A stretch of DNA of 50,745 bases, taken from a virus. Below are positions 1-50,745 of this stretch, piece after piece. Below the pieces are notes generated by a model. It did not search any database, was not told the DNA's origin, and worked only from the letters and a program-made list of their open reading frames with translations. The DNA is taken from IMG/VR virus record IMGVR_UViG_3300042965_000080, positions 1-50,745 of that record; one strand, written 5' to 3'. Positions within the stretch are counted from its first letter, which is position 1. Each line of letters opens with the position of its first letter. Made by a program: the position numbers and the translations under genes.

Positions 1-1
1 A

Positions 2-700
2 CAGACCATTGATGGCACAAATATTGTTTTATTACCTGCTTGGCCAGGAAGAATGCAAATGAATGCTGTCGGATTTTATGACTTGATAACTAAATGGTTT
101 AAGATTGCTCGTCCTTGTGTTATTGAGACAAAAGTTTATGCAACTTCTACGGATGACACTTGGGATGTTTGTATGGGTTTTGGATACTGGGTTAAAACTG
201 GTCTTCCCAATCACACCTATTCCTCATATAGGGTATATTGCACGGGTAGTGCAGTTGAACTTGACTATTGCTCTGGCGGAAATGTGCAACCCAACTATGG
301 CAATAACTATTCTTTTTCATTTAATACGAACTACATCGGACAAATGATATTGACACCCACACAGGTCATTGCAAGCTGGCTTGATGAAGGCAGAACATCA
401 AATTTGTCTACAGTTTCTCTGACAAATGCCGACTGGAACAACTGCTATATCTTTTTAGATAGTGGAAACAGAAAATGCTACTATGACTGGGTTATTGTCA
501 GGAAGTATATGGCAACCGAACCTACCGTCAGTATAGGCGACGAAGTTTCTGGTGAATTCTATCCCGAAGGACGACCTGACTTGAAAGATTTATATGGACG
601 GCCGCCTATCGGTGCGCGTGATATAGGTTGTATAGAGGCAGATTATCCACCACTTCTTCCACCAGTCAATAGAAGAATGGATGGAGGCTTGATGCGATGA
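2..700 (+). CDS. C-terminal part of a tail or appendage protein with a lectin-like fold (5' end outside window)
   Basis: The frame is open to the left edge, so this is the end of a longer gene; the first internal ATGs (around 50) are not convincing starts. The visible 233 residues are rich in Tyr, Asn, Thr and aromatic beta-strand patterns. Near the end there is DWVIVRKYMATEPTVSIGDE, which resembles the closing strand seen in concanavalin/LamG-like DUF2341-type proteins (pattern VRKY-x2-PEPTVSIG). The last about 45 residues are Pro/Asp-rich and look like a linker or assembly tail. The stop overlaps the next start (ATGA). A role in host-surface binding or virion decoration is inferred from the fold resemblance and the position among virion genes, not shown. 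Confidence 0.6.
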   Translation, partial: QTIDGTNIVLLPAWPGRMQMNAVGFYDLITKWFKIARPCVIETKVYATSTDDTWDVCMGFGYWVKTGLPNHTYSSYRVYCTGSAVELDYCSGGNVQPNYGNNYSFSFNTNYIGQMILTPTQVIASWLDEGRTSNLSTVSLTNADWNNCYIFLDSGNRKCYYDWVIVRKYMATEPTVSIGDEVSGEFYPEGRPDLKDLYGRPPIGARDIGCIEADYPPLLPPVNRRMDGGLMR

Positions 701-1572
701 AGTATGAAGTTAATAAAAGTGCGTGGATACGGTTTTTTCTTACTGATGCTGAGGGAAATCCGAAGACGGGATTGATTTACTCAGATGTGTCTGTGAAGTA
801 TATCAAGTATGGTCAAACATCATTCACTACCAAAACACTGGATACAACAAATTTCAGAGAACTTGGCAATGGTATATATGAGGTCCAATTCACTGGAACT
901 GAGCTTGACACACTGGGTTCATTCATTGTGTTTATATCACCAGCAACACCTGGATTGTTTGTGCCAGTCGCAAAGGAAGATGAAATATCTGATAGTGCAG
1001 GGTTGTATAAAGTAGTTGGCGGACCATATAGTTTGACTATTAGAACTCTGGAAAGAGCAGATAATTCGCCAATACCTAACGTGAGCGTGTATCTGCTTCA
1101 GTCAGACAAGCCACAATTCTATTTACTTACTGATAGCAATGGTGTAGGAAGTTTGAATGTGGTTGAAGGGACCTATGATATACGGGCATACAAGACAGGG
1201 TATGTATTCACAACAATAACCACAACAATAACTGCGTCAACGGAAATAACTGCACTCGGGGATGAATTAACATTACCTGCACCCTCTCAACCAGACCTGT
1301 GCAGGGTATATGTGCGGACGGTGGACCTGGGTATAAGTGGTGTGTCTGGCGTTGATGTTATGGTTAACTATGAGACCCCAGAGGAGGTTGGCACCGCGGT
1401 TGGTGTGAGTAAGTGGGTAACATACAAAACTGACGCAGATGGTATCACATACTTTGATGCACCGAAGGGTTGTAATGTGCTGGTGCGGATACCGAAGGCA
1501 GGGTTGAATGTCAAAATCACAATACCGACGGACAAGAATAGTGTTTATTTGACAGACTTAATTGAGGTGTAG
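697..1572 (+). CDS. Virion appendage protein with carboxypeptidase-regulatory/Ig-like domains
   Basis: 291 residues, starting at the ATG inside the ATGA overlap with the previous gene. The N-terminal third (about 1-95) is a beta-rich domain beginning KYEVNKSAWIRFFLTDAEG, typical of phage baseplate or tail proteins that describe a linear parameter ramp. Residues about 110-175 read SLTIRTLERADNSPIPNVSV then TDSNGVGSLNVVEGTYDIRA, a clear CarboxypepD_reg/PEGA-like beta-sandwich. A second, similar unit follows (about 200-290: VYVRTVDLGISGVSGVDVMV ... TDADGITYFDAPKGCNVLVR). No enzyme motif is visible. These folds are common on phage surface and tail-tip proteins, where they bind surfaces or act as spacers; that role is an inference here. 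Confidence 0.6.
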   Translation: MKYEVNKSAWIRFFLTDAEGNPKTGLIYSDVSVKYIKYGQTSFTTKTLDTTNFRELGNGIYEVQFTGTELDTLGSFIVFISPATPGLFVPVAKEDEISDSAGLYKVVGGPYSLTIRTLERADNSPIPNVSVYLLQSDKPQFYLLTDSNGVGSLNVVEGTYDIRAYKTGYVFTTITTTITASTEITALGDELTLPAPSQPDLCRVYVRTVDLGISGVSGVDVMVNYETPEEVGTAVGVSKWVTYKTDADGITYFDAPKGCNVLVRIPKAGLNVKITIPTDKNSVYLTDLIEV

Positions 1573-1574
1573 GT

Positions 1575-2807
1575 ATGCCGAAGGTAGTTGCAATTGATAC
1601 AGGTATAGGGTGGGAGCACGCGAGAGCATTCGCAGAGAAGGGCTGGGATGTGGTCATACACCGACCAACCATATCATCAAGTTTTCCAATCCTGAAATAT
1701 GTGATACAAGGGTATGGGTTTGAAGGGATACGGATTGGTGATTTGTGGACAGAGTTGATGAGACCCGATGGAGTGGACCTGGTGATGATACTTGACTTAC
1801 CAACGGGCAGGTTAGGTGATTATTTGAGGCAAGAACTGAATATACCCTGTGTAGGAGGTGGTATTGCAGAACGGCTTGAACTTGACAGGGTATGGGCAAA
1901 ACGAATGGCACAGAAGTATGGTATCCCTGTGCCAAAATCCTATGTTGTTAGGGGTATTGACAACCTGAAGGAATTGATGCATAGGCTGGGTAGTGGCGTG
2001 ATAAAGATTGACACATTCAGGGGTGATTTTGAGACGAGGCTTGCCAACTCACCCGAAGAAGCGGAACAGGTCATTGCAAGTATATACCAGTCATTCGGTC
2101 CGTATGTTAATGTTGTCAGGTTCATTGTGGAAGAGATTATCCCTGATAGTGTGTTGATAGGTGGTGACTGGCTATTTGATGGTAAGCGGTTCTCAAGCCC
2201 GTATCACTTCTCACTTGAAGTCAGACCGCATTGCATCGGGAAGTGGGTTGAGGAGAGTGTGCCAATACTTGACGAGGTAAAAGAGAAAACTGAACGGATG
2301 CTTGCAGACCTGGGATACAGGGGATTCTATTCCAATGAGTTGTTATACAACCCAGACACAGGTAGGGGATACCTGATTGACCAGAACATACGACCACCAT
2401 ACCCGTTGTCATTACATTTTCCAGCAGTGATAAAGAATTACACTGACCTTGTCTATGCGTGCGGTAAAGGTGATTTCGGTGATATGAAAGTTGAGGTTGA
2501 CCACCCATTCGTAGGTATTGTGGCAGTATGTGCGAGTGCTGAAGACAAGGCATGGTTTCCAGTTGAAATCAAAGACAAAGATGTGCGAATAAGGTGGCGT
2601 AGTGCTATAAAAATTGGTGGCATACCCTACCTGGTGCCAACTGACAACATCGCAGGTGTGGTAGTCGGTGTGGGTAATACTGTTGATGAACTCCTTGACG
2701 ACATGGTGAGGCAGTTTGAAAAGGTTGATTTCAGCAGGAAAGAAGACTTCACCACTGAGAAGTTTGATGACGCAAAGACATTCTTGAAGAAAGTAAAGCT
2801 GGCATAA
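1575..2807 (+). CDS. ATP-grasp family ligase-like protein (PurD-like)
   Basis: 410 residues, two bases after the previous stop, with GAGGTGTAGGT before the ATG. The N-terminus is a Rossmann-like pre-ATP-grasp domain (VVAIDTGIGWEHARAFAEKG). Around 95-120 comes CVGGGIAERLELDRVWAKRM followed by AQKYGIPVPKSYVV, the ATP-grasp entry seen in glycinamide ribonucleotide synthetase and related ligases. Later, YRGFYSNELLYNPDTGRGYLID followed by QNIRPPYPLS matches the metal-binding E...D.N.R part of the fold. The enzymes of this fold join a carboxylate to an amine using ATP. The substrate is unknown; purine synthesis is unlikely because the gene sits at the end of the tail module. It is the last rightward gene before a terminator. 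Confidence 0.65.
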   Translation: MPKVVAIDTGIGWEHARAFAEKGWDVVIHRPTISSSFPILKYVIQGYGFEGIRIGDLWTELMRPDGVDLVMILDLPTGRLGDYLRQELNIPCVGGGIAERLELDRVWAKRMAQKYGIPVPKSYVVRGIDNLKELMHRLGSGVIKIDTFRGDFETRLANSPEEAEQVIASIYQSFGPYVNVVRFIVEEIIPDSVLIGGDWLFDGKRFSSPYHFSLEVRPHCIGKWVEESVPILDEVKEKTERMLADLGYRGFYSNELLYNPDTGRGYLIDQNIRPPYPLSLHFPAVIKNYTDLVYACGKGDFGDMKVEVDHPFVGIVAVCASAEDKAWFPVEIKDKDVRIRWRSAIKIGGIPYLVPTDNIAGVVVGVGNTVDELLDDMVRQFEKVDFSRKEDFTTEKFDDAKTFLKKVKLA

Positions 2808-2845
2808 ATCCCTTCCTACCCTTTCCACATTCCCCCTCTGTCTCT

Positions 2846-2867
2846 GGGCAGGCATAAGAGCCTGCCC
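2846..2867. terminator. Bidirectional terminator between convergent genes
   Basis: Perfect 8-bp inverted repeat GGGCAGGC / GCCTGCCC with a 6-nt loop (ATAAGA), lying in the 64-bp gap between the rightward ATP-grasp gene and the leftward lysis gene. TTATT follows on the + strand. On the - strand the downstream flank has no clear T-run. It probably stops rightward tail transcription, and may also act on the leftward operon. Confidence 0.7.
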
Positions 2868-2871
2868 TTAT

Positions 2872-3489
2872 TCACTTATACCCTTCTACAATTGACTGCC
2901 AGCCAACCCGTTCTGCACAATCAAAGAAGCGGTTCAGGTATTTTGTATTCTTGTGATTCACTCTGCCTTCACCCATATTATAGGCAGTTAACACCTTGAA
3001 CAAGTCACCATACTTTTTGAAATAGTAGTCAAGAAGGGCAACTGCAAAACACACATTCATATAGTCATGTTTGAGTTCCCAGTGAGTTAATCTGCTTTCC
3101 CTCAACCATACAGGATGTATCTGCATAATACCAATCTCACCATCGGGACTACCTTCAACATTCCTGCCAAAATCACTCTCCACACAGGCAATTGTCAATA
3201 CAAACCCGATAGGGTCAGGGGTGTATTGTGATAATGTCTTACCACACTCAACCACCGCTAACCTGCTTTCATCACTCGGTAATAAATCCAACCTGGAGTC
3301 AATCAATGGTAATGGGTTAGCCTCCACTTCTGCATTTTCAACCTTCATTGGTTTTGCTGGTTCGGAACAACTACGCACCAGCAGGGTTATTCCAACTGCA
3401 ATACCCACCCACAACAGTGCACCAATACCAATGGCAATAATGAAACCTCTAAACACCTTCTCTGGATTGTCATCATTGTTATAGTCCAT
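2872..3489 (-). CDS. Membrane-anchored lytic transglycosylase (SLT domain), endolysin candidate
   Basis: 205 residues with AGGAGGTC just before the ATG. A single hydrophobic segment at about 14-40 (GFIIAIGIGALLWVGIAVGI then TLLVRSC) is a signal anchor. The C-terminal half is a soluble lytic transglycosylase domain: catalytic Glu in IACVESDFG, then GEIGIMQIHPVW, and YNMGEGRV in the third SLT motif. It should cleave the glycan strand of peptidoglycan. It ends the leftward operon, next to an M15 peptidase and a probable holin, so host lysis is the likely job. An export or signal-arrest-release mode of activation fits the N-terminal anchor but is inferred. A tail-associated lysin is less likely given the location. 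Confidence 0.85.
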   Translation of the reverse strand: MDYNNDDNPEKVFRGFIIAIGIGALLWVGIAVGITLLVRSCSEPAKPMKVENAEVEANPLPLIDSRLDLLPSDESRLAVVECGKTLSQYTPDPIGFVLTIACVESDFGRNVEGSPDGEIGIMQIHPVWLRESRLTHWELKHDYMNVCFAVALLDYYFKKYGDLFKVLTAYNMGEGRVNHKNTKYLNRFFDCAERVGWQSIVEGYK

Positions 3490-3499
3490 AATTGACCTC

Positions 3500-3991
3500 C
3501 TACTTTTTCACAATATAGTTGGCAAGGGTAAACAGGTATATGTAATCACCAGATGCATCACATAACCACCGCTGTATGCGGTTGTGCATATCAATGTGAA
3601 TGATTTTCTTCACTGGGTAAAATCCTATCCCCTTGAAGCCTATATGTTCACAGGCAAGGTATAACTCAACCAGTCTATCAAAGTTCACGTCAGATATGGT
3701 TATGTCAACAGCACATTTATACAAATGCGGACTGTCAGGTCTGCCGCCAACCTCTGCATTATGTTTGGGACACCGCCACCCAGAAGTGATTATTATTGGT
3801 TTGTTAATGAGCTCACGCAGGTTCACCAGTGCCAACACAAGATTTGAACTCATATCATACACAGGTTTACCCTTGTGTTCAGGACAAGGACAGGCAAATT
3901 CAGTTGGTTTGAAATACTTGATATACTGCCAGTTTGTCTCAATCAATGGTTTGTCCGGTGTCGTGAGATATGGTAATCGTAGGTAATTCAT
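3500..3991 (-). CDS. Peptidase M15A-like L,D/D,D-carboxypeptidase (endolysin)
   Basis: 163 residues. The zinc-peptidase signature is clear: SGWRCPKHNAEVGGRPDSPH, where the His of SPH and the Asp of AVDI are metal ligands, and the final ligand His is in IHIDMH. The N-terminal part (ACPCPEHKGKPV) holds a possible extra metal-binding Cys cluster. The family cleaves peptide cross-links of peptidoglycan, as in VanY and Ply500-type endolysins. It lies between the transglycosylase and the small membrane protein, giving a two-enzyme lysis cassette that attacks glycan and peptide bonds. No secretion signal is visible, so it would need the holin. The ribosome binding site before the ATG is weak. Confidence 0.85.
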   Translation of the reverse strand: MNYLRLPYLTTPDKPLIETNWQYIKYFKPTEFACPCPEHKGKPVYDMSSNLVLALVNLRELINKPIIITSGWRCPKHNAEVGGRPDSPHLYKCAVDITISDVNFDRLVELYLACEHIGFKGIGFYPVKKIIHIDMHNRIQRWLCDASGDYIYLFTLANYIVKK

Positions 3992-3995
3992 TAGT

Positions 3996-4322
3996 CTATT
4001 TTACTATAGGTCTATACAAAAATTCAACCATTCTACCCAAATGCCATACCACAAACAAGGTAAAACACAGGTTCAACACCTGTTTCACAATTGAACTCAC
4101 TTCTTCCTTGCCAGGGTATTGTCTTTCTGCAACCTCAAGCAGGGATACAAACATGATTGTTATTGGTAGCCAGTCGCTCATAACAGGAATTGATACCACA
4201 ACGAGGAGTTGAGAGAGTAATAACACAAGAACTCCATTCCACCTTCTCTGCAAGAAGAAGACATAGCGGTCAGCCAGTAATACAAGGTCAATGATAACAC
4301 CGGCAATAACAAAGATTACCAT
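3996..4322 (-). CDS. Small membrane protein, probable holin
   Basis: 108 residues with about three hydrophobic stretches: 1-18 (VIFVIAGVIIDLVLLAD), 29-60 (GVLVLLLSQLLVVVSIPV and following) and 85-103. The charged segment VAERQYPGKEEVSS separates the second and third. Size, segment number and position next to two peptidoglycan hydrolases fit a class I-like holin that makes the membrane lesion at lysis. There is no sequence signature that proves it. The gene follows the RuvC-like stop by two bases, with a GGGGTGTAGGA ribosome site lying inside the preceding reading frame. Confidence 0.55.
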   Translation of the reverse strand: MVIFVIAGVIIDLVLLADRYVFFLQRRWNGVLVLLLSQLLVVVSIPVMSDWLPITIMFVSLLEVAERQYPGKEEVSSIVKQVLNLCFTLFVVWHLGRMVEFLYRPIVK

Positions 4323-4324
4323 TC

Positions 4325-4873
4325 CTACACCCCATACAGCATAGGATTATACAGCCCATACAACATTGCATCCCACAGATGCTCTGCATATTTGTTAGAA
4401 GGAGGATGGTCAAAGACTAAATTCAACTTACTTCTAACAAATGCCTCCACCTCATTCTTCTTTGACCTGCCTTTACCTTTACCCATCAGCCTTGACTTGA
4501 CTGTGCTGGGATTAACAAAGTGAACAGATACACCAAGTTTGTATAATACTGCTCCGCACCAACCTGCCACCAGCAGAACCTCATTGCCAAACCCTGTAAA
4601 TATACCTTTTTCAATTACTGCACAAGCTGGTGACAATCCTTCAAACCATTCTTTAACGATGTGGTCAGCAAAACTTGTAGCAGTGTCATCAGTCGTGATG
4701 TAGTCGGTATGGTTCACAAATACACCGCTCGCACCCCTCACAACTTCGGATACATCCTTGTTTGTCTCTACCAACAGCAATCCCTTCACATAAGAACACT
4801 CGCCATTCTTCAAATGCTCAATCAGGGCGATACCTATACCTTTTATGCCTGGGTCTACACCAACTATCCACAT
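4325..4873 (-). CDS. RuvC-like Holliday junction resolvase
   Basis: 182 residues from the ATG preceded by AGGAGGTGATAAA; a longer frame to 4921 lacks a ribosome site and overlaps the upstream gene. RNase H-fold nuclease: IVGVDPGIKGIGIALIE gives the first catalytic Asp, CAVIEKGIFTG the Glu, and HLWDAMLYGL the last Asp. Basic patch GKGKGRSKKNEVEAF lies before the third motif, as in RuvC. Such phage enzymes cut four-way junctions or branched DNA before packaging. It fits the recombination genes upstream (SbcC, SbcD, RecA-like). A more general structure-specific nuclease role cannot be excluded. Confidence 0.8.
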   Translation of the reverse strand: MWIVGVDPGIKGIGIALIEHLKNGECSYVKGLLLVETNKDVSEVVRGASGVFVNHTDYITTDDTATSFADHIVKEWFEGLSPACAVIEKGIFTGFGNEVLLVAGWCGAVLYKLGVSVHFVNPSTVKSRLMGKGKGRSKKNEVEAFVRSKLNLVFDHPPSNKYAEHLWDAMLYGLYNPMLYGV

Positions 4874-4877
4874 TTTA

Positions 4878-5432
4878 TCACCTCCTGTAAATATAGTGTT
4901 TACACAATTGCAGGATTTCAAGCACCTTATCAGTGTTAGATGGGTTATTGATGTAGTCCATCACTTCTTCAGTCAATTCCTTGAACCTGATTTTGTCTTT
5001 TGTGAACAATTCAGGGAACAGGAGTTGTGCAATCCGCAGAACTAACTCTGTGAATTCGTGTAAAGAGAATTCCTCATCCTTCAATAACTCCGCTTTACTA
5101 TCAAGTTGTTCTATTAATTTTGAAATCTGGTATGAGGCAATTGGTGGTCTGGGTAGTATTGATTGCTCAAAGTATCGTAGTAGTGATATTAGGTCATTCA
5201 GGGCTTTTCGTTGTTTATTTCCACCATAGAAAGCACATTTGAGTATGGCAAATGCGAGCCCTATTCCTACCTGCCAATACTCCTTGTCAGGGACTTTGTC
5301 TTCAAAGTGTTGTCGCAAGTGTTCCAGTGTTTTGGCAATTGTCCGTTCTGCCTCAAAGTCCCGTTCAGGTTCATTCCTTGAAACTAACCTGATGTCATCA
5401 TTATTCTCATCAATCACAATATCACCTGTCAT
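4878..5432 (-). CDS. Conserved-looking helical protein of unknown function
   Basis: 184 residues, with AAGGGAGGTGATAAT before the ATG. Not recognised. It is mainly alpha-helical and charged, beginning MTGDIVIDENNDDIRLVSRN, a pattern like short gp25/baseplate-type or TerB-like N-termini. A longer helical body follows with repeated Leu/Glu heptads (KLIEQLDSKAELLKDEEFS). No catalytic or metal motif is visible. It lies between the SbcC-like ATPase (20 bp upstream) and the RuvC-like nuclease, so a helper role in recombination is possible by context only. Confidence 0.55.
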   Translation of the reverse strand: MTGDIVIDENNDDIRLVSRNEPERDFEAERTIAKTLEHLRQHFEDKVPDKEYWQVGIGLAFAILKCAFYGGNKQRKALNDLISLLRYFEQSILPRPPIASYQISKLIEQLDSKAELLKDEEFSLHEFTELVLRIAQLLFPELFTKDKIRFKELTEEVMDYINNPSNTDKVLEILQLCKHYIYRR

Positions 5433-5451
5433 ATTATCACCTCCCTTTCCA

Positions 5452-7236
5452 TTATCCTATCACAATTCTTGACTTATTTCCTTCACGGATGACTTCAATC
5501 GGTATTGCATCAGGAAATAATCCGAGTATATCCTTTGAATGCCCAATCACAACCACTGCTGTCCCGGTTATATCTGCATAGTCGGAAAGGAGTTCTGCAA
5601 CTGCATCCGCACCTTCCTCATCAAGCCTGTCAAACACTTCATCAAAGAATACTGGAAGGTTCCATTCATTCATACCAATCACGTCCCGCAACCCTAACAA
5701 CAATGCGGTATCAATTCGTTTCTTTTCACCGCCACTAACCATTGATACCTTACCACCCCCTGTGGAAGGAATTATGGTCAATCTGTCTCTGACACCACCT
5801 CCTTTCAACTGCTCAACTGTGCTTATACTCACCTCAAGCGGTATAACAGTAGGCAGCAATTTGAGATACTTGTTTGTAGCAATTTCCAGTTTCTTCACAA
5901 ATTCAGATATCATCCATGCAGGTAGCCCTTCATTACCAAACACATCATACAGGATTGACAATGCCACTTCATCTTTCTTCAACTGGTCTATGTTCAGTGA
6001 GGTTGATTTTATGTCTGCTTGAAGGGTATCCAGTTCGGTTTCAAGTTGTTTGATTTGACCCTCAATACTGGCAATTGTGGTCTGTATTCTGCTGAACTCT
6101 GCCTGTGCCCTCTGTAATTGGTCATTCAAGGTAGTAAGGGATGAGTTCAAGGCAGTCTGTTTCTGTATGATAGCTCTGCGTTTTGACATCAACTCATCCT
6201 TGTAGGATTTCAGTTCTGTCAGTTTCTCATACACTTCACCTGCCATCCGTTGATAGGTCTTCAACTCACTTTCAAGGCTCTTGATTGAATTGCTTAACTC
6301 ATTGATTTCAGATTGCCACAACACCTCTGGGTCTTTCTGTATAGGCTGGTTGCAGAGTGGACAGGTTGCCTTGCCTTTCAATTTTAACAGATTGTCTTGT
6401 ATGCGTTGAAGGGTTGACTGCTTCATGGATAACTCTTTTGAAAGTGAAGCAATGATTGACTGGTATCTGGTATACTCGGATTGATACTTGTCAATCTTCT
6501 GGTCTGCAAGTTCAATCTCCTCATTTATTTCACTCAATTCACCTTCAAGATTGATAAGTGTTTCATTGATACTTGTTATCTTCTCCTTTATCTCCTGTTC
6601 AATTTTGTCGGAACTGTTCTTGACTGCTTCCTGCTCTTTCAATCGGTTCTGCAACTCATCAATCAGTTGTTTTATCTCTCTTATCCGTTCGGTTTTAAGG
6701 TTCAGTTTGACTTCTTCGGATTGCCTTTGAGTAGCCCTTGCAGTCAGGTCGGTGCGGACTAATTGTCTTGCCTTCGCAATCACCTCAAGGTTCAATAATT
6801 TCCGTAAAACTTCTTTCCGTTCTGCATCAGTCATTGAACTAAATGTGTATCCATCCGCAGAATAAATTTGTGTATGCAGGAAGGTATCAACTTCACCAAA
6901 GAATTTGTGTATCTCCGCCTGTGTATCCCTTAACACCTTGTATGTAACGTTCTTACCATTCAGAAACATTGACAGTGATTCTGTGCCTTTCTCTGGTTTC
7001 CTGCGAGTTATAACAAGTTCACCAGGATGAGATTTGACTTCAAGTGAAACCAGTCCAGGTATGCGTTCACTACCACCACCCCGTATTGTGTATCCATACA
7101 AGCACCAGAGTAGCGCTTCAATTATGGTTGACTTGCCTGCACCATTCTCACCATATACCACATAGACCTTGCCATCCTCAAAGACGACTTCATTACCCTT
7201 GTGAACCACAAAGTCATCAAGTTTCAATCGCAACAT
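5452..7236 (-). CDS. SbcC/Rad50/gp46-like recombination ATPase
   Basis: 594 residues from the ATG that follows GAGGAGGTGAGTTCT; the GTG nine bases upstream lies inside that ribosome site. Walker A is VYGENGAGKSTIIEALLW, the ABC signature is VSGGEKKRIDTALLLG, and Walker B is LPVFFDEVFDRLDEEG. A long coiled coil (about 165-470) is split in the middle by the zinc hook CPLCNQP. Rad50/SbcC proteins pair with an Mre11/SbcD nuclease to resect DNA ends, and in T4 the gp46/gp47 pair starts recombination-dependent replication. The SbcD-like gene is directly upstream. The protein is shorter than bacterial SbcC, close to phage gp46 length. Confidence 0.92.
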   Translation of the reverse strand: MLRLKLDDFVVHKGNEVVFEDGKVYVVYGENGAGKSTIIEALLWCLYGYTIRGGGSERIPGLVSLEVKSHPGELVITRRKPEKGTESLSMFLNGKNVTYKVLRDTQAEIHKFFGEVDTFLHTQIYSADGYTFSSMTDAERKEVLRKLLNLEVIAKARQLVRTDLTARATQRQSEEVKLNLKTERIREIKQLIDELQNRLKEQEAVKNSSDKIEQEIKEKITSINETLINLEGELSEINEEIELADQKIDKYQSEYTRYQSIIASLSKELSMKQSTLQRIQDNLLKLKGKATCPLCNQPIQKDPEVLWQSEINELSNSIKSLESELKTYQRMAGEVYEKLTELKSYKDELMSKRRAIIQKQTALNSSLTTLNDQLQRAQAEFSRIQTTIASIEGQIKQLETELDTLQADIKSTSLNIDQLKKDEVALSILYDVFGNEGLPAWMISEFVKKLEIATNKYLKLLPTVIPLEVSISTVEQLKGGGVRDRLTIIPSTGGGKVSMVSGGEKKRIDTALLLGLRDVIGMNEWNLPVFFDEVFDRLDEEGADAVAELLSDYADITGTAVVVIGHSKDILGLFPDAIPIEVIREGNKSRIVIG

Positions 7237-7241
7237 AGAAC

Positions 7242-8252
7242 TCACCTCCTCGCGGTATTCAGGTATTCCTTACCCTTCTCAATGATTGATACCCGCTCTG
7301 TCTCTGGTAATGAAGCATAAGTGGTATTAACATACACCTGTAGTGCATCCTCAATTGGTAGTTCCGCAGTGGTCAACTTCACCTGTTCAAACTTTGATTT
7401 TGGTGCTTCTACTTTCATTGGTGTGAAGGTCTGCAGTATCAAGTTTCTCACAGACCTAATCTTTGACAATCTCGGGTCATCCTCATAGGCTCTAATGATT
7501 GAAGTGCATTCATCACAAACCATATCCTCAATACTCACATTCTTGTTGAGCCTTCGCAGGTCAATAAACTTGACACTATGGTTATGGATTACTTCCACCA
7601 TTCCGTCCTTAATGACATAATACCTGCTCTCAACAAGGTTATCTGTAAATGAGACTGGAGTTGTGCATCCAGTATAGAATTTTGTCATGCCTACTTGTTC
7701 AGTATGGTCGGTATGTAGATGCCCCATTATAACCGTTTCTACTTTGTCCCTGAACACATCTATGGAATACCCTTCCTGTATCTGGATTGGAAAGTTTACT
7801 AACTCATGAATATACTGATGCCCTAACACGAGGTCAACCTGATTGAAATTGAATTGTGGTAATGGCGGCGAAGGTTGCCACAACTTGTATGGTATGACCA
7901 AACACTTATACCCCGCAATATCAATGAGCTGGATATCTGTGAATAGGGTAAATTGTTTTGATAGGAACCTGACCACATATCGTTCTTTTGATTCCAAATC
8001 GTGATTACCCAGTATGATATATCCTTCTGCATTGCCTTTCATCTTTTCAAATCCATCAATAACGACATGGACATCCTCACCACGCAGGAATCTTGAATGG
8101 AATATGTCACCGAGGAATACAATTGCCTTCTTCACAATCTTTGATACTTCATCAACCAGTCGCTGGAATGCAGTTAGACGAGGTTTAGTTCTGTAATCAT
8201 ACCCGAAGTGGAGGTCTGAAATAACAACCATGTCACACTCATTCTTCTTCAT
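7242..8252 (-). CDS. SbcD/Mre11/gp47-like nuclease
   Basis: 336 residues from the ATG preceded by GGGGGTG; upstream in-frame starts (to 8300) reach deep into the recombinase gene. Calcineurin-type phosphoesterase motifs are in order: VISDLHFGYD, VFLGDIFHSRF, IILGNHDLESK, and VIMGHLHTDH. These bind two Mn ions in Mre11-family 3'-5' exo/endonucleases. The C-terminal part (EVIHNHSVKFIDLRRLNK...) is the capping and partner-binding region. The stop lies 6 bp before the SbcC-like start, so the two subunits are coupled. It starts inside the end of the RecA-like gene (14-bp overlap). Confidence 0.92.
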   Translation of the reverse strand: MKKNECDMVVISDLHFGYDYRTKPRLTAFQRLVDEVSKIVKKAIVFLGDIFHSRFLRGEDVHVVIDGFEKMKGNAEGYIILGNHDLESKERYVVRFLSKQFTLFTDIQLIDIAGYKCLVIPYKLWQPSPPLPQFNFNQVDLVLGHQYIHELVNFPIQIQEGYSIDVFRDKVETVIMGHLHTDHTEQVGMTKFYTGCTTPVSFTDNLVESRYYVIKDGMVEVIHNHSVKFIDLRRLNKNVSIEDMVCDECTSIIRAYEDDPRLSKIRSVRNLILQTFTPMKVEAPKSKFEQVKLTTAELPIEDALQVYVNTTYASLPETERVSIIEKGKEYLNTARR

Positions 8253-9111
8253 CGTCATCACCCCCAACCATTGGAATGTCAAGTATCGGTGTTTTGACAA
8301 GTTTCAGCAATTCCTCATAGGGTGGTGCTTTCCTGCCTTCAATGAGTTTCAACTTCCGTGCCCATTTCAAACAAGAAGTATAATCATCCAGTCCAGTATC
8401 AAACCGCAGGAATACCTCTACTGACCTGTATGGAATACCAACCCTGCTTTTGGCAATTGTAATTTTTGACCATATGCCTTCCTTCTCCCGTTTCACCAAA
8501 TCCATCTTCATCCGCAGAGAGGCGTGAAATTTTAGTGCCATCCCACCTGGAGTTGTGTATCTATCACCAATTCCAAACATTTGTATGCGTTCACGCACCT
8601 GATTGATAAATACGAGTATCCAGTCCTTGTTTTTCAGGTTTGCAGATACGAGCCTCAATGCTAAACTCATCGCCCTTGCCTTCTCTGCAATTGCTACTTC
8701 ACCAACCTGTCCCTCTTCAATCTCCTTCCTTGTGGGTGATGCGGCGATACTATCCCATATCAACAACCCTTCTGACCTCTTCTCTAATAAGGTGAGTAGA
8801 ACATTGAACCCGTCCTCAATTGTTTCTGCTTCATCCAATAACCACACATCTTTGAGGTCAATACCAATCCGTTCAGCCCTGTGAGGGTCGAACGACCCCT
8901 CACTATCAATGAGATACACTGCCATATTCTCCGCCTGTGCTTGCTTTATGAATGAAAGTGCAAGGGTGGACTTCCCTGAGGCTTCTTTTCCAAAAATCTC
9001 AATTATCTTGCCATAAGGAAGTCCACCTACCAGAATTGCTTGATGGTCAAGCAGTGCAGAACCCGTCGGTAACGCCTTAACTGGCTTGATAAGGTCTTTC
9101 AGTCTCAACAT
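8239..9111 (-). CDS. RecA/RadA/UvsX-like strand-exchange recombinase
   Basis: 290 residues. Walker A is EIFGKEASGKSTLALSF, Walker B is EGLLIWDSIAA, and the L2 and nearby region reads INQVRERIQMFG...TTPGGMALKFHAS. The N-terminus (KALPTGSALLDHQAILVGGL) and DSEGSFDPHRAERIG follow RecA. It should form filaments on single-stranded DNA and catalyse strand invasion in phage recombination and recombination-dependent replication. The acidic tail (VGGDDDEEE) resembles the C-terminal regulatory tail of RecA. The gene lies directly downstream of the ssDNA-binding protein gene (8-bp gap) and upstream of the SbcD/SbcC pair, a T4-like recombination cassette. Confidence 0.92.
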   Translation of the reverse strand: MLRLKDLIKPVKALPTGSALLDHQAILVGGLPYGKIIEIFGKEASGKSTLALSFIKQAQAENMAVYLIDSEGSFDPHRAERIGIDLKDVWLLDEAETIEDGFNVLLTLLEKRSEGLLIWDSIAASPTRKEIEEGQVGEVAIAEKARAMSLALRLVSANLKNKDWILVFINQVRERIQMFGIGDRYTTPGGMALKFHASLRMKMDLVKREKEGIWSKITIAKSRVGIPYRSVEVFLRFDTGLDDYTSCLKWARKLKLIEGRKAPPYEELLKLVKTPILDIPMVGGDDDEEE

Positions 9112-9119
9112 GATTATTC

Positions 9120-9842
9120 CTATTCCTCAGCAATGGTTTTCTTTGCACACCTTCTCGCTACCTGGCAGGTCTTGCAATCAGGGTCAGAGGAGTCATACAT
9201 CCCGAAACACCTCGGCAAAGAAGTTTCAATCTCTTCGGTTGCCTCTTCAGCAAACTCAGTATCTGCAAGTAGTCCCACAATGTATTCCCTGTCTCTTGGC
9301 ACAAGGATTTCATCCAGGTCTGGAACATCTGCAAGCACTTCCTTTGGTATTGGGGTTGACTTATTTGAAACCCTGACCCTGTATTCTGTGTTTATTCCTT
9401 CACCTTCCCTTTCCAGTATGATATCATTCTTGAGTATAGCATCACCCCATTCAGGGTCTTCCGCATAGGAGCAGAGTTCATCAAAAATTGATACACCAAA
9501 CCCGAAGATTCTTGCTTTCAGCGGTTGCTCGAGTAATGGGACTACTACACAGAAGTATCGCAGTCTCGGTTGTAGTGATTGTGCAGATGCCCTGTCGCCC
9601 TGTCTTGCAAGCCTGCTTGCCAGCTGACATATCGGACAATCATTTTCACTGCACATCACTGACTTCCGCTGTCCGCCGACATCAAGGTGATGGAATTTTC
9701 GTTTCACATAGAAGTTCTTGTTTGGTCTGTCAAGTATGCGTATTCTGTGTTTCCCAGGCTTTGGAACCCAGAATATATCGCCTCTCCCTGCCCTCGCCTC
9801 CTCCTTGTCCTTGTTCAGTTCATCCTTAATTATTGGTGCCAT
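9120..9842 (-). CDS. gp32-like single-stranded DNA-binding protein with C-terminal Cys cluster
   Basis: 240 residues with AAGGAGGTGAGACA before the ATG. The N-terminal half has the OB-fold beginning GDIFWVPKPGKHRIRILDRP and a zinc-binding segment CSENDCPICQLASRL, as in phage gp32-like SSBs. The C-terminus carries CFGMYDSSDPDCKTCQVARR then C, a four-Cys cluster that also occurs in the 193-residue product encoded at 13151-13732. Position next to recA, polymerase and primase genes fits an SSB that coats the template strand. Function is family-based; the second Cys cluster is unusual for gp32 and may be a protein-contact module. Confidence 0.75.
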   Translation of the reverse strand: MAPIIKDELNKDKEEARAGRGDIFWVPKPGKHRIRILDRPNKNFYVKRKFHHLDVGGQRKSVMCSENDCPICQLASRLARQGDRASAQSLQPRLRYFCVVVPLLEQPLKARIFGFGVSIFDELCSYAEDPEWGDAILKNDIILEREGEGINTEYRVRVSNKSTPIPKEVLADVPDLDEILVPRDREYIVGLLADTEFAEEATEEIETSLPRCFGMYDSSDPDCKTCQVARRCAKKTIAEE

Positions 9843-9862
9843 TGTCTCACCTCCTTAAAAAA

Positions 9863-10282
9863 TTATTTTATTTCACTTCTCAGAAAGAATTGTATGACTT
9901 CTTTTCTTACTTCCAACGACCTGATGATTGACCGCCAGGCATCTACTTCTGCCTTTGCCATCTGGTAGTTCAACTCTGCCTGTTGCCACAACGGGTTCAG
10001 TCGTTTCTTCTCTTCTACCTTACCTTCCGTCACCTTCTCACCCATTGCCTCAATCTCTACCCTTGAACTCTGTGATACCTCTGCCTCAACCCTATCTCGT
10101 TCTACGCTCATCTTCGCAAGGTTTTCCATCGCCTTTATGAGTTCCCTTGAGGCAAGTGCGTGGTATGTCCCGACCTTTGTTAGTTCTTCCTCAAGAGAAT
10201 TGACTTCAACCTCTCCCGTCAGGTATGACAGGACCTTCTCTTTCACATCTTCGTGCCTTGCTACCCTGTTATTCACTACCAT
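9863..10282 (-). CDS. Coiled-coil protein, UvsY-like recombination mediator candidate
   Basis: 139 residues with TTTGGAGGTGAATT before the ATG. Nearly all helix, with two coiled-coil blocks (about 30-70 and 90-135). The end LNYQMAKAEVDAWRSIIRSL then EVRKEVIQFF resembles the C-terminal helix pair of T4 UvsY (137 residues), which loads UvsX onto gp32-coated DNA. Similar length, fold and position beside SSB and RecA-like genes support this; sequence identity cannot be checked here. It has its own early-type promoter, located at the very end of the polymerase gene. Confidence 0.45.
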   Translation of the reverse strand: MVVNNRVARHEDVKEKVLSYLTGEVEVNSLEEELTKVGTYHALASRELIKAMENLAKMSVERDRVEAEVSQSSRVEIEAMGEKVTEGKVEEKKRLNPLWQQAELNYQMAKAEVDAWRSIIRSLEVRKEVIQFFLRSEIK

Positions 10283-10319
10283 AATTCACCTCCAAAAAAA
10301 GTAGTAGTAATTCACTTTA

Positions 10320-10348
10320 TATATAAGAAAACCACTGCTAACTTTGAA
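10320..10348 (-). promoter_or_regulatory. Early-type promoter (family copy 1)
   Basis: On the - strand: -35 TTCAAA, 17-nt spacer GTTAGCAGTGGTTTTCT, -10 TATATA. The -35 box overlaps the last codons of the polymerase gene and the polymerase stop codon TAG sits in the spacer. Transcription would serve the UvsY-like, SSB and RecA-like genes. The spacer is conserved in four other copies (13769, 17946, 34133 and 18800). Confidence 0.7.
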
Positions 10349-12542
10349 CACTGCTTTCATAGGTTTCTACCTTCACTTTTATTGGCACATCCAGGTCCCA
10401 GCCATTCTCAATGAAGTCTTTGATACATTGTGGGTCAAAGTCCTCATCCACCTCAAAATAGATTGCGTCGTGAACCTGTGACACAAACCTGAATGCGTCT
10501 GGCAAGGACTTGCCTCTCTCCATGTATATCAACCCCATATCAGTCTGAACTATATCCATTGCAGATGCCTGTATGACAGAGTTGACACTCACATTGAATA
10601 AGTTTTTTCCACTTTCTTCTGAAATCAATACCCACCGTCTCCTACCAAATAGTGATTCCACATAGCCGTGTTCTCTGGCAAATTCATACACTCTTTCCCG
10701 CCACTCTCTTACCACTGAATACTTTTGAAAAAATCTGTTGATAACCCGTTCTGCAGTTGCTTCATCACAATTGAGTGCCCTCGCAAGTGATGGTGCAGTC
10801 AATCCATATACCATGCCAAAGTTTATTGCCTTCGCCTCTCGTCTTGCATTCTCATCAACCTTCCTGTAGTGAAGTATGTCTCTCGCAGTGATTGTATGTA
10901 GGTCTAACCCTTGCTGGAATTCATCAATCATGACAGGGTCTCCTGATACCTGTGCAAGCATCCGCAGTTCAATCTGACTGTAGTCCAATCCAACCAACTT
11001 CTTACCTTTCGGTGCGGTGATAACAGTTCCATACCATCCAGGTGGAAGGTTCTGCAAGTTTGGGTCCGATGAGGCAAGTCTGTGTGTGGGCGTGCCTGTT
11101 ATGTTAAACTTTGACCTTACCCGTCCATCCGGCGACTTACCCGACACTTCCAAAAACCCCTCTACATAGGTAGAAAGGAGTTTGGCAGTATGCCTGTATT
11201 CAAGTATTGTCTTCGCCACTTCATCATTGAACTTCTCTGCAAGGTCAGTTAACACTGCTTCTGAAGTTGACGATATGTTGTGTCCTTTCTTTCTGAAATA
11301 CTCAAGCACCTGTTTTGGTGAGAGTGGATTACCATTGAACCCCAAATCATTCAACTTCGTGGTAAGTTCTGCAGACTTCTGTTGCAGTTTAACTCTTTCT
11401 TCACATAGCAACCCCGTGTTGACATATACACCTGTTTGTTCAATCTCCATCATTGACTTCATGAAATACCTGAACACATTCCACAGGTGTCTCAACTTCT
11501 TTCTGGCATTTATACTCGGTGAAAGGTATTTGTGTAGGCGGTATGAGGCAACTGCATCAAGTCCGTTATAGATATATAGTTCTTTTGGAACACCAAACAA
11601 TGACCTGCTTGTGTTGCTTATTCCATTCCAGCCACCAAACTTTGACAAGAATTCCTGCTTGTATTCACCCATACCTACAAGCATAGTCAGATTGTCAAGT
11701 CCTTTTCTGAATTCTGACCACTCCCAGTGATAGAACACCGCAGTATCACCATGGATGTTTTCTGCAGGAACTTCAACCCTACCAACCTGCTCAAGAACAG
11801 GTATGTCAAAGGCAAGGTTGTGTCCTATAAGTTTTTTGGTTGCCAGTGTTCTTGCGATTTCAGGTGTTAACTTTGATACATACCCTTTGTCAGGTGAGTT
11901 TGAGACTGCAATTGAAACTGGAATGCCATTCACTACTTCAATATCAACTGCGACTACATCCATTTTTTCAATCACCCTTAACATAGTTGTTTCATCTACC
12001 TGCTCAGTATCGGGGTTAAACTTGAATGGAATACCCTTATTGGCAACCTTCAATGCCCTTTTGAGCAAAGGATAGACCTTGTTGCGTAATACATAGGCGG
12101 GGTGGACACTTATGACCACAAGCACTCTTTTGTCTTTGTCAAGGTAATATGCACCTGAAAGACTTGCATGAAACTTGTATGGACTTAATGTTTCAGTTGC
12201 TACTTTTCCAAGCAAAAGAATGACAGGATACTCCTGTGTAAACCTGTAAGTATTCAAGATATATTCCAACTCCTGTTCAAGCAATTCCTTACAACCTTCC
12301 GCAATCCCATACTGGCACTTTATCACATTCGTTATGACCCACTCATCCCTGTTGAGGTAATTGAATAACAATTTACCACTCGGACCTATGAAAGGTTTTC
12401 CTTCTTTCAATTCCTCCTCACCAGGACGCTCGCCCACTATGACACCTTTTATTTGAGAATCCAGTGGTGGTAGTTCTGGCAAAACTTTTCCTCCACAACC
12501 AGGACACCTTGAACACTTCTTGTATAAATCAACTATGTCCAT
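10338..12542 (-). CDS. Family A DNA polymerase with N-terminal uracil-DNA-glycosylase-like and 3'-5' exonuclease domains
   Basis: 734 residues from the ATG with GGAAGG before it; a longer frame starts at a GTG at 12563. Residues 1-170: UDG superfamily (family 4-like) with CSRCPGCGG, GERPGEEELKEGKPFIGPSG, VITNVIKCQYG, PVILLLGKVA and VISVHPAYVLRN. Then the proofreading domain with VDIEVVNG (Exo I), IGHNLAFDIPVL (Exo II) and YNGLDAVASYRL (Exo III). Then polymerase A: GLDYSQIELRMLAQVSGDP (motif A), RREAKAINFGMVYG (motif B), SQVHDAIYFEV (motif C). All catalytic acids are present, so it should be a proofreading replicase. UDG-like N-termini are known in SPO1-type phage polymerases; whether this one excises uracil or only senses it is open. 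Confidence 0.93.
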   Translation of the reverse strand: MDIVDLYKKCSRCPGCGGKVLPELPPLDSQIKGVIVGERPGEEELKEGKPFIGPSGKLLFNYLNRDEWVITNVIKCQYGIAEGCKELLEQELEYILNTYRFTQEYPVILLLGKVATETLSPYKFHASLSGAYYLDKDKRVLVVISVHPAYVLRNKVYPLLKRALKVANKGIPFKFNPDTEQVDETTMLRVIEKMDVVAVDIEVVNGIPVSIAVSNSPDKGYVSKLTPEIARTLATKKLIGHNLAFDIPVLEQVGRVEVPAENIHGDTAVFYHWEWSEFRKGLDNLTMLVGMGEYKQEFLSKFGGWNGISNTSRSLFGVPKELYIYNGLDAVASYRLHKYLSPSINARKKLRHLWNVFRYFMKSMMEIEQTGVYVNTGLLCEERVKLQQKSAELTTKLNDLGFNGNPLSPKQVLEYFRKKGHNISSTSEAVLTDLAEKFNDEVAKTILEYRHTAKLLSTYVEGFLEVSGKSPDGRVRSKFNITGTPTHRLASSDPNLQNLPPGWYGTVITAPKGKKLVGLDYSQIELRMLAQVSGDPVMIDEFQQGLDLHTITARDILHYRKVDENARREAKAINFGMVYGLTAPSLARALNCDEATAERVINRFFQKYSVVREWRERVYEFAREHGYVESLFGRRRWVLISEESGKNLFNVSVNSVIQASAMDIVQTDMGLIYMERGKSLPDAFRFVSQVHDAIYFEVDEDFDPQCIKDFIENGWDLDVPIKVKVETYESSVQS

Positions 12543-13147
12543 AAGCCTTCCAACTCGGCACACGCGGTTTCAAATGCTTTCTGGTCAAGTGAGTGCAGTC
12601 TGGCTCGGTTCAGAAGCATGTCCTTGATTGGTTGTTCTTTTTCTTTCTGGGCAAGCAGGTATGCCTTCACGGCTCCAAACAACCGTTCCATTTCATACCA
12701 GAACCGCTCTTTCTCATCAGTGAAGACTGATGCAATCAGTGCCATGTGCGGGTTGTCAATCACTGGTAGTATCCCGACTTCCGCAACCTTCTTCATAGAA
12801 CCGATTGTGGCACGAATTTTGGTGCTCCACTCAATACCCTTTGCAATTGAGCAGGATGGTTGAGGAAAAGTGTAAACTTTTTCTGGAATATTGTCAGGAG
12901 GCAAGTAAACGGTCAAAGTGGACTGAAACGCATGTGTAAGAAACAACTGGATATCTACTGCATTTTCCCAGTCAAGTATGTGGAGGTTCAAGACACTGCC
13001 TTCAGGGTTGAAGGTATCAATAACATACCCTTTCGGTGAATGAATTGCATTACCAATCACCCTGAATTGCATGTGTCCAAACCGAATGACTGCGTTGTAT
13101 AAGTCAGCGAAGGATTTAGTTACGATTTTTCCAACATACGGCTTCAT
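12533..13147 (-). CDS. Unrecognised replication-operon protein
   Basis: 204 residues. Not recognised. The first half looks like beta strands (KIVTKSFADLYNAVIRFG, GSVLNLHILDWENAVDIQLF) and the second half helical with a charged end (LLAQKEKEQPIKDMLLNRAR). It overlaps the polymerase start by 10 bp and follows the Cys-motif gene by three bases, so it is translated together with replication proteins. No metal or nucleotide-binding motif is visible. There is no good ribosome site before the ATG, which fits translational coupling. Confidence 0.6.
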   Translation of the reverse strand: MKPYVGKIVTKSFADLYNAVIRFGHMQFRVIGNAIHSPKGYVIDTFNPEGSVLNLHILDWENAVDIQLFLTHAFQSTLTVYLPPDNIPEKVYTFPQPSCSIAKGIEWSTKIRATIGSMKKVAEVGILPVIDNPHMALIASVFTDEKERFWYEMERLFGAVKAYLLAQKEKEQPIKDMLLNRARLHSLDQKAFETACAELEGLWT

Positions 13148-13150
13148 GGG

Positions 13151-13732
13151 TTACGTCAACAGAAGCATCAGCCTTTTTACCTTGATTTTCCAGTTGTCAG
13201 GAAGGTCAAATGGAAGGTTGTCTTTCTGTTCCTCAAGCACTGCAATGACATCGTCCTCTGCAGTAATACCTGCTTTCAGAATCGCCTTCACTGCCTCCTT
13301 AAGGGTCGGAACTGCAGAGAGGTTAACCTTCGGCAATCCCTTTGTCTTTGCTGACTCTTCTTCAGATTCTTCCTCTTTTGTTTCTGGTTCTTCAGGAGTT
13401 TCTTTTTCTTTCTGTCTCAATGCAGTTTCCTTTTTACATTCCCTTGCTACACCGCACTCCTTACAAGCGGGGTCATTCGGGTCGTAGTTTCCGAAACAGT
13501 CTTCCTCACTTTCCGCAGTAGTTTCTATTTCAACTTCGGGTTCCTTTTCGGTTTCTGCTTTCTCAACTTTTTCTTTCTCTTTCTGTGGTTGGATTGGGGT
13601 ATACGGCTTCGGCGGTTCTGCTGGTTGTTCAGTCCTCACTTGTGTTGTTTTTCCTTCCAAAAACACCTTGAGGAGGTTTGTGAATTCCTCCTCATTCACC
13701 TCTACTTCTATCGTCATACGCACCTTTCTCAT
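13151..13732 (-). CDS. Acidic, low-complexity protein with the SSB-type Cys cluster
   Basis: 193 residues with TTAAGGAGGTGAAACA before the ATG. N-terminal 30 residues (VRMTIEVEVNEEEFTNLLKV) are ordered. A Glu/Lys/Pro-rich linker follows, then CFGNYDPNDPACKECGVARE then C (about 80-100), nearly the same Cys cluster as at the end of the phage SSB. A second Glu-rich linker and a helical C-terminus (VPTLKEAVKAILKAGI ... IKVKRLMLLL) close the protein. The shared cluster suggests a common partner at the fork, or a shared zinc site. It leads a transcript from promoter copy 2. Function unknown. Confidence 0.6.
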   Translation of the reverse strand: MRKVRMTIEVEVNEEEFTNLLKVFLEGKTTQVRTEQPAEPPKPYTPIQPQKEKEKVEKAETEKEPEVEIETTAESEEDCFGNYDPNDPACKECGVARECKKETALRQKEKETPEEPETKEEESEEESAKTKGLPKVNLSAVPTLKEAVKAILKAGITAEDDVIAVLEEQKDNLPFDLPDNWKIKVKRLMLLLT

Positions 13733-13767
13733 TGTTTCACCTCCTTAAAAAAGTAGTAGTTCACTAT

Positions 13768-14577
13768 TTATATAAGAAAACCTTTACTAACTTTGAACTC
13801 CTTTACCAACCTTGACAATTCCTGCACTGAGTAATCCGCAGGGTCGCCAGTTGGCAAATCTACCTTATTCACCACTTTCACCGACGGGATTGAGTATAGC
13901 AGTTTGATTACCATTGTGTCTGATTCAACTCTTGCATCTGCGTCAAGCATTACCACAAGTTTCTGGATGTCATACCTTTCACACAGGGACTTCAATAACT
14001 CAATCTTGCCTCTACCCAGTGATGTGCCATTCAAGGCAATTGCAGGATATCCACACTGGATAACCCTCAAGGCATCAAATATACCTTCAACAAGATACAC
14101 AGGTCTGCCATTGTGGGTCTGAAGTATGAACAGGTCAGTCCATATACCGCCAGCACCCTTTGTGAACCTGTATTTAGGAATAGTTGGTGGTTTGAATTTT
14201 CTACCTATCCACCCTTCTGGATACACTGAAAAGACGATGTATCCATCCCAGCTATTACCACCTTCTCTTGCATAGTTCAAGGCTATGAGCATATCCCGTT
14301 TCTTCAAGAACTCAAGTGCCTCCTTTGACCACCCTTCCTTGAAAACAGGAATTTCAATCGGAGTGGAACCTACAGGTAAGAACTCAACATGCTTCGTCCC
14401 TTTAACTCTGCCAGATGTATTGCACCTGAAACAATGATACAAGCCATAGGTGAGGTTGTAGTATAGGTGATACTTGATATCACCACAGAATGGACAGCAA
14501 TACCTCACCTCATCTTCCCTACTCGTCGGTATTGCTTGCGCAGTCTTGAAAAATGCTTCACTCAGTTTCTGTTTCAT
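13768..14577 (-). CDS. DNA primase (zinc finger plus TOPRIM)
   Basis: 269 residues from the ATG preceded by AAGGAGGAAGAGG; the longer frame to 14676 lies within the helicase gene. An N-terminal zinc ribbon, CCPFCGDIKYH ... LYHCFRCNTSGRV, matches the CHC2-type finger of DnaG and T7 gp4 primases. The TOPRIM core has VYLVEGIFDALRVIQCG (catalytic Glu) and KLVVMLDADARVES (DxD). It should make RNA primers for lagging-strand synthesis. It overlaps the helicase gene by 20 bp, matching the usual helicase-primase coupling. It lacks the large RNA polymerase N-domain of bacterial DnaG, so it is a compact phage form. Confidence 0.88.
   Translation of the reverse strand: MKQKLSEAFFKTAQAIPTSREDEVRYCCPFCGDIKYHLYYNLTYGLYHCFRCNTSGRVKGTKHVEFLPVGSTPIEIPVFKEGWSKEALEFLKKRDMLIALNYAREGGNSWDGYIVFSVYPEGWIGRKFKPPTIPKYRFTKGAGGIWTDLFILQTHNGRPVYLVEGIFDALRVIQCGYPAIALNGTSLGRGKIELLKSLCERYDIQKLVVMLDADARVESDTMVIKLLYSIPSVKVVNKVDLPTGDPADYSVQELSRLVKEFKVSKGFLI
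13769..13797 (-). promoter_or_regulatory. Early-type promoter (family copy 2)
   Basis: On the - strand: -35 TTCAAA, 17-nt spacer GTTAGTAAAGGTTTTCT, -10 TATATA. The last codons of the primase gene are built from this promoter: its stop TAA lies in the -10 region. Drives the Cys-cluster protein, the unrecognised 204-residue protein and the polymerase. Confidence 0.7.
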
Positions 14578-15943
14578 CCTCTTCCTCCTTGACAAATGGT
14601 TCATCATCAACAATTGACCCTTCGTCTTCTTCCTCTTCAACCTTCCGTTGTGGACTACGCAGTGCTGTGAAATCAATTATTCGTCCCTTCTCCAATGCAC
14701 TTGTGTAAGGACCAACCTCAAACCCGTCAACTTCAAACCTGCATTTACCAACATAGAACCTGACTTTCTTATTCCGTTTTTCTTCTTCAGTTCTACATAA
14801 CCCTATTATCACATCGGCAACATGCACTTTTCTAAAACTTTCCGCAATATCATCTGGTCTTATTATACGCTTTGACCACGCAGGTCGGTTTGACTGTGAT
14901 GCCACCCATACAGGTATCTGCCATTTCACTGCTAACCCCCTCAACTTAACGAAGTTCTCACCCTGTCCCTCATAAGCTTCACCCTTGTAGCTCAATAACT
15001 CACCATAGTCAACTACAAGCATACCTGGACTTATACCTTCAGACTTCAGAATTTTCAAATAGTTGTCAATATCCTCAACCCGTGTCAACCCTGATGGAAA
15101 TTGTTTCACATCTAAATGTGCCTTGACTTTGTTAACAAATTCCCTAACTGCGTCTTTAACCTTTTGCTCTTCCTTCACCAACTTTTTCATAGGCACATTT
15201 GAGATATATGCATCTATCCGTTCCAGCAACTGCATAGGAGACATCTCAAGGGTTACATACGACACGTTCCGCCCAAACATCATACCTGCAATTGAGACCT
15301 GTATCAGGAACGCGGTTTTACCACCACCACTCGGTCCTAAAATTATGCCCAGCTCACCATCTGCTAACCCACCAATCAATGCATCAAGGTCTGGAATACC
15401 AGTCGGCACCCTAACGTTTTTCCCTTCCCTGCGTAACTGTATTCGTCTCTGTATGTCCTCTAACTTCTCACCTGTGGTAGTGGTTGCACTTGAGAAGTGA
15501 TTCATAAGTTTATTCAACTCCTCCACAAACGCATCAACATCACCACTTTCTAACATTTTGGCATTCTTTATCACAATACTTTTGATTGCCTGCGTCTTTG
15601 CAAAGGTCAATAGTTCCTCCAATGTGTATTCAGTTGACGGAATCCTGTTATGCTCAACTGCATCTTCAACCTGATTTATGAGGTTCAAAATACCTTCCAG
15701 CAATACCTTACTTATCGTCCGCCTCTGCTTGTGTTTCTTCAACTCCTCAACCACAACCGGAACACCTATCGGCATTCCATACTTTCCATAATACTCCAGT
15801 GACCTGCTGAATATCCATTTCAATGCATCAGGTAAATACTCTATGAAATAATCTTTCAACAAGATAATACGCTCACAGAAAGAAGGGTCAGTCATAACTG
15901 AAAACGCTAACGCCACATTCACTACCTCACTATTGAAGTCCAT
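14558..15943 (-). CDS. Replicative DnaB-like helicase
   Basis: 461 residues. The N-terminal helical domain (1-150) is followed by a RecA-like core opening with VPTGIPDLDALIGGLADGEL. Walker A is GIILGPSGGGKTAFLIQVSI, then YVTLEMSPMQLLERI (H1a-type Glu), Walker B MLVVDYGELLS, and the H3-like Gln in WVASQSNRPAW. DnaB-family helicases encircle single-stranded DNA as hexamers and unwind the fork. The C-terminal tail (about 430-461) is highly acidic (EEEEDEGSIVDDEPFV), possibly a partner-binding tail. The primase gene overlaps its 3' end. Confidence 0.88.
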   Translation of the reverse strand: MDFNSEVVNVALAFSVMTDPSFCERIILLKDYFIEYLPDALKWIFSRSLEYYGKYGMPIGVPVVVEELKKHKQRRTISKVLLEGILNLINQVEDAVEHNRIPSTEYTLEELLTFAKTQAIKSIVIKNAKMLESGDVDAFVEELNKLMNHFSSATTTTGEKLEDIQRRIQLRREGKNVRVPTGIPDLDALIGGLADGELGIILGPSGGGKTAFLIQVSIAGMMFGRNVSYVTLEMSPMQLLERIDAYISNVPMKKLVKEEQKVKDAVREFVNKVKAHLDVKQFPSGLTRVEDIDNYLKILKSEGISPGMLVVDYGELLSYKGEAYEGQGENFVKLRGLAVKWQIPVWVASQSNRPAWSKRIIRPDDIAESFRKVHVADVIIGLCRTEEEKRNKKVRFYVGKCRFEVDGFEVGPYTSALEKGRIIDFTALRSPQRKVEEEEDEGSIVDDEPFVKEEEDETETE

Positions 15944-15980
15944 GTCCGCCTCCTTGGTCTATTTTACATAATAAAAATTA

Positions 15981-16526
15981 TCAGACATTCTCATCTTCAT
16001 CTCCGTAAACAACTTTTAACACTTCCTGTGAGGTAGATGAGGTTAGCCGTTTCTTGAGAATGAACTTCCATGCATTCAAATAAGTTTCCATTGGTATTGT
16101 TTTTGAGCCTATTCTTACTCCTTCAGGGTATCCGATTGTTTCTGCGTATAGTTGCACCATTTGTGGGTTGAATATGTTATGCCTGACCTTGCGGTCTTTT
16201 GGTGTTTGCATAATGACAAACTTGACAAACCCATCAACACTCATCTGTAACTCTCTCAAAGTATTAAGTAATGCCTGTATGCGGTTTGTGTCCCTGTTTG
16301 GCAGGTTGCACCAGGTCCCGCGCAATCGTTTACTCCATCTTCTTACTGAAGACCTGAAGTAGTCAACTGAATATTCACCACTCATTTTTAGTCTGCGGAT
16401 TGGTGTGGTTTCAATGTCAACAAGGCGAGGTATTTCATCCTTCACAGAGACAGAGAAGTATTCTGGCGAAATTGATATTCTTGGCATACTCAATGCACTC
16501 GTAATTTTTCTAATCCGCTTCTTCAA
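15981..16526 (-). CDS. Unrecognised basic protein between two helicase genes
   Basis: 181 residues from a TTG preceded by GGAAGG; the next in-frame ATG (16487) has no ribosome site, so the TTG is preferred but uncertain. Not recognised. The protein is basic (KKRIRKITSA; SSVRRWSKRLRGTWC) and mostly helical with no metal or nucleotide motif. It overlaps the end of the UvsW-like helicase gene by 17 bp and precedes the DnaB-like gene, so a helicase-loader or fork-associated role is possible by context only. Confidence 0.55.
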   Translation of the reverse strand: MKKRIRKITSALSMPRISISPEYFSVSVKDEIPRLVDIETTPIRRLKMSGEYSVDYFRSSVRRWSKRLRGTWCNLPNRDTNRIQALLNTLRELQMSVDGFVKFVIMQTPKDRKVRHNIFNPQMVQLYAETIGYPEGVRIGSKTIPMETYLNAWKFILKKRLTSSTSQEVLKVVYGDEDENV

Positions 16527-17904
16527 CCCTGTATCCTTCCTGCAGGTATAGTTTTTTCCTTACCCTTGAATGTTTACTTGTCCATCTGCCTGTATCGATA
16601 AAATCATGAACCACTACTTCATCTTTGTTTGTGGACGGACGCATACCACGACCAACCCGCTGGATTGTTTTTATACCTGACTTACCAGCACTTGCAACTA
16701 CGATTGTCCGCAGGTCTGGTATGTCAATACCTTCCTCAAAAATCACTGATGCTATGAGTATGTCAAGGGTTCCTTTTGCCATTGCTCGTCTGAACCTATT
16801 ACGCACTTCTTGAAGAGTATTACCCCAGACAAATGGAACCTCAAGATTGAACTCTGAACGGAAGATTGATTGTAGTTTGTGTCCGTGGTCAATTTCCCTA
16901 ACAAATATGAGACACGGTTTCTTTGATTCTATTGCCAGTTTACAGACAAGCCTGTTTCTGACTATGTTGTTGACAATGTTGTGTTCATACTCTTTGTGAT
17001 ATGCACTGATACCGTTGACAACTGGTAAGTCATTACGCATAGTTATTGCGAGTGGGTTCAACCCTGGCACATTTGGAACTCTGTGAAATATAACCCTCGG
17101 CAATACCAGATACCCTTCCTTTGCTAATTCATCAGGTTTCACTCTTATAAGCACAGGACCTGTTGCACAGATGAGATATATTGACCGCTCATCACTCCTT
17201 GCCAGCGGTGTGCCAGACATACCAATGCGATAGTATGCATCAATACGCATCGCTGTTCTATAAAATACATCTGCAGGAACTAAATGACATTCGTCAAAAA
17301 ATACTGCCGACCATCCCTTATACCACTCCTTGTCCACTTTTGAGAATGTTTGTATAGTTGAAACCACTACATCATGTTTGAATTCTTTATACCCACCACC
17401 AACCCTCCCAACATCCTGCCCATACTTCCTGAACCGTTCATAGGTCTGATGCAACAGGTCCTTCCTATGAACTAAAAACAATTTTCTGCCTTCAATGAAT
17501 TGTGATACCGCACAGGCAATCTCTGTCTTGCCTGCACCTGTCGGTATCCAGAGAATACCTCGCTCTTTCTCAAGAACCTGCCGAACCGCTTCCTGCTGGT
17601 ATAGTCGCAACTGGACTGGGAAAGTCACATTCTCAACCCTTGCAGGCTTGCTTCTTATGTCCTGAACTACCACACCAGGAAAAGCACTCAACAACTTGTC
17701 CTTCAACCAGAACCATAGTCCCGCAGGGAATCGCTTGTGCCCCAACTGGAACAACCTGACCTTACCATCCCAGGAGCCTGTCCTATACGCTGTAGTGAAC
17801 TTCGCCTGCGGAGGTTCAAACGACAACAGGTTCCACAACCGCGCCTCATCATCCTCACTTGAACCTATCACATTAACCCATATATTGCTTACCTGAAACA
17901 GCAC
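16510..17904 (-). CDS. Superfamily 2 DNA helicase, UvsW/XPB-like
   Basis: 464 residues from a GTG with AAGGAGGTG upstream. The N-terminal about 80 residues match the small UvsW-type DNA-binding domain (FTTAYRTGSWDGKVRLFQLG). Motif I is LWIPTGAGKTEIACAVSQF, motif II VFFDECHLVPA, motif III MSGTPLARSDE, and motif VI IQRVGRGMRPSTNKDEV. UvsW-like helicases remodel forks and D-loops and shift phages from origin-dependent to recombination-dependent replication. It is the first gene leftward of the presumed origin, driven by early promoter copy 3. Confidence 0.88.
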   Translation of the reverse strand: MLFQVSNIWVNVIGSSEDDEARLWNLLSFEPPQAKFTTAYRTGSWDGKVRLFQLGHKRFPAGLWFWLKDKLLSAFPGVVVQDIRSKPARVENVTFPVQLRLYQQEAVRQVLEKERGILWIPTGAGKTEIACAVSQFIEGRKLFLVHRKDLLHQTYERFRKYGQDVGRVGGGYKEFKHDVVVSTIQTFSKVDKEWYKGWSAVFFDECHLVPADVFYRTAMRIDAYYRIGMSGTPLARSDERSIYLICATGPVLIRVKPDELAKEGYLVLPRVIFHRVPNVPGLNPLAITMRNDLPVVNGISAYHKEYEHNIVNNIVRNRLVCKLAIESKKPCLIFVREIDHGHKLQSIFRSEFNLEVPFVWGNTLQEVRNRFRRAMAKGTLDILIASVIFEEGIDIPDLRTIVVASAGKSGIKTIQRVGRGMRPSTNKDEVVVHDFIDTGRWTSKHSRVRKKLYLQEGYRVEEAD

Positions 17905-17945
17905 ACTATACTCACCTCCTTAACACAAAAAAGTATCTCGCTTTA

Positions 17946-17974
17946 TATATAAGAAACCCTGAATTAACTTTGAA
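17946..17974 (-). promoter_or_regulatory. Early-type promoter (family copy 3), leftward arm
   Basis: On the - strand: -35 TTCAAA, 17-nt spacer GTTAATTCAGGGTTTCT, -10 TATATA. It lies about 40 bp before the GTG of the UvsW-like helicase and should start the leftward replication operon. AAAGCGAGATACTTTTTTG separates the -10 from the AAGGAGGTG ribosome site. Confidence 0.75.
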
Positions 17975-18252
17975 CACCAGAAAACTTTAACTCACCTGAA
18001 ATCGCTTGTCAAGCAGTTGAATGCGCCTCACTCCCTTCACCTAACAAGAAACAAATGGGTCATTTCACCCAGAACCCCTGAAATTCGTTCAAAAATGCCC
18101 TTATTTTCAATTTTCTACCCTGACCCCCTATTTACCCCCTTGCCCCCTGTAAGAAAATCAAAAACAGCCCTATTTCCGTTTGAAATCCACCTATGTTTTT
18201 TGACTATCACTGACAGGGTTAAACCCGGTCAAACTTTGGCGGATAAAACTCT

Positions 18253-18278
18253 GGTGGGAGTCTGGGGTGGGAGTCTGG
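18253..18278 (+). repeat. 13-bp perfect tandem repeat
   Basis: GGTGGGAGTCTGG occurs twice in direct succession (18253-18265 and 18266-18278). G-rich on the + strand, unlike the AT-rich DNA to its right. Purpose unknown; a protein-binding iteron is possible. Confidence 0.7.
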
Positions 18279-18384
18279 TAGGTCGGCTTAACTTTGTTAG
18301 GCAGGCTGGGTGGAAGAACCCCCAGCAGGCACGCCTCACTAAAGTGATTCTTACCTAATTTTTTTAAAATTTAATTTATTAAAG

Positions 18385-18426
18385 AAAGTATTATGAATAA
18401 TACTTTAGTATTATGAATAATACTTT
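18385..18426. repeat. Tandem self-complementary 20-bp repeats in AT-rich DNA
   Basis: The 20-mer AGTATTATGAATAATACTTT is repeated exactly in tandem (18387-18406 and 18407-18426). Each unit is itself an inverted repeat (AGTATTAT / ATAATACT around GA); the left copy extends to AAAGTATTAT / ATAATACTTT. The preceding 18356-18384 is almost entirely A and T. This is a good candidate for a DNA unwinding element or operator pair. Confidence 0.85.
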
Positions 18427-18534
18427 CAGCGAAAAACGAAAAATCATCGTTAAGATTTGCCATCCTGCTTAATCCTGTTAAGCCCTCCTGCCAGTTTTGA
18501 CCCTTCCAGCATTGAGGAGCCTGCGGTTTTCCGA

Positions 18535-18564
18535 CCTTTTATATACTTATAAGTATATAAAAGG
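18535..18564. repeat. 30-bp perfect palindrome A
   Basis: A perfect two-fold symmetric sequence with no spacer: the left half is CCTTTTATATACTTA and the right half its exact complement. The outer ends CCTTTT/AAAAGG are the same as in palindrome B, 74 bp to the right, and the total length is identical. Likely a binding site for a dimeric or tetrameric protein, or a cruciform. Confidence 0.9.
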
Positions 18565-18608
18565 CGCAAACTCCTGCTTAATAAAATTAAGTTAACCATA
18601 AAATCCAA

Positions 18609-18638
18609 CCTTTTGTATTACTAAAGTAATACAAAAGG
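18609..18638. repeat. 30-bp palindrome B
   Basis: 14-bp perfect arms CCTTTTGTATTACT / AGTAATACAAAAGG around a 2-nt centre (AA), total 30 bp as in palindrome A. The arms differ from A in the inner part only. Neither is followed by a T-run, so a terminator is unlikely. Confidence 0.9.
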
Positions 18639-18677
18639 CAAGTTTTGAGTAGTTCTGTGGTTCAGGTTGTTTAGCAC

Positions 18678-18709
18678 TTTTCCACAGGGTTTTCCACAAC
18701 TTTTCCACA
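18678..18709 (+). other. Array of DnaA-box-like sites
   Basis: TTTTCCACA occurs three times in the same orientation at 18678-18686, 18690-18698 and 18701-18709, spaced 12 and 11 bp, about one helical turn. A related GTTTCCACA is at 18759-18767. The bacterial DnaA box consensus is TTATCCACA, and TTTTCCACA is a known functional variant. Close, same-strand spacing is typical of initiator assembly sites. Confidence 0.75.
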
Positions 18710-18799
18710 GTCACTGATGTAGAAGGAAGCAGGTAGGGTATCAGGTGTTGTGTTAAGGGTTTCCACAGGTGAAAAGTTTATGTTATCATGTATGTGGTG

Positions 18800-18828
18800 T
18801 TTAAAGTTAATAGTGGACTTCTTATAAA
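18800..18828 (+). promoter_or_regulatory. Early-type promoter (family copy 5), rightward arm
   Basis: -35 TTTAAA, 17-nt spacer GTTAATAGTGGACTTCT, -10 TATAAA on the + strand. The AGGAGGTGAAAC ribosome site and the MoxR ATG follow within 40 bp. It mirrors copy 3, so the two arms are driven by the same promoter type. Confidence 0.75.
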
Positions 18829-18867
18829 TATAAAAATGGCAAAAATAAAAAAAGTAGGAGGTGAAAC

Positions 18868-19869
18868 ATGAGGATACAAACACAGTTGATAGGTCGTGAG
18901 AGGGAATTCACCGCTCTGCTTGTCGCAGAGCGGCTGAGGGTTCCCATTCTCCTTGTAGGGGAGGTAGGGACAGGAAAAACCCAGTTGTTTCTTGACTATG
19001 CTTCCTCCAGAATCCTGGAGGAAGGAGACCCTGCTGGAAACGGCAAAATCTTTTTGAAACAATTGAGTTTTGATACAAGGGCGGAGGAAGTTCTGGGATG
19101 GATTTCAATTCCAGAGTTCAGGAAAGGAAAAGTGGTAAGAATTGGTGGAATTGCGGAAGCGGAGTATATCTTGTTAGACGAGATTGACAAAGCGAACTCC
19201 GCTGTCAGGAATTTGTTTCTTTCTGTATTGAGGGAAAGGAAGTTGTTTGATGGTGAGAAGGTAGTTCCGTGTAAGTGGAAGCTTCTTGTCGGAACTTCAA
19301 ATAGGAAGGAATTTGATGAAGACGATATGGCATTCATAGATAGGTTTGTGTTGAAGGTTACAATGACCAGGGTTGGATTACCACTTGCAGACCGTTTGTT
19401 AGAACTAAATGAGAACGAGAACGAAGTTGTGATTGAGGAATTGAGGAACTTTGAGCCTTCCATCAGGAGTATCAAGGAGAAGGTGAAGAACCTCCTTCCA
19501 GACATATACGAGAAGGTGTCTGACAGGACACTTACCTGGATAGTCTCTGTTGCATATGAATTTGCGAAGTTCTATGGTGAAAATAAAGGAATATTGTGTG
19601 CATTTGAGTATTGTGTTTCTCCTGAAGTTGCTGTGCAGTTATCAGAGCGGTTGATTACCAAACATCCATTGTTGAAGGAGGCTGAGCAGTTGGTCAAGGA
19701 TTATAAACAAGCGACTGAAGATGAGACAAGAGTTATGCTTGCAGGCAAGGCAGTAGAATTGGTAAAGCAGGCAAGAATGCTTGCAAAAGACGACCCGCAA
19801 ACGGCAAAGGAAGTTGTTACAATCTTGCGTCCAATAGTAGAAGGAGGGAGTAGCAATGAAGAAAATTGA
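18868..19869 (+). CDS. MoxR-type AAA+ ATPase
   Basis: 333 residues with GTAGGAGGTGAAAC before the ATG. Walker A LLVGEVGTGKTQLFLDYA, Walker B EYILLDEIDKANSAVRN, sensor 1 KLLVGTSNRKEF, and an Arg finger region in DDMAFIDRFVLKVTM. The layout matches MoxR/RavA ATPases, chaperone-like machines that work with a VWA-domain partner. The next gene encodes that partner and overlaps by 14 bp. It is the first gene of the rightward early operon. In cells such pairs load metals or remodel complexes; in a phage the target is unknown, perhaps a host complex or a replication factor. Confidence 0.85.
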   Translation: MRIQTQLIGREREFTALLVAERLRVPILLVGEVGTGKTQLFLDYASSRILEEGDPAGNGKIFLKQLSFDTRAEEVLGWISIPEFRKGKVVRIGGIAEAEYILLDEIDKANSAVRNLFLSVLRERKLFDGEKVVPCKWKLLVGTSNRKEFDEDDMAFIDRFVLKVTMTRVGLPLADRLLELNENENEVVIEELRNFEPSIRSIKEKVKNLLPDIYEKVSDRTLTWIVSVAYEFAKFYGENKGILCAFEYCVSPEVAVQLSERLITKHPLLKEAEQLVKDYKQATEDETRVMLAGKAVELVKQARMLAKDDPQTAKEVVTILRPIVEGGSSNEEN

Positions 19870-21373
19870 TGATAAGAGATTTGAGAAGCTGAAGAAGCAA
19901 AGTCTTGATATTGGGACTCACTACATAAGCGACGCAGTTTTGAAGTGGTTGTTCAAATTCACACCTTATAACTGGATTGAAGACCTTAAAGTTCTTTCAG
20001 ATGCAGAGAAGGTTTTTGAGGAGAGGGAGGGACGATATGTTCCATATAATCTTGTGAGGGATGTATATCGGTTTCTGTCTGGTAGGGTTGGAAAGGTGAG
20101 GGTTACCCCTGAGAATTACTGGGTTTATGAGCTGGTCATAAGTAATCCCCAGTTTAGGGAATTGTGCCAATTGACGGAGGGGAGGGATATTCCAGCAAAA
20201 ATAGTCATGCAGATGATTGTGGCGAAACTTGTGCTCTATGGAATTCTTAAACGAATGAAATCCCTTCCTTCACCAGCTCTTCAGAAAACAGAGGCTAAGA
20301 ATGTTCTTGGACTTGATTCAGATTTACCTGCCAGCAGCGAAGAGCAAAGACAAGACCCCAGTTCTGGTGAAGTTGAAACTGAAATGATGGACGACACTAA
20401 TGCATCTGCGGAAGGGAGTGAGAACATCCATAATGAAAATGAAGCATGTGCAGGTGATGGAACAGGAACTCATAATGGAAGTGAGAACAATGACACCACC
20501 TATGATTATAAGCATTCTCATTCTGATAATGGAATAAACAGCACAGGAACTAAGGAAGTTATGACTTTCATACCATTTGATAAAGACACCATGGAGAAAA
20601 TTGATGCAATATCAACCGAGGTGTCCAGAGTTTGTAAGGAGATGAAAGAGTTCGTGAAGAAGCATCTCGCATCTACACAAGGTGGGTTGTTTGGTGGTGT
20701 AAAAATGACCCGTCAAGCAGAGATAATTAAGGTTGATATACCGAGGAAATGTCTGAGAAAGATAAACAGGGTTGTCAGGAATGTGTATGGTGAATATCTG
20801 ACAGATGAATGGACAATAGTCAAATCACCAGTTCCAGACCCAGCTGACCCAGAATTGCTTGAAGAAGATTTGGCAAGCCTGAAAGTCTTGGAGGCAGGGT
20901 TTCTCGGGAGGGAAAGGAGGGCAAGGATGAAGTTGGATATCTATTTGGATGTCAGCGGCAGTATGAGTGATTTGTTTCATTACTATGCGAGGGAAAGAAA
21001 GGAAGTTATGAAGGTAGACATAGCATTCAGTATCCTAAAGGCACTTTTGAACCTCGGTATGAAGATTGACAAGTTGTTCTTATTCAACACAAAGGTGTGG
21101 GAGGAGAGGTTAGAAGATGCAATCAAGTATTATCCCACTGGAGGCACCGCATTTCTGAAAGTTGCACAGAAAATAAAGGAACGAAGGCGTCCCTCTCTTG
21201 TGATATCAGATATGGAAGCGGGTGAAGGCAACATTACCGCACAGGACAGGAAATGGTTGCGGTTCATAAAGCCGAATGCATACTATATTGGGATAATAAC
21301 ATCAAGATTTCCAGACTGGATAGGGGAATATTTCAAATGCATTTACAAGATTGAAGCAGAAAAGGAGGATTGA
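19856..21373 (+). CDS. VWA-domain protein, MoxR partner (CoxE/ViaA-like)
   Basis: 505 residues with GAAGGAGGGAGTAGCA before the ATG. N-terminal 140 residues are helical; a long low-complexity linker (about 140-235, Ser/Asn/Glu/Thr-rich) follows, then a helical segment. The VWA domain starts near 360: KLDIYLDVSGSMSD is the MIDAS DxSxS, TGGTAF supplies the MIDAS Thr, and VISDMEAGEGN the Asp. The fold binds metal and protein ligands. The pairing with a MoxR ATPase is as in bacterial RavA-ViaA and related sets. The disordered linker is long for this family. Confidence 0.8.
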   Translation: MKKIDDKRFEKLKKQSLDIGTHYISDAVLKWLFKFTPYNWIEDLKVLSDAEKVFEEREGRYVPYNLVRDVYRFLSGRVGKVRVTPENYWVYELVISNPQFRELCQLTEGRDIPAKIVMQMIVAKLVLYGILKRMKSLPSPALQKTEAKNVLGLDSDLPASSEEQRQDPSSGEVETEMMDDTNASAEGSENIHNENEACAGDGTGTHNGSENNDTTYDYKHSHSDNGINSTGTKEVMTFIPFDKDTMEKIDAISTEVSRVCKEMKEFVKKHLASTQGGLFGGVKMTRQAEIIKVDIPRKCLRKINRVVRNVYGEYLTDEWTIVKSPVPDPADPELLEEDLASLKVLEAGFLGRERRARMKLDIYLDVSGSMSDLFHYYARERKEVMKVDIAFSILKALLNLGMKIDKLFLFNTKVWEERLEDAIKYYPTGGTAFLKVAQKIKERRRPSLVISDMEAGEGNITAQDRKWLRFIKPNAYYIGIITSRFPDWIGEYFKCIYKIEAEKED

Positions 21374-21374
21374 A

Positions 21375-21599
21375 ATGGGTGGAATAACAGTGATGGTGAA
21401 AAAGTTTAGGTCAAAGTGTAGTATATGCAGAGACACCGCATATTACTGCACCAGACAGATAATTCACGGGATACCGAGGTATAGGTTCTATTGTGAGAAC
21501 CACATGAAAGAGGCGATGGAGAAAGGATTACCAAAGGGCACTTTTCTATATCATATCAAGTATGAAGGTGAAAATGATAATGAAGGAGGTGAGCCATGA
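21375..21599 (+). CDS. Small zinc-binding protein
   Basis: 74 residues from the ATG preceded by AAAGGAGGATTGAA; a longer frame begins inside the VWA gene. CSICRDTAYYC and later YRFYCENHMKEAM give a Cys/Cys/Cys...Cys/His pattern that could bind one zinc ion. The rest is short and basic. No family is recognised. It is part of a run of small early genes between the VWA protein and the clamp. Confidence 0.6.
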   Translation: MGGITVMVKKFRSKCSICRDTAYYCTRQIIHGIPRYRFYCENHMKEAMEKGLPKGTFLYHIKYEGENDNEGGEP

Positions 21600-21802
21600 A
21601 GTATTATAGTGGATGGGATTGGTTTGAAGACAGGTTCATTCCGCAGACCTGGCGAGGGTTGGTGTGGTTAATCCGTGTGGTATGCACAATCGGGTTAATC
21701 ACTTCAAAAGGGCAAGTCGCGAAGGTTCTTATATACCTGGTTGGACTACTCAGTTTCATACTCATTCCCGCGGATATGAACAAACTTGAGAATAAAAGAT
21801 AG
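21596..21802 (+). CDS. Small membrane protein
   Basis: 68 residues with GAAGGAGGTGAGCC before the ATG; its start overlaps the previous stop (ATGA). Two hydrophobic segments, about 20-37 (GLVWLIRVVCTIGLITS) and 42-60 (VAKVLIYLVGLLSFILIP), suggest two membrane passes. Early membrane peptides of this kind often interfere with the host or exclude other phages, but nothing here shows which. Confidence 0.6.
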   Translation: MKYYSGWDWFEDRFIPQTWRGLVWLIRVVCTIGLITSKGQVAKVLIYLVGLLSFILIPADMNKLENKR

Positions 21803-21813
21803 GGGGTGATACA

Positions 21814-23193
21814 ATGGCAAAGAAAAAGAAACAAGAGAAGACATCAGGAATAGAAGCAAAGGCAAAGGGGAAGGTGTTTAGGGTTCCACCAGCACATCTT
21901 CAGTTTGGACTTTCACTTCTTCTTTCAGTAGAAGGTAAGAAGCCAGTCGGCGGTATAATCTCAATGGGATATAAAAGCGGTGAAGGATTGTTTATTCAGT
22001 CGGACATATTCCGAATTTTGTTTCCAACTGACAGACAAGAGCAGGATTGGGAATTGAAGATGGAGGCAACTGACAATACAATCAAAGCCCTGTCTGCCCT
22101 GGCTAAACTGATAGGTAATGTGGAGATAGCACCTGATGTTGAGTTCTGGCAAGAGGGCGAAAAGTTGAAAGTTAAAGTAGGCAAAACAAATTCTACACTC
22201 AATGTCGGTTTTCCAAATTATGAAGTGTCAAGTTCATGTTTATCAGTGAAGGGTCTGCCCTCTATACTTGAATTCCCTACCCGAGACATGTTGCTTGACC
22301 CACTTGAAGGCCTCGCATGTGTTCCGCAGATGAAAGAATTTGATAAAAGCGGTATTCTGGTTAGAAGTGACGGTCATGCGATTGAGGTGTTATCAACTGA
22401 TGGTCGGCAACTATACCGATGTCTCATTCCAGTAGAAGACACAATCCTTGTGAAAGAGAGTGTCAAATTCTGGACACTTCCACAGGAAGTTAGCAAACTC
22501 GTCAAGGTTATGAGGGAGTTCCCAAAGGGCAGTAAGGTTGTTGTTCGCAAACATGAAGGTAACTGGGCTGTAGAGATAGTTGCACCTGTTTATGAAGCCA
22601 CCTTGCTGGTGAGGGCTCAGGAAGGTGAACCACCGGACTTTGACAGGGTTATAAAAGATGTGGGCAATCGGGTGAAGGCAAAGGTTAGTTTGAGTGGTGA
22701 CGGGTTTACCCTATTCAAGGATGGTATGAGGATATTACAGAAATCTCTACCCAGGACGGGGGCAGTTTACATTGAGTTCAGCGAAGATGGCGGATATCTC
22801 AAGACATATTCAGATGAGGTCAATAGTGAAACTGAAGGTGAGTATACGATAGAGCCAGAATACCTACCAGGTCTACCGCGCATGGGAGTTGGTGGTTGGT
22901 GGAATGGCAAAGCGATTTACGAGTTTGTCAAGCAGGTTGACCATCTTGACATAGAGTTTTCATCATACATGCAAGTTCCAGTTGCATGGGATGTTGAGGG
23001 CATGGGTATCTTGAAATTGAGCAGTGAAAAGGAGAATGGTGGCAAGATGGAGTTGTATATTGCACCATACCGAATTGACCCTCTTCCTGATACCGGAGCC
23101 TATCCAGTGAGTGTTGAAAGAAACTCTGAGATGGAGGAAAATGTAGAACAGGAGGTTGAAGATGAAGGAGAAGTTGAAAATTCAAACGATTGA
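21814..23193 (+). CDS. DnaN-like sliding clamp candidate
   Basis: 459 residues with AGGGGGTGATACA before the ATG. Beta-rich throughout. Residues about 180-200 read ILVRSDGHAIEVLSTDGRQL, like the ATDG(H/Y)RLA loop of the beta clamp. The last third (TGAVYIEFSEDGGYLKTYSD; WWNGKAIYEFVKQVDHLDIE; MELYIAPYRI) parallels the third clamp domain with its FNGKYLLDAL... and ...VMPVR strands. A clamp would tether the family A polymerase. It is longer than bacterial DnaN (about 370), with a basic N-terminal tail and acidic C-terminal tail. The match is by pattern, so moderate confidence. Confidence 0.6.
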   Translation: MAKKKKQEKTSGIEAKAKGKVFRVPPAHLQFGLSLLLSVEGKKPVGGIISMGYKSGEGLFIQSDIFRILFPTDRQEQDWELKMEATDNTIKALSALAKLIGNVEIAPDVEFWQEGEKLKVKVGKTNSTLNVGFPNYEVSSSCLSVKGLPSILEFPTRDMLLDPLEGLACVPQMKEFDKSGILVRSDGHAIEVLSTDGRQLYRCLIPVEDTILVKESVKFWTLPQEVSKLVKVMREFPKGSKVVVRKHEGNWAVEIVAPVYEATLLVRAQEGEPPDFDRVIKDVGNRVKAKVSLSGDGFTLFKDGMRILQKSLPRTGAVYIEFSEDGGYLKTYSDEVNSETEGEYTIEPEYLPGLPRMGVGGWWNGKAIYEFVKQVDHLDIEFSSYMQVPVAWDVEGMGILKLSSEKENGGKMELYIAPYRIDPLPDTGAYPVSVERNSEMEENVEQEVEDEGEVENSND

Positions 23194-23632
23194 TGACCTC
23201 AAAGCAGAGGTTGAGAGTGTGCTGTATGCAGTGCAAACGAATTATGAACGGGGCGGGTTTCTTGTGCCAGTTGTGTTTATGTATAAACTCTCCGATGTTG
23301 GTGAGGTAGAAGAGGTGCGGATACTTGGATTACCAGGACTAAAAATATCAGGTATCCTTGCCCAGGCAATCATCAGGAAGACAATTGAAAAGTATGATGT
23401 TGACCTCATCATAGAAGTTTCAGAGGCGACAATGCGTAATTTAGTGGATAACACTGCGGTTGATGTTATTCTTTTCTATGCAGAAGGTAAGAGGTTCAAA
23501 CCAATGGTAATGTCAGTGGAAGTGAATGAGAAGGAAAAGAAAGTGCTGGTAGAAACAAAGAGATGGACAGATGAGGTCCTGGATGGAGACCTTGTATTAG
23601 GTTTATACACAGGAGCATTGACTGATGCCTGA
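23162..23632 (+). CDS. Unrecognised alpha/beta protein
   Basis: 156 residues from the ATG preceded by AGGAGGTTGAAG, inside the end of the clamp gene (32-bp overlap). Alternating strands and helices (VPVVFMYKLSD, IIRKTIEKYDVDLIIEVSEA, VDVILFYAEGKRFKPMVMSV) suggest a compact fold. No catalytic or metal motif is visible. The coupling to the clamp gene suggests early expression. Function unknown. Confidence 0.6.
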   Translation: MKEKLKIQTIDDLKAEVESVLYAVQTNYERGGFLVPVVFMYKLSDVGEVEEVRILGLPGLKISGILAQAIIRKTIEKYDVDLIIEVSEATMRNLVDNTAVDVILFYAEGKRFKPMVMSVEVNEKEKKVLVETKRWTDEVLDGDLVLGLYTGALTDA

Positions 23633-23849
23633 TGGAAGGGTAGCAAAGGTATATAGGGCAATGTGTGAGTGTGGTAATAAGATTGAAATTAAGTTTGAGA
23701 AGAATGTGCTGGAAGAAAGAGCGAAGTATCTGGTCAAATACAGGCTTGCGAGGACACCATTCGGGTATCCACCAACCTGTCCAACCTGCAATAAGGCAAT
23801 GAAGGAGGAGTGGGAGTTTGAAGGTGAGAATGAAATGAAGGAGGTGTAA
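23625..23849 (+). CDS. Small zinc-ribbon protein
   Basis: 74 residues overlapping the previous gene by 8 bp. MCECGNKIEIKFE and CPTCNKAMKEEWEF provide a CxC and a CxxC pair about 40 residues apart, a plausible zinc ribbon. Similar proteins act as transcription or DNA-binding accessories; no specific function is visible. The next gene follows after one base. Confidence 0.6.
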   Translation: MPDGRVAKVYRAMCECGNKIEIKFEKNVLEERAKYLVKYRLARTPFGYPPTCPTCNKAMKEEWEFEGENEMKEV

Positions 23850-23850
23850 T

Positions 23851-24186
23851 ATGAAGGTAAAGACAAAAATGAAAGTGAAGGTAGAGGTAATGAGTTATAA
23901 GGAGGCGTATAACAGATTTAGAATGCCGCCTGAGAGACCAGTTCTGCAATTATGGAGTTATGACACAAAAGGTAATGCAGAGTTGATACTCAGTAAAAGG
24001 GCAGATGAAGTTCCGTTGATTTGTGATAGTTGTAATCACCTGTTCATTGAGGGTGATACCTGCTACCACATAGAGGATTACAGCAGGTTGTATTGTCAGA
24101 AATGCTGGAATACAATACGGAAGGAATGGGATGAAGAAGGGTTTGGATATGAGGTAGTTGAACCAGGGAGGAAGGCAAAACAATGA
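23851..24186 (+). CDS. Zinc-finger (treble-clef/LIM-like) small protein
   Basis: 111 residues with AAGGAGGTGTAAT before the ATG. CDSCNHLFIEGDTCYHIE then YCQKCWNTIRK gives two CxxC pairs plus an internal Cys and His, the pattern of a treble-clef zinc finger of the kind found in LIM and phage host-takeover proteins. The N-terminus is Lys/Val-rich. Function unknown; part of the early small-gene run. Confidence 0.6.
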   Translation: MKVKTKMKVKVEVMSYKEAYNRFRMPPERPVLQLWSYDTKGNAELILSKRADEVPLICDSCNHLFIEGDTCYHIEDYSRLYCQKCWNTIRKEWDEEGFGYEVVEPGRKAKQ

Positions 24187-24722
24187 GGAAAGCATTTGCA
24201 ATTTCAATTGTTTTGAATATCCTGCTTATCATTGCCTTGTATGTCCAGTATGAACTATGTAAACCTCAACCAGCACCGCCAAATCCAGGTCCACATATAA
24301 CGGACAATCAGCAAGTGTGCCCAGTAGAACAGGTCAGCCCACAACCTGCTACACAGGTAATTTACAAATGGAAAACAAAGTATATCGTGAAATATCAGGA
24401 GAAACCCTATTCAGGGGAGATTACAGCTACTATAACATTTCCATCTGGAATTACAAAATGCCCAGAGCCAATAAGTGCAACACTTACCCAGTTGGAGATA
24501 AAATGCCCAGAGTGTCCAAAGTTGAAACCTAAAAGGGAAAGGGTGTTCAGCTTGTTGCGAGGTAATGTCAGTATAGATGTATCACTCATCCCAGAGTGGG
24601 TCATTTCACCCAGAATTGAGTATGTTCCATTTATGTTCAGGCAAGTGGATTTAGGTGGATATGGTGTAATTGATAGTGATAAGAACTGGCAGGCAGGGTT
24701 ATTCATGCGGTTCAACTTTTGA
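24183..24722 (+). CDS. Membrane-anchored or secreted protein, envelope-associated
   Basis: 179 residues, ATGA overlap with the previous gene. A hydrophobic N-terminal helix (AFAISIVLNILLIIALYVQY) is followed by a Pro/Gln-rich stalk and a Cys-containing domain (KCPEPISATLTQLEIKCPEC). The end LGGYGVIDSDKNWQAGLFMR then FNF alternates hydrophobic residues and finishes in Phe, a pattern found at the C-termini of outer-membrane beta-barrel proteins, but one motif of this size is too short to form a barrel. A spanin-like or superinfection-exclusion role is possible. Confidence 0.5.
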   Translation: MRKAFAISIVLNILLIIALYVQYELCKPQPAPPNPGPHITDNQQVCPVEQVSPQPATQVIYKWKTKYIVKYQEKPYSGEITATITFPSGITKCPEPISATLTQLEIKCPECPKLKPKRERVFSLLRGNVSIDVSLIPEWVISPRIEYVPFMFRQVDLGGYGVIDSDKNWQAGLFMRFNF

Positions 24723-24746
24723 AGGATATAGAAGGGAGGTAAAAGT

Positions 24747-25106
24747 ATGAAGAAAAAGGATAGTTTTGAGAGTATTATTAGGAAGATAGTTAGTGAGAAC
24801 CAGTGGTTGTCAGGGATGGCTGACTTCACCGAAGGCGACCCATCAGGGATTGTAGAAGCAAAGCGGTTTCACAAAGTGAGTGTAGTTAATGACCTTGATA
24901 CCCTCTACCACGAGTTATTGAACTGGGAAGGCACATTCAGGTATAAGAACTTACTATTCTTCAAACACTGGCAGTATGGCACATTCGTATATGATATTAA
25001 GAAGCCAGGCACATACATTGAGCATTTATCTGTTTCAGTGATGCCAAAGGAGCGGTTCAAGGAATTGGTCCAGGAACTGGTGAATGACAAAGGGGGATTA
25101 AAATGA
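24747..25106 (+). CDS. Unrecognised small protein
   Basis: 119 residues with GAAGGGAGGTAAAAGT before the ATG. Helical N- and C-termini flank a central beta-like part rich in aromatics (FRYKNLLFFKHWQYGTFVYD). No known motif. The stop overlaps the start of a 47-residue acidic gene. Confidence 0.55.
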   Translation: MKKKDSFESIIRKIVSENQWLSGMADFTEGDPSGIVEAKRFHKVSVVNDLDTLYHELLNWEGTFRYKNLLFFKHWQYGTFVYDIKKPGTYIEHLSVSVMPKERFKELVQELVNDKGGLK

Positions 25107-25246
25107 AGTTGGAGGATTGTATTGGGGCATACTGGGTCAACCCTATCTGGGCAGAGTATGAAGCAATGTATTTTGAACGGCTCAACGAGGATGAGGATAA
25201 CAACAATGAAGACGAAGAAGAACCAGAAAAAGAAGAAGTGGGTTAG
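25103..25246 (+). CDS. Short acidic peptide gene
   Basis: 47 residues, starting in an ATGA overlap with the gene before, after GGGGGATTAAA. The first 25 residues are ordered and aromatic (KLEDCIGAYWVNPIWAEYEA). The last 20 are nearly all Asp, Asn, Glu and Lys. Small acidic early proteins of phages often mimic DNA or bind host factors; that is speculation here. Confidence 0.45.
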   Translation: MKLEDCIGAYWVNPIWAEYEAMYFERLNEDEDNNNEDEEEPEKEEVG

Positions 25247-25293
25247 ACCACGAATTATACGGGAGATTGACCTTACTTGAAGGGAGGTAGGTC

Positions 25294-25806
25294 ATGACTG
25301 ACATACAAGCAGAAGTAAAAAGGTTTGGGCTGAAAGGTGTCAAAGAGTTGACAGGCAGGGAAGTGTATTTACTTGCTTCAAGGTGTTTCTATGCATTGAG
25401 GCACAAACTTAAGATAGGACCTGGTGACCGAATCCTGATTGCAGGTATTCCTGATGGCGGTAAATGGTTTGCAAGGTTCTTGTTTGAGAAATTCAGCAAG
25501 CAACTCCCGCTTATGGTATGGTTGGCACATTCTGAGTTCAAGGCACCGATGTATACACCGTCTGATGCAGCTATGATGGTTAAGATGTTAGGTGCTACGA
25601 TTGTTGTGATTGTGGATGACATAATTGAGACTGGTGGAACAATGAACAGGTGGGTTGAAATGCTACGGCAAGTTGATGCAAGGATTGTAGGTGTAGCATT
25701 GCTCAAAAGAGGCAAGAAGGCAAAATTGAAGTATCCGAGGCAGGTTGTTGTTGGTAAGACAATTTATAACCAGAAGTATATTGTGTTTCCGTGGGAGAAG
25801 GAATGA
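25294..25806 (+). CDS. Phosphoribosyltransferase-like protein
   Basis: 170 residues with GAAGGGAGGTAGGTC before the ATG. The PRPP-binding signature is VVIVDDIIETGGTMNRW (about 104-120), and the PP-loop region is ILIAGIPDGGKWFARF. The fold is type I PRTase, like xanthine/hypoxanthine or orotate PRTases. The hood region is short. It could salvage bases or act on modified purines. It overlaps the methylase gene by 4 bp, directly upstream of the 7-deazaguanine cluster, so a link to base handling is plausible but unproven. Confidence 0.75.
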   Translation: MTDIQAEVKRFGLKGVKELTGREVYLLASRCFYALRHKLKIGPGDRILIAGIPDGGKWFARFLFEKFSKQLPLMVWLAHSEFKAPMYTPSDAAMMVKMLGATIVVIVDDIIETGGTMNRWVEMLRQVDARIVGVALLKRGKKAKLKYPRQVVVGKTIYNQKYIVFPWEKE

Positions 25807-26681
25807 GAAGTCCAATTCGGTATTACGGAGGGAAAGGACAAATGACAAAGAAGTTGCTCCAATTTATTCCCAGACACCACACCTATGTGGAGGTATTTGG
25901 AGGCAGTGCTTCAATCCTTCTTGCCAAGCCACCCTCACCAGTAGAAGTTTACAACGATGTTGACGGCGACCTTGTCAATTTATTTCGTGTTATCCGGGAC
26001 CCTGAGAAGTTCAAGGAATTTCACAGGCAAGTTTCATTGATACCTTATTCAAGGGAAGAATTTAAGTATTATAGAAAGTTAGAGCCTAAAAATGACATTG
26101 AAAGGGCGGTGAAAACTTTTGTTCTTTTCAGGCAGTCAATGAACGGAATTAACAGTTGCTGGGGTTATACTATAAAGGAAAGCTGGCGAGGAATGGCAGG
26201 TCCTGTAAGTGAATATCTTTCTATAATAGATGAACTTCCTTTAATCCATCAAAGACTTTTCAAGGTTCAGATTGAGAACGATGATTTCAGAAAAGTTATT
26301 CCTCGTTATGATTATGAAGATGCCTTTTTCTATAATGACCCCCCATATATACCAGAGACAAGGCGTCAAGGAAAGTATGAATATGAAATGACACTTGAAG
26401 ACCATAAGGATTTAGTGGAATTGTTATTGAGCATTAAGGGTTCAGCAATGCTTTCTTGTTATTACCATCCTATCTATGAACCCCTTGTTAAGGCGGGCTG
26501 GCAGAGAAAGGATTTTCAAGTAGTATGCTTTGCGGTTGTCAGGGCAAGGAATTCAGGACTTCAAGGTGAAGGAGCGTTATTGGAAAAACAGCCTCGCACC
26601 GAGACAATCTTAATAAAATACAATGAAAAACATAGATCCTATACTCTTTTTGACCTCAAAAAAAGTCATGAAAGCCTATAA
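25803..26681 (+). CDS. dam: DNA N6-adenine methyltransferase (D12/Dam class)
   Basis: 292 residues from the ATG in the overlap with the phosphoribosyltransferase, after GGGAGAAGGA. MRSPIRYYGGKGQMTKKLL is the Dam-family start, YVEVFGGSASILLAKP is the SAM motif I, NDVDGDLVNLFRVI follows, and FYNDPPYIP is catalytic motif IV (NDPPY). The family methylates adenine, often in GATC. The gene is more AT-rich than its neighbours (AAA, TTT, CTT codons), suggesting recent acquisition. The only GATC I found in the window lies near its 3' end (26635-26638), so the real target site is uncertain. Confidence 0.85.
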   Translation: MRSPIRYYGGKGQMTKKLLQFIPRHHTYVEVFGGSASILLAKPPSPVEVYNDVDGDLVNLFRVIRDPEKFKEFHRQVSLIPYSREEFKYYRKLEPKNDIERAVKTFVLFRQSMNGINSCWGYTIKESWRGMAGPVSEYLSIIDELPLIHQRLFKVQIENDDFRKVIPRYDYEDAFFYNDPPYIPETRRQGKYEYEMTLEDHKDLVELLLSIKGSAMLSCYYHPIYEPLVKAGWQRKDFQVVCFAVVRARNSGLQGEGALLEKQPRTETILIKYNEKHRSYTLFDLKKSHESL

Positions 26682-26811
26682 AATCATCATAGTTTCAGAC
26701 CATAGACCCCCTGAATTCAAAAGAAAGATAAAAAAGCAAGGGTATAAGTTCTGGAAGTATGGAATAGTAGCGAACAGAGAAGTAGAATTATGGAAAAAAA
26801 GAATTGACTAG
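26668..26811 (+). CDS. Small basic protein, uncertain
   Basis: 47 residues; ATG at 26668 overlaps the methylase end by 14 bp. A longer frame to 26623 would overlap more and lacks a ribosome site. The sequence (AYKIIIVSDHRPPEFKRKIK) looks like a short alpha/beta unit with a basic helix. AT-rich like the methylase, so it may have come in with it. Confidence 0.4.
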   Translation: MKAYKIIIVSDHRPPEFKRKIKKQGYKFWKYGIVANREVELWKKRID

Positions 26812-26819
26812 CGAACTAA

Positions 26820-27560
26820 ATGTGTTATTATCTAATTGTGGCAAGAGCACCATCTGACAGATTACTCAACTCAACCACACTCAAGGTAATTGAGTTGTTT
26901 CAGTCGTTTCAGGGTGAAGGACAGCGGGTTGGCACACCAACTATCTTCTTGAGGCTTGCAGGTTGTAATCTGCAGTGTCAATTCTGTGATACCACTTATG
27001 CGAGGGATGGTAGCAGGAAGGCAGAAGTAGTTAGTATCAGGGACATTGTTGCAGAACTATTCGGTATGGGGTTGAGCAAGCACTCACCTTACGACCTGTG
27101 TATTACTGGTGGTGAGCCATTATTGCAGAAAAAAGGTGTTGAGTTATTGGTGAAGACGCTGCAGAGCACAGGGTTTCCGCTTCTACGGATAAACATACAG
27201 ACGAATGGCACAATCCCTGTAGAACCTTCTTCAATTCTATCAATGACATACATTGCAGTGTCACCAAAACCGCCGAAGTATGAATTGAATGTGAGTATGT
27301 GGGGTGAACTGAAAATTGTAATCCCAGTTGATGCTTATGAGAATGTGTTTGTTGACTTAATCAAAAAAATGTGTTATCCCTGTGTGAAGGAGTTGATGGC
27401 GGGTATGCGTGCAGTATTCTTACAACCTGTTTCAGTGAAAGTTGGCGATAACTGGATGGTCTCAGATGTTGCATACAGAAAAGCAGTGCGAATCAGCAGG
27501 TTACTGACATTCCCGGTCAGGGTATTACCGCAGGTGCACAGGTTGGTAGGATGGCAATAG
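26820..27560 (+). CDS. queE: QueE, 7-carboxy-7-deazaguanine synthase (radical SAM)
   Basis: 246 residues if the ATG at 26820 is used; a GTG at 26838 is in frame and no clear ribosome site favours either. IELFQSFQGEGQRVGTPTIF is the QueE start, LAGCNLQCQFCDTTYARDG holds the CxxxCxxC cluster for the 4Fe-4S centre, then ITGGEPLLQ and VSPKPPK. QueE converts 6-carboxytetrahydropterin to 7-carboxy-7-deazaguanine. It heads the modification cluster and overlaps the QueD-like gene by 10 bp. A weak TTGACT/TATTAT promoter pair lies just upstream. Confidence 0.92.
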   Translation: MCYYLIVARAPSDRLLNSTTLKVIELFQSFQGEGQRVGTPTIFLRLAGCNLQCQFCDTTYARDGSRKAEVVSIRDIVAELFGMGLSKHSPYDLCITGGEPLLQKKGVELLVKTLQSTGFPLLRINIQTNGTIPVEPSSILSMTYIAVSPKPPKYELNVSMWGELKIVIPVDAYENVFVDLIKKMCYPCVKELMAGMRAVFLQPVSVKVGDNWMVSDVAYRKAVRISRLLTFPVRVLPQVHRLVGWQ

Positions 27561-27925
27561 TGTTTGAAAAAGAAATTGTAGTTTCAGTTTATGTTTCTGG
27601 AATTCACTACTACATGGGTGCGAAGGAGCCTGTAGAGTTTTTGAAACATCCACACCAACACTTATTCAGAATCACGGTTAGTGTAATTGAGTCAGCTGAC
27701 AGGCAGATAGAGTTCTTTATGTTTCGGCAGGAACTTCTTGACCTGCTCAACCGGACCTTTGAGAGGGATAGGTTGGGGGCATTTCAGTTTGGCAACCGTA
27801 GTTGTGAGTCAATTGCAACTACAATATGTGAAGAATTACTGAGGCTGAGATATAGTGTGAAACAAGTGGCAGTATTTGAAGACAACGAGGTTGGTGCAAT
27901 AGTGAAGCCGATAGATGTAAAATGA
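27551..27925 (+). CDS. QueD-like 6-pyruvoyltetrahydropterin synthase family protein, divergent
   Basis: 124 residues, start overlapping the queE stop. The T-fold pattern is present: zinc His in SGIHYYMG and HPHQHLFRITV (HxH), NRSCESIATTICEELLRLRY like the NPTSE...W helix, and VFEDNEVGAIV for the substrate Glu. The Cys normally four residues before HxH is Leu, and the LDH motif (Asp-His) is not visible. So the zinc site is kept while the usual catalytic triad is not. Context strongly implies the 6-carboxytetrahydropterin step; chemistry may differ or the host enzyme may be needed. Confidence 0.7.
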   Translation: MAIVFEKEIVVSVYVSGIHYYMGAKEPVEFLKHPHQHLFRITVSVIESADRQIEFFMFRQELLDLLNRTFERDRLGAFQFGNRSCESIATTICEELLRLRYSVKQVAVFEDNEVGAIVKPIDVK

Positions 27926-28953
27926 GACTCTTTTATGTGCCAATTGAACCATACCCGAACCGTTACTCTGAGCAGTGGATAAGGTGGTTTGAAGCAGGAT
28001 TCAAAAGACGGCAGATTGATTATAAAATTGTATTTGGCAAGTCCCTCAATACTGCAGTATCTATTGGCTCTGTGTTCAACCCTGTGTCAATCTCACACTA
28101 CAGGGCAACACAACTTGTTAGAATACACAAACTTGTAGCAAAAGGCATTCTGAGGAATGGTGATGTCATTTTCTTTGATGATGGTCAGTTTCCTGGTGTA
28201 GAACAGATTGCACAATACCTTCCGCAGATTGGATACTACAATGTCAGGTTGTATTCATTTATGCATGCGGGCACCTGGGACAAGCATGACTATGTTCACA
28301 GGTTCAATCTTGTTCCTTGGTTGTTCTGGGAGGAGCAGGCATGGTTCAACATATTCGAGAAAGTGTTTGTTGCAACACGATTCCACAGAGACTTGATTAC
28401 CAAACAATTTCCGCAGTATGCAGACAAAGTGGTTGTAACAGGTGAACCATTCAATACAGATGAGATACTATCACAGGTTAAACACATTCCTGACTTCAAA
28501 CACCGCAGGTGGGACATAGTGTATCCATGGCGGGTTGATACTGAGAAAGGCATTACCGAGTTTATGCAACTCGTGCAACGCATTAGTAGAACACTCAGAC
28601 GACCAGTCAGTTATACTATTCCAGTAGTGGAGAACAGGAGTAAACGGGAATACTATGAGATACTTGCAAACAGTAAGATTGTATTGAGTGCCGCAAAACA
28701 GGAGACCTTTGGAATTGCAGTTGCAGAAGCAGTTGTGTTAGGCTGTATCCCAGTGTTACCAAACGCATTATCGTATGCGGACATTTATCCATATGAATAC
28801 CTTTATGACTCAACCGCAGATGCAGTTAGTAAAGTGTGTAAGTTCCTCCTGTTGAATGAAGGTATGTGGCAGAAACGACATAGAGATTTACTGCGGATTG
28901 TGAGTCAGTTCAACCATAGTATTGACCGAATACTTACACAGATGGGGTTTTGA
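27922..28953 (+). CDS. GT4-like glycosyltransferase (GT-B fold)
   Basis: 343 residues, ATGA overlap with the QueD-like gene. The C-terminal Rossmann domain has YYEILANSKIVLSAAKQETF then GIAVAEAVVLGCIPVLPN, the E-x7-E motif and neighbouring loop of GT4 enzymes that bind the nucleotide-sugar. YPWRVDTEKGITEF is the usual start of the second domain. It should transfer a sugar from a nucleotide donor. Its place inside a 7-deazaguanine cluster suggests the acceptor is the modified base in DNA (GT4-family enzymes glycosylate queuosine in animal tRNA), but a virion or cell-surface acceptor is not excluded. Confidence 0.75.
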   Translation: MRLFYVPIEPYPNRYSEQWIRWFEAGFKRRQIDYKIVFGKSLNTAVSIGSVFNPVSISHYRATQLVRIHKLVAKGILRNGDVIFFDDGQFPGVEQIAQYLPQIGYYNVRLYSFMHAGTWDKHDYVHRFNLVPWLFWEEQAWFNIFEKVFVATRFHRDLITKQFPQYADKVVVTGEPFNTDEILSQVKHIPDFKHRRWDIVYPWRVDTEKGITEFMQLVQRISRTLRRPVSYTIPVVENRSKREYYEILANSKIVLSAAKQETFGIAVAEAVVLGCIPVLPNALSYADIYPYEYLYDSTADAVSKVCKFLLLNEGMWQKRHRDLLRIVSQFNHSIDRILTQMGF

Positions 28954-29852
28954 TGGATTATCACACATACTCATTCATTGACTTACCTGCTATCTATCAG
29001 GTGGAACTTGTCGGTGGTGTATGTCAGTTGAAGTGTTCGTATTGTCCTGTGTCAAAAGGTGAGGTTCCAAGACGGAACCGCTATTTTGATTTTAACTTAT
29101 TAAAAGAGATGTTCAGGCGTGGTGATTTTGAGCACACATTCTATTTTGAATTACACATGTATGGTGAGAGTATGTTGCATCCGCAGTTTGAAACAATTGT
29201 TGGCTGGTTGAAGTCAAATGTGAAACAACTCATAGGGTTAAGCACGAACCTTATAGAGTTCAGTGAGTGTCTGAACCTGTTTGATGCACTCACAATAAGT
29301 TGTGACACACAGAGTTACAGAAAAGGACGCAACTTTGACATATTCCGTATGAACCTTGAGAAACTCTTCAAAATCCGCAGGGACAAGCCGATTGACATTC
29401 AGTTTGTTGAGTGTGTGAATCCTGACGACGAGTTAGTAGAAGTGCAAAAGTTTGTTAGCTCACTCATAGAAAAGTATAATAACAGGAATGTGATAGTTCG
29501 GAGTGCACCTGAGTGTTTCACCCAATCGGTTGACTTGACTTTACTCCATTCCGACCCCTGTATCAATCCTTTTATTTCGGTTTCAATCCAGTCAGATGGC
29601 GATGTGGTATCCTGTTGTTTCTGTTGGGACAAGTCATACCCGAATGTGTATGGCAACATACTTGACACTACCTTATCAGAAGTGTGGCAACATTCCGAAA
29701 CTCGCAGAGTGTTATTGAGTCACATTTCAGGAGAAGGGATGGTGTTGACTGGTAAGTGTTCAGAGTGTTTAGTGCATAGTCCCGCACTTCTGCACTGGCG
29801 GTTTCTTTGCAACTATGCTAAAATAGGTATGATGAGGTTTGGCACAAGATGA
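28953..29852 (+). CDS. Radical SAM protein with SPASM-like C-terminus
   Basis: 299 residues, ATG overlapping the glycosyltransferase stop. VELVGGVCQLKCSYCPVSKG carries the CxxxCxxC cluster. GESMLHPQFE and LSTNLIEF fit the radical SAM barrel. The C-terminal region has SDPCINPFISVSIQSDGDVV then SCCFCWD, and GKCSECLVHSPALL, the Cys pattern of SPASM domains that hold extra Fe-S clusters. SPASM enzymes modify peptides, sugars or nucleobases. The reaction is unknown. It sits between glycosyltransferase and folE, so a further step on the base or its sugar is plausible. Confidence 0.8.
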   Translation: MDYHTYSFIDLPAIYQVELVGGVCQLKCSYCPVSKGEVPRRNRYFDFNLLKEMFRRGDFEHTFYFELHMYGESMLHPQFETIVGWLKSNVKQLIGLSTNLIEFSECLNLFDALTISCDTQSYRKGRNFDIFRMNLEKLFKIRRDKPIDIQFVECVNPDDELVEVQKFVSSLIEKYNNRNVIVRSAPECFTQSVDLTLLHSDPCINPFISVSIQSDGDVVSCCFCWDKSYPNVYGNILDTTLSEVWQHSETRRVLLSHISGEGMVLTGKCSECLVHSPALLHWRFLCNYAKIGMMRFGTR

Positions 29853-30424
29853 GGGTGAACAAAGAAGGTGTTAAACGGGCTATTCGGCAACTGATTGTGG
29901 CACTCGGCTACAATCCTGAGTCTCAGGGGTTGAGAGACACGCCGAAACGGGTTGCAAAGTTCTATGCCGACTGGTTCAAACAGAGTAAGTTTGAGTGGCG
30001 TGAATTCGATGCATTCAATTACAGGAATATGGTAATTGTCCGGCGAATACCTTTTTTCAGTCTCTGTGAGCACCACCTTTTGCCATTCTTTGGATGGATA
30101 CACATTGGTTACATCCCGTCGGGACGTAGAGCCAAAATCGTAGGTATCTCAAAACTTGTCCGTATAGTCAGGTTAGTTTCCGTCGGATTGAACACACAGG
30201 AAGTAATAACACAGCGGATTGTTGATGAATTACAGAAACGCGGTATCAGGGATTGTATTGTTGTTGTGGAAGCGATACACACCTGTATGGCATTGAGGGG
30301 TGTGCAGGTTGGATTCAACACATCGGTATCCACTTCAGCCATAAGCGGTGTATTCACGGAGATAGCACCGCGGGCAGAATTTCTGAGTGTTATCGGGTTA
30401 CCAAATCCGTTAGGCAATAGGTGA
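29849..30424 (+). CDS. folE: GTP cyclohydrolase I
   Basis: 191 residues, ATGA overlap with the radical SAM gene. LGYNPESQGLRDTPKRVAKF, IPFFSLCEHHLLPFFG (zinc Cys73, His76), ISKLVRIVRLVS, QEVITQRIVDEL, IHTCMALRGVQ (third zinc ligand Cys146) are all present in order. It makes dihydroneopterin triphosphate from GTP, the first step to both folate and 7-deazaguanines. In phages carrying queD, queE and dpdA, folE increases supply of the precursor. Length is normal for FolE. Confidence 0.95.
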   Translation: MRVNKEGVKRAIRQLIVALGYNPESQGLRDTPKRVAKFYADWFKQSKFEWREFDAFNYRNMVIVRRIPFFSLCEHHLLPFFGWIHIGYIPSGRRAKIVGISKLVRIVRLVSVGLNTQEVITQRIVDELQKRGIRDCIVVVEAIHTCMALRGVQVGFNTSVSTSAISGVFTEIAPRAEFLSVIGLPNPLGNR

Positions 30425-30430
30425 AAAACA

Positions 30431-31459
30431 ATGAAAGTGTATCTCGCATCAATTGGTAGTATAGATGGTATGCATAAAATCTTTATTGCGGATGATGGTG
30501 TAGAAGCGAGGATTCTGTTTTCTGCATTCAAGTTGTTTCCACTCACATCCAATAATAACAAACCAAGTAGGACTCAACGCCACAGATTGTCAGCGATTGA
30601 GTCATTCCTGAGTGGTTTGTATAGTAAATGGGGACGCATTGATTGGTTTCTTGATTCAGGGGCATTCAGTTTTCAGATGTTGTATGCACGGAAGCAGGTA
30701 TTGTATTCAGTTTCAGTTTACGAACGGTATTTAGTGAGTTATCTTGAGTGGATATCGGATTTGCCTGAACGTCTGCGACCATCTGTGGTAGTTGAGTTAG
30801 ACCTTCAGAACCTGTTGCCATACAGGGAGATTGAACGGTGGCGGTTACACTATTTCCTGCCATTCCAGAAAGAAACAGGTATTCCTGTTATCTTCGCAAT
30901 AAGGCCGCAGACATACGAGGCAGATGTTGAGTTTGTGTTTGGCAACTCCGCAGTGCGATACTTTGCAACTTCAGCACTTACCGCAGCGTTGAACACGGAG
31001 AATGCGATTGATACCACAGTGAGTCTCACATACAGGGGTTATGCAGAAGGGAAGCGTATGCACGGGTTTGCATCAATCAAACCGAGCCTTCTGCTCAGAA
31101 TTCCTTACTACTCGGTTGACTCTATTTCCTGGGCTATGCCCCTTTTTTATGGTAAAGTATTGAAGTGGGATAATCAATCTGGCAGGTTCAAAAGTGCAAG
31201 GGTTGGAACTCGTGGCAAGAGTAAACCCCACGATGGTAATGTCTTGCTGGAGGCGTTGAAACTCAATGACGACATCATCGTTAGAACAATACTTACCAAA
31301 AAGAGACGAAGCGGTGTAGATGCCTGGGTTAGACCATTGCGTAAGTCTATTATGGCATACAAGGAATTAGAGCAATGGTATACAGCTTACTGGAAGAAGA
31401 AGGGTATTGACTGGGACAGGGTTGATAATGAAAGCAAAGATAAAGAGGCAACCGTGTGA
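30431..31459 (+). CDS. dpdA: DpdA-like DNA-guanine transglycosylase
   Basis: 342 residues. TGT-like TIM-barrel features: WFLDSGAFSFQ (about 72-82) for the first conserved Asp, a central IPVIFAIRPQ strand, then MHGFASIKPSLLLRIPYYSV followed by DSISW (about 210-234), the second Asp that attacks the base in phage DpdA enzymes. DpdA swaps guanine in DNA for a 7-deazaguanine such as preQ0 or preQ1. The other genes of the pathway surround it, which supports the call strongly. No RNA-binding PUA domain of tRNA TGT is visible. Confidence 0.8.
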   Translation: MKVYLASIGSIDGMHKIFIADDGVEARILFSAFKLFPLTSNNNKPSRTQRHRLSAIESFLSGLYSKWGRIDWFLDSGAFSFQMLYARKQVLYSVSVYERYLVSYLEWISDLPERLRPSVVVELDLQNLLPYREIERWRLHYFLPFQKETGIPVIFAIRPQTYEADVEFVFGNSAVRYFATSALTAALNTENAIDTTVSLTYRGYAEGKRMHGFASIKPSLLLRIPYYSVDSISWAMPLFYGKVLKWDNQSGRFKSARVGTRGKSKPHDGNVLLEALKLNDDIIVRTILTKKRRSGVDAWVRPLRKSIMAYKELEQWYTAYWKKKGIDWDRVDNESKDKEATV

Positions 31460-32210
31460 TAATAGTAATAGTAGGGGCGAAGAACTGCGGCAGCCTGCTG
31501 TGGCGGGAATAGACCTCAAGCAGTCAGTAGTGCCTGATGTAGTAATCCCGCTGGGTAATGGCAAAGAGATACGACTCATTCCAGTTGATAGTGTCAAATT
31601 TAGACGCAGGAACTACAGGCGGATGGATGCACGGACCTGGCAGGCACTTGACAGGTCATTTGAGAAGTTTGGATTGGCATCAGTCATACTGGTCCACAGG
31701 GGTAAGGACGGTGGTTATTATATGGTTGACGGGCACCACAGGCTGGATATGGCAAAGAAGAAGGGTTACAAGTGGATTCCTGCGTTTGTATTTCCTGAAG
31801 ATGTTGACCCGAAAGACCTTGACCTAGCAATGCTTGCATTTAATATCACTGCAGAGATTGACCCTGACCCATACCTTGACCTGGTATCTGACTTGATGAA
31901 AGAGGGTGCTGATGTTGAGGAGGTGTCACTATTCACAGGTCTGGATGAGTCAACTATCAACTTGATGACAGATGAAGGTGAAGAAGGACAACCAGGTGAC
32001 GAAATGAAGTTTATTACATCACCACCACGGGAACGAAGTAGCCCTGCAGTAGGACGTCTCTTTGTAGTTACACTACCGAGAGAGTATGGGATAGTTGTTC
32101 AGAAGTTGTGTGAGCAACTCGGATTGACCACTCCTGCAGAGGTGGTATCACTGGCACTTGATTACGTGAGTAAACAGCTGAATATTGATAACAATGATTC
32201 GGAAACCTAA
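31428..32210 (+). CDS. ParB/sulfiredoxin-fold protein downstream of dpdA
   Basis: 260 residues from the ATG after CAGGGTTGATA; overlaps the dpdA end by 32 bp. After a disordered N-terminus (1-45) comes a ParB N-domain: IRLIPVDSVKF, FEKFGLASVILVHRGKDGGY then YMVDGHHRLDMAKKKGYKWI. VDGHHR is the nucleotide-binding GxxR-type motif. A helical part and a C-terminal basic segment (VVTLPREYGIVVQKL...) follow. Bacterial Dpd systems pair the transglycosylase with DpdB, an ATPase with a related DGQHR-type fold, so a partner role for this protein is possible. A nuclease or site-specific DNA binder is the alternative. Confidence 0.7.
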   Translation: MKAKIKRQPCDNSNSRGEELRQPAVAGIDLKQSVVPDVVIPLGNGKEIRLIPVDSVKFRRRNYRRMDARTWQALDRSFEKFGLASVILVHRGKDGGYYMVDGHHRLDMAKKKGYKWIPAFVFPEDVDPKDLDLAMLAFNITAEIDPDPYLDLVSDLMKEGADVEEVSLFTGLDESTINLMTDEGEEGQPGDEMKFITSPPRERSSPAVGRLFVVTLPREYGIVVQKLCEQLGLTTPAEVVSLALDYVSKQLNIDNNDSET

Positions 32211-32802
32211 ACCGAAACCACAGAAACATACTGCTACTATAAGAATAAAACTTACCCCCCAACTCTATGAAGAAGTGTGGGCACAATACAGGGTATTCGC
32301 AGACATAAACAAAACTGCAACTGCACTCAACCTGCCAGTGTCAACCGTCAAACGCCTCGTCAAGCATGGCTTACCCGAACACAACCTTCCACCCCTGCAG
32401 GACAAACTCAAAGAACTCATCTTCATCTCCACACAACTACAAAACATTGAGGACCTCAAGGAATACACATTCCTGACTACCCGCACCAAACACCTCATAC
32501 AAACCGCATTTAAACGCCTGTCCGAAAAACTACAATCCGAAGACTACAAACCACGCGTGTCCGACTACACACAACTCGTCAACACACAACTATCCATACT
32601 CAAAACAATCTCAACCATACGGGGCTACCAGACCGAACCACCCACACAAAAAACACTGTCCATCACATTCCAGAAAATCATTACCCCACTCCAATCACTC
32701 TCTTCAACTAACATAAATGAACTCTCAAAAACCACTAAAACCCTTGAACTGGACCTCTTAAAACAAAATAAAACCAAACCAGAATCCACTCCACAAAAAT
32801 AA
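32194..32802 (+). CDS. HTH protein, small terminase subunit candidate
   Basis: 202 residues from the first ATG (a TTG nine bases earlier is also in frame). YEEVWAQYRVFADINKTATA then LNLPVSTVKRLV is a helix-turn-helix as at the N-terminus of TerS proteins. The middle is helical (oligomerisation?), the end Lys/Thr/Gln-rich. No other TerS-like gene is seen. It overlaps the ParB-like gene by 17 bp with no ribosome site. Codons are unusual here: the coding strand is rich in C and poor in G and T (CAC, ACA, CTC), opposite to the other rightward genes. Low G/T content also makes long open frames easier by chance, but the protein looks real. Confidence 0.55.
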   Translation: MIRKPKPKPQKHTATIRIKLTPQLYEEVWAQYRVFADINKTATALNLPVSTVKRLVKHGLPEHNLPPLQDKLKELIFISTQLQNIEDLKEYTFLTTRTKHLIQTAFKRLSEKLQSEDYKPRVSDYTQLVNTQLSILKTISTIRGYQTEPPTQKTLSITFQKIITPLQSLSSTNINELSKTTKTLELDLLKQNKTKPESTPQK

Positions 32803-32858
32803 AATCCCCCTCCTGCACAACCTCTACCCCCTCCAGATACCTCCTTCTGCAAAAATCA

Positions 32859-32890
32859 CCCTCCTATATCCCTACAGGGATATAGGAGGG
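32859..32890. terminator. 14-bp-stem hairpin between convergent operons
   Basis: Perfect inverted repeat CCCTCCTATATCCC / GGGATATAGGAGGG with a 4-nt loop (TACA). On the - strand it is followed after three bases by TTTTT, so it can stop leftward transcription from the terminase operon. On the + strand no T-run follows. Confidence 0.7.
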
Positions 32891-32949
32891 CTAACCCACC
32901 TTCCACATCCCTCCCTCTACCTGTCAAAAAATTGACACACCAAATCGTC

Positions 32950-33011
32950 AAATCGGGTCTTCTCACCCATTCTTACCCCAAAACCCCGTAAAATCAGGTC
33001 TTCTCACCTAT
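32950..33011 (+). repeat. Direct repeat, about 20 bp, two copies
   Basis: AAATCGGGTCTTCTCACCCA (from 32949) and AAATCAGGTCTTCTCACCTA (from 32991), 41-42 bp apart start to start, with two base differences. The second is preceded by CCCCGTA. Possibly a paired binding site for the nearby terS-like HTH protein (pac/cos-type site); no experiment or homology supports this yet. Confidence 0.6.
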
Positions 33012-33150
33012 CCCTGTTCCCCGAATGTAATCCCAAACTGCCACCCTGTAATTCCCACAAAAGTCCCAAAATAAAAAAGTAAAACCAGCGTCTAAAACCC
33101 TTTCCAGAGAACCCCCTCCCCCAGAAAACCTCAAACCCCTAAACAACCTG

Positions 33151-33190
33151 AAAAAGGTTAAAAAAAGTTAAAAAAAGTTAAAAAAAGGTA
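33151..33190 (+). repeat. Four phased A-tracts, 10-bp period (curved DNA)
   Basis: Four successive 10-mers, AAAAAGGTTA, AAAAAAGTTA, AAAAAAGTTA, AAAAAAGGTA, place A5-A6 tracts exactly 10 bp apart. A-tracts in phase with the helix bend DNA strongly. Located in the non-coding convergent region downstream of the terS-like gene. Confidence 0.85.
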
Positions 33191-33254
33191 TGTCCCCCTC
33201 CTCCCCCATACCTCCCCCTTTCCTGTTTCCTGTGTGGAATGCTGACCCCCTCCT

Positions 33255-33310
33255 AATTCCCGGCAGGGAATTGCGACCCTATCTTCCCGGGCGACTAAAA
33301 ATCGCCTGGG
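33255..33310. repeat. Two adjacent hairpins
   Basis: Hairpin 1 (33255-33272): AATTCCC / GGGAATT, loop GGCA. Hairpin 2 (33286-33310): CCCGGGCGA / TCGCCTGGG, loop of 7, one G-T pair. Both lie in the C-rich convergent region and neither has a T-run, so structure, packaging or protein binding is more likely than termination. Confidence 0.6.
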
Positions 33311-33580
33311 AGAATAAAAAAAGGAGGAGTAAGCCCCCCCTCTTCAAACACTATACAAGAGAGGGCAAACATACAATCCTCGCCCTCCCTTATCTCCGTA
33401 TGTTATTAGCCCTGTCTTCATTTCACACCTCATTTCCCTTTCCCTGCCTACCCTTCCGGGTGAGGTCTTATGGGTCTACCTGCCTACAGAGGAACTTGAA
33501 CCCCCCCCCTGAGCAGGTGCGGTTTTCATTATGGTTAACCTAAAACCCGTGTCCCTAGGGTTTGGTATGTTGGTATTCAA

Positions 33581-33647
33581 GGGTTTTTTGGAATTTTTGG
33601 TTTTTTGGGATTTTTTTGGAATTTTGGGTTTTTGGGATTTTTTGGGG
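33581..33647 (+). repeat. T/G low-complexity tract
   Basis: Irregular repeats of TTTTTTGGGA and TTTTTGGAAT over about 65 bp, made only of T, G and a few A on the + strand. The complementary strand is all C and A. Coding is unlikely. Such strand-asymmetric tracts can form alternative structures or slow polymerases; here it precedes a strong terminator hairpin. Confidence 0.7.
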
Positions 33648-33674
33648 GAGGGGGTAGTTTTGGGCTACCCCCTC
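33648..33674 (+). terminator. Rho-independent terminator for the rightward operon
   Basis: Perfect 10-bp stem GAGGGGGTAG / CTACCCCCTC with a 7-nt loop (TTTTGGG), followed on the + strand by TTCTTTTTCTC. It lies just beyond the stop of the leftward KOW-like gene and would end the long rightward transcript from 18868 onward. On the - strand the flank is A-rich. Confidence 0.75.
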
Positions 33675-33683
33675 TTCTTTTTC

Positions 33684-34031
33684 TCAGGAGGCTTTCTGGA
33701 TTTTTCTGGACAGGAAGACGACTTTTGGACCCTGAGCTGGCGGGTCGAATAGATGAACCTCGTAGAATCCCTGAATGGCTCTGACGATTTTTCCTTCGCC
33801 GTAAGGGGTCTTGACGGTTTGTCCAATGAGGGATGTTTTGGCGGGGGTAGGGTTGAGTTTGATTTCCTGGGATGCGATTTTCTGGGCGATTTCGCTCACC
33901 TGTTCGGTGTAAGGGGATGGGAGCCTTCTGGCTAACGCTTTGGCGAGCCTGCTCCACCTCACATGAGCGGGCTCTTTCCTTTTTGGGACTTCTGTGGGAG
34001 CCTCCTGTGTTTTTGGTTTCCTGTCCGCCAT
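33684..34031 (-). CDS. Small basic protein with KOW/Tudor-like domain
   Basis: 115 residues from the ATG preceded by AAGGAGGTGAGTAGA. N-terminal 40 residues are Lys/Pro/Glu-rich. The C-terminal half, SLIGQTVKTPYGEGKIVRAI then QGFYEVHLFD, is a beta-barrel of the SH3/KOW/Tudor type, used to bind nucleic acids or proteins. It is the only gene of its transcript, from early promoter copy 4. It is more GC-rich than its neighbours. A nucleoid or replication accessory role is possible. Function unknown. Confidence 0.55.
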   Translation of the reverse strand: MADRKPKTQEAPTEVPKRKEPAHVRWSRLAKALARRLPSPYTEQVSEIAQKIASQEIKLNPTPAKTSLIGQTVKTPYGEGKIVRAIQGFYEVHLFDPPAQGPKVVFLSRKIQKAS

Positions 34032-34040
34032 TCTACTCAC

Positions 34041-34268
34041 CTCCTTTCTTTTAGATTTAGGAGCAGGTTCTTTTCATCTGCTCCTTTCATTATATATATA
34101 ACCGCCACATACCTAACCTACAAAGGGGCGTATATATAAGAAACCTTCAACTAACTTCCTGTGAAAAAGTATCCAAAAAACAGCAGGTTACACAAACATA
34201 AAATAACCGATTGTATAAATAGGTTATAAAATTTTATGTCATTAAGATTTAGAATTATTCAAAAATTT
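34041..34268. other. Intergenic region with promoter copy 4
   Basis: 228 bp between the HD-domain gene end and the KOW-like gene start. It is very AT-rich near the HD gene end. It contains the early-type promoter at 34133-34161 and a second run TATATATATAA at 34090-34101. No hairpin terminator was found after the HD gene. Confidence 0.5.
34133..34161 (-). promoter_or_regulatory. Early-type promoter (family copy 4)
   Basis: On the - strand: weak -35 CAGGAA, 17-nt spacer GTTAGTTGAAGGTTTCT, -10 TATATA. The spacer and -10 match the other four copies while the -35 does not, which suggests that the spacer itself is recognised. Drives the KOW-like gene. Confidence 0.6.
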
Positions 34269-35330
34269 TTAATCCCTTGATTCTTGTGCGGTGGTGAGTT
34301 TCGTGATGCCTTTGCCCTGGAGGTAGTTTTTGATGTCTGGTATGAAGCGTGCAATCCAGTCTGCGGTGGTGAGGTAGTATAGGTCTTCAAAGAGTGGGTG
34401 GTTTGCGATTTCGGATTTTTCTTCGGCAGGTAGTTTGTTCCAGTCTCGCAGTAGCATGTGGTGTTCGGTGAGCCAGCGGACGTCTCTGGATAGTTGTGGT
34501 GGGAAGTTGTGTTTCAGTAGTAGTTTTTCTGCCTTCTCACCGCCTATTGTGTCGTGGTCGGGGTGTCGTATGCGTTCTGGCGAATGTATGTATGTGGTTT
34601 CAGATTTGCCGATGTCGTGTAATAATCCTGCGAGCCTTATTCTGAATGGTGCATCAAACATTTTCAGTAAAGCGAGGACATGTATGGTATGGGTCAATAC
34701 ATCACCTTCAGGGTGTGTTATGCGGTCATGCAGTCCCTTGCCGAGTATATCAACTGCTTCATCAATCAATCCCTTCAAGTCACCTTCATCTGGTCTGGTG
34801 GTTCGGTTCTGTTTCAGGTTGTCTGCCTTTTTCAGCAATGCTGGTAATAGTGTCAAGATTGACGCAACTGTGTATGCCTTCGTATACATTGATACCCACT
34901 CTTCCCATCGTTTCTGTGTTTCTGCTCGTTCTTTTTGTTCAGTGAATAACTCTATATCATGTGGACTGACTGCTCCATGAGTTTGTTTCAGAAACTTTAT
35001 AGCATCAACCAGTGCCCCAAACCTTGTCATATACGGACCCCTTGTGCCTACCACTTCACCAGTTTTTTCACCAGGTCTGGGCTTCAGGATGTCAAAATAC
35101 CATACCCTTGTCTCAACCTCTTTCTCTTGTTCACCAGGGTATGTAGGGAATAGCACCTGTCGCCTCACCCTCTCTTTTCTTGAGTAAATTCTGATTTTTG
35201 GCACTTCCGTTGTTCCTGGTGATACATGCCTGTATGCATAGTATCCACCACCCTTCACTCTCGGGTCTCTTACCCATACTTTCTTCTTTACCAATCCCAG
35301 AATTGCCTTTGTGGTATCAATATCAGTCAT
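34269..35330 (-). CDS. HD-domain phosphohydrolase in the packaging operon
   Basis: 353 residues. After a short start comes KKVWVRDPRVKGGGYYAYRH (residues 16-35), a motif shared with products at 42041 and 45746. The HD domain (about 215-330) has THTIHVLALL, AGLLHDIGKSETTYIHS (HD), HPDHDTIGGEKA, LTEHHM and TTADW, the metal ligands of the HD superfamily. Such enzymes hydrolyse phosphate esters of nucleotides or cleave cyclic nucleotides. It lies next to the portal, 6 bp away, and ends the operon, so it may be a virion or packaging protein; the substrate is unknown. Confidence 0.75.
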   Translation of the reverse strand: MTDIDTTKAILGLVKKKVWVRDPRVKGGGYYAYRHVSPGTTEVPKIRIYSRKERVRRQVLFPTYPGEQEKEVETRVWYFDILKPRPGEKTGEVVGTRGPYMTRFGALVDAIKFLKQTHGAVSPHDIELFTEQKERAETQKRWEEWVSMYTKAYTVASILTLLPALLKKADNLKQNRTTRPDEGDLKGLIDEAVDILGKGLHDRITHPEGDVLTHTIHVLALLKMFDAPFRIRLAGLLHDIGKSETTYIHSPERIRHPDHDTIGGEKAEKLLLKHNFPPQLSRDVRWLTEHHMLLRDWNKLPAEEKSEIANHPLFEDLYYLTTADWIARFIPDIKNYLQGKGITKLTTAQESRD

Positions 35331-35336
35331 GTCACA

Positions 35337-36797
35337 TCACAATTCAATCACAATTTCCTTCTTATCTTCTGGTTTGCAGGTTATTCCTTTCTTCAATGTG
35401 TCTGGTTCGCTCTCATTGAGTCGTTCACCCTTTGTGGGGGTAACTCCAGCCATACCACCAAACATCATCAATTGCATATAGTGTGAGTCTCTAATTATGT
35501 CACCATATGGTAGTGGTGGTAAGTCCATTTCAAGCCTGACTTCATTTATAGTTTTGTAAACCCTTGTCTCCCTATCAATCAATTCAGCTTGTCGTTCCTC
35601 TTCAAGGACATCAATACCTTCAAACTCAAACACAAAGTCCTCTGAGTATGGCCATACGAAATTCTCGGTGATAATGCTTTCTATGAAGTTCAGTAATGGT
35701 CGTAACCCTTTGTCTTTGGAATACACCAGCTTTGCTTCCTGCCCCTTCTCAAATAATGGTCTGCCCTCACCCCTCGGTGGAAAATTCACCTCTGCAGGGT
35801 CAATGAGGTAAACCGCACAGGCACAGTTAATCAGGTAGTCAATCCACCTGCCCCACTCCATATCTTTGTTTGACTTCATCAACTCAATCCACTCGACACT
35901 ACCGCCTGCTGGCACCGATAACACCGGGATTCTGTGTGAGGCAACTACCCCTGCAAGAGTGCTTTCCCACACACGCTGGAAAAAGTATAGTTGTTCCTGT
36001 GTAATCTCTGCACCCTTTGATACCAGCAACCCCGTTGGTATTGCCCCGTGTGAGAAGAACCTGCGGTTATACTCCTCTGCATACAGGTGCGAGGTAATCA
36101 CATGCATGAGCATCTCAAGTTCTGAGAACCCGTAGCCGTTGACTCTCAGGTCTGACCGCGGGTTAGCAACTGCAAACACAAGTTCATCAAGGTCAAACTC
36201 AACTCTCGGTTGACCAAATACAACCTGTTTGTAGCCAGTTATGTTCCCATCTTTGTCAACCACTAATCTTATCGTTGCACCATCAAGGGCATAGAATTCT
36301 GCAGGCAGACCTTTCCTGTTTCTGACAATTTCAACTGCAACCTGGTCTAACACAAGCCTGTCTCTGATAATTTTCTTCAGGAATGTCAAAAAGTTGTCTC
36401 GCTGTTTATTCTCGGTATAGCCACACTTGAGTATGAACATTTCCATCCACCGCACAAACTTTTCTTCTGCTGGTGTAAGTTTTTTCTTGGGGTCTCTCGT
36501 CCTTATTGTCCAGCCTCTACCATAAGCGTCCTGTGTTGAGGGTCGCCACAGGCTTGATACCTGTGCAATCCTTGTTTGTATTATTGCACTCACCACCACA
36601 TCCCTTGCTGCCATTGCCCTGAGTATGTCATAGGATATTGAAGAGGGTTTGTCTTTATAGGTCAGTGCGGTAAGCACCTGAAAGGGGTCAACCCGCAGTC
36701 CCTTTCGTTCCTTCACTGCTTCTGGTATAGCTGCTTTCTCAATTGTGTCATGTCTGGTTGTCCTTGCTGGTATGAGTTCAATCAGTTTTGAAATCAT
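35337..36797 (-). CDS. Portal protein
   Basis: 486 residues. The N-terminal half has DILRAMAARDVVVSAIIQTR and the central PAEFYALDGATIRLVVDKDG, LDELVFAVANPRSDLRVNGY then GFSELEMLMHVI, all as in phage portals (the NPR..GYG.SELE motif). The clip and stem follow with LSVPAGGSVEWIELMKSNKD. Portals form the dodecameric ring through which DNA enters and leaves. The gene is downstream of terL, 18 bp after its stop, and has its own late promoter. C-terminal 60 residues look disordered (ERLNESEPDTLKKGITCKPE). Confidence 0.88.
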   Translation of the reverse strand: MISKLIELIPARTTRHDTIEKAAIPEAVKERKGLRVDPFQVLTALTYKDKPSSISYDILRAMAARDVVVSAIIQTRIAQVSSLWRPSTQDAYGRGWTIRTRDPKKKLTPAEEKFVRWMEMFILKCGYTENKQRDNFLTFLKKIIRDRLVLDQVAVEIVRNRKGLPAEFYALDGATIRLVVDKDGNITGYKQVVFGQPRVEFDLDELVFAVANPRSDLRVNGYGFSELEMLMHVITSHLYAEEYNRRFFSHGAIPTGLLVSKGAEITQEQLYFFQRVWESTLAGVVASHRIPVLSVPAGGSVEWIELMKSNKDMEWGRWIDYLINCACAVYLIDPAEVNFPPRGEGRPLFEKGQEAKLVYSKDKGLRPLLNFIESIITENFVWPYSEDFVFEFEGIDVLEEERQAELIDRETRVYKTINEVRLEMDLPPLPYGDIIRDSHYMQLMMFGGMAGVTPTKGERLNESEPDTLKKGITCKPEDKKEIVIEL

Positions 36798-36803
36798 GGT
36801 TCC

Positions 36804-36833
36804 ATTATATACCTTTCACAGGCTGATTGTCAA
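36804..36833 (-). promoter_or_regulatory. Late promoter before the portal gene
   Basis: On the - strand: TTGACA, 18-nt spacer, TATAAT: a consensus sigma70-type promoter, with the -35 box inside the end of terL. The -10 lies just before the portal ATG, so the transcript has a very short leader or starts near the start codon. Confidence 0.7.
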
Positions 36834-38438
36834 TACTGATGTTCTGGCGCTCTGTAATGGTGTTTGTCTGGTCAATCCCAATACTGCGTATGCGAGACAA
36901 TGCAATAGGTGGTCATCACCACTTTTGACAACCTCCTCCATGATGCCTGTTTCATCTTCCTGTTCAAGTATGAATACATTTTCAACATGACGTTTCAGCA
37001 ACCTGCCCTGCTCATTCAGTTCACTGAGGTTCAATAATAACTTCTGGTCAAGTAATTGTTTCAGGTATTTTATGAGGGCAACTTTTGCAATTTGCACAAC
37101 ACCAGTGTTATTGTTCCATTCTGGTGAGAATGTCTTTATGCGGCGTCTCGCATAGAAACAACCCCACACCTTTTTTCCGAATACACTTCGTAGATACTCA
37201 ATCCTGTCTATGCCCCACCCACTGTCCGCAACAATTATGTCGGGATTGTATGGTAATAGTTTTTCTGTGAGCGCTTTCACGCCACCCAGTGGTTCCGAAG
37301 TGTCAGGTGAGTAAAGCACTGATAACACTTGGATATGCCCCCTGATTGTCTTTCCAATCACCACTGCCCAGTTCACCTTGCCCCAGTCGATACCAACTGC
37401 AACTGATTGAACATCAGGTGGTTTCCCAGGCTTTGGTAATTCACCAGAACTATGTATTGTCAGTGTGGTGCCTTCTTCCTTGAATGGTTCACCCAATACA
37501 TAGTTATACCAGATTGACCGCAGTTTGTAGCGTTGCACCGACAATACTATCTGGTTGGCACTAATCCACGGTGCCATCAGTTGTGTGAAATGGTAGCCTC
37601 TCACATCTTTCACTGATGGATTTTCAGCAACCCATTCACCATCCTCAAGTCTGGTGAGTTTCCGTTTACACTTTCTACACCCGATAATGAATGTGTCCTC
37701 CTCCAGTTCGGTGATTTCACCAGAAAGTATCAGCCGCATAAGGTCTTCTGAACCCTTTGTCTGTATCACATTATCCTTGTAGGTTAAATACTGCCACTCA
37801 CCACAGTGTTCACACTTGATAAACCATTTCCGTCTGTCTGACATCGCATACTCATTGCTTATACCTACCCCTGGTAGTGTAGGTGTGGATATGAACCGTT
37901 TCCAGCCGAAGTGTGAAGCCTTGAGTGATTCCTCAAATGCAGGTAATACATCCTTGCGCATCCTGTCATACTCATCAAAATAGATTATGTCCGCATCAGT
38001 CGCCTCACCGAATTCTTCCTCCCAGGTGGACTTGATTTCAACAAATACCCTGTTCCCTGCTGGTGTATCAAAGCGTTTCATTCCTGCACTTGATTCCCTT
38101 ATCATGCTACTCAATAGTGGTGATGATTGTATAGCAGGGTCAAACCGCGTCTTGCTGAATTCACTGCTTTGCCTGCCTCTCGGAAAACAATACACTATTT
38201 TCAATGACACATCGGGAACACTTACTAACCATCCAATCTCAATTATACTTACTTCAGTAAGCCCTAACTGCCTTGCCTTCAGTGCCACCTTGTATGGGTG
38301 AAGGTCATTGAGATACCCGACAAGGAATGGACGGTATTGTCGCAGGTCTTCTGTGTTGTAGAACCGCACAGGACGATTCCTGACGAACCAGTGTTTCAGT
38401 GCCCAGTTTGAGGGGATTAGGTATTCATCTACTTGCAC
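36816..38438 (-). CDS. terL: Terminase large subunit
   Basis: 540 residues from a GTG overlapping the queF stop. The ATPase has a Walker A-like KARQLGLTEVS (54-64) and Walker B IIYFDEYDRM. Two CxxC pairs (CEHCGEWQ, CRKCKRKL) form a zinc module as in gpA-type terminases. The RNase H-like nuclease has VGIDWGKVNWAVVIG and IVADSGWG. It cuts concatemers and pumps DNA through the portal. Its operon runs opposite to the head genes, with queF upstream, portal and HD protein downstream. The usual Lys of Walker A is not in a classical GKT loop, as in many TerL. Confidence 0.88.
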   Translation of the reverse strand: MQVDEYLIPSNWALKHWFVRNRPVRFYNTEDLRQYRPFLVGYLNDLHPYKVALKARQLGLTEVSIIEIGWLVSVPDVSLKIVYCFPRGRQSSEFSKTRFDPAIQSSPLLSSMIRESSAGMKRFDTPAGNRVFVEIKSTWEEEFGEATDADIIYFDEYDRMRKDVLPAFEESLKASHFGWKRFISTPTLPGVGISNEYAMSDRRKWFIKCEHCGEWQYLTYKDNVIQTKGSEDLMRLILSGEITELEEDTFIIGCRKCKRKLTRLEDGEWVAENPSVKDVRGYHFTQLMAPWISANQIVLSVQRYKLRSIWYNYVLGEPFKEEGTTLTIHSSGELPKPGKPPDVQSVAVGIDWGKVNWAVVIGKTIRGHIQVLSVLYSPDTSEPLGGVKALTEKLLPYNPDIIVADSGWGIDRIEYLRSVFGKKVWGCFYARRRIKTFSPEWNNNTGVVQIAKVALIKYLKQLLDQKLLLNLSELNEQGRLLKRHVENVFILEQEDETGIMEEVVKSGDDHLLHCLAYAVLGLTRQTPLQSARTSVLTISL

Positions 38439-38866
38439 TTCTTTTCAGGATACCTTGCAGAGGCGATTGTTTGGATTCCTCCCCTTGGTGTGAACTCTAT
38501 CCTTACTTCCATCCATTCCGGGTTCACAAGTGTGGAAAGGTCTTCTAAAATTCTTGCAACTGCATGTTCATTTATTATCCCGACATTTCTGAATGAGAGT
38601 AAATAGAACTTGAGTGATTTCAGTTCAATGACTTTGTTTGAAGGCAAGTAGGTGATTGTCAGTTTTCCAAAGTCAGGAAGACCTGTCCATGGACACAAAC
38701 ATGTGAATTCATTGGTGGTGTAGGTGATTTCAACTTTCTTCTTTTCTGTATAGGGAATCGCCTTCAGGACAGATGAGTCAATTCTGTCCTTTCTGGACTT
38801 CACTTCTTTTTTGTAAGTTTCTTTCAACCCTTCAAAAAACTCATTCAGTTTGTTTTTTCCTTTCAT
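38429..38866 (-). CDS. queF: QueF, preQ0 reductase (NADPH-dependent)
   Basis: 145 residues. EFTCLCPWTGLPDFGKLTI contains the catalytic Cys (LCPWTG) and Asp (PDF). VIELKSLKFYLLSFRNVGII then NEHAVARIL is the QueF NADPH and substrate motif, with the conserved Glu. EFTPRGGI closes the fold. Length fits the short, unimodular QueF (YkvM type). It reduces 7-cyano-7-deazaguanine (preQ0) to preQ1. It is 7 kb away from the queE-dpdA cluster and leads the terminase operon, so expression may be timed with packaging. Its promoter is weak. Confidence 0.92.
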   Translation of the reverse strand: MKGKNKLNEFFEGLKETYKKEVKSRKDRIDSSVLKAIPYTEKKKVEITYTTNEFTCLCPWTGLPDFGKLTITYLPSNKVIELKSLKFYLLSFRNVGIINEHAVARILEDLSTLVNPEWMEVRIEFTPRGGIQTIASARYPEKKCK

Positions 38867-38872
38867 ACTCTA

Positions 38873-38901
38873 TTCATACCATAGAAGTGAATACAAGTCA
38901 A
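38873..38901 (-). promoter_or_regulatory. Weak promoter for queF-terL
   Basis: On the - strand: TTGACT, 17-nt spacer, TATGAA. Less close to consensus than the divergent + strand promoter at 38922. The two -35 boxes lie only 20 bp apart, so the two transcripts could interfere. Confidence 0.4.
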
Positions 38902-38921
38902 GTGAAAAACAAAACTATTTC

Positions 38922-38951
38922 TTGACAATTCTACAACTCGTATGATAAGAT
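38922..38951 (+). promoter_or_regulatory. Late promoter for the head operon
   Basis: TTGACA, 18-nt spacer, TAAGAT on the + strand, about 30 bp before the first gene of the rightward head operon. Same spacing as the promoters at 44111, 44938, 46215 and 36804. Confidence 0.7.
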
Positions 38952-38979
38952 AATTCATGACTATGCGAGGTAGTGACTG

Positions 38980-39276
38980 ATGATGCAGGTAATTGCAATA
39001 GTATTGAATGGAATTGTGTTGATAGTAGTTAGTTTAATTGGGTTCTTCTTCAACCAGTATTTCTCAAAAGTGGATGACATGAGGAATGCAATTCAGGACC
39101 TTGACAGGCGATTGTCGGTGCTTGAGAATGAGAATACACACCAGCAGAAAGTGATACAACAACTGACCAATGTCATTGCGGAATTGACCAGGACCTTGAG
39201 TGCCCTCAAGACCACAATTGTAGTGTTAAAAACACAATTGAGCGGAACACTCGGAAATGAGGACCTGTTTAAATGA
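38980..39276 (+). CDS. Small membrane protein with coiled coil
   Basis: 98 residues (ATG at 38980 or 38983; GAGG lies upstream). N-terminal transmembrane segment (VIAIVLNGIVLIVVSLIGFF), then a long coiled coil (DLDRRLSVLENENTHQQKVI and beyond). The shape resembles an inner-membrane spanin or a holin-like regulator. It is the first gene of the head operon, so a role in assembly at the membrane or lysis control is possible. No family recognised. Confidence 0.5.
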   Translation: MMQVIAIVLNGIVLIVVSLIGFFFNQYFSKVDDMRNAIQDLDRRLSVLENENTHQQKVIQQLTNVIAELTRTLSALKTTIVVLKTQLSGTLGNEDLFK

Positions 39277-39302
39277 TTGAAGACTTTGCTGGAGGTAAGT
39301 AA

Positions 39303-39488
39303 ATGAATGGGTTGCTGAATGATTGTCCAAATGTGTATCACCAGTTATCAAGTGTTCTGGCATCACTGCAAAAAACACTTGATGAATTTGCAGAAGAGGT
39401 CAGGCAACTCTCAAACTATGTGTCCGTTTATGTAACGTTGAATGGCAAGAAAAAGAACAATACTACGAACAGTCAGCGACTTACTTGA
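39303..39488 (+). CDS. Short helical protein, uncertain
   Basis: 61 residues with GGAGGTAAGTAA before the ATG. The central segment (QLSSVLASLQKTLDEFAEEV) is coiled coil. It overlaps the MuF-like gene start by 47 bp, so the two starts compete: either the small gene is real and the MuF-like start is internal, or both are used. The good ribosome site favours it being translated. Confidence 0.5.
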   Translation: MNGLLNDCPNVYHQLSSVLASLQKTLDEFAEEVRQLSNYVSVYVTLNGKKKNNTTNSQRLT

Positions 39489-40230
39489 CCTCCTGTTTGA
39501 TACTCTGACGGTTCTACTTGCTGGAGTGGACCATGTTGACCGCGATACATTGAGGAAGGTTAGGGAAGGTGGATTGATACGAAAACGGTTACCGAGGGTG
39601 TCCCCACTTGTGTTGGCATTCAAGTTGGGCAAGCACGAGATTGATGAGCCTGATGACCGCCCACTGGATGAAGTGCTGGAAGATGCACCGGAACTTACCG
39701 ATGATGAGATTGATTACCTGCGAGAGACAAACATAAGACGGATAAAGGATTCATTGAATATGTATCTACACAAGTTGAAACAGGAGTTTGGCAACAGGTT
39801 CCAGAGTTCATTAGTGGAGTATTTCATAGAAGCAACTCCTGCGGATAGATTGAAGACACAAGCTGAGTTACGCCAGTTCCTTGATGAGGCAGGCAGAAAG
39901 GTTGTAGATGCACTTGAACGGGCAGTTAGGGCAGAAGGGCTATCCGCACACCAGTTTGGGGCAGTTTCAGGCATGATTGGCAGGAGTATCCAATTGGGGA
40001 TTCCACCAGACCAGATAAAGGTAAAAATGTTAGTTCGTCCTGATGCTTGTGATGATTGCAAACGCATATACCTTGAAGACCCAAGAAACATTGAAAGCAG
40101 ACGAGTATTCTTTCTGAAAGACTTGCTTATGAATGGCACAAATGCGGGTAGACCTAAACACATGTGGCGACCAACGATACCACCACTTCACCCGAATTGT
40201 GTTTGTGTTATATCACAGCACCTGGACTGA
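39442..40230 (+). CDS. MuF-like head morphogenesis protein
   Basis: 262 residues. The N-terminal half is helical. The C-terminal motif VRPDACDDCKRIYLEDPRNI ... MWRPTIPPLHPNCVCVI is the phage Mu F/SPP1 gp7 signature (C-C-x-HPNC). MuF proteins bind the portal and can be packaged in the capsid. The gene is near portal and protease genes as in other phages, although portal is on the other strand. No toxin-like C-terminal domain follows, so this is the short form. Confidence 0.85.
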   Translation: MARKRTILRTVSDLLDLLFDTLTVLLAGVDHVDRDTLRKVREGGLIRKRLPRVSPLVLAFKLGKHEIDEPDDRPLDEVLEDAPELTDDEIDYLRETNIRRIKDSLNMYLHKLKQEFGNRFQSSLVEYFIEATPADRLKTQAELRQFLDEAGRKVVDALERAVRAEGLSAHQFGAVSGMIGRSIQLGIPPDQIKVKMLVRPDACDDCKRIYLEDPRNIESRRVFFLKDLLMNGTNAGRPKHMWRPTIPPLHPNCVCVISQHLD

Positions 40231-40234
40231 GCAA

Positions 40235-40426
40235 ATGGAAATTGTGTTCAAATACTGGATTGCACTACACTATGTCAACCCTGACCCTCCACCAAGGCTG
40301 AGACCATCAACAAGACCTTCATTGTCAGTTTTGAGAGGTGGAAAGTCGTTGACATACAGGTTTCACAGGGTTGACAGGAAGGAAGGTGATATGGTAGAAT
40401 TGGACTGTGATGATAATAATGAATAG
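40235..40426 (+). CDS. Small basic protein, uncertain
   Basis: 63 residues from the ATG 5 bp after the MuF-like stop; a longer frame reading back into that gene is rejected. MEIVFKYWIALHYVNPDPPP then RLRPSTRPSLSVLR is Pro/Arg-rich, ending in acidic residues. No ribosome site is obvious. Could be a head-assembly accessory. Confidence 0.4.
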   Translation: MEIVFKYWIALHYVNPDPPPRLRPSTRPSLSVLRGGKSLTYRFHRVDRKEGDMVELDCDDNNE

Positions 40427-40440
40427 AGTGAGGTATAACT

Positions 40441-41829
40441 ATGGAAGAAGAACTCATTGAGAAGGCAGAAAAGAAAACCAAAGACATACCACCATCAAAA
40501 CTGAAATGGCTGAAACGCCCTGCAGAACGCAGGGAATTACCTGCTCATCACTTCCTATTGCCTAAGGAACGAAAGTTTCCTTACAAGAACAAGGATGGCA
40601 CAATAAACTGCAGACTGCTGCGAGCGGCGATTGTTAGAGCCGCACAACACGGATACCCGAATGTGGAGAAACGGGCAAGAAAGTTGTATGAGAAATATTG
40701 TAAGGAAAAAGCATGGTTGCCACTACTCACTCATGATGATTATCGCATACTTGACTGGTGGGAGGGTCAACCACTGACGCCTGAGCCTTCTGCCACCATA
40801 ACAAAAGCAGTTGAAGTTACACCGAATGAAATCCGTATAAGGGTGAAATCTCCAGATAAGTATGACCCCAAATCATTCAGATACATAACCATATCAGAGG
40901 ATAAGGGTATAAGGGCGGTAATCGGTTGTCCAAAGGGTAAATTCAAGGGTGGTAAGTGTGAGGCTGGCACTGAAATACAGTCATACAGGTTTGACAAGGA
41001 GAAGTGGTCAAAGGCAGAAGCGAAGAAGTGGGTTGAGGAACACAAGAAGGCACTAACACAGGCAGACCTGACAAAGGCAACTGCCATACTGCGTATAAAT
41101 AGTGTGATACCATCAACTGCGGCAAAGCAGATACTTGACTCTACAATACAACTTGAAACCATTTATGTTTGCAGTGATATCCTTGCAGGCAACCTGCCAC
41201 ACCGCCTGTTATCACTGATGTCATCAATACTACCGCTTGACAAAGGGAGTAGAATGAATGCACTTGCGGATTACATCAAGGCACAGGTGTTGAGTGGTGA
41301 TTGGAGAGGCAACCTTCATGATTACTCCAGGGCATTGAGGGATATTGAGATTGATACCGAGTATGTGAAGAATGCCATAAACAAGAATTCACTTGCGAGG
41401 GTATTGTTTGAACGGGTTGTGAATTTGCAATCAATTCCAGAACCACCACAACCAGAAGAAGCAAAACTCTTGCCTGCACCTATGTCTGCAATAAGGTTAG
41501 GTGTCAGACTGTCAAGGGGTGTAGAGAACTACCTTGAAAAGGCAGAATCATTCAGGCTGGATTGTTGTAAGGGCGGTTTGGAACTGGCAAAGTTTGTTGA
41601 TTCTTTGCTGAAAAGTTATGTAGCACCTTACAATGACCCGGTATTAAGAAGGTTATCTGCATTCAATGTTGGATACCTGCTTGGACTTGGTTCCGCATAC
41701 CAGTTGTCAAAATCCACAATTGAGTATATGATTGATAAGTTGACACTGCCACCACCATTACTTGTGTCGTCAGAAACAATTAAGCAGGTTGGTGAAGGAA
41801 TTCTACAGAAGGCACTGGGCAGGGTTTAA
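40441..41829 (+). CDS. Head-cluster structural protein with a conserved KFPYK.../GxPKGKxKGGKC module
   Basis: 462 residues after GAGGTATAACT. Residues 15-85 have KFPYKNKDGTINCRLLRAAI then VRAAQHGYPN, a module seen in other phage head proteins. Then EIRIRVKSPDKYDPKSFR, AVIGCPKGKFKGGKCEAGT, EIQSYRFDKEKW (about 120-190). The C-terminal half is helical, with no known motif. It probably is a minor virion protein. The next gene overlaps its stop (TAATG). Enzyme activity is not evident. Confidence 0.6.
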   Translation: MEEELIEKAEKKTKDIPPSKLKWLKRPAERRELPAHHFLLPKERKFPYKNKDGTINCRLLRAAIVRAAQHGYPNVEKRARKLYEKYCKEKAWLPLLTHDDYRILDWWEGQPLTPEPSATITKAVEVTPNEIRIRVKSPDKYDPKSFRYITISEDKGIRAVIGCPKGKFKGGKCEAGTEIQSYRFDKEKWSKAEAKKWVEEHKKALTQADLTKATAILRINSVIPSTAAKQILDSTIQLETIYVCSDILAGNLPHRLLSLMSSILPLDKGSRMNALADYIKAQVLSGDWRGNLHDYSRALRDIEIDTEYVKNAINKNSLARVLFERVVNLQSIPEPPQPEEAKLLPAPMSAIRLGVRLSRGVENYLEKAESFRLDCCKGGLELAKFVDSLLKSYVAPYNDPVLRRLSAFNVGYLLGLGSAYQLSKSTIEYMIDKLTLPPPLLVSSETIKQVGEGILQKALGRV

Positions 41830-42077
41830 TGCGGATAAGGACTGACTTATCACTTGAAGAATTGCGGAATGTAGTTGAGTATATGGCTTCTGAACTTGGC
41901 ATACTTGATGACTATGTTCCTGAATGGTCTCTGATGAAAGGTGAACAACGCAGACCCTCAAAAAAGGTTAAATTCAGTAGTAAAGCACTTGAAGAATTGA
42001 CACAGAAAACTATGAAGGACATAAAGGAGGTTGTTGACCGATGGAGAACAAGGTTACAAAAAGTTTTGACCGAATAG
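41829..42077 (+). CDS. Small helical protein
   Basis: 82 residues; the ATG uses the last base of the preceding stop codon. Two charged helices (EELRNVVEYMASELGILDDY; LEELTQKTMKDIKEVVDRWR). Overlaps the next gene by 37 bp. No motif; probably a head accessory translated by coupling. Confidence 0.5.
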   Translation: MRIRTDLSLEELRNVVEYMASELGILDDYVPEWSLMKGEQRRPSKKVKFSSKALEELTQKTMKDIKEVVDRWRTRLQKVLTE

Positions 42078-43516
42078 AGAAAACCCTTGACCTGCTCATA
42101 AAAGCAATTCCAGATGTGTTCAAAGCAAGAAAACCAAAAGGTCCAAGAGGTCCAAAGAAACCACCAAGACCTGACCTGATACCAAAAAAAGTGTGGGTGA
42201 GAGACCCGACTAAAAGCGGAGGCGGATACTACGCATTCAGGTGGGTCCATCCTGAAACAGGTGAAGTCGTTATACCTGATACACCAGAGTTTGAGATATA
42301 TCCTGGACTTGCTGAAGAGTTGAAACAGATTGCGGAGGAAGTCAAACCAGAGGAAGAAGTAAAGAAGTTAGACCCTGTTGTCAAAGAGGAGGTAAAGGAA
42401 ACGAAGGAACGGGTTGAAAATTTGCCACTACTTGACCGAGAAGCGCTGCTTGACCAATTGATTTTTACACTTGAGCCACCTAAACGGAGGAAGATTAAAC
42501 CTTCCACAATACTTGATGTAACGGAGCCTACACCTCCGCCAGAGGAGCCTGAAATTGTAGTTGACCCTGTTACTGGCAAGGAACGACCGGAAATTGTTAA
42601 CCCTTCAGAGATTGTGAAACTATTGAATGAAGGAAAAATAAGATACCAGAACTTGACACCAGAGGAAAAGAACAGATTTATCCAGAGTTCTGCAGTGAAA
42701 CGGCAGGTGAACTATGCTATGTGGCGGTCCTGGCCGAAAGAGCTGTCTGCATATTATCAGCCAGGTAAAGTGAAACGTTCCTACTATGAAGACCTGAAGC
42801 AGGAATTGTTTATGAAGGTTCACGAGTTGATGCAGAACTATGACCCTGAGAAAGGTGCCTCTGTGGAAACATATTTGGGCAGAAACTTGGTGGGTTATGG
42901 AACAGAGGCATTAAGAAAGTGGTTGCTGGAGGTTCCAAAACTCACATACAAATATACTGAGCACACACCAACTGAGATTGAGGAAGTCCTTGAGATGTAT
43001 AGAATTGAGCCCGAAGTATTGAAACAGATGCACCCGTTAGTGGTGCCTATGGTTGAAGAGTTTGAGTCATTGAGTAAGAAAATACAAGACCGCATGTGGA
43101 GTATTGCAAAGAAAGACCCGTGGATGCAGATGGCAATGGTGGCACAATTTGAGGCAATGGTTGAGGAATTGCAACGAAGGGGTGAAACCGCAGAAGTAGG
43201 TATCCCGAGGGGGTTGAAGGTGTATGCTGAGAAGTTGTGGCAGGATTTGGAGGCAGACCCAGAACGGAAAAGAAGGTTTGAAGCAATTGGAGTGGATTCA
43301 GTTCAGAAACTACACAAGTATCTCCAGATTGCATGGCAGAACTTGGTTGATGAGTTGAAAGCAGATAAGGAATTACAGAAGTGGGTCAAGGAGAGGGATA
43401 ATCTGTTGCTTGCTATAAGGCAGGAGTTGATGCGAAAGGCAAAGTTGATGCAGTATTTCAACCTGTTGAAAGGATATGTGTTGAGCTCTGATGAAAAGAA
43501 GTCCAGGGTTATCTGA
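42041..43516 (+). CDS. Sigma-factor region 2-like protein in the head cluster
   Basis: 491 residues with AAGGAGGTTGTTGACCG before the ATG. Residues 51-68 hold VWVRDPTKSGGGYYAFRW, shared with the HD protein and the product at 45746. Around 215-300, KRSYYEDLKQELFMKVHELM then QNYDPEKGASVETYLGRN resembles sigma70 region 2 (EDL.QE.f..L..Ai..FDPe.G.sF.tYa...ir). No region 4 HTH is visible; the C-terminus is a long helical segment. It could be a virion-borne transcription factor or a structural protein that merely shares the helical fold. The central 110-200 is Glu/Lys/Pro-rich. Confidence 0.55.
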   Translation: MENKVTKSFDRIEKTLDLLIKAIPDVFKARKPKGPRGPKKPPRPDLIPKKVWVRDPTKSGGGYYAFRWVHPETGEVVIPDTPEFEIYPGLAEELKQIAEEVKPEEEVKKLDPVVKEEVKETKERVENLPLLDREALLDQLIFTLEPPKRRKIKPSTILDVTEPTPPPEEPEIVVDPVTGKERPEIVNPSEIVKLLNEGKIRYQNLTPEEKNRFIQSSAVKRQVNYAMWRSWPKELSAYYQPGKVKRSYYEDLKQELFMKVHELMQNYDPEKGASVETYLGRNLVGYGTEALRKWLLEVPKLTYKYTEHTPTEIEEVLEMYRIEPEVLKQMHPLVVPMVEEFESLSKKIQDRMWSIAKKDPWMQMAMVAQFEAMVEELQRRGETAEVGIPRGLKVYAEKLWQDLEADPERKRRFEAIGVDSVQKLHKYLQIAWQNLVDELKADKELQKWVKERDNLLLAIRQELMRKAKLMQYFNLLKGYVLSSDEKKSRVI

Positions 43517-44105
43517 AATTGTAAACATACCAATTGACCAACTTGAAGAGAATCCCAGAAACCCGAATGTATTGCCACCCGAAATGTTTGAGCGGTTGAA
43601 ACTTGCAATTAAGCGGTTCGGGTTCACTCAACCCATACTCGTCAAGAAGAACAAATCAAATGGGAAATACACAATAGTTGACGGCAATCATAGATACAGG
43701 GCAGCACTTGAACTCGGCTACAAGGAACTACCAGCAACCATTACTGCTGATGATGAACGAGTGCAGTCAATCTCAATGAATAAGTTGAGGGGACACCTGG
43801 ATGGAAACATAACTGCAGAATTATTGAGTGAAGTTGTCAGTGATGGCTGGAAGGTTGAAGAACTGACCCTGACAGGGTTCTCAGAGGAAGAGTTGCTTGA
43901 GATGCTAAACCCATCGGTTGATACTTTGCCAGAACCTGATGTTAGGGTTGCCACACCAGAACCTGAAAAGGAGGAATGGATACTTGAGGTGAAGTTTGAG
44001 AATAGGGAAGACCTGAATTATGTTAAGAAGGTGTTAAGGAAGTTCAGTAAGGGTAAAGGGTATGCAGTTGGATTGTTGAATGTTTGTAAAATGGTAATGG
44101 AATGA
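43491..44105 (+). CDS. ParB N-terminal-domain protein in the head cluster
   Basis: 204 residues overlapping the previous gene by 26 bp. IPIDQLEENPRNPNVLPPEM, RFGFTQPILVKKN, then YTIVDGNHRYRAALELGYKE is the ParB/Srx fold with the GNHR motif. It is distinct from the ParB-like protein at 31428. Such proteins occur in phage terminase/head modules, possibly as nucleases or DNA-site binders. The C-terminus ends in a small charged helical domain. Function unknown. Confidence 0.7.
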   Translation: MKRSPGLSEIVNIPIDQLEENPRNPNVLPPEMFERLKLAIKRFGFTQPILVKKNKSNGKYTIVDGNHRYRAALELGYKELPATITADDERVQSISMNKLRGHLDGNITAELLSEVVSDGWKVEELTLTGFSEEELLEMLNPSVDTLPEPDVRVATPEPEKEEWILEVKFENREDLNYVKKVLRKFSKGKGYAVGLLNVCKMVME

Positions 44106-44110
44106 AATAC

Positions 44111-44140
44111 TTGACAGGATGAAAAGATGTGTTGTAGAAT
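44111..44140 (+). promoter_or_regulatory. Late promoter before the protease gene
   Basis: TTGACA, 18-nt spacer, TAGAAT, followed by the GGGAGGT ribosome site and ATG. Same 18-bp spacing as the other late promoters. Confidence 0.7.
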
Positions 44141-44158
44141 GATAGGGAGGTATAGACA

Positions 44159-44941
44159 ATGATAGACAAGGAAACCTTTGAGTTCTACACTGACCTTGAA
44201 CCAGTATGGCAGAAGGGTGAAGACCCTGAGAAGATTGACCGTTGGCTGATACGGGGTTATGCTTCAACCTCTGCGAGGGACAGGGACAATGAGATTGTCA
44301 ACCCGCTCGGGCTGGACATAGAGTATTTCCTTGAACGAGGGTGGATAAACTATAATCACTCAAATGACCCTGAAGATTTGATAGGTATTCCGTTGAGGGG
44401 CGAAATTGATGAACGAAAGTTCTACCTTGAGGGTGAATTGCTGAAGTCGCAACCGAAGGCGAGGGATGTATGGAATCTGGCAGTTGCGCTACACAAGGCA
44501 GGATATCCAAGGAAATTGGGGCTGAGTATTGAAGGAAAGATTGTTGAACGGGATGGGAATGTGATAAAGAAGGCAATTGTCTATAATGTGTCAGTATGTC
44601 CACATCCTATCAATCCCGAGGCAACCTTTGAGGCAGTAATAAAGGGTCTAACCGCCGGGTATGCAGGGGCACCATCAGGGGCTACACAGGCGAGGACTGG
44701 CGGTTCTGCACTCATAACTCAATCCCTTGACAAGGATGTGAAGGTTCAAACCTATGAACCTATCAAACCGAGGGTCAAGTCAATTTGCGATGAACTGCCA
44801 GAATCATTGAGGAGCTGGTGTGAGAACCTGTTTGCTACGAAGAAGGCTATAAGTGAACTTGAAGCAATTGCCTTGATACAACTTGTTAAGGGATTATCAA
44901 GAAAGGAGGCAATTGGGGTTTTGAAAAGATTAAAACCTTGA
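44159..44941 (+). CDS. Prohead protease (HK97-family-like, U35)
   Basis: 260 residues with GGGAGGTATAGACA before the ATG. The N-terminal half follows the prohead protease fold: WLIRGYASTSARDRDNEIVN, GWINYNHSNDPEDLIGIPLR (His of the catalytic set), then LGLSIEGKIVE with the Ser, and VYNVSVCPHPINPEATFEAV. Around 162-200 it has KGLTAGYAGAPSGATQARTG then GSALITQSL, a segment almost repeated in the major capsid protein. The protease matures the capsid; the shared segment may be a cleavage or assembly site. The C-terminal 60 residues are a helical extension. Confidence 0.8.
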   Translation: MIDKETFEFYTDLEPVWQKGEDPEKIDRWLIRGYASTSARDRDNEIVNPLGLDIEYFLERGWINYNHSNDPEDLIGIPLRGEIDERKFYLEGELLKSQPKARDVWNLAVALHKAGYPRKLGLSIEGKIVERDGNVIKKAIVYNVSVCPHPINPEATFEAVIKGLTAGYAGAPSGATQARTGGSALITQSLDKDVKVQTYEPIKPRVKSICDELPESLRSWCENLFATKKAISELEAIALIQLVKGLSRKEAIGVLKRLKP

Positions 44942-44967
44942 CACAGGTTAGTAAGTTGGGATACAAT
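44938..44967 (+). promoter_or_regulatory. Late promoter before the scaffold gene
   Basis: TTGACA (overlapping the protease stop), 18-nt spacer, TACAAT, then the TAGGAGGT ribosome site. One of three successive late promoters at protease, scaffold and capsid genes. Confidence 0.7.
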
Positions 44968-44998
44968 ATAAGTTGATGATGTATAGGAGGTTTGAACA

Positions 44999-45733
44999 AT
45001 GGGACAAAGAAAAGACGACATTGAGGTTTTAAAACTCTTGTCAGAACTGGCAAAAAGCACGAACCAGGAACCACTACAAAAGGCAGTTAAGGATGTAATT
45101 GAGGAAATGTTTGGCGATGAGGTTGAAACAGAGAAAAAAGAGGAAGAAGAGAAGACAGAGGCAGAACCAGTAGAAGAAAAGACACAAGAAGAAGTTAAAG
45201 GTGGTGAGGCTGAAGAGGTCAAACCAGAGACAAACCCATGTCGGAAAAGGAAAGCAAAACCATCAAAAGAGAAATTAGAAGATGAGGAACTTGAAACAGA
45301 AGAAGAACTTGAAGCGGAAGAAGAGGAAGAGCCTGAAACAGAGGAAATTGAGGAGGAAGAAGAGGAGTTTGAGGAAAAGAGGACTACCCTGACACCAGAG
45401 GAGATTGTTATCAAGGCAGTCGCAAAGATAAAGGATGAAGTGAAGGAATTGAAAAAGTCAATTGTTGATGTTAGTGGCTTGAAGGATACTCTTGACAGGA
45501 TTTCAGGAAGGCTTGACAAGATTGAGGAACGGCTCACAAAGGTTGAAGAAACACCAGTGGGCAGGAAAGGGATTACCAAAGCCTATACTGGCACCGCAGA
45601 CAGGTTTGAGGAGAAAACCCAGATTTCCTACGCAGACATTGAACATGCCTTCAAGAAGGGTGAAATCAGTGCTGAGGATGTTGTAAAGTTTGAAACACTT
45701 GGCATAGTTCCGAGGGCATTGAGGAAACAATAG
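44999..45733 (+). CDS. Scaffold-like acidic coiled-coil protein
   Basis: 244 residues with TATAGGAGGTTTGAACA before the ATG. Residues 40-125 are mostly Glu with Lys, Pro and Thr. Then comes a coiled coil (ISGRLDKIEERLTKVEETPV) and a C-terminal segment ISYADIEHAFKKGEISAEDV. The position between protease and capsid genes fits a scaffold. No sequence family is recognised because of low complexity. The antisense Ser-rich open frame is a shadow of this composition. Confidence 0.7.
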   Translation: MGQRKDDIEVLKLLSELAKSTNQEPLQKAVKDVIEEMFGDEVETEKKEEEEKTEAEPVEEKTQEEVKGGEAEEVKPETNPCRKRKAKPSKEKLEDEELETEEELEAEEEEEPETEEIEEEEEEFEEKRTTLTPEEIVIKAVAKIKDEVKELKKSIVDVSGLKDTLDRISGRLDKIEERLTKVEETPVGRKGITKAYTGTADRFEEKTQISYADIEHAFKKGEISAEDVVKFETLGIVPRALRKQ

Positions 45734-45745
45734 GGAGTTTTAACA

Positions 45746-46195
45746 ATGGATGAAAAACTCTATACAACCCTCAAAAATTTGGGTATTGACCCCAGTCTGG
45801 TTGTCCCCTCTAATCCCATAACAGAGGTGGTTGATAGCACTGCTCTCAATGAACTGATAATCAAGAAACTCGGTGTGGAGAAGGGTGAAAAGGTTCTGGA
45901 AGAACTGCGGAAAGCAGAAGTTGTTCATTCCTTGCTGAAAGCAAAAAGGAAGGGAACAAAGGATATTGGACACCTCATTCCGATAAAGGTGTGGGTAAAA
46001 GACCCTACAAAGAATGGTGGAGGGTATTACGCCACAAGATACATCTCACCGGAGGAGGCACAGGAATTGATATCAAAAAGACCTGCTGAACCGATTGAGA
46101 AAGAGTGGCTTGATGCAGGATTTGAGGAAGAAGAGGCAAAAGAGATGTATCAAGAACAACGGAAACGATATTATGCAGGACCTAAAGAGGAGTAA
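45746..46195 (+). CDS. Small head-cluster protein carrying the KVWV motif
   Basis: 149 residues after GGGAGTTTTAACA. The N-terminal 65 residues are helical. Residues 81-98 hold KVWVKDPTKNGGGYYATR, shared with the HD protein and the sigma-like protein. The C-terminus is Glu-rich and helical. Between scaffold and capsid genes: possibly a minor capsid or internal protein. No enzyme motif. Confidence 0.6.
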   Translation: MDEKLYTTLKNLGIDPSLVVPSNPITEVVDSTALNELIIKKLGVEKGEKVLEELRKAEVVHSLLKAKRKGTKDIGHLIPIKVWVKDPTKNGGGYYATRYISPEEAQELISKRPAEPIEKEWLDAGFEEEEAKEMYQEQRKRYYAGPKEE

Positions 46196-46214
46196 GAGGA
46201 GTATTTCTAAAACC

Positions 46215-46244
46215 TTGACAAATGTTTGGAGTGTTATGTAAAAT
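46215..46244 (+). promoter_or_regulatory. Late promoter before the major capsid gene
   Basis: TTGACA, 18-nt spacer, TAAAAT, followed 35 bp later by the capsid ATG. A second TTGACG at 46250 is less likely. Confidence 0.7.
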
Positions 46245-46278
46245 GATGATTGACGGATGTTATAGGAGGTTGTAAGAT

Positions 46279-47694
46279 ATGGATGTAAGAGACTATGAGC
46301 AGACAGGGTCAGGGTTTGGTATAGCCCCTGCAACTGATGTATTGGAACTGAAGAAGGCACTTGAGGCTGGTTATGCTGGTGCACCTGAGGGTGCAACTGA
46401 TGTGATGGTTGGTGGTGCAGCACTCAGGGTTCAATCACTGGAAGCCTCACTCAAGGTTCTCACCTGGAAAGAGGAACACCTCGTTCTGTGGAGAGACATC
46501 CCGAAGACACCTGCATACAGCACAGTTGAGGAGTATACCCAGTTGAGAGAGTATGGTCCTGAGTATGGTGGTGCGTTCACACTGGAAGGTGAACTGCCTG
46601 CAGAACAGACATCCGATTACATCAGGAAAGCGGCATTTGTCAAATTCCTCGGCACAACCAGGGTTGTCACCCATCCTATGACTGTTGTGAGGACACAGGT
46701 TGGTGATGTTGTTGCGAGGGAGAATATCAACGGGATACTCTGGCTCTTGAAACAGCTTGACTGGGCGCTTGTGTGGGGCAATTCCAAACTAAATGTGGGT
46801 GGCACCGAGTATGTTGAGTTTGACGGACTGCTGAACATGATTGACCCGAACAATGTGATTGATATGAAGGGTCAACCGCTTTCTGAGAAGGCAATACAGG
46901 ATGCGGCACAAATAGTTCTTGACAACTATGGTGTGCCGAATGCCCTGTATGCCTCACCCAAGGTTCTACAGGATTTTGCAAAACAGTATCTACCTGTTGA
47001 AAGGGTATTTGTGCCAGTGCCAGGCGGGGGGTTCACTGGTGGATTCATAATCAACAACTACCAGACTGTTGCGGGTATGATTTCACTCAAGGGTGACCTG
47101 TTCATGAGAAAAGTGTATCCTAATACCAACGCTACATCCACAGAAGCACCAGACGCACCTGCCAGTGTAACGGCTGTTGCAGGGACAGGCACTGATGCTG
47201 AATGGGGTAAGACATACCCGAATGGGGTCACAGTCAAATACAAGGTTACAGCATGCAACAGGAAAGGTGCATCCGCACCTGTAGAAAGCAACTCATACAC
47301 AGTCGCTTCAAATGCATTGACAACCCCGGTAAAGGTCACAATTACACTCGGTTCTTCACTCACCAGGGCTCCTGATTATTATCAGGTTTACAGGTCTGAC
47401 AATGGTGGACCATACACACTGATTGCGAGGATACCCTGTGCAAGTGGACAGAATATTCCTGGTGGGGCAACAGACTTCATTGACAAGAACATAGTTGTTG
47501 CCAATACTTATGTGGCATTCCTTGGTGAGATGACCCCTGATGTCATAGAGTTCAGACAGTTGCTACCACTAATAAAGATGGACCTCGCAGTGATATCACC
47601 TGCTATCAGATGGATGCTCCTGCTCTACGGTGTCCCGGTGATATATGCACCGAAGAAGTGGGTCAAGATAATCAATATCGGCGACGCTACATAA
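46279..47694 (+). CDS. Major capsid protein with Ig/FN3-like insertion
   Basis: 471 residues with TATAGGAGGTTGTAAGAT before the ATG. Residues 26-63 carry KALEAGYAGAPEGATDVMVG then GAALRVQSL, closely matching the protease segment at 162-200. The shell domain follows: DIPKTPAYSTVEEYTQLREY, GTTRVVTHPMTVVRTQ, PNALYASPKVLQDFAKQY. Residues about 290-405 form a beta-sandwich insertion (APDAPASVTAVAGTGTD, YYQVYRSDNGGPYTLIARI), FN3-like, and then the shell resumes (EFRQLLPLIKMDLAVISPAI). It is preceded by its own promoter and followed by a hairpin. Confidence 0.85.
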   Translation: MDVRDYEQTGSGFGIAPATDVLELKKALEAGYAGAPEGATDVMVGGAALRVQSLEASLKVLTWKEEHLVLWRDIPKTPAYSTVEEYTQLREYGPEYGGAFTLEGELPAEQTSDYIRKAAFVKFLGTTRVVTHPMTVVRTQVGDVVARENINGILWLLKQLDWALVWGNSKLNVGGTEYVEFDGLLNMIDPNNVIDMKGQPLSEKAIQDAAQIVLDNYGVPNALYASPKVLQDFAKQYLPVERVFVPVPGGGFTGGFIINNYQTVAGMISLKGDLFMRKVYPNTNATSTEAPDAPASVTAVAGTGTDAEWGKTYPNGVTVKYKVTACNRKGASAPVESNSYTVASNALTTPVKVTITLGSSLTRAPDYYQVYRSDNGGPYTLIARIPCASGQNIPGGATDFIDKNIVVANTYVAFLGEMTPDVIEFRQLLPLIKMDLAVISPAIRWMLLLYGVPVIYAPKKWVKIINIGDAT

Positions 47695-47721
47695 CATAAC
47701 AGGACAGCACGAATTGAATGA

Positions 47722-47760
47722 GAGTGAGGAGGTGGTAGATGAGGGGTGACCTCCTCACTC
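47722..47760 (+). terminator. Hairpin after the capsid gene
   Basis: Perfect 12-bp arms GAGTGAGGAGGT / ACCTCCTCACTC with a 15-nt loop. CCTGTTCC follows, not a T-run, so it may act as an RNA stabiliser or partial attenuator that raises capsid mRNA over downstream genes. Confidence 0.6.
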
Positions 47761-47803
47761 CCTGTTCCATGTTTGACAACAATACCCTGACAAGGAGGTT
47801 AGT

Positions 47804-48100
47804 ATGGGAAAGATAAGAGTGCGTATAGAGTATGTCAAGGATGGTAATCTGGTGATAGGTAGCACTGCGTATGTGGTGAGAGACCATGTGTTTGAGGTTG
47901 ATGAAGATGTGGCAAGGGTGTTGAAAGCCACACAGGGTTACACCTTGCTTGACCCTCTACCAGAAGACTTGCAGAAGCAGGAAACTGAGTCACCAGCCAA
48001 AGATGTAGAGGTCAGTGATTCCAGCCTTGATGGCAAACCTATGGATAACCAGGTGGTTGAACTGAGACCTTTCACGAAGAGCAGACGTAAACCCAAGTGA
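47804..48100 (+). CDS. Small neck/head accessory protein
   Basis: 98 residues with CAAGGAGGTTAGT before the ATG. The N-terminal half (KIRVRIEYVKDGNLVIGSTA then YVVRDHVFEVDEDVARVLKA) is a beta-rich unit often seen after capsid genes as a short conserved protein. The C-terminus is polar and disordered. Function unknown, possibly a head-stabilising protein. Confidence 0.55.
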   Translation: MGKIRVRIEYVKDGNLVIGSTAYVVRDHVFEVDEDVARVLKATQGYTLLDPLPEDLQKQETESPAKDVEVSDSSLDGKPMDNQVVELRPFTKSRRKPK

Positions 48101-48152
48101 GAGTGGGAAGGATGTGGGAGAGGGGTTATTGAATGGCAGGAGGTGAGTTAAA

Positions 48153-48908
48153 ATGTTGTATACAGACCTGAATGCGAATTGGTTGAAGCAAACATACTTC
48201 TTTGGAATACCACTAACTGATACTGACGGTAACCAGATTTCAGATAGTGTTGCTGAGTTCTATATCAAGCGGGCAATCAAGCAGGTTGAGAAGGAACTTG
48301 ACATAGTTATCACACCAACCACTTTTGACGAACGCTATGACTTCTTTCTTGATGCCTGGCGTGGCTGGGGTTTCATACAACTGAATAAGCGTCCAGTGAA
48401 AAGGGTGAACAAGTTGGAAATTGTGTATGGCGAGCAGGCTGTGTTTGACATACCGCTTGAGTGGATACGGCTGGAACAGAACGCTGGACAGATACACCTG
48501 TTTCCTATGCTGGGTCAATTCGGGGGCACTCTTGCAATTGACAAAGCCTACACACTCGCACCGATTCTAATGGCAGTCAGGTATGCACCGCATGTGTTCA
48601 GGATTCAGTATGAGGCAGGTATGGACGATGTTGATGAGGACATCTGTGATGCAATTGGTATGATTGCGGCAATCCAGTATTTCAACATATTTGGTGACCT
48701 GGTCATAGGTGCGGGTATTGCGTCAATATCAATCAGTATTGATGGATTGAGCCAGTCAATAGGGACTACCTCATCCGCAGAGAACGCTGCATATTCGGCA
48801 AGGATAATCATGTATAAGCGTGAATTGTATGGACACGGTGAGGGTAAACCAGGTCTCCTTGCGGCACTCAAGGCGAAGTGGCGTGGTTACAGAATGGCAA
48901 TACTGTGA
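48153..48908 (+). CDS. Head-tail connector/adaptor-like protein
   Basis: 251 residues with AGGAGGTGAGTTAAA before the ATG. VAEFYIKRAIKQVEKELDIV followed by ITPTTFDERYDFF resembles the gp6-like adaptor helices that sit below the portal. The middle has an inserted beta domain (LNKRPVKRVNKLEIVYGEQA; RIQYEAGMDDVDEDICDAIG). Its position between capsid and neck genes supports an adaptor. Overlaps the next gene by one base. Confidence 0.7.
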   Translation: MLYTDLNANWLKQTYFFGIPLTDTDGNQISDSVAEFYIKRAIKQVEKELDIVITPTTFDERYDFFLDAWRGWGFIQLNKRPVKRVNKLEIVYGEQAVFDIPLEWIRLEQNAGQIHLFPMLGQFGGTLAIDKAYTLAPILMAVRYAPHVFRIQYEAGMDDVDEDICDAIGMIAAIQYFNIFGDLVIGAGIASISISIDGLSQSIGTTSSAENAAYSARIIMYKRELYGHGEGKPGLLAALKAKWRGYRMAIL

Positions 48909-49195
48909 TGGCGACCACTAAAGTATTGTTTCCAGAGAGCAGGTTGATGTTTCTCACCAGTGATGGTATTACAACTATCACTGGGCTGAACAAGTCGTTC
49001 ACGGTTGAAAATGGTGGTGAGGTAATTGCTGACCGCTTACCTGCGGAACCAATCACTGACAAGGAGTGGGAACTGGTGCTACCATTCAACTCAGGTGCAA
49101 TATACAAGGTTTCAAAAATCACCTACAAGGACGGGTATCACTACATAACATTCCAGTTCCTGCGATGGGCTGACACTGAGAAGGAAGGCAGGTAA
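48908..49195 (+). CDS. Small neck protein
   Basis: 95 residues from the ATG at the adaptor stop (TGATG); a longer frame inside the adaptor gene is rejected. VLFPESRLMFLTSDGITTIT, LNKSFTVENGGEVIADRLPA and YKVSKITYKDGYHYITFQFL look beta-rich. Size and position fit a head-closure or stopper-type protein. No motif. Confidence 0.55.
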   Translation: MATTKVLFPESRLMFLTSDGITTITGLNKSFTVENGGEVIADRLPAEPITDKEWELVLPFNSGAIYKVSKITYKDGYHYITFQFLRWADTEKEGR

Positions 49196-49933
49196 ATGGC
49201 AGACAGGTCTGAGAAGAGGATATACCCCGACTTTCCAATTAGTTTCATGCGGGTTGACTGGGAACGAAGGGTTAAGTTGTTTGACCTACTCATCCAGCAA
49301 CACGGCTACAAAACTGAGTGGACACCAGTATCCACTTGTCCATGCGTGGTCAACCCGAAGGATGGCGGTAAGGGTGTGCCACAACCGAATTGTTTGGCTT
49401 GTAGAGGCACTGGTAGGGTATACCCTGAGGAAAAGAAGAAGGACATAATCACATTTCCACATGTCATAAACAAACGCAGGATTCTACAGGTGCTGGAGGG
49501 TGAGTTGGAGTATGGCTCACTTAGGGTTGTGTTCCAGTCAAAGGATAGACCGCAACTGTGGGACAGGTTGAAGTTTGTTGATATGCAGATACCCACATTT
49601 GAGGTGCGAATTGTTAAAGACAGAACAATAAAGTTGCGATTTCATCCATACTCAATTGATATTGTCATGGTCAACACTGATGATGAACAGCCAGTGATAA
49701 TACCGCCTGACAAATACACCTATGATGAGGCAAACTGGCAAATCATTTTCAATACTGACGAATACAATGACAGGAATGTGTCAGTTAGATACACCTCATC
49801 ACCATACTACTACATCCAGAACCTGACACCAGAATACCGGGGCACATTCATAAAAATGTTTGAACCTTATGAGAAGTGGGTTGACCTGCCTGTTACTGCG
49901 ATTGCCACAAGGGCAGATTTGCTTGAAGGGTAA
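49196..49933 (+). CDS. Neck protein with CxC/CxxC cluster
   Basis: 245 residues, starting directly after the preceding stop. STCPCVVNPKDGGKGVPQPN then CLACRGTGR has Cys pairs like those of zinc ribbons (CxC ... CxxCxGxG), a pattern found in some phage neck proteins. The rest is beta-rich (YYYIQNLTPEYRGTFIKMFE). No enzyme motif. Probably a head-tail joining protein, with a metal site inferred. Confidence 0.6.
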   Translation: MADRSEKRIYPDFPISFMRVDWERRVKLFDLLIQQHGYKTEWTPVSTCPCVVNPKDGGKGVPQPNCLACRGTGRVYPEEKKKDIITFPHVINKRRILQVLEGELEYGSLRVVFQSKDRPQLWDRLKFVDMQIPTFEVRIVKDRTIKLRFHPYSIDIVMVNTDDEQPVIIPPDKYTYDEANWQIIFNTDEYNDRNVSVRYTSSPYYYIQNLTPEYRGTFIKMFEPYEKWVDLPVTAIATRADLLEG

Positions 49934-49939
49934 GCAACT

Positions 49940-50641
49940 ATGTTTGAAATAAAATATGAAGTGAAAATACCAGTATTGATGCCGATGTTCAACAGAATAC
50001 GGAACATAGTTGCAAGAGGGTTGTATGATGCAGCAATAAAGACATTTGACAAGTGGGTTGGGCTGGCAGGTCAGACACTAACCACTTCATACGAAATCTA
50101 TATCAAGGGGTTGAGACAGGACATGAGTATTGGACCGATTGAACATGGGCATCAGTCTGTATCAGTGTCAGTTTCACTGGTTGACTCGCTGGCAAAGAAG
50201 TTTGAAACTGGATTTCCATCATACGATATGAAACCACATTTTTTACGAAGGGCGAGGCAGGAGGGAAAGGAAGTCAAGAAAGTGTGGTTGCCTATGCGGG
50301 CACCTGGTAAGGGAACAGGTGTGGCTTTGCATGTTAGAACCACAATACCGTTCTGTGTTTACGGATGGTTGATTGGTAAACTGCCGACGCTACCATCACC
50401 TCAAATCACACGAGCACTTCTACCATCGGGAGTTAAGCCAGAGGACATAATCAGGAATAGGGGTAGACAATATTATAGCACTTATGGTGTAATCAGGTCA
50501 GTGTCATCACGGTCAAAACCTGACTCGTGGATACATCCTGGATACAGGGGTGCAAGACTGATACCGAGATTGATGCCTGAAGTTGGCAGGATTGCCAAGG
50601 AATCACTTGACAATGCATTCAAACAGGCAGGTATAACATGA
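49940..50641 (+). CDS. Tail-completion-like protein
   Basis: 233 residues. The pattern RNIVARGLYDAAIKTFDKWV then GLAGQTLTTSYEIYIKGL resembles HK97 gp10-like/minor tail proteins with an N-terminal helix and a beta core. KPDSWIHPGYRGARLIPRLM contains the WxHPG motif seen in that family. Position after neck genes fits. The start overlaps nothing; the stop overlaps the next start (ATGA). Confidence 0.65.
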   Translation: MFEIKYEVKIPVLMPMFNRIRNIVARGLYDAAIKTFDKWVGLAGQTLTTSYEIYIKGLRQDMSIGPIEHGHQSVSVSVSLVDSLAKKFETGFPSYDMKPHFLRRARQEGKEVKKVWLPMRAPGKGTGVALHVRTTIPFCVYGWLIGKLPTLPSPQITRALLPSGVKPEDIIRNRGRQYYSTYGVIRSVSSRSKPDSWIHPGYRGARLIPRLMPEVGRIAKESLDNAFKQAGIT

Positions 50642-50745
50642 GTGCAGGCACACCACTGCCAGAATTCATTATCTACAATCTCATCAAAGAATGGGCAGAT
50701 GGGGTAAATAGGTCTGGCATAAAAGGGGACTGGATTGGCATAGAT
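50638..50745 (+). CDS. Tail gene, 5' part only
   Basis: 36 residues visible, from the ATG in the ATGA overlap with the previous gene to the right edge. MSAGTPLPEFIIYNLIKEWA then DGVNRSGIKG has a helical start. Position suggests a tail-terminator or neck-related protein. Too little is visible to name it. Confidence 0.5.
   Translation, partial: MSAGTPLPEFIIYNLIKEWADGVNRSGIKGDWIGID

Follow-up and report, generated by a model that had tools for sequence, protein, structure and literature searches.

A phage 7-deazaguanine gene cluster containing a GT4-type glycosyltransferase and a radical SAM enzyme, a putative DNA-hypermodification module

Background

Modification of phage DNA with 7-deazaguanine derivatives has been described in phage 9g (dG+), CAjan (dPreQ0) and other phages (Hutinet 2019, PMC6884629). 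No glycosylated product is described in that study. The locus analyzed here shares with those systems FolE, QueE, a 9g-type DpdA, QueF and a presumed anti-restriction role, but differs from them in containing an additional GT4-type glycosyltransferase (GT), a radical SAM enzyme, a QueD paralogue that lacks the catalytic cysteine and a phosphoribosyltransferase (PRTase), and in that QueC was not found. Glycosylated 7-deazaguanine in DNA was not found in the searchable literature, and Cui et al. are said to have described in 2023 eight 7-deazaguanine derivatives from phage DNA, none of them glycosylated.

Two groups of enzymes carry out comparable sugar transfers. In phage T4, the alpha and beta DNA glucosyltransferases attach sugar to modified bases of the phage's own DNA, much as is predicted for the present GT, but the acceptor in T4 is hydroxymethylcytosine, whereas here it would be derived from guanine; the nearest folds of the GT are bacterial GT4 enzymes, and it was not matched by T4-type glucosyltransferase families in Pfam or PHROGs. 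In animals, GT4-type enzymes, QTMAN among them, are reported to glycosylate queuosine. Galactosyl- and mannosyl-queuosine occur in animal tRNA (PMC12518689). The animal enzymes QTMAN/GTDC1 and QTGAL likewise place a sugar on a 7-deazaguanine derivative, but their target is tRNA, whereas the present GT is linked to a DNA transglycosylase and has no Pfam match to a QTMAN-type N-terminal domain.

Organization of the locus

The DNA analyzed (the window) comprises 50,745 nt, positions 1 to 50,745 of IMG/VR record IMGVR_UViG_3300042965_000080, and is a fragment rather than a complete phage genome. Six genes encoding QueE, a QueD-like protein (QueDl), the GT, a radical SAM/SPASM enzyme, FolE and a phage 9g-type DpdA follow one another on the plus strand (Table 1). 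Neighboring genes overlap, except for FolE and DpdA, which are separated by 6 bp. This order and the tight joins, noted in the initial annotation, were confirmed by the open reading frame coordinates and family matches.

Table 1. Features of the 7-deazaguanine locus and its surroundings in the window
Feature	Coordinates	Strand	Evidence
Phosphoribosyltransferase (PRTase), probable guanine/xanthine salvage partner	25294..25806	+	PF00156, E 9e-13
D12-class DNA adenine methyltransferase	25803..26681	+	PF02086, 74.8 bits
QueE, 7-carboxy-7-deazaguanine (CDG) synthase	26820..27560	+	phrog_2076, TIGR03963, CX3CX2C
QueD-like protein (QueDl), T-fold	27551..27925	+	phrog_17812, alignments, structure model
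GT4-type retaining glycosyltransferase, phage family tied to dpdA	27922..28953	+	EX7E, fold model, relatives
Radical SAM enzyme with SPASM/twitch domain	28950..29852 (start 28950 or 28953)	+	PF13186, CX3CX2C
FolE, GTP cyclohydrolase I	29849..30424	+	PF01227, 165.5 bits, zinc-site motifs
DpdA, DNA-guanine transglycosylase, phage 9g type	30431..31459	+	phrog_887, HMM, Asp motifs
QueF-type reductase (preQ0 to preQ1), adjoins terminase gene	38429..38866	-	PF14489, motifs

FolE and QueE, which are required for precursor synthesis in phage 7-deazaguanine systems, are both present. QueE matches phrog_2076 (E 1.4e-34) and TIGR03963 (E 1.7e-26) and contains the GGEP motif in addition to the cysteine motif, and FolE (PF01227) retains its zinc ligands (CEHH and Cys). 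DpdA matches phrog_887 (E 2.5e-10) and contains both catalytic-aspartate motifs, LDSGAFS and SVDSISW. Used as a lone query, the window DpdA returned nothing in IMG/VR and a single weak phage match. An HMM built from this protein and its relatives matched the DpdA of phage 9g (E 6.7e-49), thereby resolving what the lone query could not, and DpdA was therefore assigned to the 9g type, the prototype of which acts on DNA.

A queF gene had been mentioned in the initial annotation. A true QueF is encoded in the window (PF14489, 100 bits, above the cut-off), with the active-site cysteine motif CPWTGLPD and the NADPH motif ELKSLKFY (expected pattern E(S/L)K(S/A)hK(L/Y)(Y/F/W)), but its gene lies outside the cluster range, on the opposite strand. 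QueC, which makes preQ0, was found neither in the 50.7-kb fragment nor in five complete relatives. Canonical QueD was also not found in the fragment, but is present in 5/5 of the complete relatives. Because the window is a fragment, genes missing from it prove little.

Proposed pathway

The operon is interpreted, with a probability of roughly 0.72, as a phage DNA-hypermodification module in which DpdA inserts a 7-deazaguanine, the GT adds a sugar, and the radical SAM enzyme makes the handle or tailors the sugar. FolE, QueD (supplied by the host or encoded outside the fragment) and QueE would produce 7-carboxy-7-deazaguanine, which would be processed further by QueDl and, in this phage, QueF. 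DpdA would exchange the processed base for guanine in DNA, and the guanine released would probably be salvaged by the PRTase. The GT would then transfer a sugar from a nucleotide-sugar to the C7 side group of the base in DNA, and the radical SAM enzyme would either create the acceptor group or tailor the sugar. The outcome would be a bulky guanine analogue bearing a sugar, which would block host restriction and other DNA-targeting defenses. The acceptor and attachment point, the sugar, the order of steps and the glycosylation of DNA rather than of free base or tRNA are inferred, and there are no chemical data. The C7 acceptor group is not settled, because QueC is missing from the complete relatives and CDG provides only a carboxylate.

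Glycosyltransferase and QueD-like protein

The GT falls slightly short of the Pfam Glycos_transf_1 cut-off (25.5 vs 26.4 bits). The EX7E motif is intact; in the family alignment E261 is nearly invariant, and E269 and the donor-site residues R204 and K209 are invariant. A structure model (pLDDT 94), for which the alignment was built from IMG/VR rows only, gave a confident GT-B GT4 fold resembling MshA and BshA, and the protein is predicted from this model and its motifs to be an active retaining GT4 enzyme. All seven GTs aligned together diverged too strongly to be used in a pattern scan.

GT4 enzymes often work on small molecules or surface glycans, which counts against the proposed module. 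The closest solved folds (MshA, BshA, SenB and LmbT) all belong to enzymes acting on small molecules. The MshA/MshB, BshA/BshB and PIG-A/PIG-L systems pair a GT4 enzyme with an LmbE/PIG-L deacetylase, and a PIG-L-like gene is similarly paired with the phage GT in L011, X1 and PhiXhv-12. No PIG-L partner is present in the window, where the predicted acceptor is DNA or a base.

QueDl scores below the Pfam cut-off for PTPS (17.3 vs 22.4 bits) and matches phrog_17812 (E 1.5e-15). Its structure model (pLDDT 94) has E. coli QueD, a CPH4 synthase, as the closest fold. The two proteins have in common the T-fold, the zinc histidines and the base-binding glutamate, but the catalytic cysteine of QueD, located before the HxH zinc motif, is replaced by leucine in the window protein and is not conserved across the family. 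The gene annotated as queD-like is thus related to queD and belongs to the cluster, but it is a distinct paralogue rather than a canonical queD. A role as a simple stand-in for QueD was ruled out, since canonical QueD is also present in most phages carrying the GT.

These properties bear on an alternative order of steps, in which the free base or nucleotide is the substrate of the GT and DpdA then inserts the glycosylated base. The small-molecule substrates of the nearest folds and the nearly constant proximity of the GT to QueDl, presumed to act on the free base, are compatible with this order. It is nevertheless considered unlikely, as DpdA would have to accept a far larger base, and known phage DNA glucosylations take place after replication.

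Linkage of the glycosyltransferase to deazaguanine genes

In INPHARED, the GT was located inside 7-deazaguanine clusters in five of the six phage lineages carrying it. GT relatives of five unrelated phage groups were all situated in QueE/FolE/QueD clusters; the exception is a related GT of PhiXhv-12, with no deazaguanine gene within 8 kb. The QueD-like gene occurs in 16 of 20 GT records vs 27 of 50,697 records overall, which is far above chance (about 2.6e-16 with lineages collapsed). The background control rests on these counts, because the PhiXhv-12 GT, scanned as a negative-control family, gave no matches.

In IMG/VR, the GT family was detected at 590 or more places on viral contigs. The 28 loci of at least 15 kb contained QueDl (28/28), DpdA (27/28), FolE (25/28) and QueE (24/28). 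All 123 GT-QueDl pairs were on the same strand, 31 of them separated by no more than 20 bp. Sugar genes lie next to the GT in other loci, in favor of the proposed module: an NAD epimerase is located within 28 bp in 11 loci, and cytidylyltransferases, LicD and a PIG-L deacetylase also occur. GT-DpdA pairs were also observed on long contigs of bacterial genome assemblies, and DpdA accompanied the GT in 10 of 11 genome-contig loci. GT and radical SAM homologues confined to virion-surface modules that lack dpdA would have refuted the initial annotation; instead, the GT family lies beside DpdA, QueE and FolE, in isolates as well as in these contigs. The proposal that both enzymes belong to a 7-deazaguanine DNA pathway is supported by this recurring linkage, whereas the chemistry of a glycosylated base remains an inference.

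A second alternative is that the GT and radical SAM enzyme make or modify a glycan of the virion or host surface and merely happen to sit next to the deazaguanine genes. Surface modules of phages commonly contain GT4 genes, the PhiXhv-12 case is consistent with such a role, and sugar-nucleotide genes are found near some GT copies. This role is quite improbable, however, given that the linkage to DpdA and QueDl holds across unrelated phages, bacterial-assembly contigs and gene orders, and that the GT-radical SAM segment translationally overlaps both the QueD-like gene and FolE. Glycosylation of a 7-deazaguanine in tRNA, as with animal queuosine, is very improbable, since, although FolE, QueE and QueF are used to make queuosine as well, the transglycosylase is a DNA enzyme, the 50.7-kb window contains no tRNA genes, and no queuosine-specific or QTMAN family was detected in the Pfam scan.

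Radical SAM enzymes

The radical SAM enzyme matches the SPASM family PF13186 (39.3 bits) and, weakly, PF04055. Its CX3CX2C motif occupies residues 25-32, and auxiliary cysteines are present at 204, 222, 270 and 273. The closest PDB sequence match, BtrN, a radical SAM/twitch dehydrogenase of an aminocyclitol, is insignificant (E 0.15); the spacing of its auxiliary-cluster cysteines is presumably similar. No close relative was detected in IMG/VR, GTDB genome contigs or INPHARED. Only distant SPASM matches were obtained among 50 records of phages carrying the GT or QueDl. One of these (25% identity) is the SPASM enzyme of L011, encoded with a PIG-L deacetylase, the GT and DpdA in one operon; used as a query, it returned only itself. 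Judged from sequence searches, the window enzyme is rare or nearly unique, which weighs against the proposed module, and other radical SAM families occupy its place elsewhere. An unrelated B12-type family, used as a lone query, matched 31 loci, and a seven-gene operon (QueD-QueE-FolE-QueDl-radical SAM-GT-DpdA) was present in 17/17 of its loci of at least 14 kb, about 13 of them distinct. The GT-radical SAM pair sought near dpdA in other phages therefore recurs, both in L011 and in these long loci.

Upstream genes and distribution

The methylase gene starts with an ATGA overlap with the upstream PRTase gene. The two genes had been reported together as lying just upstream of the cluster, but only the PRTase probably belongs to the system: an HMM from PRTases of GT phages, with the window seed left out, matches it (E 5.5e-11), and a PRTase is present in 20 of the 28 long GT loci in IMG/VR. 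The methylase was rejected as a module member because it was not seen in other GT loci, and it is probably an independent modification gene.

The adjacency of this GT and DpdA, repeated across hundreds of viruses that are not related to one another, points to a widespread form of sugar-decorated viral DNA that has not yet been described. A broader reading, only slightly favored, is that this DNA class is based on a QueC-independent, CDG-derived 7-deazaguanine that is glycosylated by the dedicated GT4 family; radical SAM enzymes and enzymes that tailor the sugar (cytidylyltransferases, LicD, PIG-L deacetylase and epimerase) would then turn it into lineage-specific glycans on guanine in DNA. If correct, glycosylated guanine would be a major phage DNA modification, like the glucosylated cytosine of T4, and would affect restriction, CRISPR and modification-dependent defenses. 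A working context is also gained for phrog_17812 and two orphan radical SAM families. Isolates bearing the GT exist, and include PA5oct/Paride-type Pseudomonas phages, Acidovorax phage ACP17, Xanthomonas phage X1, Synechococcus phage BUCT-ZZ01 and Sinorhizobium phage Phosso.

Organization of the gene cluster

The region initially annotated as a 7-deazaguanine DNA-modification cluster encodes, on the + strand, a D12 methylase, QueE, a QueD-like protein (QueDl), a GT4 glycosyltransferase (GT), a radical SAM/SPASM protein (rSAM), FolE and the DNA-guanine transglycosylase DpdA. The arrangement claimed from QueE to DpdA was confirmed: gene-to-gene overlaps run unbroken from QueE to FolE, followed by a 6-base gap before DpdA. 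The phosphoribosyltransferase (PRTase) and methylase proposed upstream of QueE are both present. The identities of QueE, FolE, DpdA, GT and rSAM were upheld by family searches, and catalytic motifs are intact in the family-identified proteins of the operon. Neither QueC nor canonical QueD was found in the 50,745-base fragment, a virus record of IMG/VR, which also contains portal and major head genes and an SPO1-like terminase (about 35% identity).

Features of the window and of compared loci
Feature	Location	Strand	Remark
DNA polymerase A	window, 10338-12563		741 aa; N-terminal uracil-DNA-glycosylase-like domain
MoxR-type AAA ATPase, then 505-aa protein	window, 18868-21373		505-aa protein resembles vWA partner, without Pfam match
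PRTase	window, 25294-25806		directly upstream
D12 methylase	window, 25803-26681	+	
QueDl	window, 27551-27925	+	
GT	window, 27922-28953	+	
rSAM	window, 28950-29852	+	
QueF	window, 38429-38866	-	genuine; 100 bits, both signature motifs
Second GT4-like gene	L002, 5004-6347		within deazaguanine cluster of Synechococcus phage BUCT-ZZ01
QueDl-to-GT interval	L025, 2598-10233		methyltransferase, NTP-transferase/aminotransferase fusion, Gfo/Idh, ADH and LicD genes
rSAM adjoining QueE	L059, 11010-11858	opposite	about 285 aa; also in L076, L144 and L148 (GT phages)
Small protein	L005, 7513-7941		
Small protein	L006, 6305-6703		
Small protein	L011, 6143-6610		
Small protein	L075, 4623-5141		

Glycosyltransferase family and linkage to DpdA

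The window GT shares only 22-31% identity with its relatives; despite this, residues including R204, K209 and E269 are invariant. E269 closes the EX7E motif, the first Glu of which (E261) is nearly invariant. The confident GT model (pLDDT 94) matches retaining GT4 enzymes including MshA, BshA and PimA, and it is most similar in structure to the Acidovorax phage ACP17 enzyme (TM 0.86). In a tree, taken without examination of branch support, the window GT falls among those of loci carrying a 9g-type DpdA, the nearest relative being that of the compared locus L105.

The GT was detected in 20 of 50,697 INPHARED records. These records fall into six groups of phages. In five that are unrelated to one another (BUCT-ZZ01, Phosso, the PA5oct group, X1 and ACP17), the GT is part of a cluster with QueE, FolE and QueD, and DpdA or a DpdA-like gene is there in most; in the sixth (PhiXhv/Ep032) it is not part of one. 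Deazaguanine systems have been described in such phages, that of PA5oct in PMC7824862. In IMG/VR the GT is encoded at no fewer than 590 places, which widens the finding from a single contig to a family of hundreds. Profile HMMs built in this analysis identified QueDl (28), DpdA (27), FolE (25), QueE (24) and PRTase (20) in the 28 loci of at least 15 kb, some of them closely related. DpdA also lies beside the GT in 10 of 11 loci on genome contigs, which include Magnetospirillum and Sulfitobacter and reach 1.4 Mb.

The involvement of GT and rSAM in a deazaguanine DNA pathway is thus supported as a prediction by the recurrent linkage to DpdA, and the chemistry has not been shown. Glycosylation of the free base before its insertion into DNA remains open. 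Modification of tRNA is unlikely, as the transglycosylase is of the DNA type. Surface glycosylation is also unlikely, as the DpdA linkage in 27 of 28 long loci and in the genome contigs argues against homologues confined to surface modules. 7-Deazaguanine DNA modification is already known, and the GT-bearing form is new, its chemistry still to be demonstrated; no report of glycosylated 7-deazaguanine in DNA was found in the open literature (subscription papers were not covered).

The GT-DpdA loci on bacterial-assembly contigs (L185 and L187-L190, Magnetospirillum; L186, Sulfitobacter), some exceeding 400 kb, are a version of the system carried on a chromosome or in a prophage; those of Magnetospirillum additionally contain QueDl and QueD.

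Radical SAM enzymes

The auxiliary cysteines of the window rSAM (204, 222, 270 and 273) form a twitch-like pattern; its similarity to BtrN is not significant, and no close relatives were found in IMG/VR, genome contigs or INPHARED. A second SPASM rSAM (25% identity) is encoded in the locus L011, in the operon QueD-QueE-FolE-QueDl-rSAM-hyp-PIG-L deacetylase-GT2-like-GT4-DpdA. L105 contains a third, unrelated rSAM of the B12 type, which as sole query retrieved 31 loci. The operon QueD-QueE-FolE-QueDl-rSAM-GT-DpdA is present in all 17 B12-type rSAM loci of at least 14 kb (about 13 distinct). Weak NCBIfam relatives of this rSAM include P-methyltransferases and the aminoglycoside diol-dehydratase AprD4. 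The pair of GT and rSAM sought near dpdA in other phages is thus a recurring theme, its rSAM position being taken by different families, and is consistent with tailoring of the handle or the sugar.

QueD-like protein and acceptor group

QueDl is modelled as a QueD T-fold (pLDDT 94), with E. coli QueD as the nearest fold. The three zinc histidines and a near-C-terminal Glu are kept, whereas the catalytic Cys of QueD is absent. Of 25 records tested, 18 encode canonical QueD as well, all five complete GT isolates among them; QueDl is therefore a paralogue with a job of its own. It is also encoded where the GT is missing, as in Cellulophaga phage phiST. Cui et al. in 2023 reportedly predicted a decarboxylase (DpdL) of 7-carboxy-7-deazaguanine (CDG), the QueE product, for such phages; the identity of QueDl with DpdL is no more than a lead.

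The explanation is weakest where the acceptor group is concerned. QueC and QueF were not found in the five complete isolates, and a weak QueC match exceeded the cut-off in only one of 30 records; the isolates' own genes therefore end at CDG plus the step of QueDl. The window phage, in contrast, has QueF, so that a supply of preQ1 is possible given host preQ0, which QueF would reduce. The preQ1 amine would be the obvious candidate sugar acceptor.

Sugar genes and other recurrent genes

In clusters other than the window, the start of an NAD-dependent epimerase gene lies no more than 28 bases from the GT in 11 loci; cytidylyltransferases are present in 18, and ADH together with Gfo/Idh genes in about 20. 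These genes are consistent with decorated sugars specific to each phage. The window operon has none of these kinds, and its GT would draw on a nucleotide-sugar from the host. In the locus L025, the NTP-transferase/aminotransferase fusion protein and LicD adjoin the GT, and phospho- or phosphono-decoration of a DNA sugar is possible. The fusion protein is reminiscent of aminoethylphosphonate activation.

The PRTase is a conserved member of most GT clusters and may salvage guanine released by DpdA exchange. A family of small proteins without a Pfam match, about 130-170 aa in length, turns up repeatedly in the stretch separating the GT from DpdA or FolE; members of the L075 type occur in 46 GT loci, the remaining members being alike by eye only.

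Follow-up and report, generated by a model that had tools for sequence, protein, structure and literature searches.

The question raised by this locus is why two head proteins of one phage, the prohead protease and the major capsid protein (MCP), should carry the same segment of sequence. The window, i.e., the whole stretch of DNA that was analyzed, comprises the 50,745 bases of a virus record that may be fragmentary (Table 1). A first-pass annotation had located the segment at protease residues 162-200 and capsid residues 26-63, between the catalytic domain and the helical tail of the protease and ahead of the shell fold of the capsid protein, and had suggested that it could be the cleavage site or a docking sequence used during maturation. 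A BLASTP comparison of the protease with the MCP bore out these coordinates and the common motif. Protease residues 162-200 and MCP residues 26-64 formed the sole significant match (22 of 39 residues identical, 46 bits, E = 3e-10), and the local alignment scored 108, whereas none of 500 shuffles scored above 58. Chance similarity is thus ruled out. When the MCP was used as a query against the window's own record, only two places were found, the MCP itself and protease positions 44633-44758, and the record contained no additional copies of the segment. Both copies carry four extra residues (AGAPxGAT, within AGYAGAPxGAT). Codons were identical at 10 of the 22 identical residues, with 7.9 expected from codon usage; therefore, the repeat exists at the protein level, and a DNA repeat is ruled out.

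Table 1 Features of the window, with positions counted from its first base
Feature	Positions	Strand	Remarks
Portal	35337-36797	minus	opposite strand to protease and MCP
Protease ORF	44159-44941	+	260 aa, prohead (head maturation) protease
Predicted self-cleavage site K162|G163, protease	44642-44647	+	invariant K162; aligned with the MCP cut of 812 and SPO1
Shared segment, protease residues 162-200	44642-44758	+	BLASTP; profile match 44642-44764, E 1.5e-16
C-terminal helical tail, protease residues 203-260	44765-44938	+	predicted helices; ends in GLSRKEAIGVLKRLK
Putative scaffold	44999-45733	+	244 aa, acidic, coiled stretch; by position and composition
MCP ORF	46279-47694	+	471 aa, major capsid protein, HK97 fold
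Predicted MCP propeptide, residues 1-26	46279-46356	+	by homology to the 24-residue (812) and 23-residue (SPO1) propeptides
Shared segment, MCP residues 26-64	46354-46470	+	mature N-arm start; profile match 46354-46479, E 6e-19

The nearest phage relatives of the window's MCP and protease are herelleviruses, at no more than 47% identity, and judged by these two genes the phage is SPO1-like. Members of the Herelleviridae have genomes of about 125-170 kb, Bacillota hosts and contractile tails, and their portal, protease, scaffold and MCP genes follow each other in this order on one strand. This gene order was not found in the window, and the phage was therefore not placed in the Herelleviridae. 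A ParB-like gene lies upstream of the protease, and an extra ORF of 149 aa sits between the scaffold and the MCP.

The protease matched the head maturation protease family PHROG 1028 over residues 19-257 (E = 2.3e-69), while no Pfam match was obtained for it at E 0.1. The same PHROG model weakly matched the window's MCP at exactly residues 26-64, which was the first sign that the sharing may be general. In Foldseek searches, the predicted protease structure matched the herpesvirus assemblins of KSHV, PRV, EBV and HCMV (E = 3e-5 and above) and T4 gp21 (E = 6e-3). His67 and Ser123 were invariant among 54 protease sequences and are, by analogy, the putative catalytic residues. The AlphaFold model comprised a confident catalytic domain at about residues 30-155 and a helical tail, with the segment between them predicted to be disordered (pLDDT <50 at 162-202) and not docked in cis; the position that the first-pass annotation had assigned to the protease copy thus agrees with the structure prediction. 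The end of the tail, GLSRKEAIGVLKRLK, resembles the HK97 gp4 tail GLTKSQAVGLIARFK, with a score reached by 2 of 2000 shuffles. The MCP belongs to PHROG 752 (E = 3e-113). Its nearest solved capsid is SPO1 gp6.1 (9vel; E = 1e-122 by sequence and 9e-51 by Foldseek), and fold matches were found to SPO1 9vel (Z 39.6), phi812 5lii (Z 28.5) and HK97 (Z about 20). In the predicted MCP monomer of the window the segment is disordered.

A search of other phages for a shared segment, as proposed in the first-pass annotation, found it in both proteins across the Herelleviridae. All 11 herellevirus reference sets contained it after the catalytic domain of the protease and near residues 20-65 of the MCP, and a segment profile run against 11 phage records hit exactly two places in each, one in the protease and one in the capsid protein. 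Scans of IMG/VR added numerous further loci encoding both proteins, and almost every one of these had the segment in both; alignment-based queries were used here, as a single-sequence MCP query of viral contigs gave no matches. In total, 154 loci, many of them near-duplicates, entered the comparison. Diverged segments were detected in both proteins of a Thermus phage and of an alphaproteobacterial (Rhodovastum) plasmid, and in Myxococcus phage Mx1, whose protease is part of a fusion of 1,239 residues. No copy scoring above shuffles was found in the D3 protease, the copy in the Bacteroides SJC03 protease was not significant (p = 0.06), and in HK97 gp4 no MCP-like segment was detected, the one weak match (p = 0.016) lying in another part of the protein. 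The shared segment was not reported in the open-licence literature that we searched, a search that lacked key papers and hence does not establish its absence from print.

The N-terminal edge of the segment coincides with a known processing site in homologues. For phage 812, the deposited chain of the mature capsid protein (9row) has S25 as its first residue, the one that follows the conserved K24. For SPO1 (9vel), the model of one capsid chain comprises 445 residues (468-23), and the aligned range begins at 24 in the entry's own numbering, placing the cut at K23|A24; this start was taken from the alignment range and the modelled-residue count, not from coordinates. The same count implies that the segment is ordered within the SPO1 shell. 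All 54 proteases compared had the Lys at the edge, as did almost all of 50 MCPs. Since the mature MCPs of 812 and SPO1 begin after the equivalent Lys, cuts are predicted at K26|A27 and K162|G163 in the window; by this homology the MCP cut is well supported, and self-cleavage of the protease is likely. The earlier suggestion of a cleavage site thus stands for the N-terminal edge, where the mature MCPs of homologues start, and for this edge only. In some proteases (Lactobacillus Bromius, Rhodovastum) the Lys is displaced from the segment, and given these cases the cut and the segment may be separable.

Further likely substrates of the protease are found in the scaffold. The window's putative scaffold lies between protease and MCP, as does SPO1 gp3.3, and had no family match in Pfam or PHROG. 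It contains nine K|[SAG] sites compared with 4.4 in shuffles (p = 0.014). Across 59 genomes, the K|S dipeptide was about three-fold enriched in scaffolds (556 vs 182.5), and in the reference scaffolds P3 of the K|S sites is occupied by V, L or I and P5 frequently by an acidic residue; MCPs showed no excess of K|S-type sites. Such an enrichment would be expected if the scaffold were chopped at the same motif, and these sites are probably cut. They share only the unprimed side with the segment sites. The scaffold K|S sites did not match their own genome's segments, which speaks against a segment-related sequence within the scaffold. As the many likely K|S sites of the scaffold lack them, the approximately 35 residues downstream of the edge seem dispensable for cleavage, and a cut site alone is therefore insufficient to account for the segment.

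The two copies of the segment resemble each other within genomes more than expected by chance. Among 20 phages with MCPs less than 70% identical to each other, the own MCP copy was the best match of the protease copy in 13, and among 11 phages with MCPs less than 55% identical it was the best match in nine (0 of 20,000 permutations in both cases). After addition of the Thermus, Myxococcus and Rhodovastum elements, the own copy was best in 13 of 17 (0 of 100,000 permutations); for this set, the Thermus and Rhodovastum sequences were positioned through pairwise alignments and entered manually. These permutations assume exchangeable genomes, and near-duplicates were removed by capsid identity. 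Examples are the paired copies of Brochothrix phage ADU4 (KSMTTGYEHGGTDQTDG / KSMTTGYNHGGTDQFNG) and of Mx1 (KAMEAGNFNAAPSTL / KAMEAGNFNAKPSTL). The matching was strongest over P1'-P12' (z 9.0), where P2'-P4' and P6'-P11' are the co-varying positions, weaker downstream (z 5.8) and slight upstream (z 1.6-1.8). It was absent in the control stretches (protease tail, catalytic stretch and MCP residues 120-220), which, together with the scaffold control, guard against an effect of lineage composition.

Likeness of this kind could also be kept up by occasional gene conversion between neighboring genes, without any functional need. The genes are about 1.3 kb apart, and lineage-specific residues as well as the four-residue insertion occur in both copies, as conversion would produce. 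However, codons were identical at 473 of 1100 identical residues in 59 genomes, with 489 expected from codon usage. Recent gene conversion is ruled out by this chance-level identity; old conversions whose silent traces have been erased could remain, and we regard conversion as a highly improbable explanation. Own-genome matching combined with chance-level codon identity points to selection on the proteins, not recent DNA copying, as what keeps the copies alike. Among close relatives, parallel changes were seen at 40 of 382 doubly changed sites; these pairs are non-independent and the count has no null, so it is not used as evidence.

With slightly better than even confidence, we propose that the segment is a composite that opens with a cut site for the maturation protease and continues as a linear docking tag, and that the protease copy mimics the capsid N-arm. 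Cleavage would occur at [V/I/L]-x-K|[S/A/G]. In the MCP it would release a propeptide of 26 residues, so that residue 27 would be the mature N-terminus and the segment the first part of the N-arm, while in the protease, cutting at K162|G163 would detach the segment and the helical tail from the catalytic domain. The protease copy would dock to the N-arm's own partner, either the scaffold core or the capsid lattice on its inner side. This partner would bring the protease into the growing prohead, where cutting would then release it. On the simplest account, the protease would have borrowed the capsid N-arm, and scaffold or lattice would gather coat and protease by the same handle. The sharing and conservation of the segment, its matching within genomes, the absence of recent gene conversion and, in two relatives, the position of the MCP cut are observations; from these we infer the self-cleavage of the window's protease, the docking partner and the recruiting role. 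It also counts in favor of the proposal that the protease was detected in purified virions of two relatives (see below). Of the two functions named in the first-pass annotation, docking is the best fit for the approximately 35 residues beyond the edge, which appear to be constrained by something common to both proteins. There are precedents for parts of such a scheme: the C-terminal propeptide of the SPN3US protease was proposed to target the enzyme into the prohead (PMC7411985), and the scaffolds of 80alpha, P22 and phi29 contact the N-arm helix of their MCPs (PMC12749128). On the other hand, targeting might be achieved by the helical tail on its own, as has been suggested for HK97, and the N-arm sites of the mature shell could all be filled by the MCP itself.

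The main rival is that the segment serves as an extended substrate only. A cleft or exosite of the enzyme would read 12-20 residues past the scissile bond, and both copies would co-evolve with the enzyme; as a variant, the protease's own copy would block the active site until capsid copies compete for it. This would account for the position of the segment, as the same invariant Lys begins both sites and the matching starts at P1' and is strongest over P1'-P12', but not for the scaffold result, where sites that are probably cut have just the unprimed side in common with the segments and do not resemble those of their own genome. Moreover, the likeness reaches beyond 30 residues, and no cis docking of the segment was seen in the AlphaFold model. 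We consider this reading rather unlikely. A different role is conceivable for the C-terminal fragment of the protease (residues 163-260) left by self-cleavage: it might be retained in virions and form a minor structural component at particular shell positions, such as those around the vertices or the portal. Its N-terminus would equal that of the mature MCP, and protease peptides were recovered from the purified virions of Listeria phage CKA15 (4 peptides; PMC12282133) and Bacillus phage Bc431v3 (12% coverage; PMC3601020), both of them relatives. Virion mass spectrometry data are also on deposit for phage 812 (PXD071586; PMC12886913). However, the main texts do not say which part of the protease gave these peptides, and the authors of the CKA15 study themselves suggest residual intact protease in virions (PMC12282133). 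A retained fragment appears very unlikely.

If docking by mimicry is correct, it may extend well beyond the window. We tentatively suggest, as a generalization that falls somewhat short of probable, that tailed phages of a broad lineage direct their maturation protease in this way, by a co-evolving duplicate of the N-arm that would use the same docking site and be released by the cut that matures the coat. It is understood only in part how protease molecules, limited in number, enter a closed prohead and become active at the proper moment. The co-variation of the two copies of the tag, on coat and protease, among phages that are very distantly related points to one specific binding site common to both, and docking is directly testable by segment swaps in SPO1 and its relatives. 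The segment also suggests itself as a cargo tag for SPO1-type capsids, and the cut rule [VIL]xK|[SAG] could help to annotate mature head proteins across hundreds of sequenced phage genomes.

The closest known systems are SPO1 (gp3.2 and gp6.1) and Staphylococcus phage 812/K, which have the same protease and MCP families, the segment in both proteins and the same cut Lys, whereas the window differs by the four extra residues, the opposite-strand portal and the extra ORF between scaffold and MCP. HK97 is similar in that the N-arm of gp5 begins at the K103|S104 cut and gp4 has K|S sites and a GLTKSQA-type tail, to which Duda et al. in 2013 reportedly assigned a capsid-targeting signal. It differs in that no MCP-like segment was detected in gp4 and the scaffold is a delta domain fused to the MCP. 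In herpesviruses, the assemblin-scaffold precursor has the catalytic fold that Foldseek found for the window's protease. This precursor consists of the catalytic domain, a release site and then a capsid-binding tail; its tail, however, is the scaffold itself and not a copy of the capsid N-arm. In SPN3US gp245 and T4 gp21, a C-terminal propeptide is self-cleaved at the motif of the other head proteins and was proposed to target the enzyme to the prohead interior (PMC10052503, PMC7411985), but these enzymes cleave behind Glu (AXE), and no capsid-arm copy is reported in them. Finally, the capsid targeting sequences of T4 are short linear tags by which internal proteins enter the prohead and which the protease cleaves off (PMC7411985). 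In contrast to the segment described here, they are N-terminal, span 10-20 residues, bind the core, are not copies of the capsid protein and lie outside the mature product.

The segment shared by the protease and the capsid protein recurs in diverged form in two distant elements. Myxococcus phage Mx1 (L174, positions 503-4222) has its prohead protease fused into a larger protein of 1,239 residues, which retains the capsid-like segment and in it closely matches Mx1's own capsid protein. The other element is the 112 kb alphaproteobacterial plasmid RHOApe of Rhodovastum atsumiense (NZ_OW485606). Genes for a capsid protein, for a scaffold-like protein and for a protease that contains the shared segment lie on it (L175, positions 3290-6386), so RHOApe may be a phage-plasmid.

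The window has a second shared segment, of ~37 residues (LIPxKVWVxDPTKxGGGYYAxR), which three separate ORFs carry with 57-59% identity between the copies (E-values 1e-7 to 6e-11), and a search of the phage collection for this segment gave no match. An ORF of 491 aa within the head gene cluster (42041-43516, +) weakly matched PF04542 (sigma-70 region 2; E = 1.4e-5). The stretch common to the two replication-region ORFs was 64% identical. The presence of a QueF-like gene suggests 7-deazaguanine metabolism.

Locations of additional genes and ORFs in the window
Feature	Position	Strand	Basis or remark
Second shared segment, carrier ORF 1	34272-35336	-	
Second shared segment, carrier ORF 2	42038-43513	+	
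Second shared segment, carrier ORF 3	45734-46192	+	
Portal and terminase genes	35337-38438	-	
QueF-like gene	38429-38866	-	PF14489, E 1.5e-28
Similar-ORF pair, first	31371-32207	+	30% identity to second over 159 residues
Similar-ORF pair, second (ParB-like)	43485-44102	+	immediately upstream of protease
Replication-region pair, first	9123-9854	-	25-residue common stretch at C-terminus
Replication-region pair, second	13154-13744	-	same 25-residue stretch

The portal and terminase genes are encoded on the strand opposite to that of the protease, scaffold and capsid genes, a layout in which the window differs from herelleviruses.
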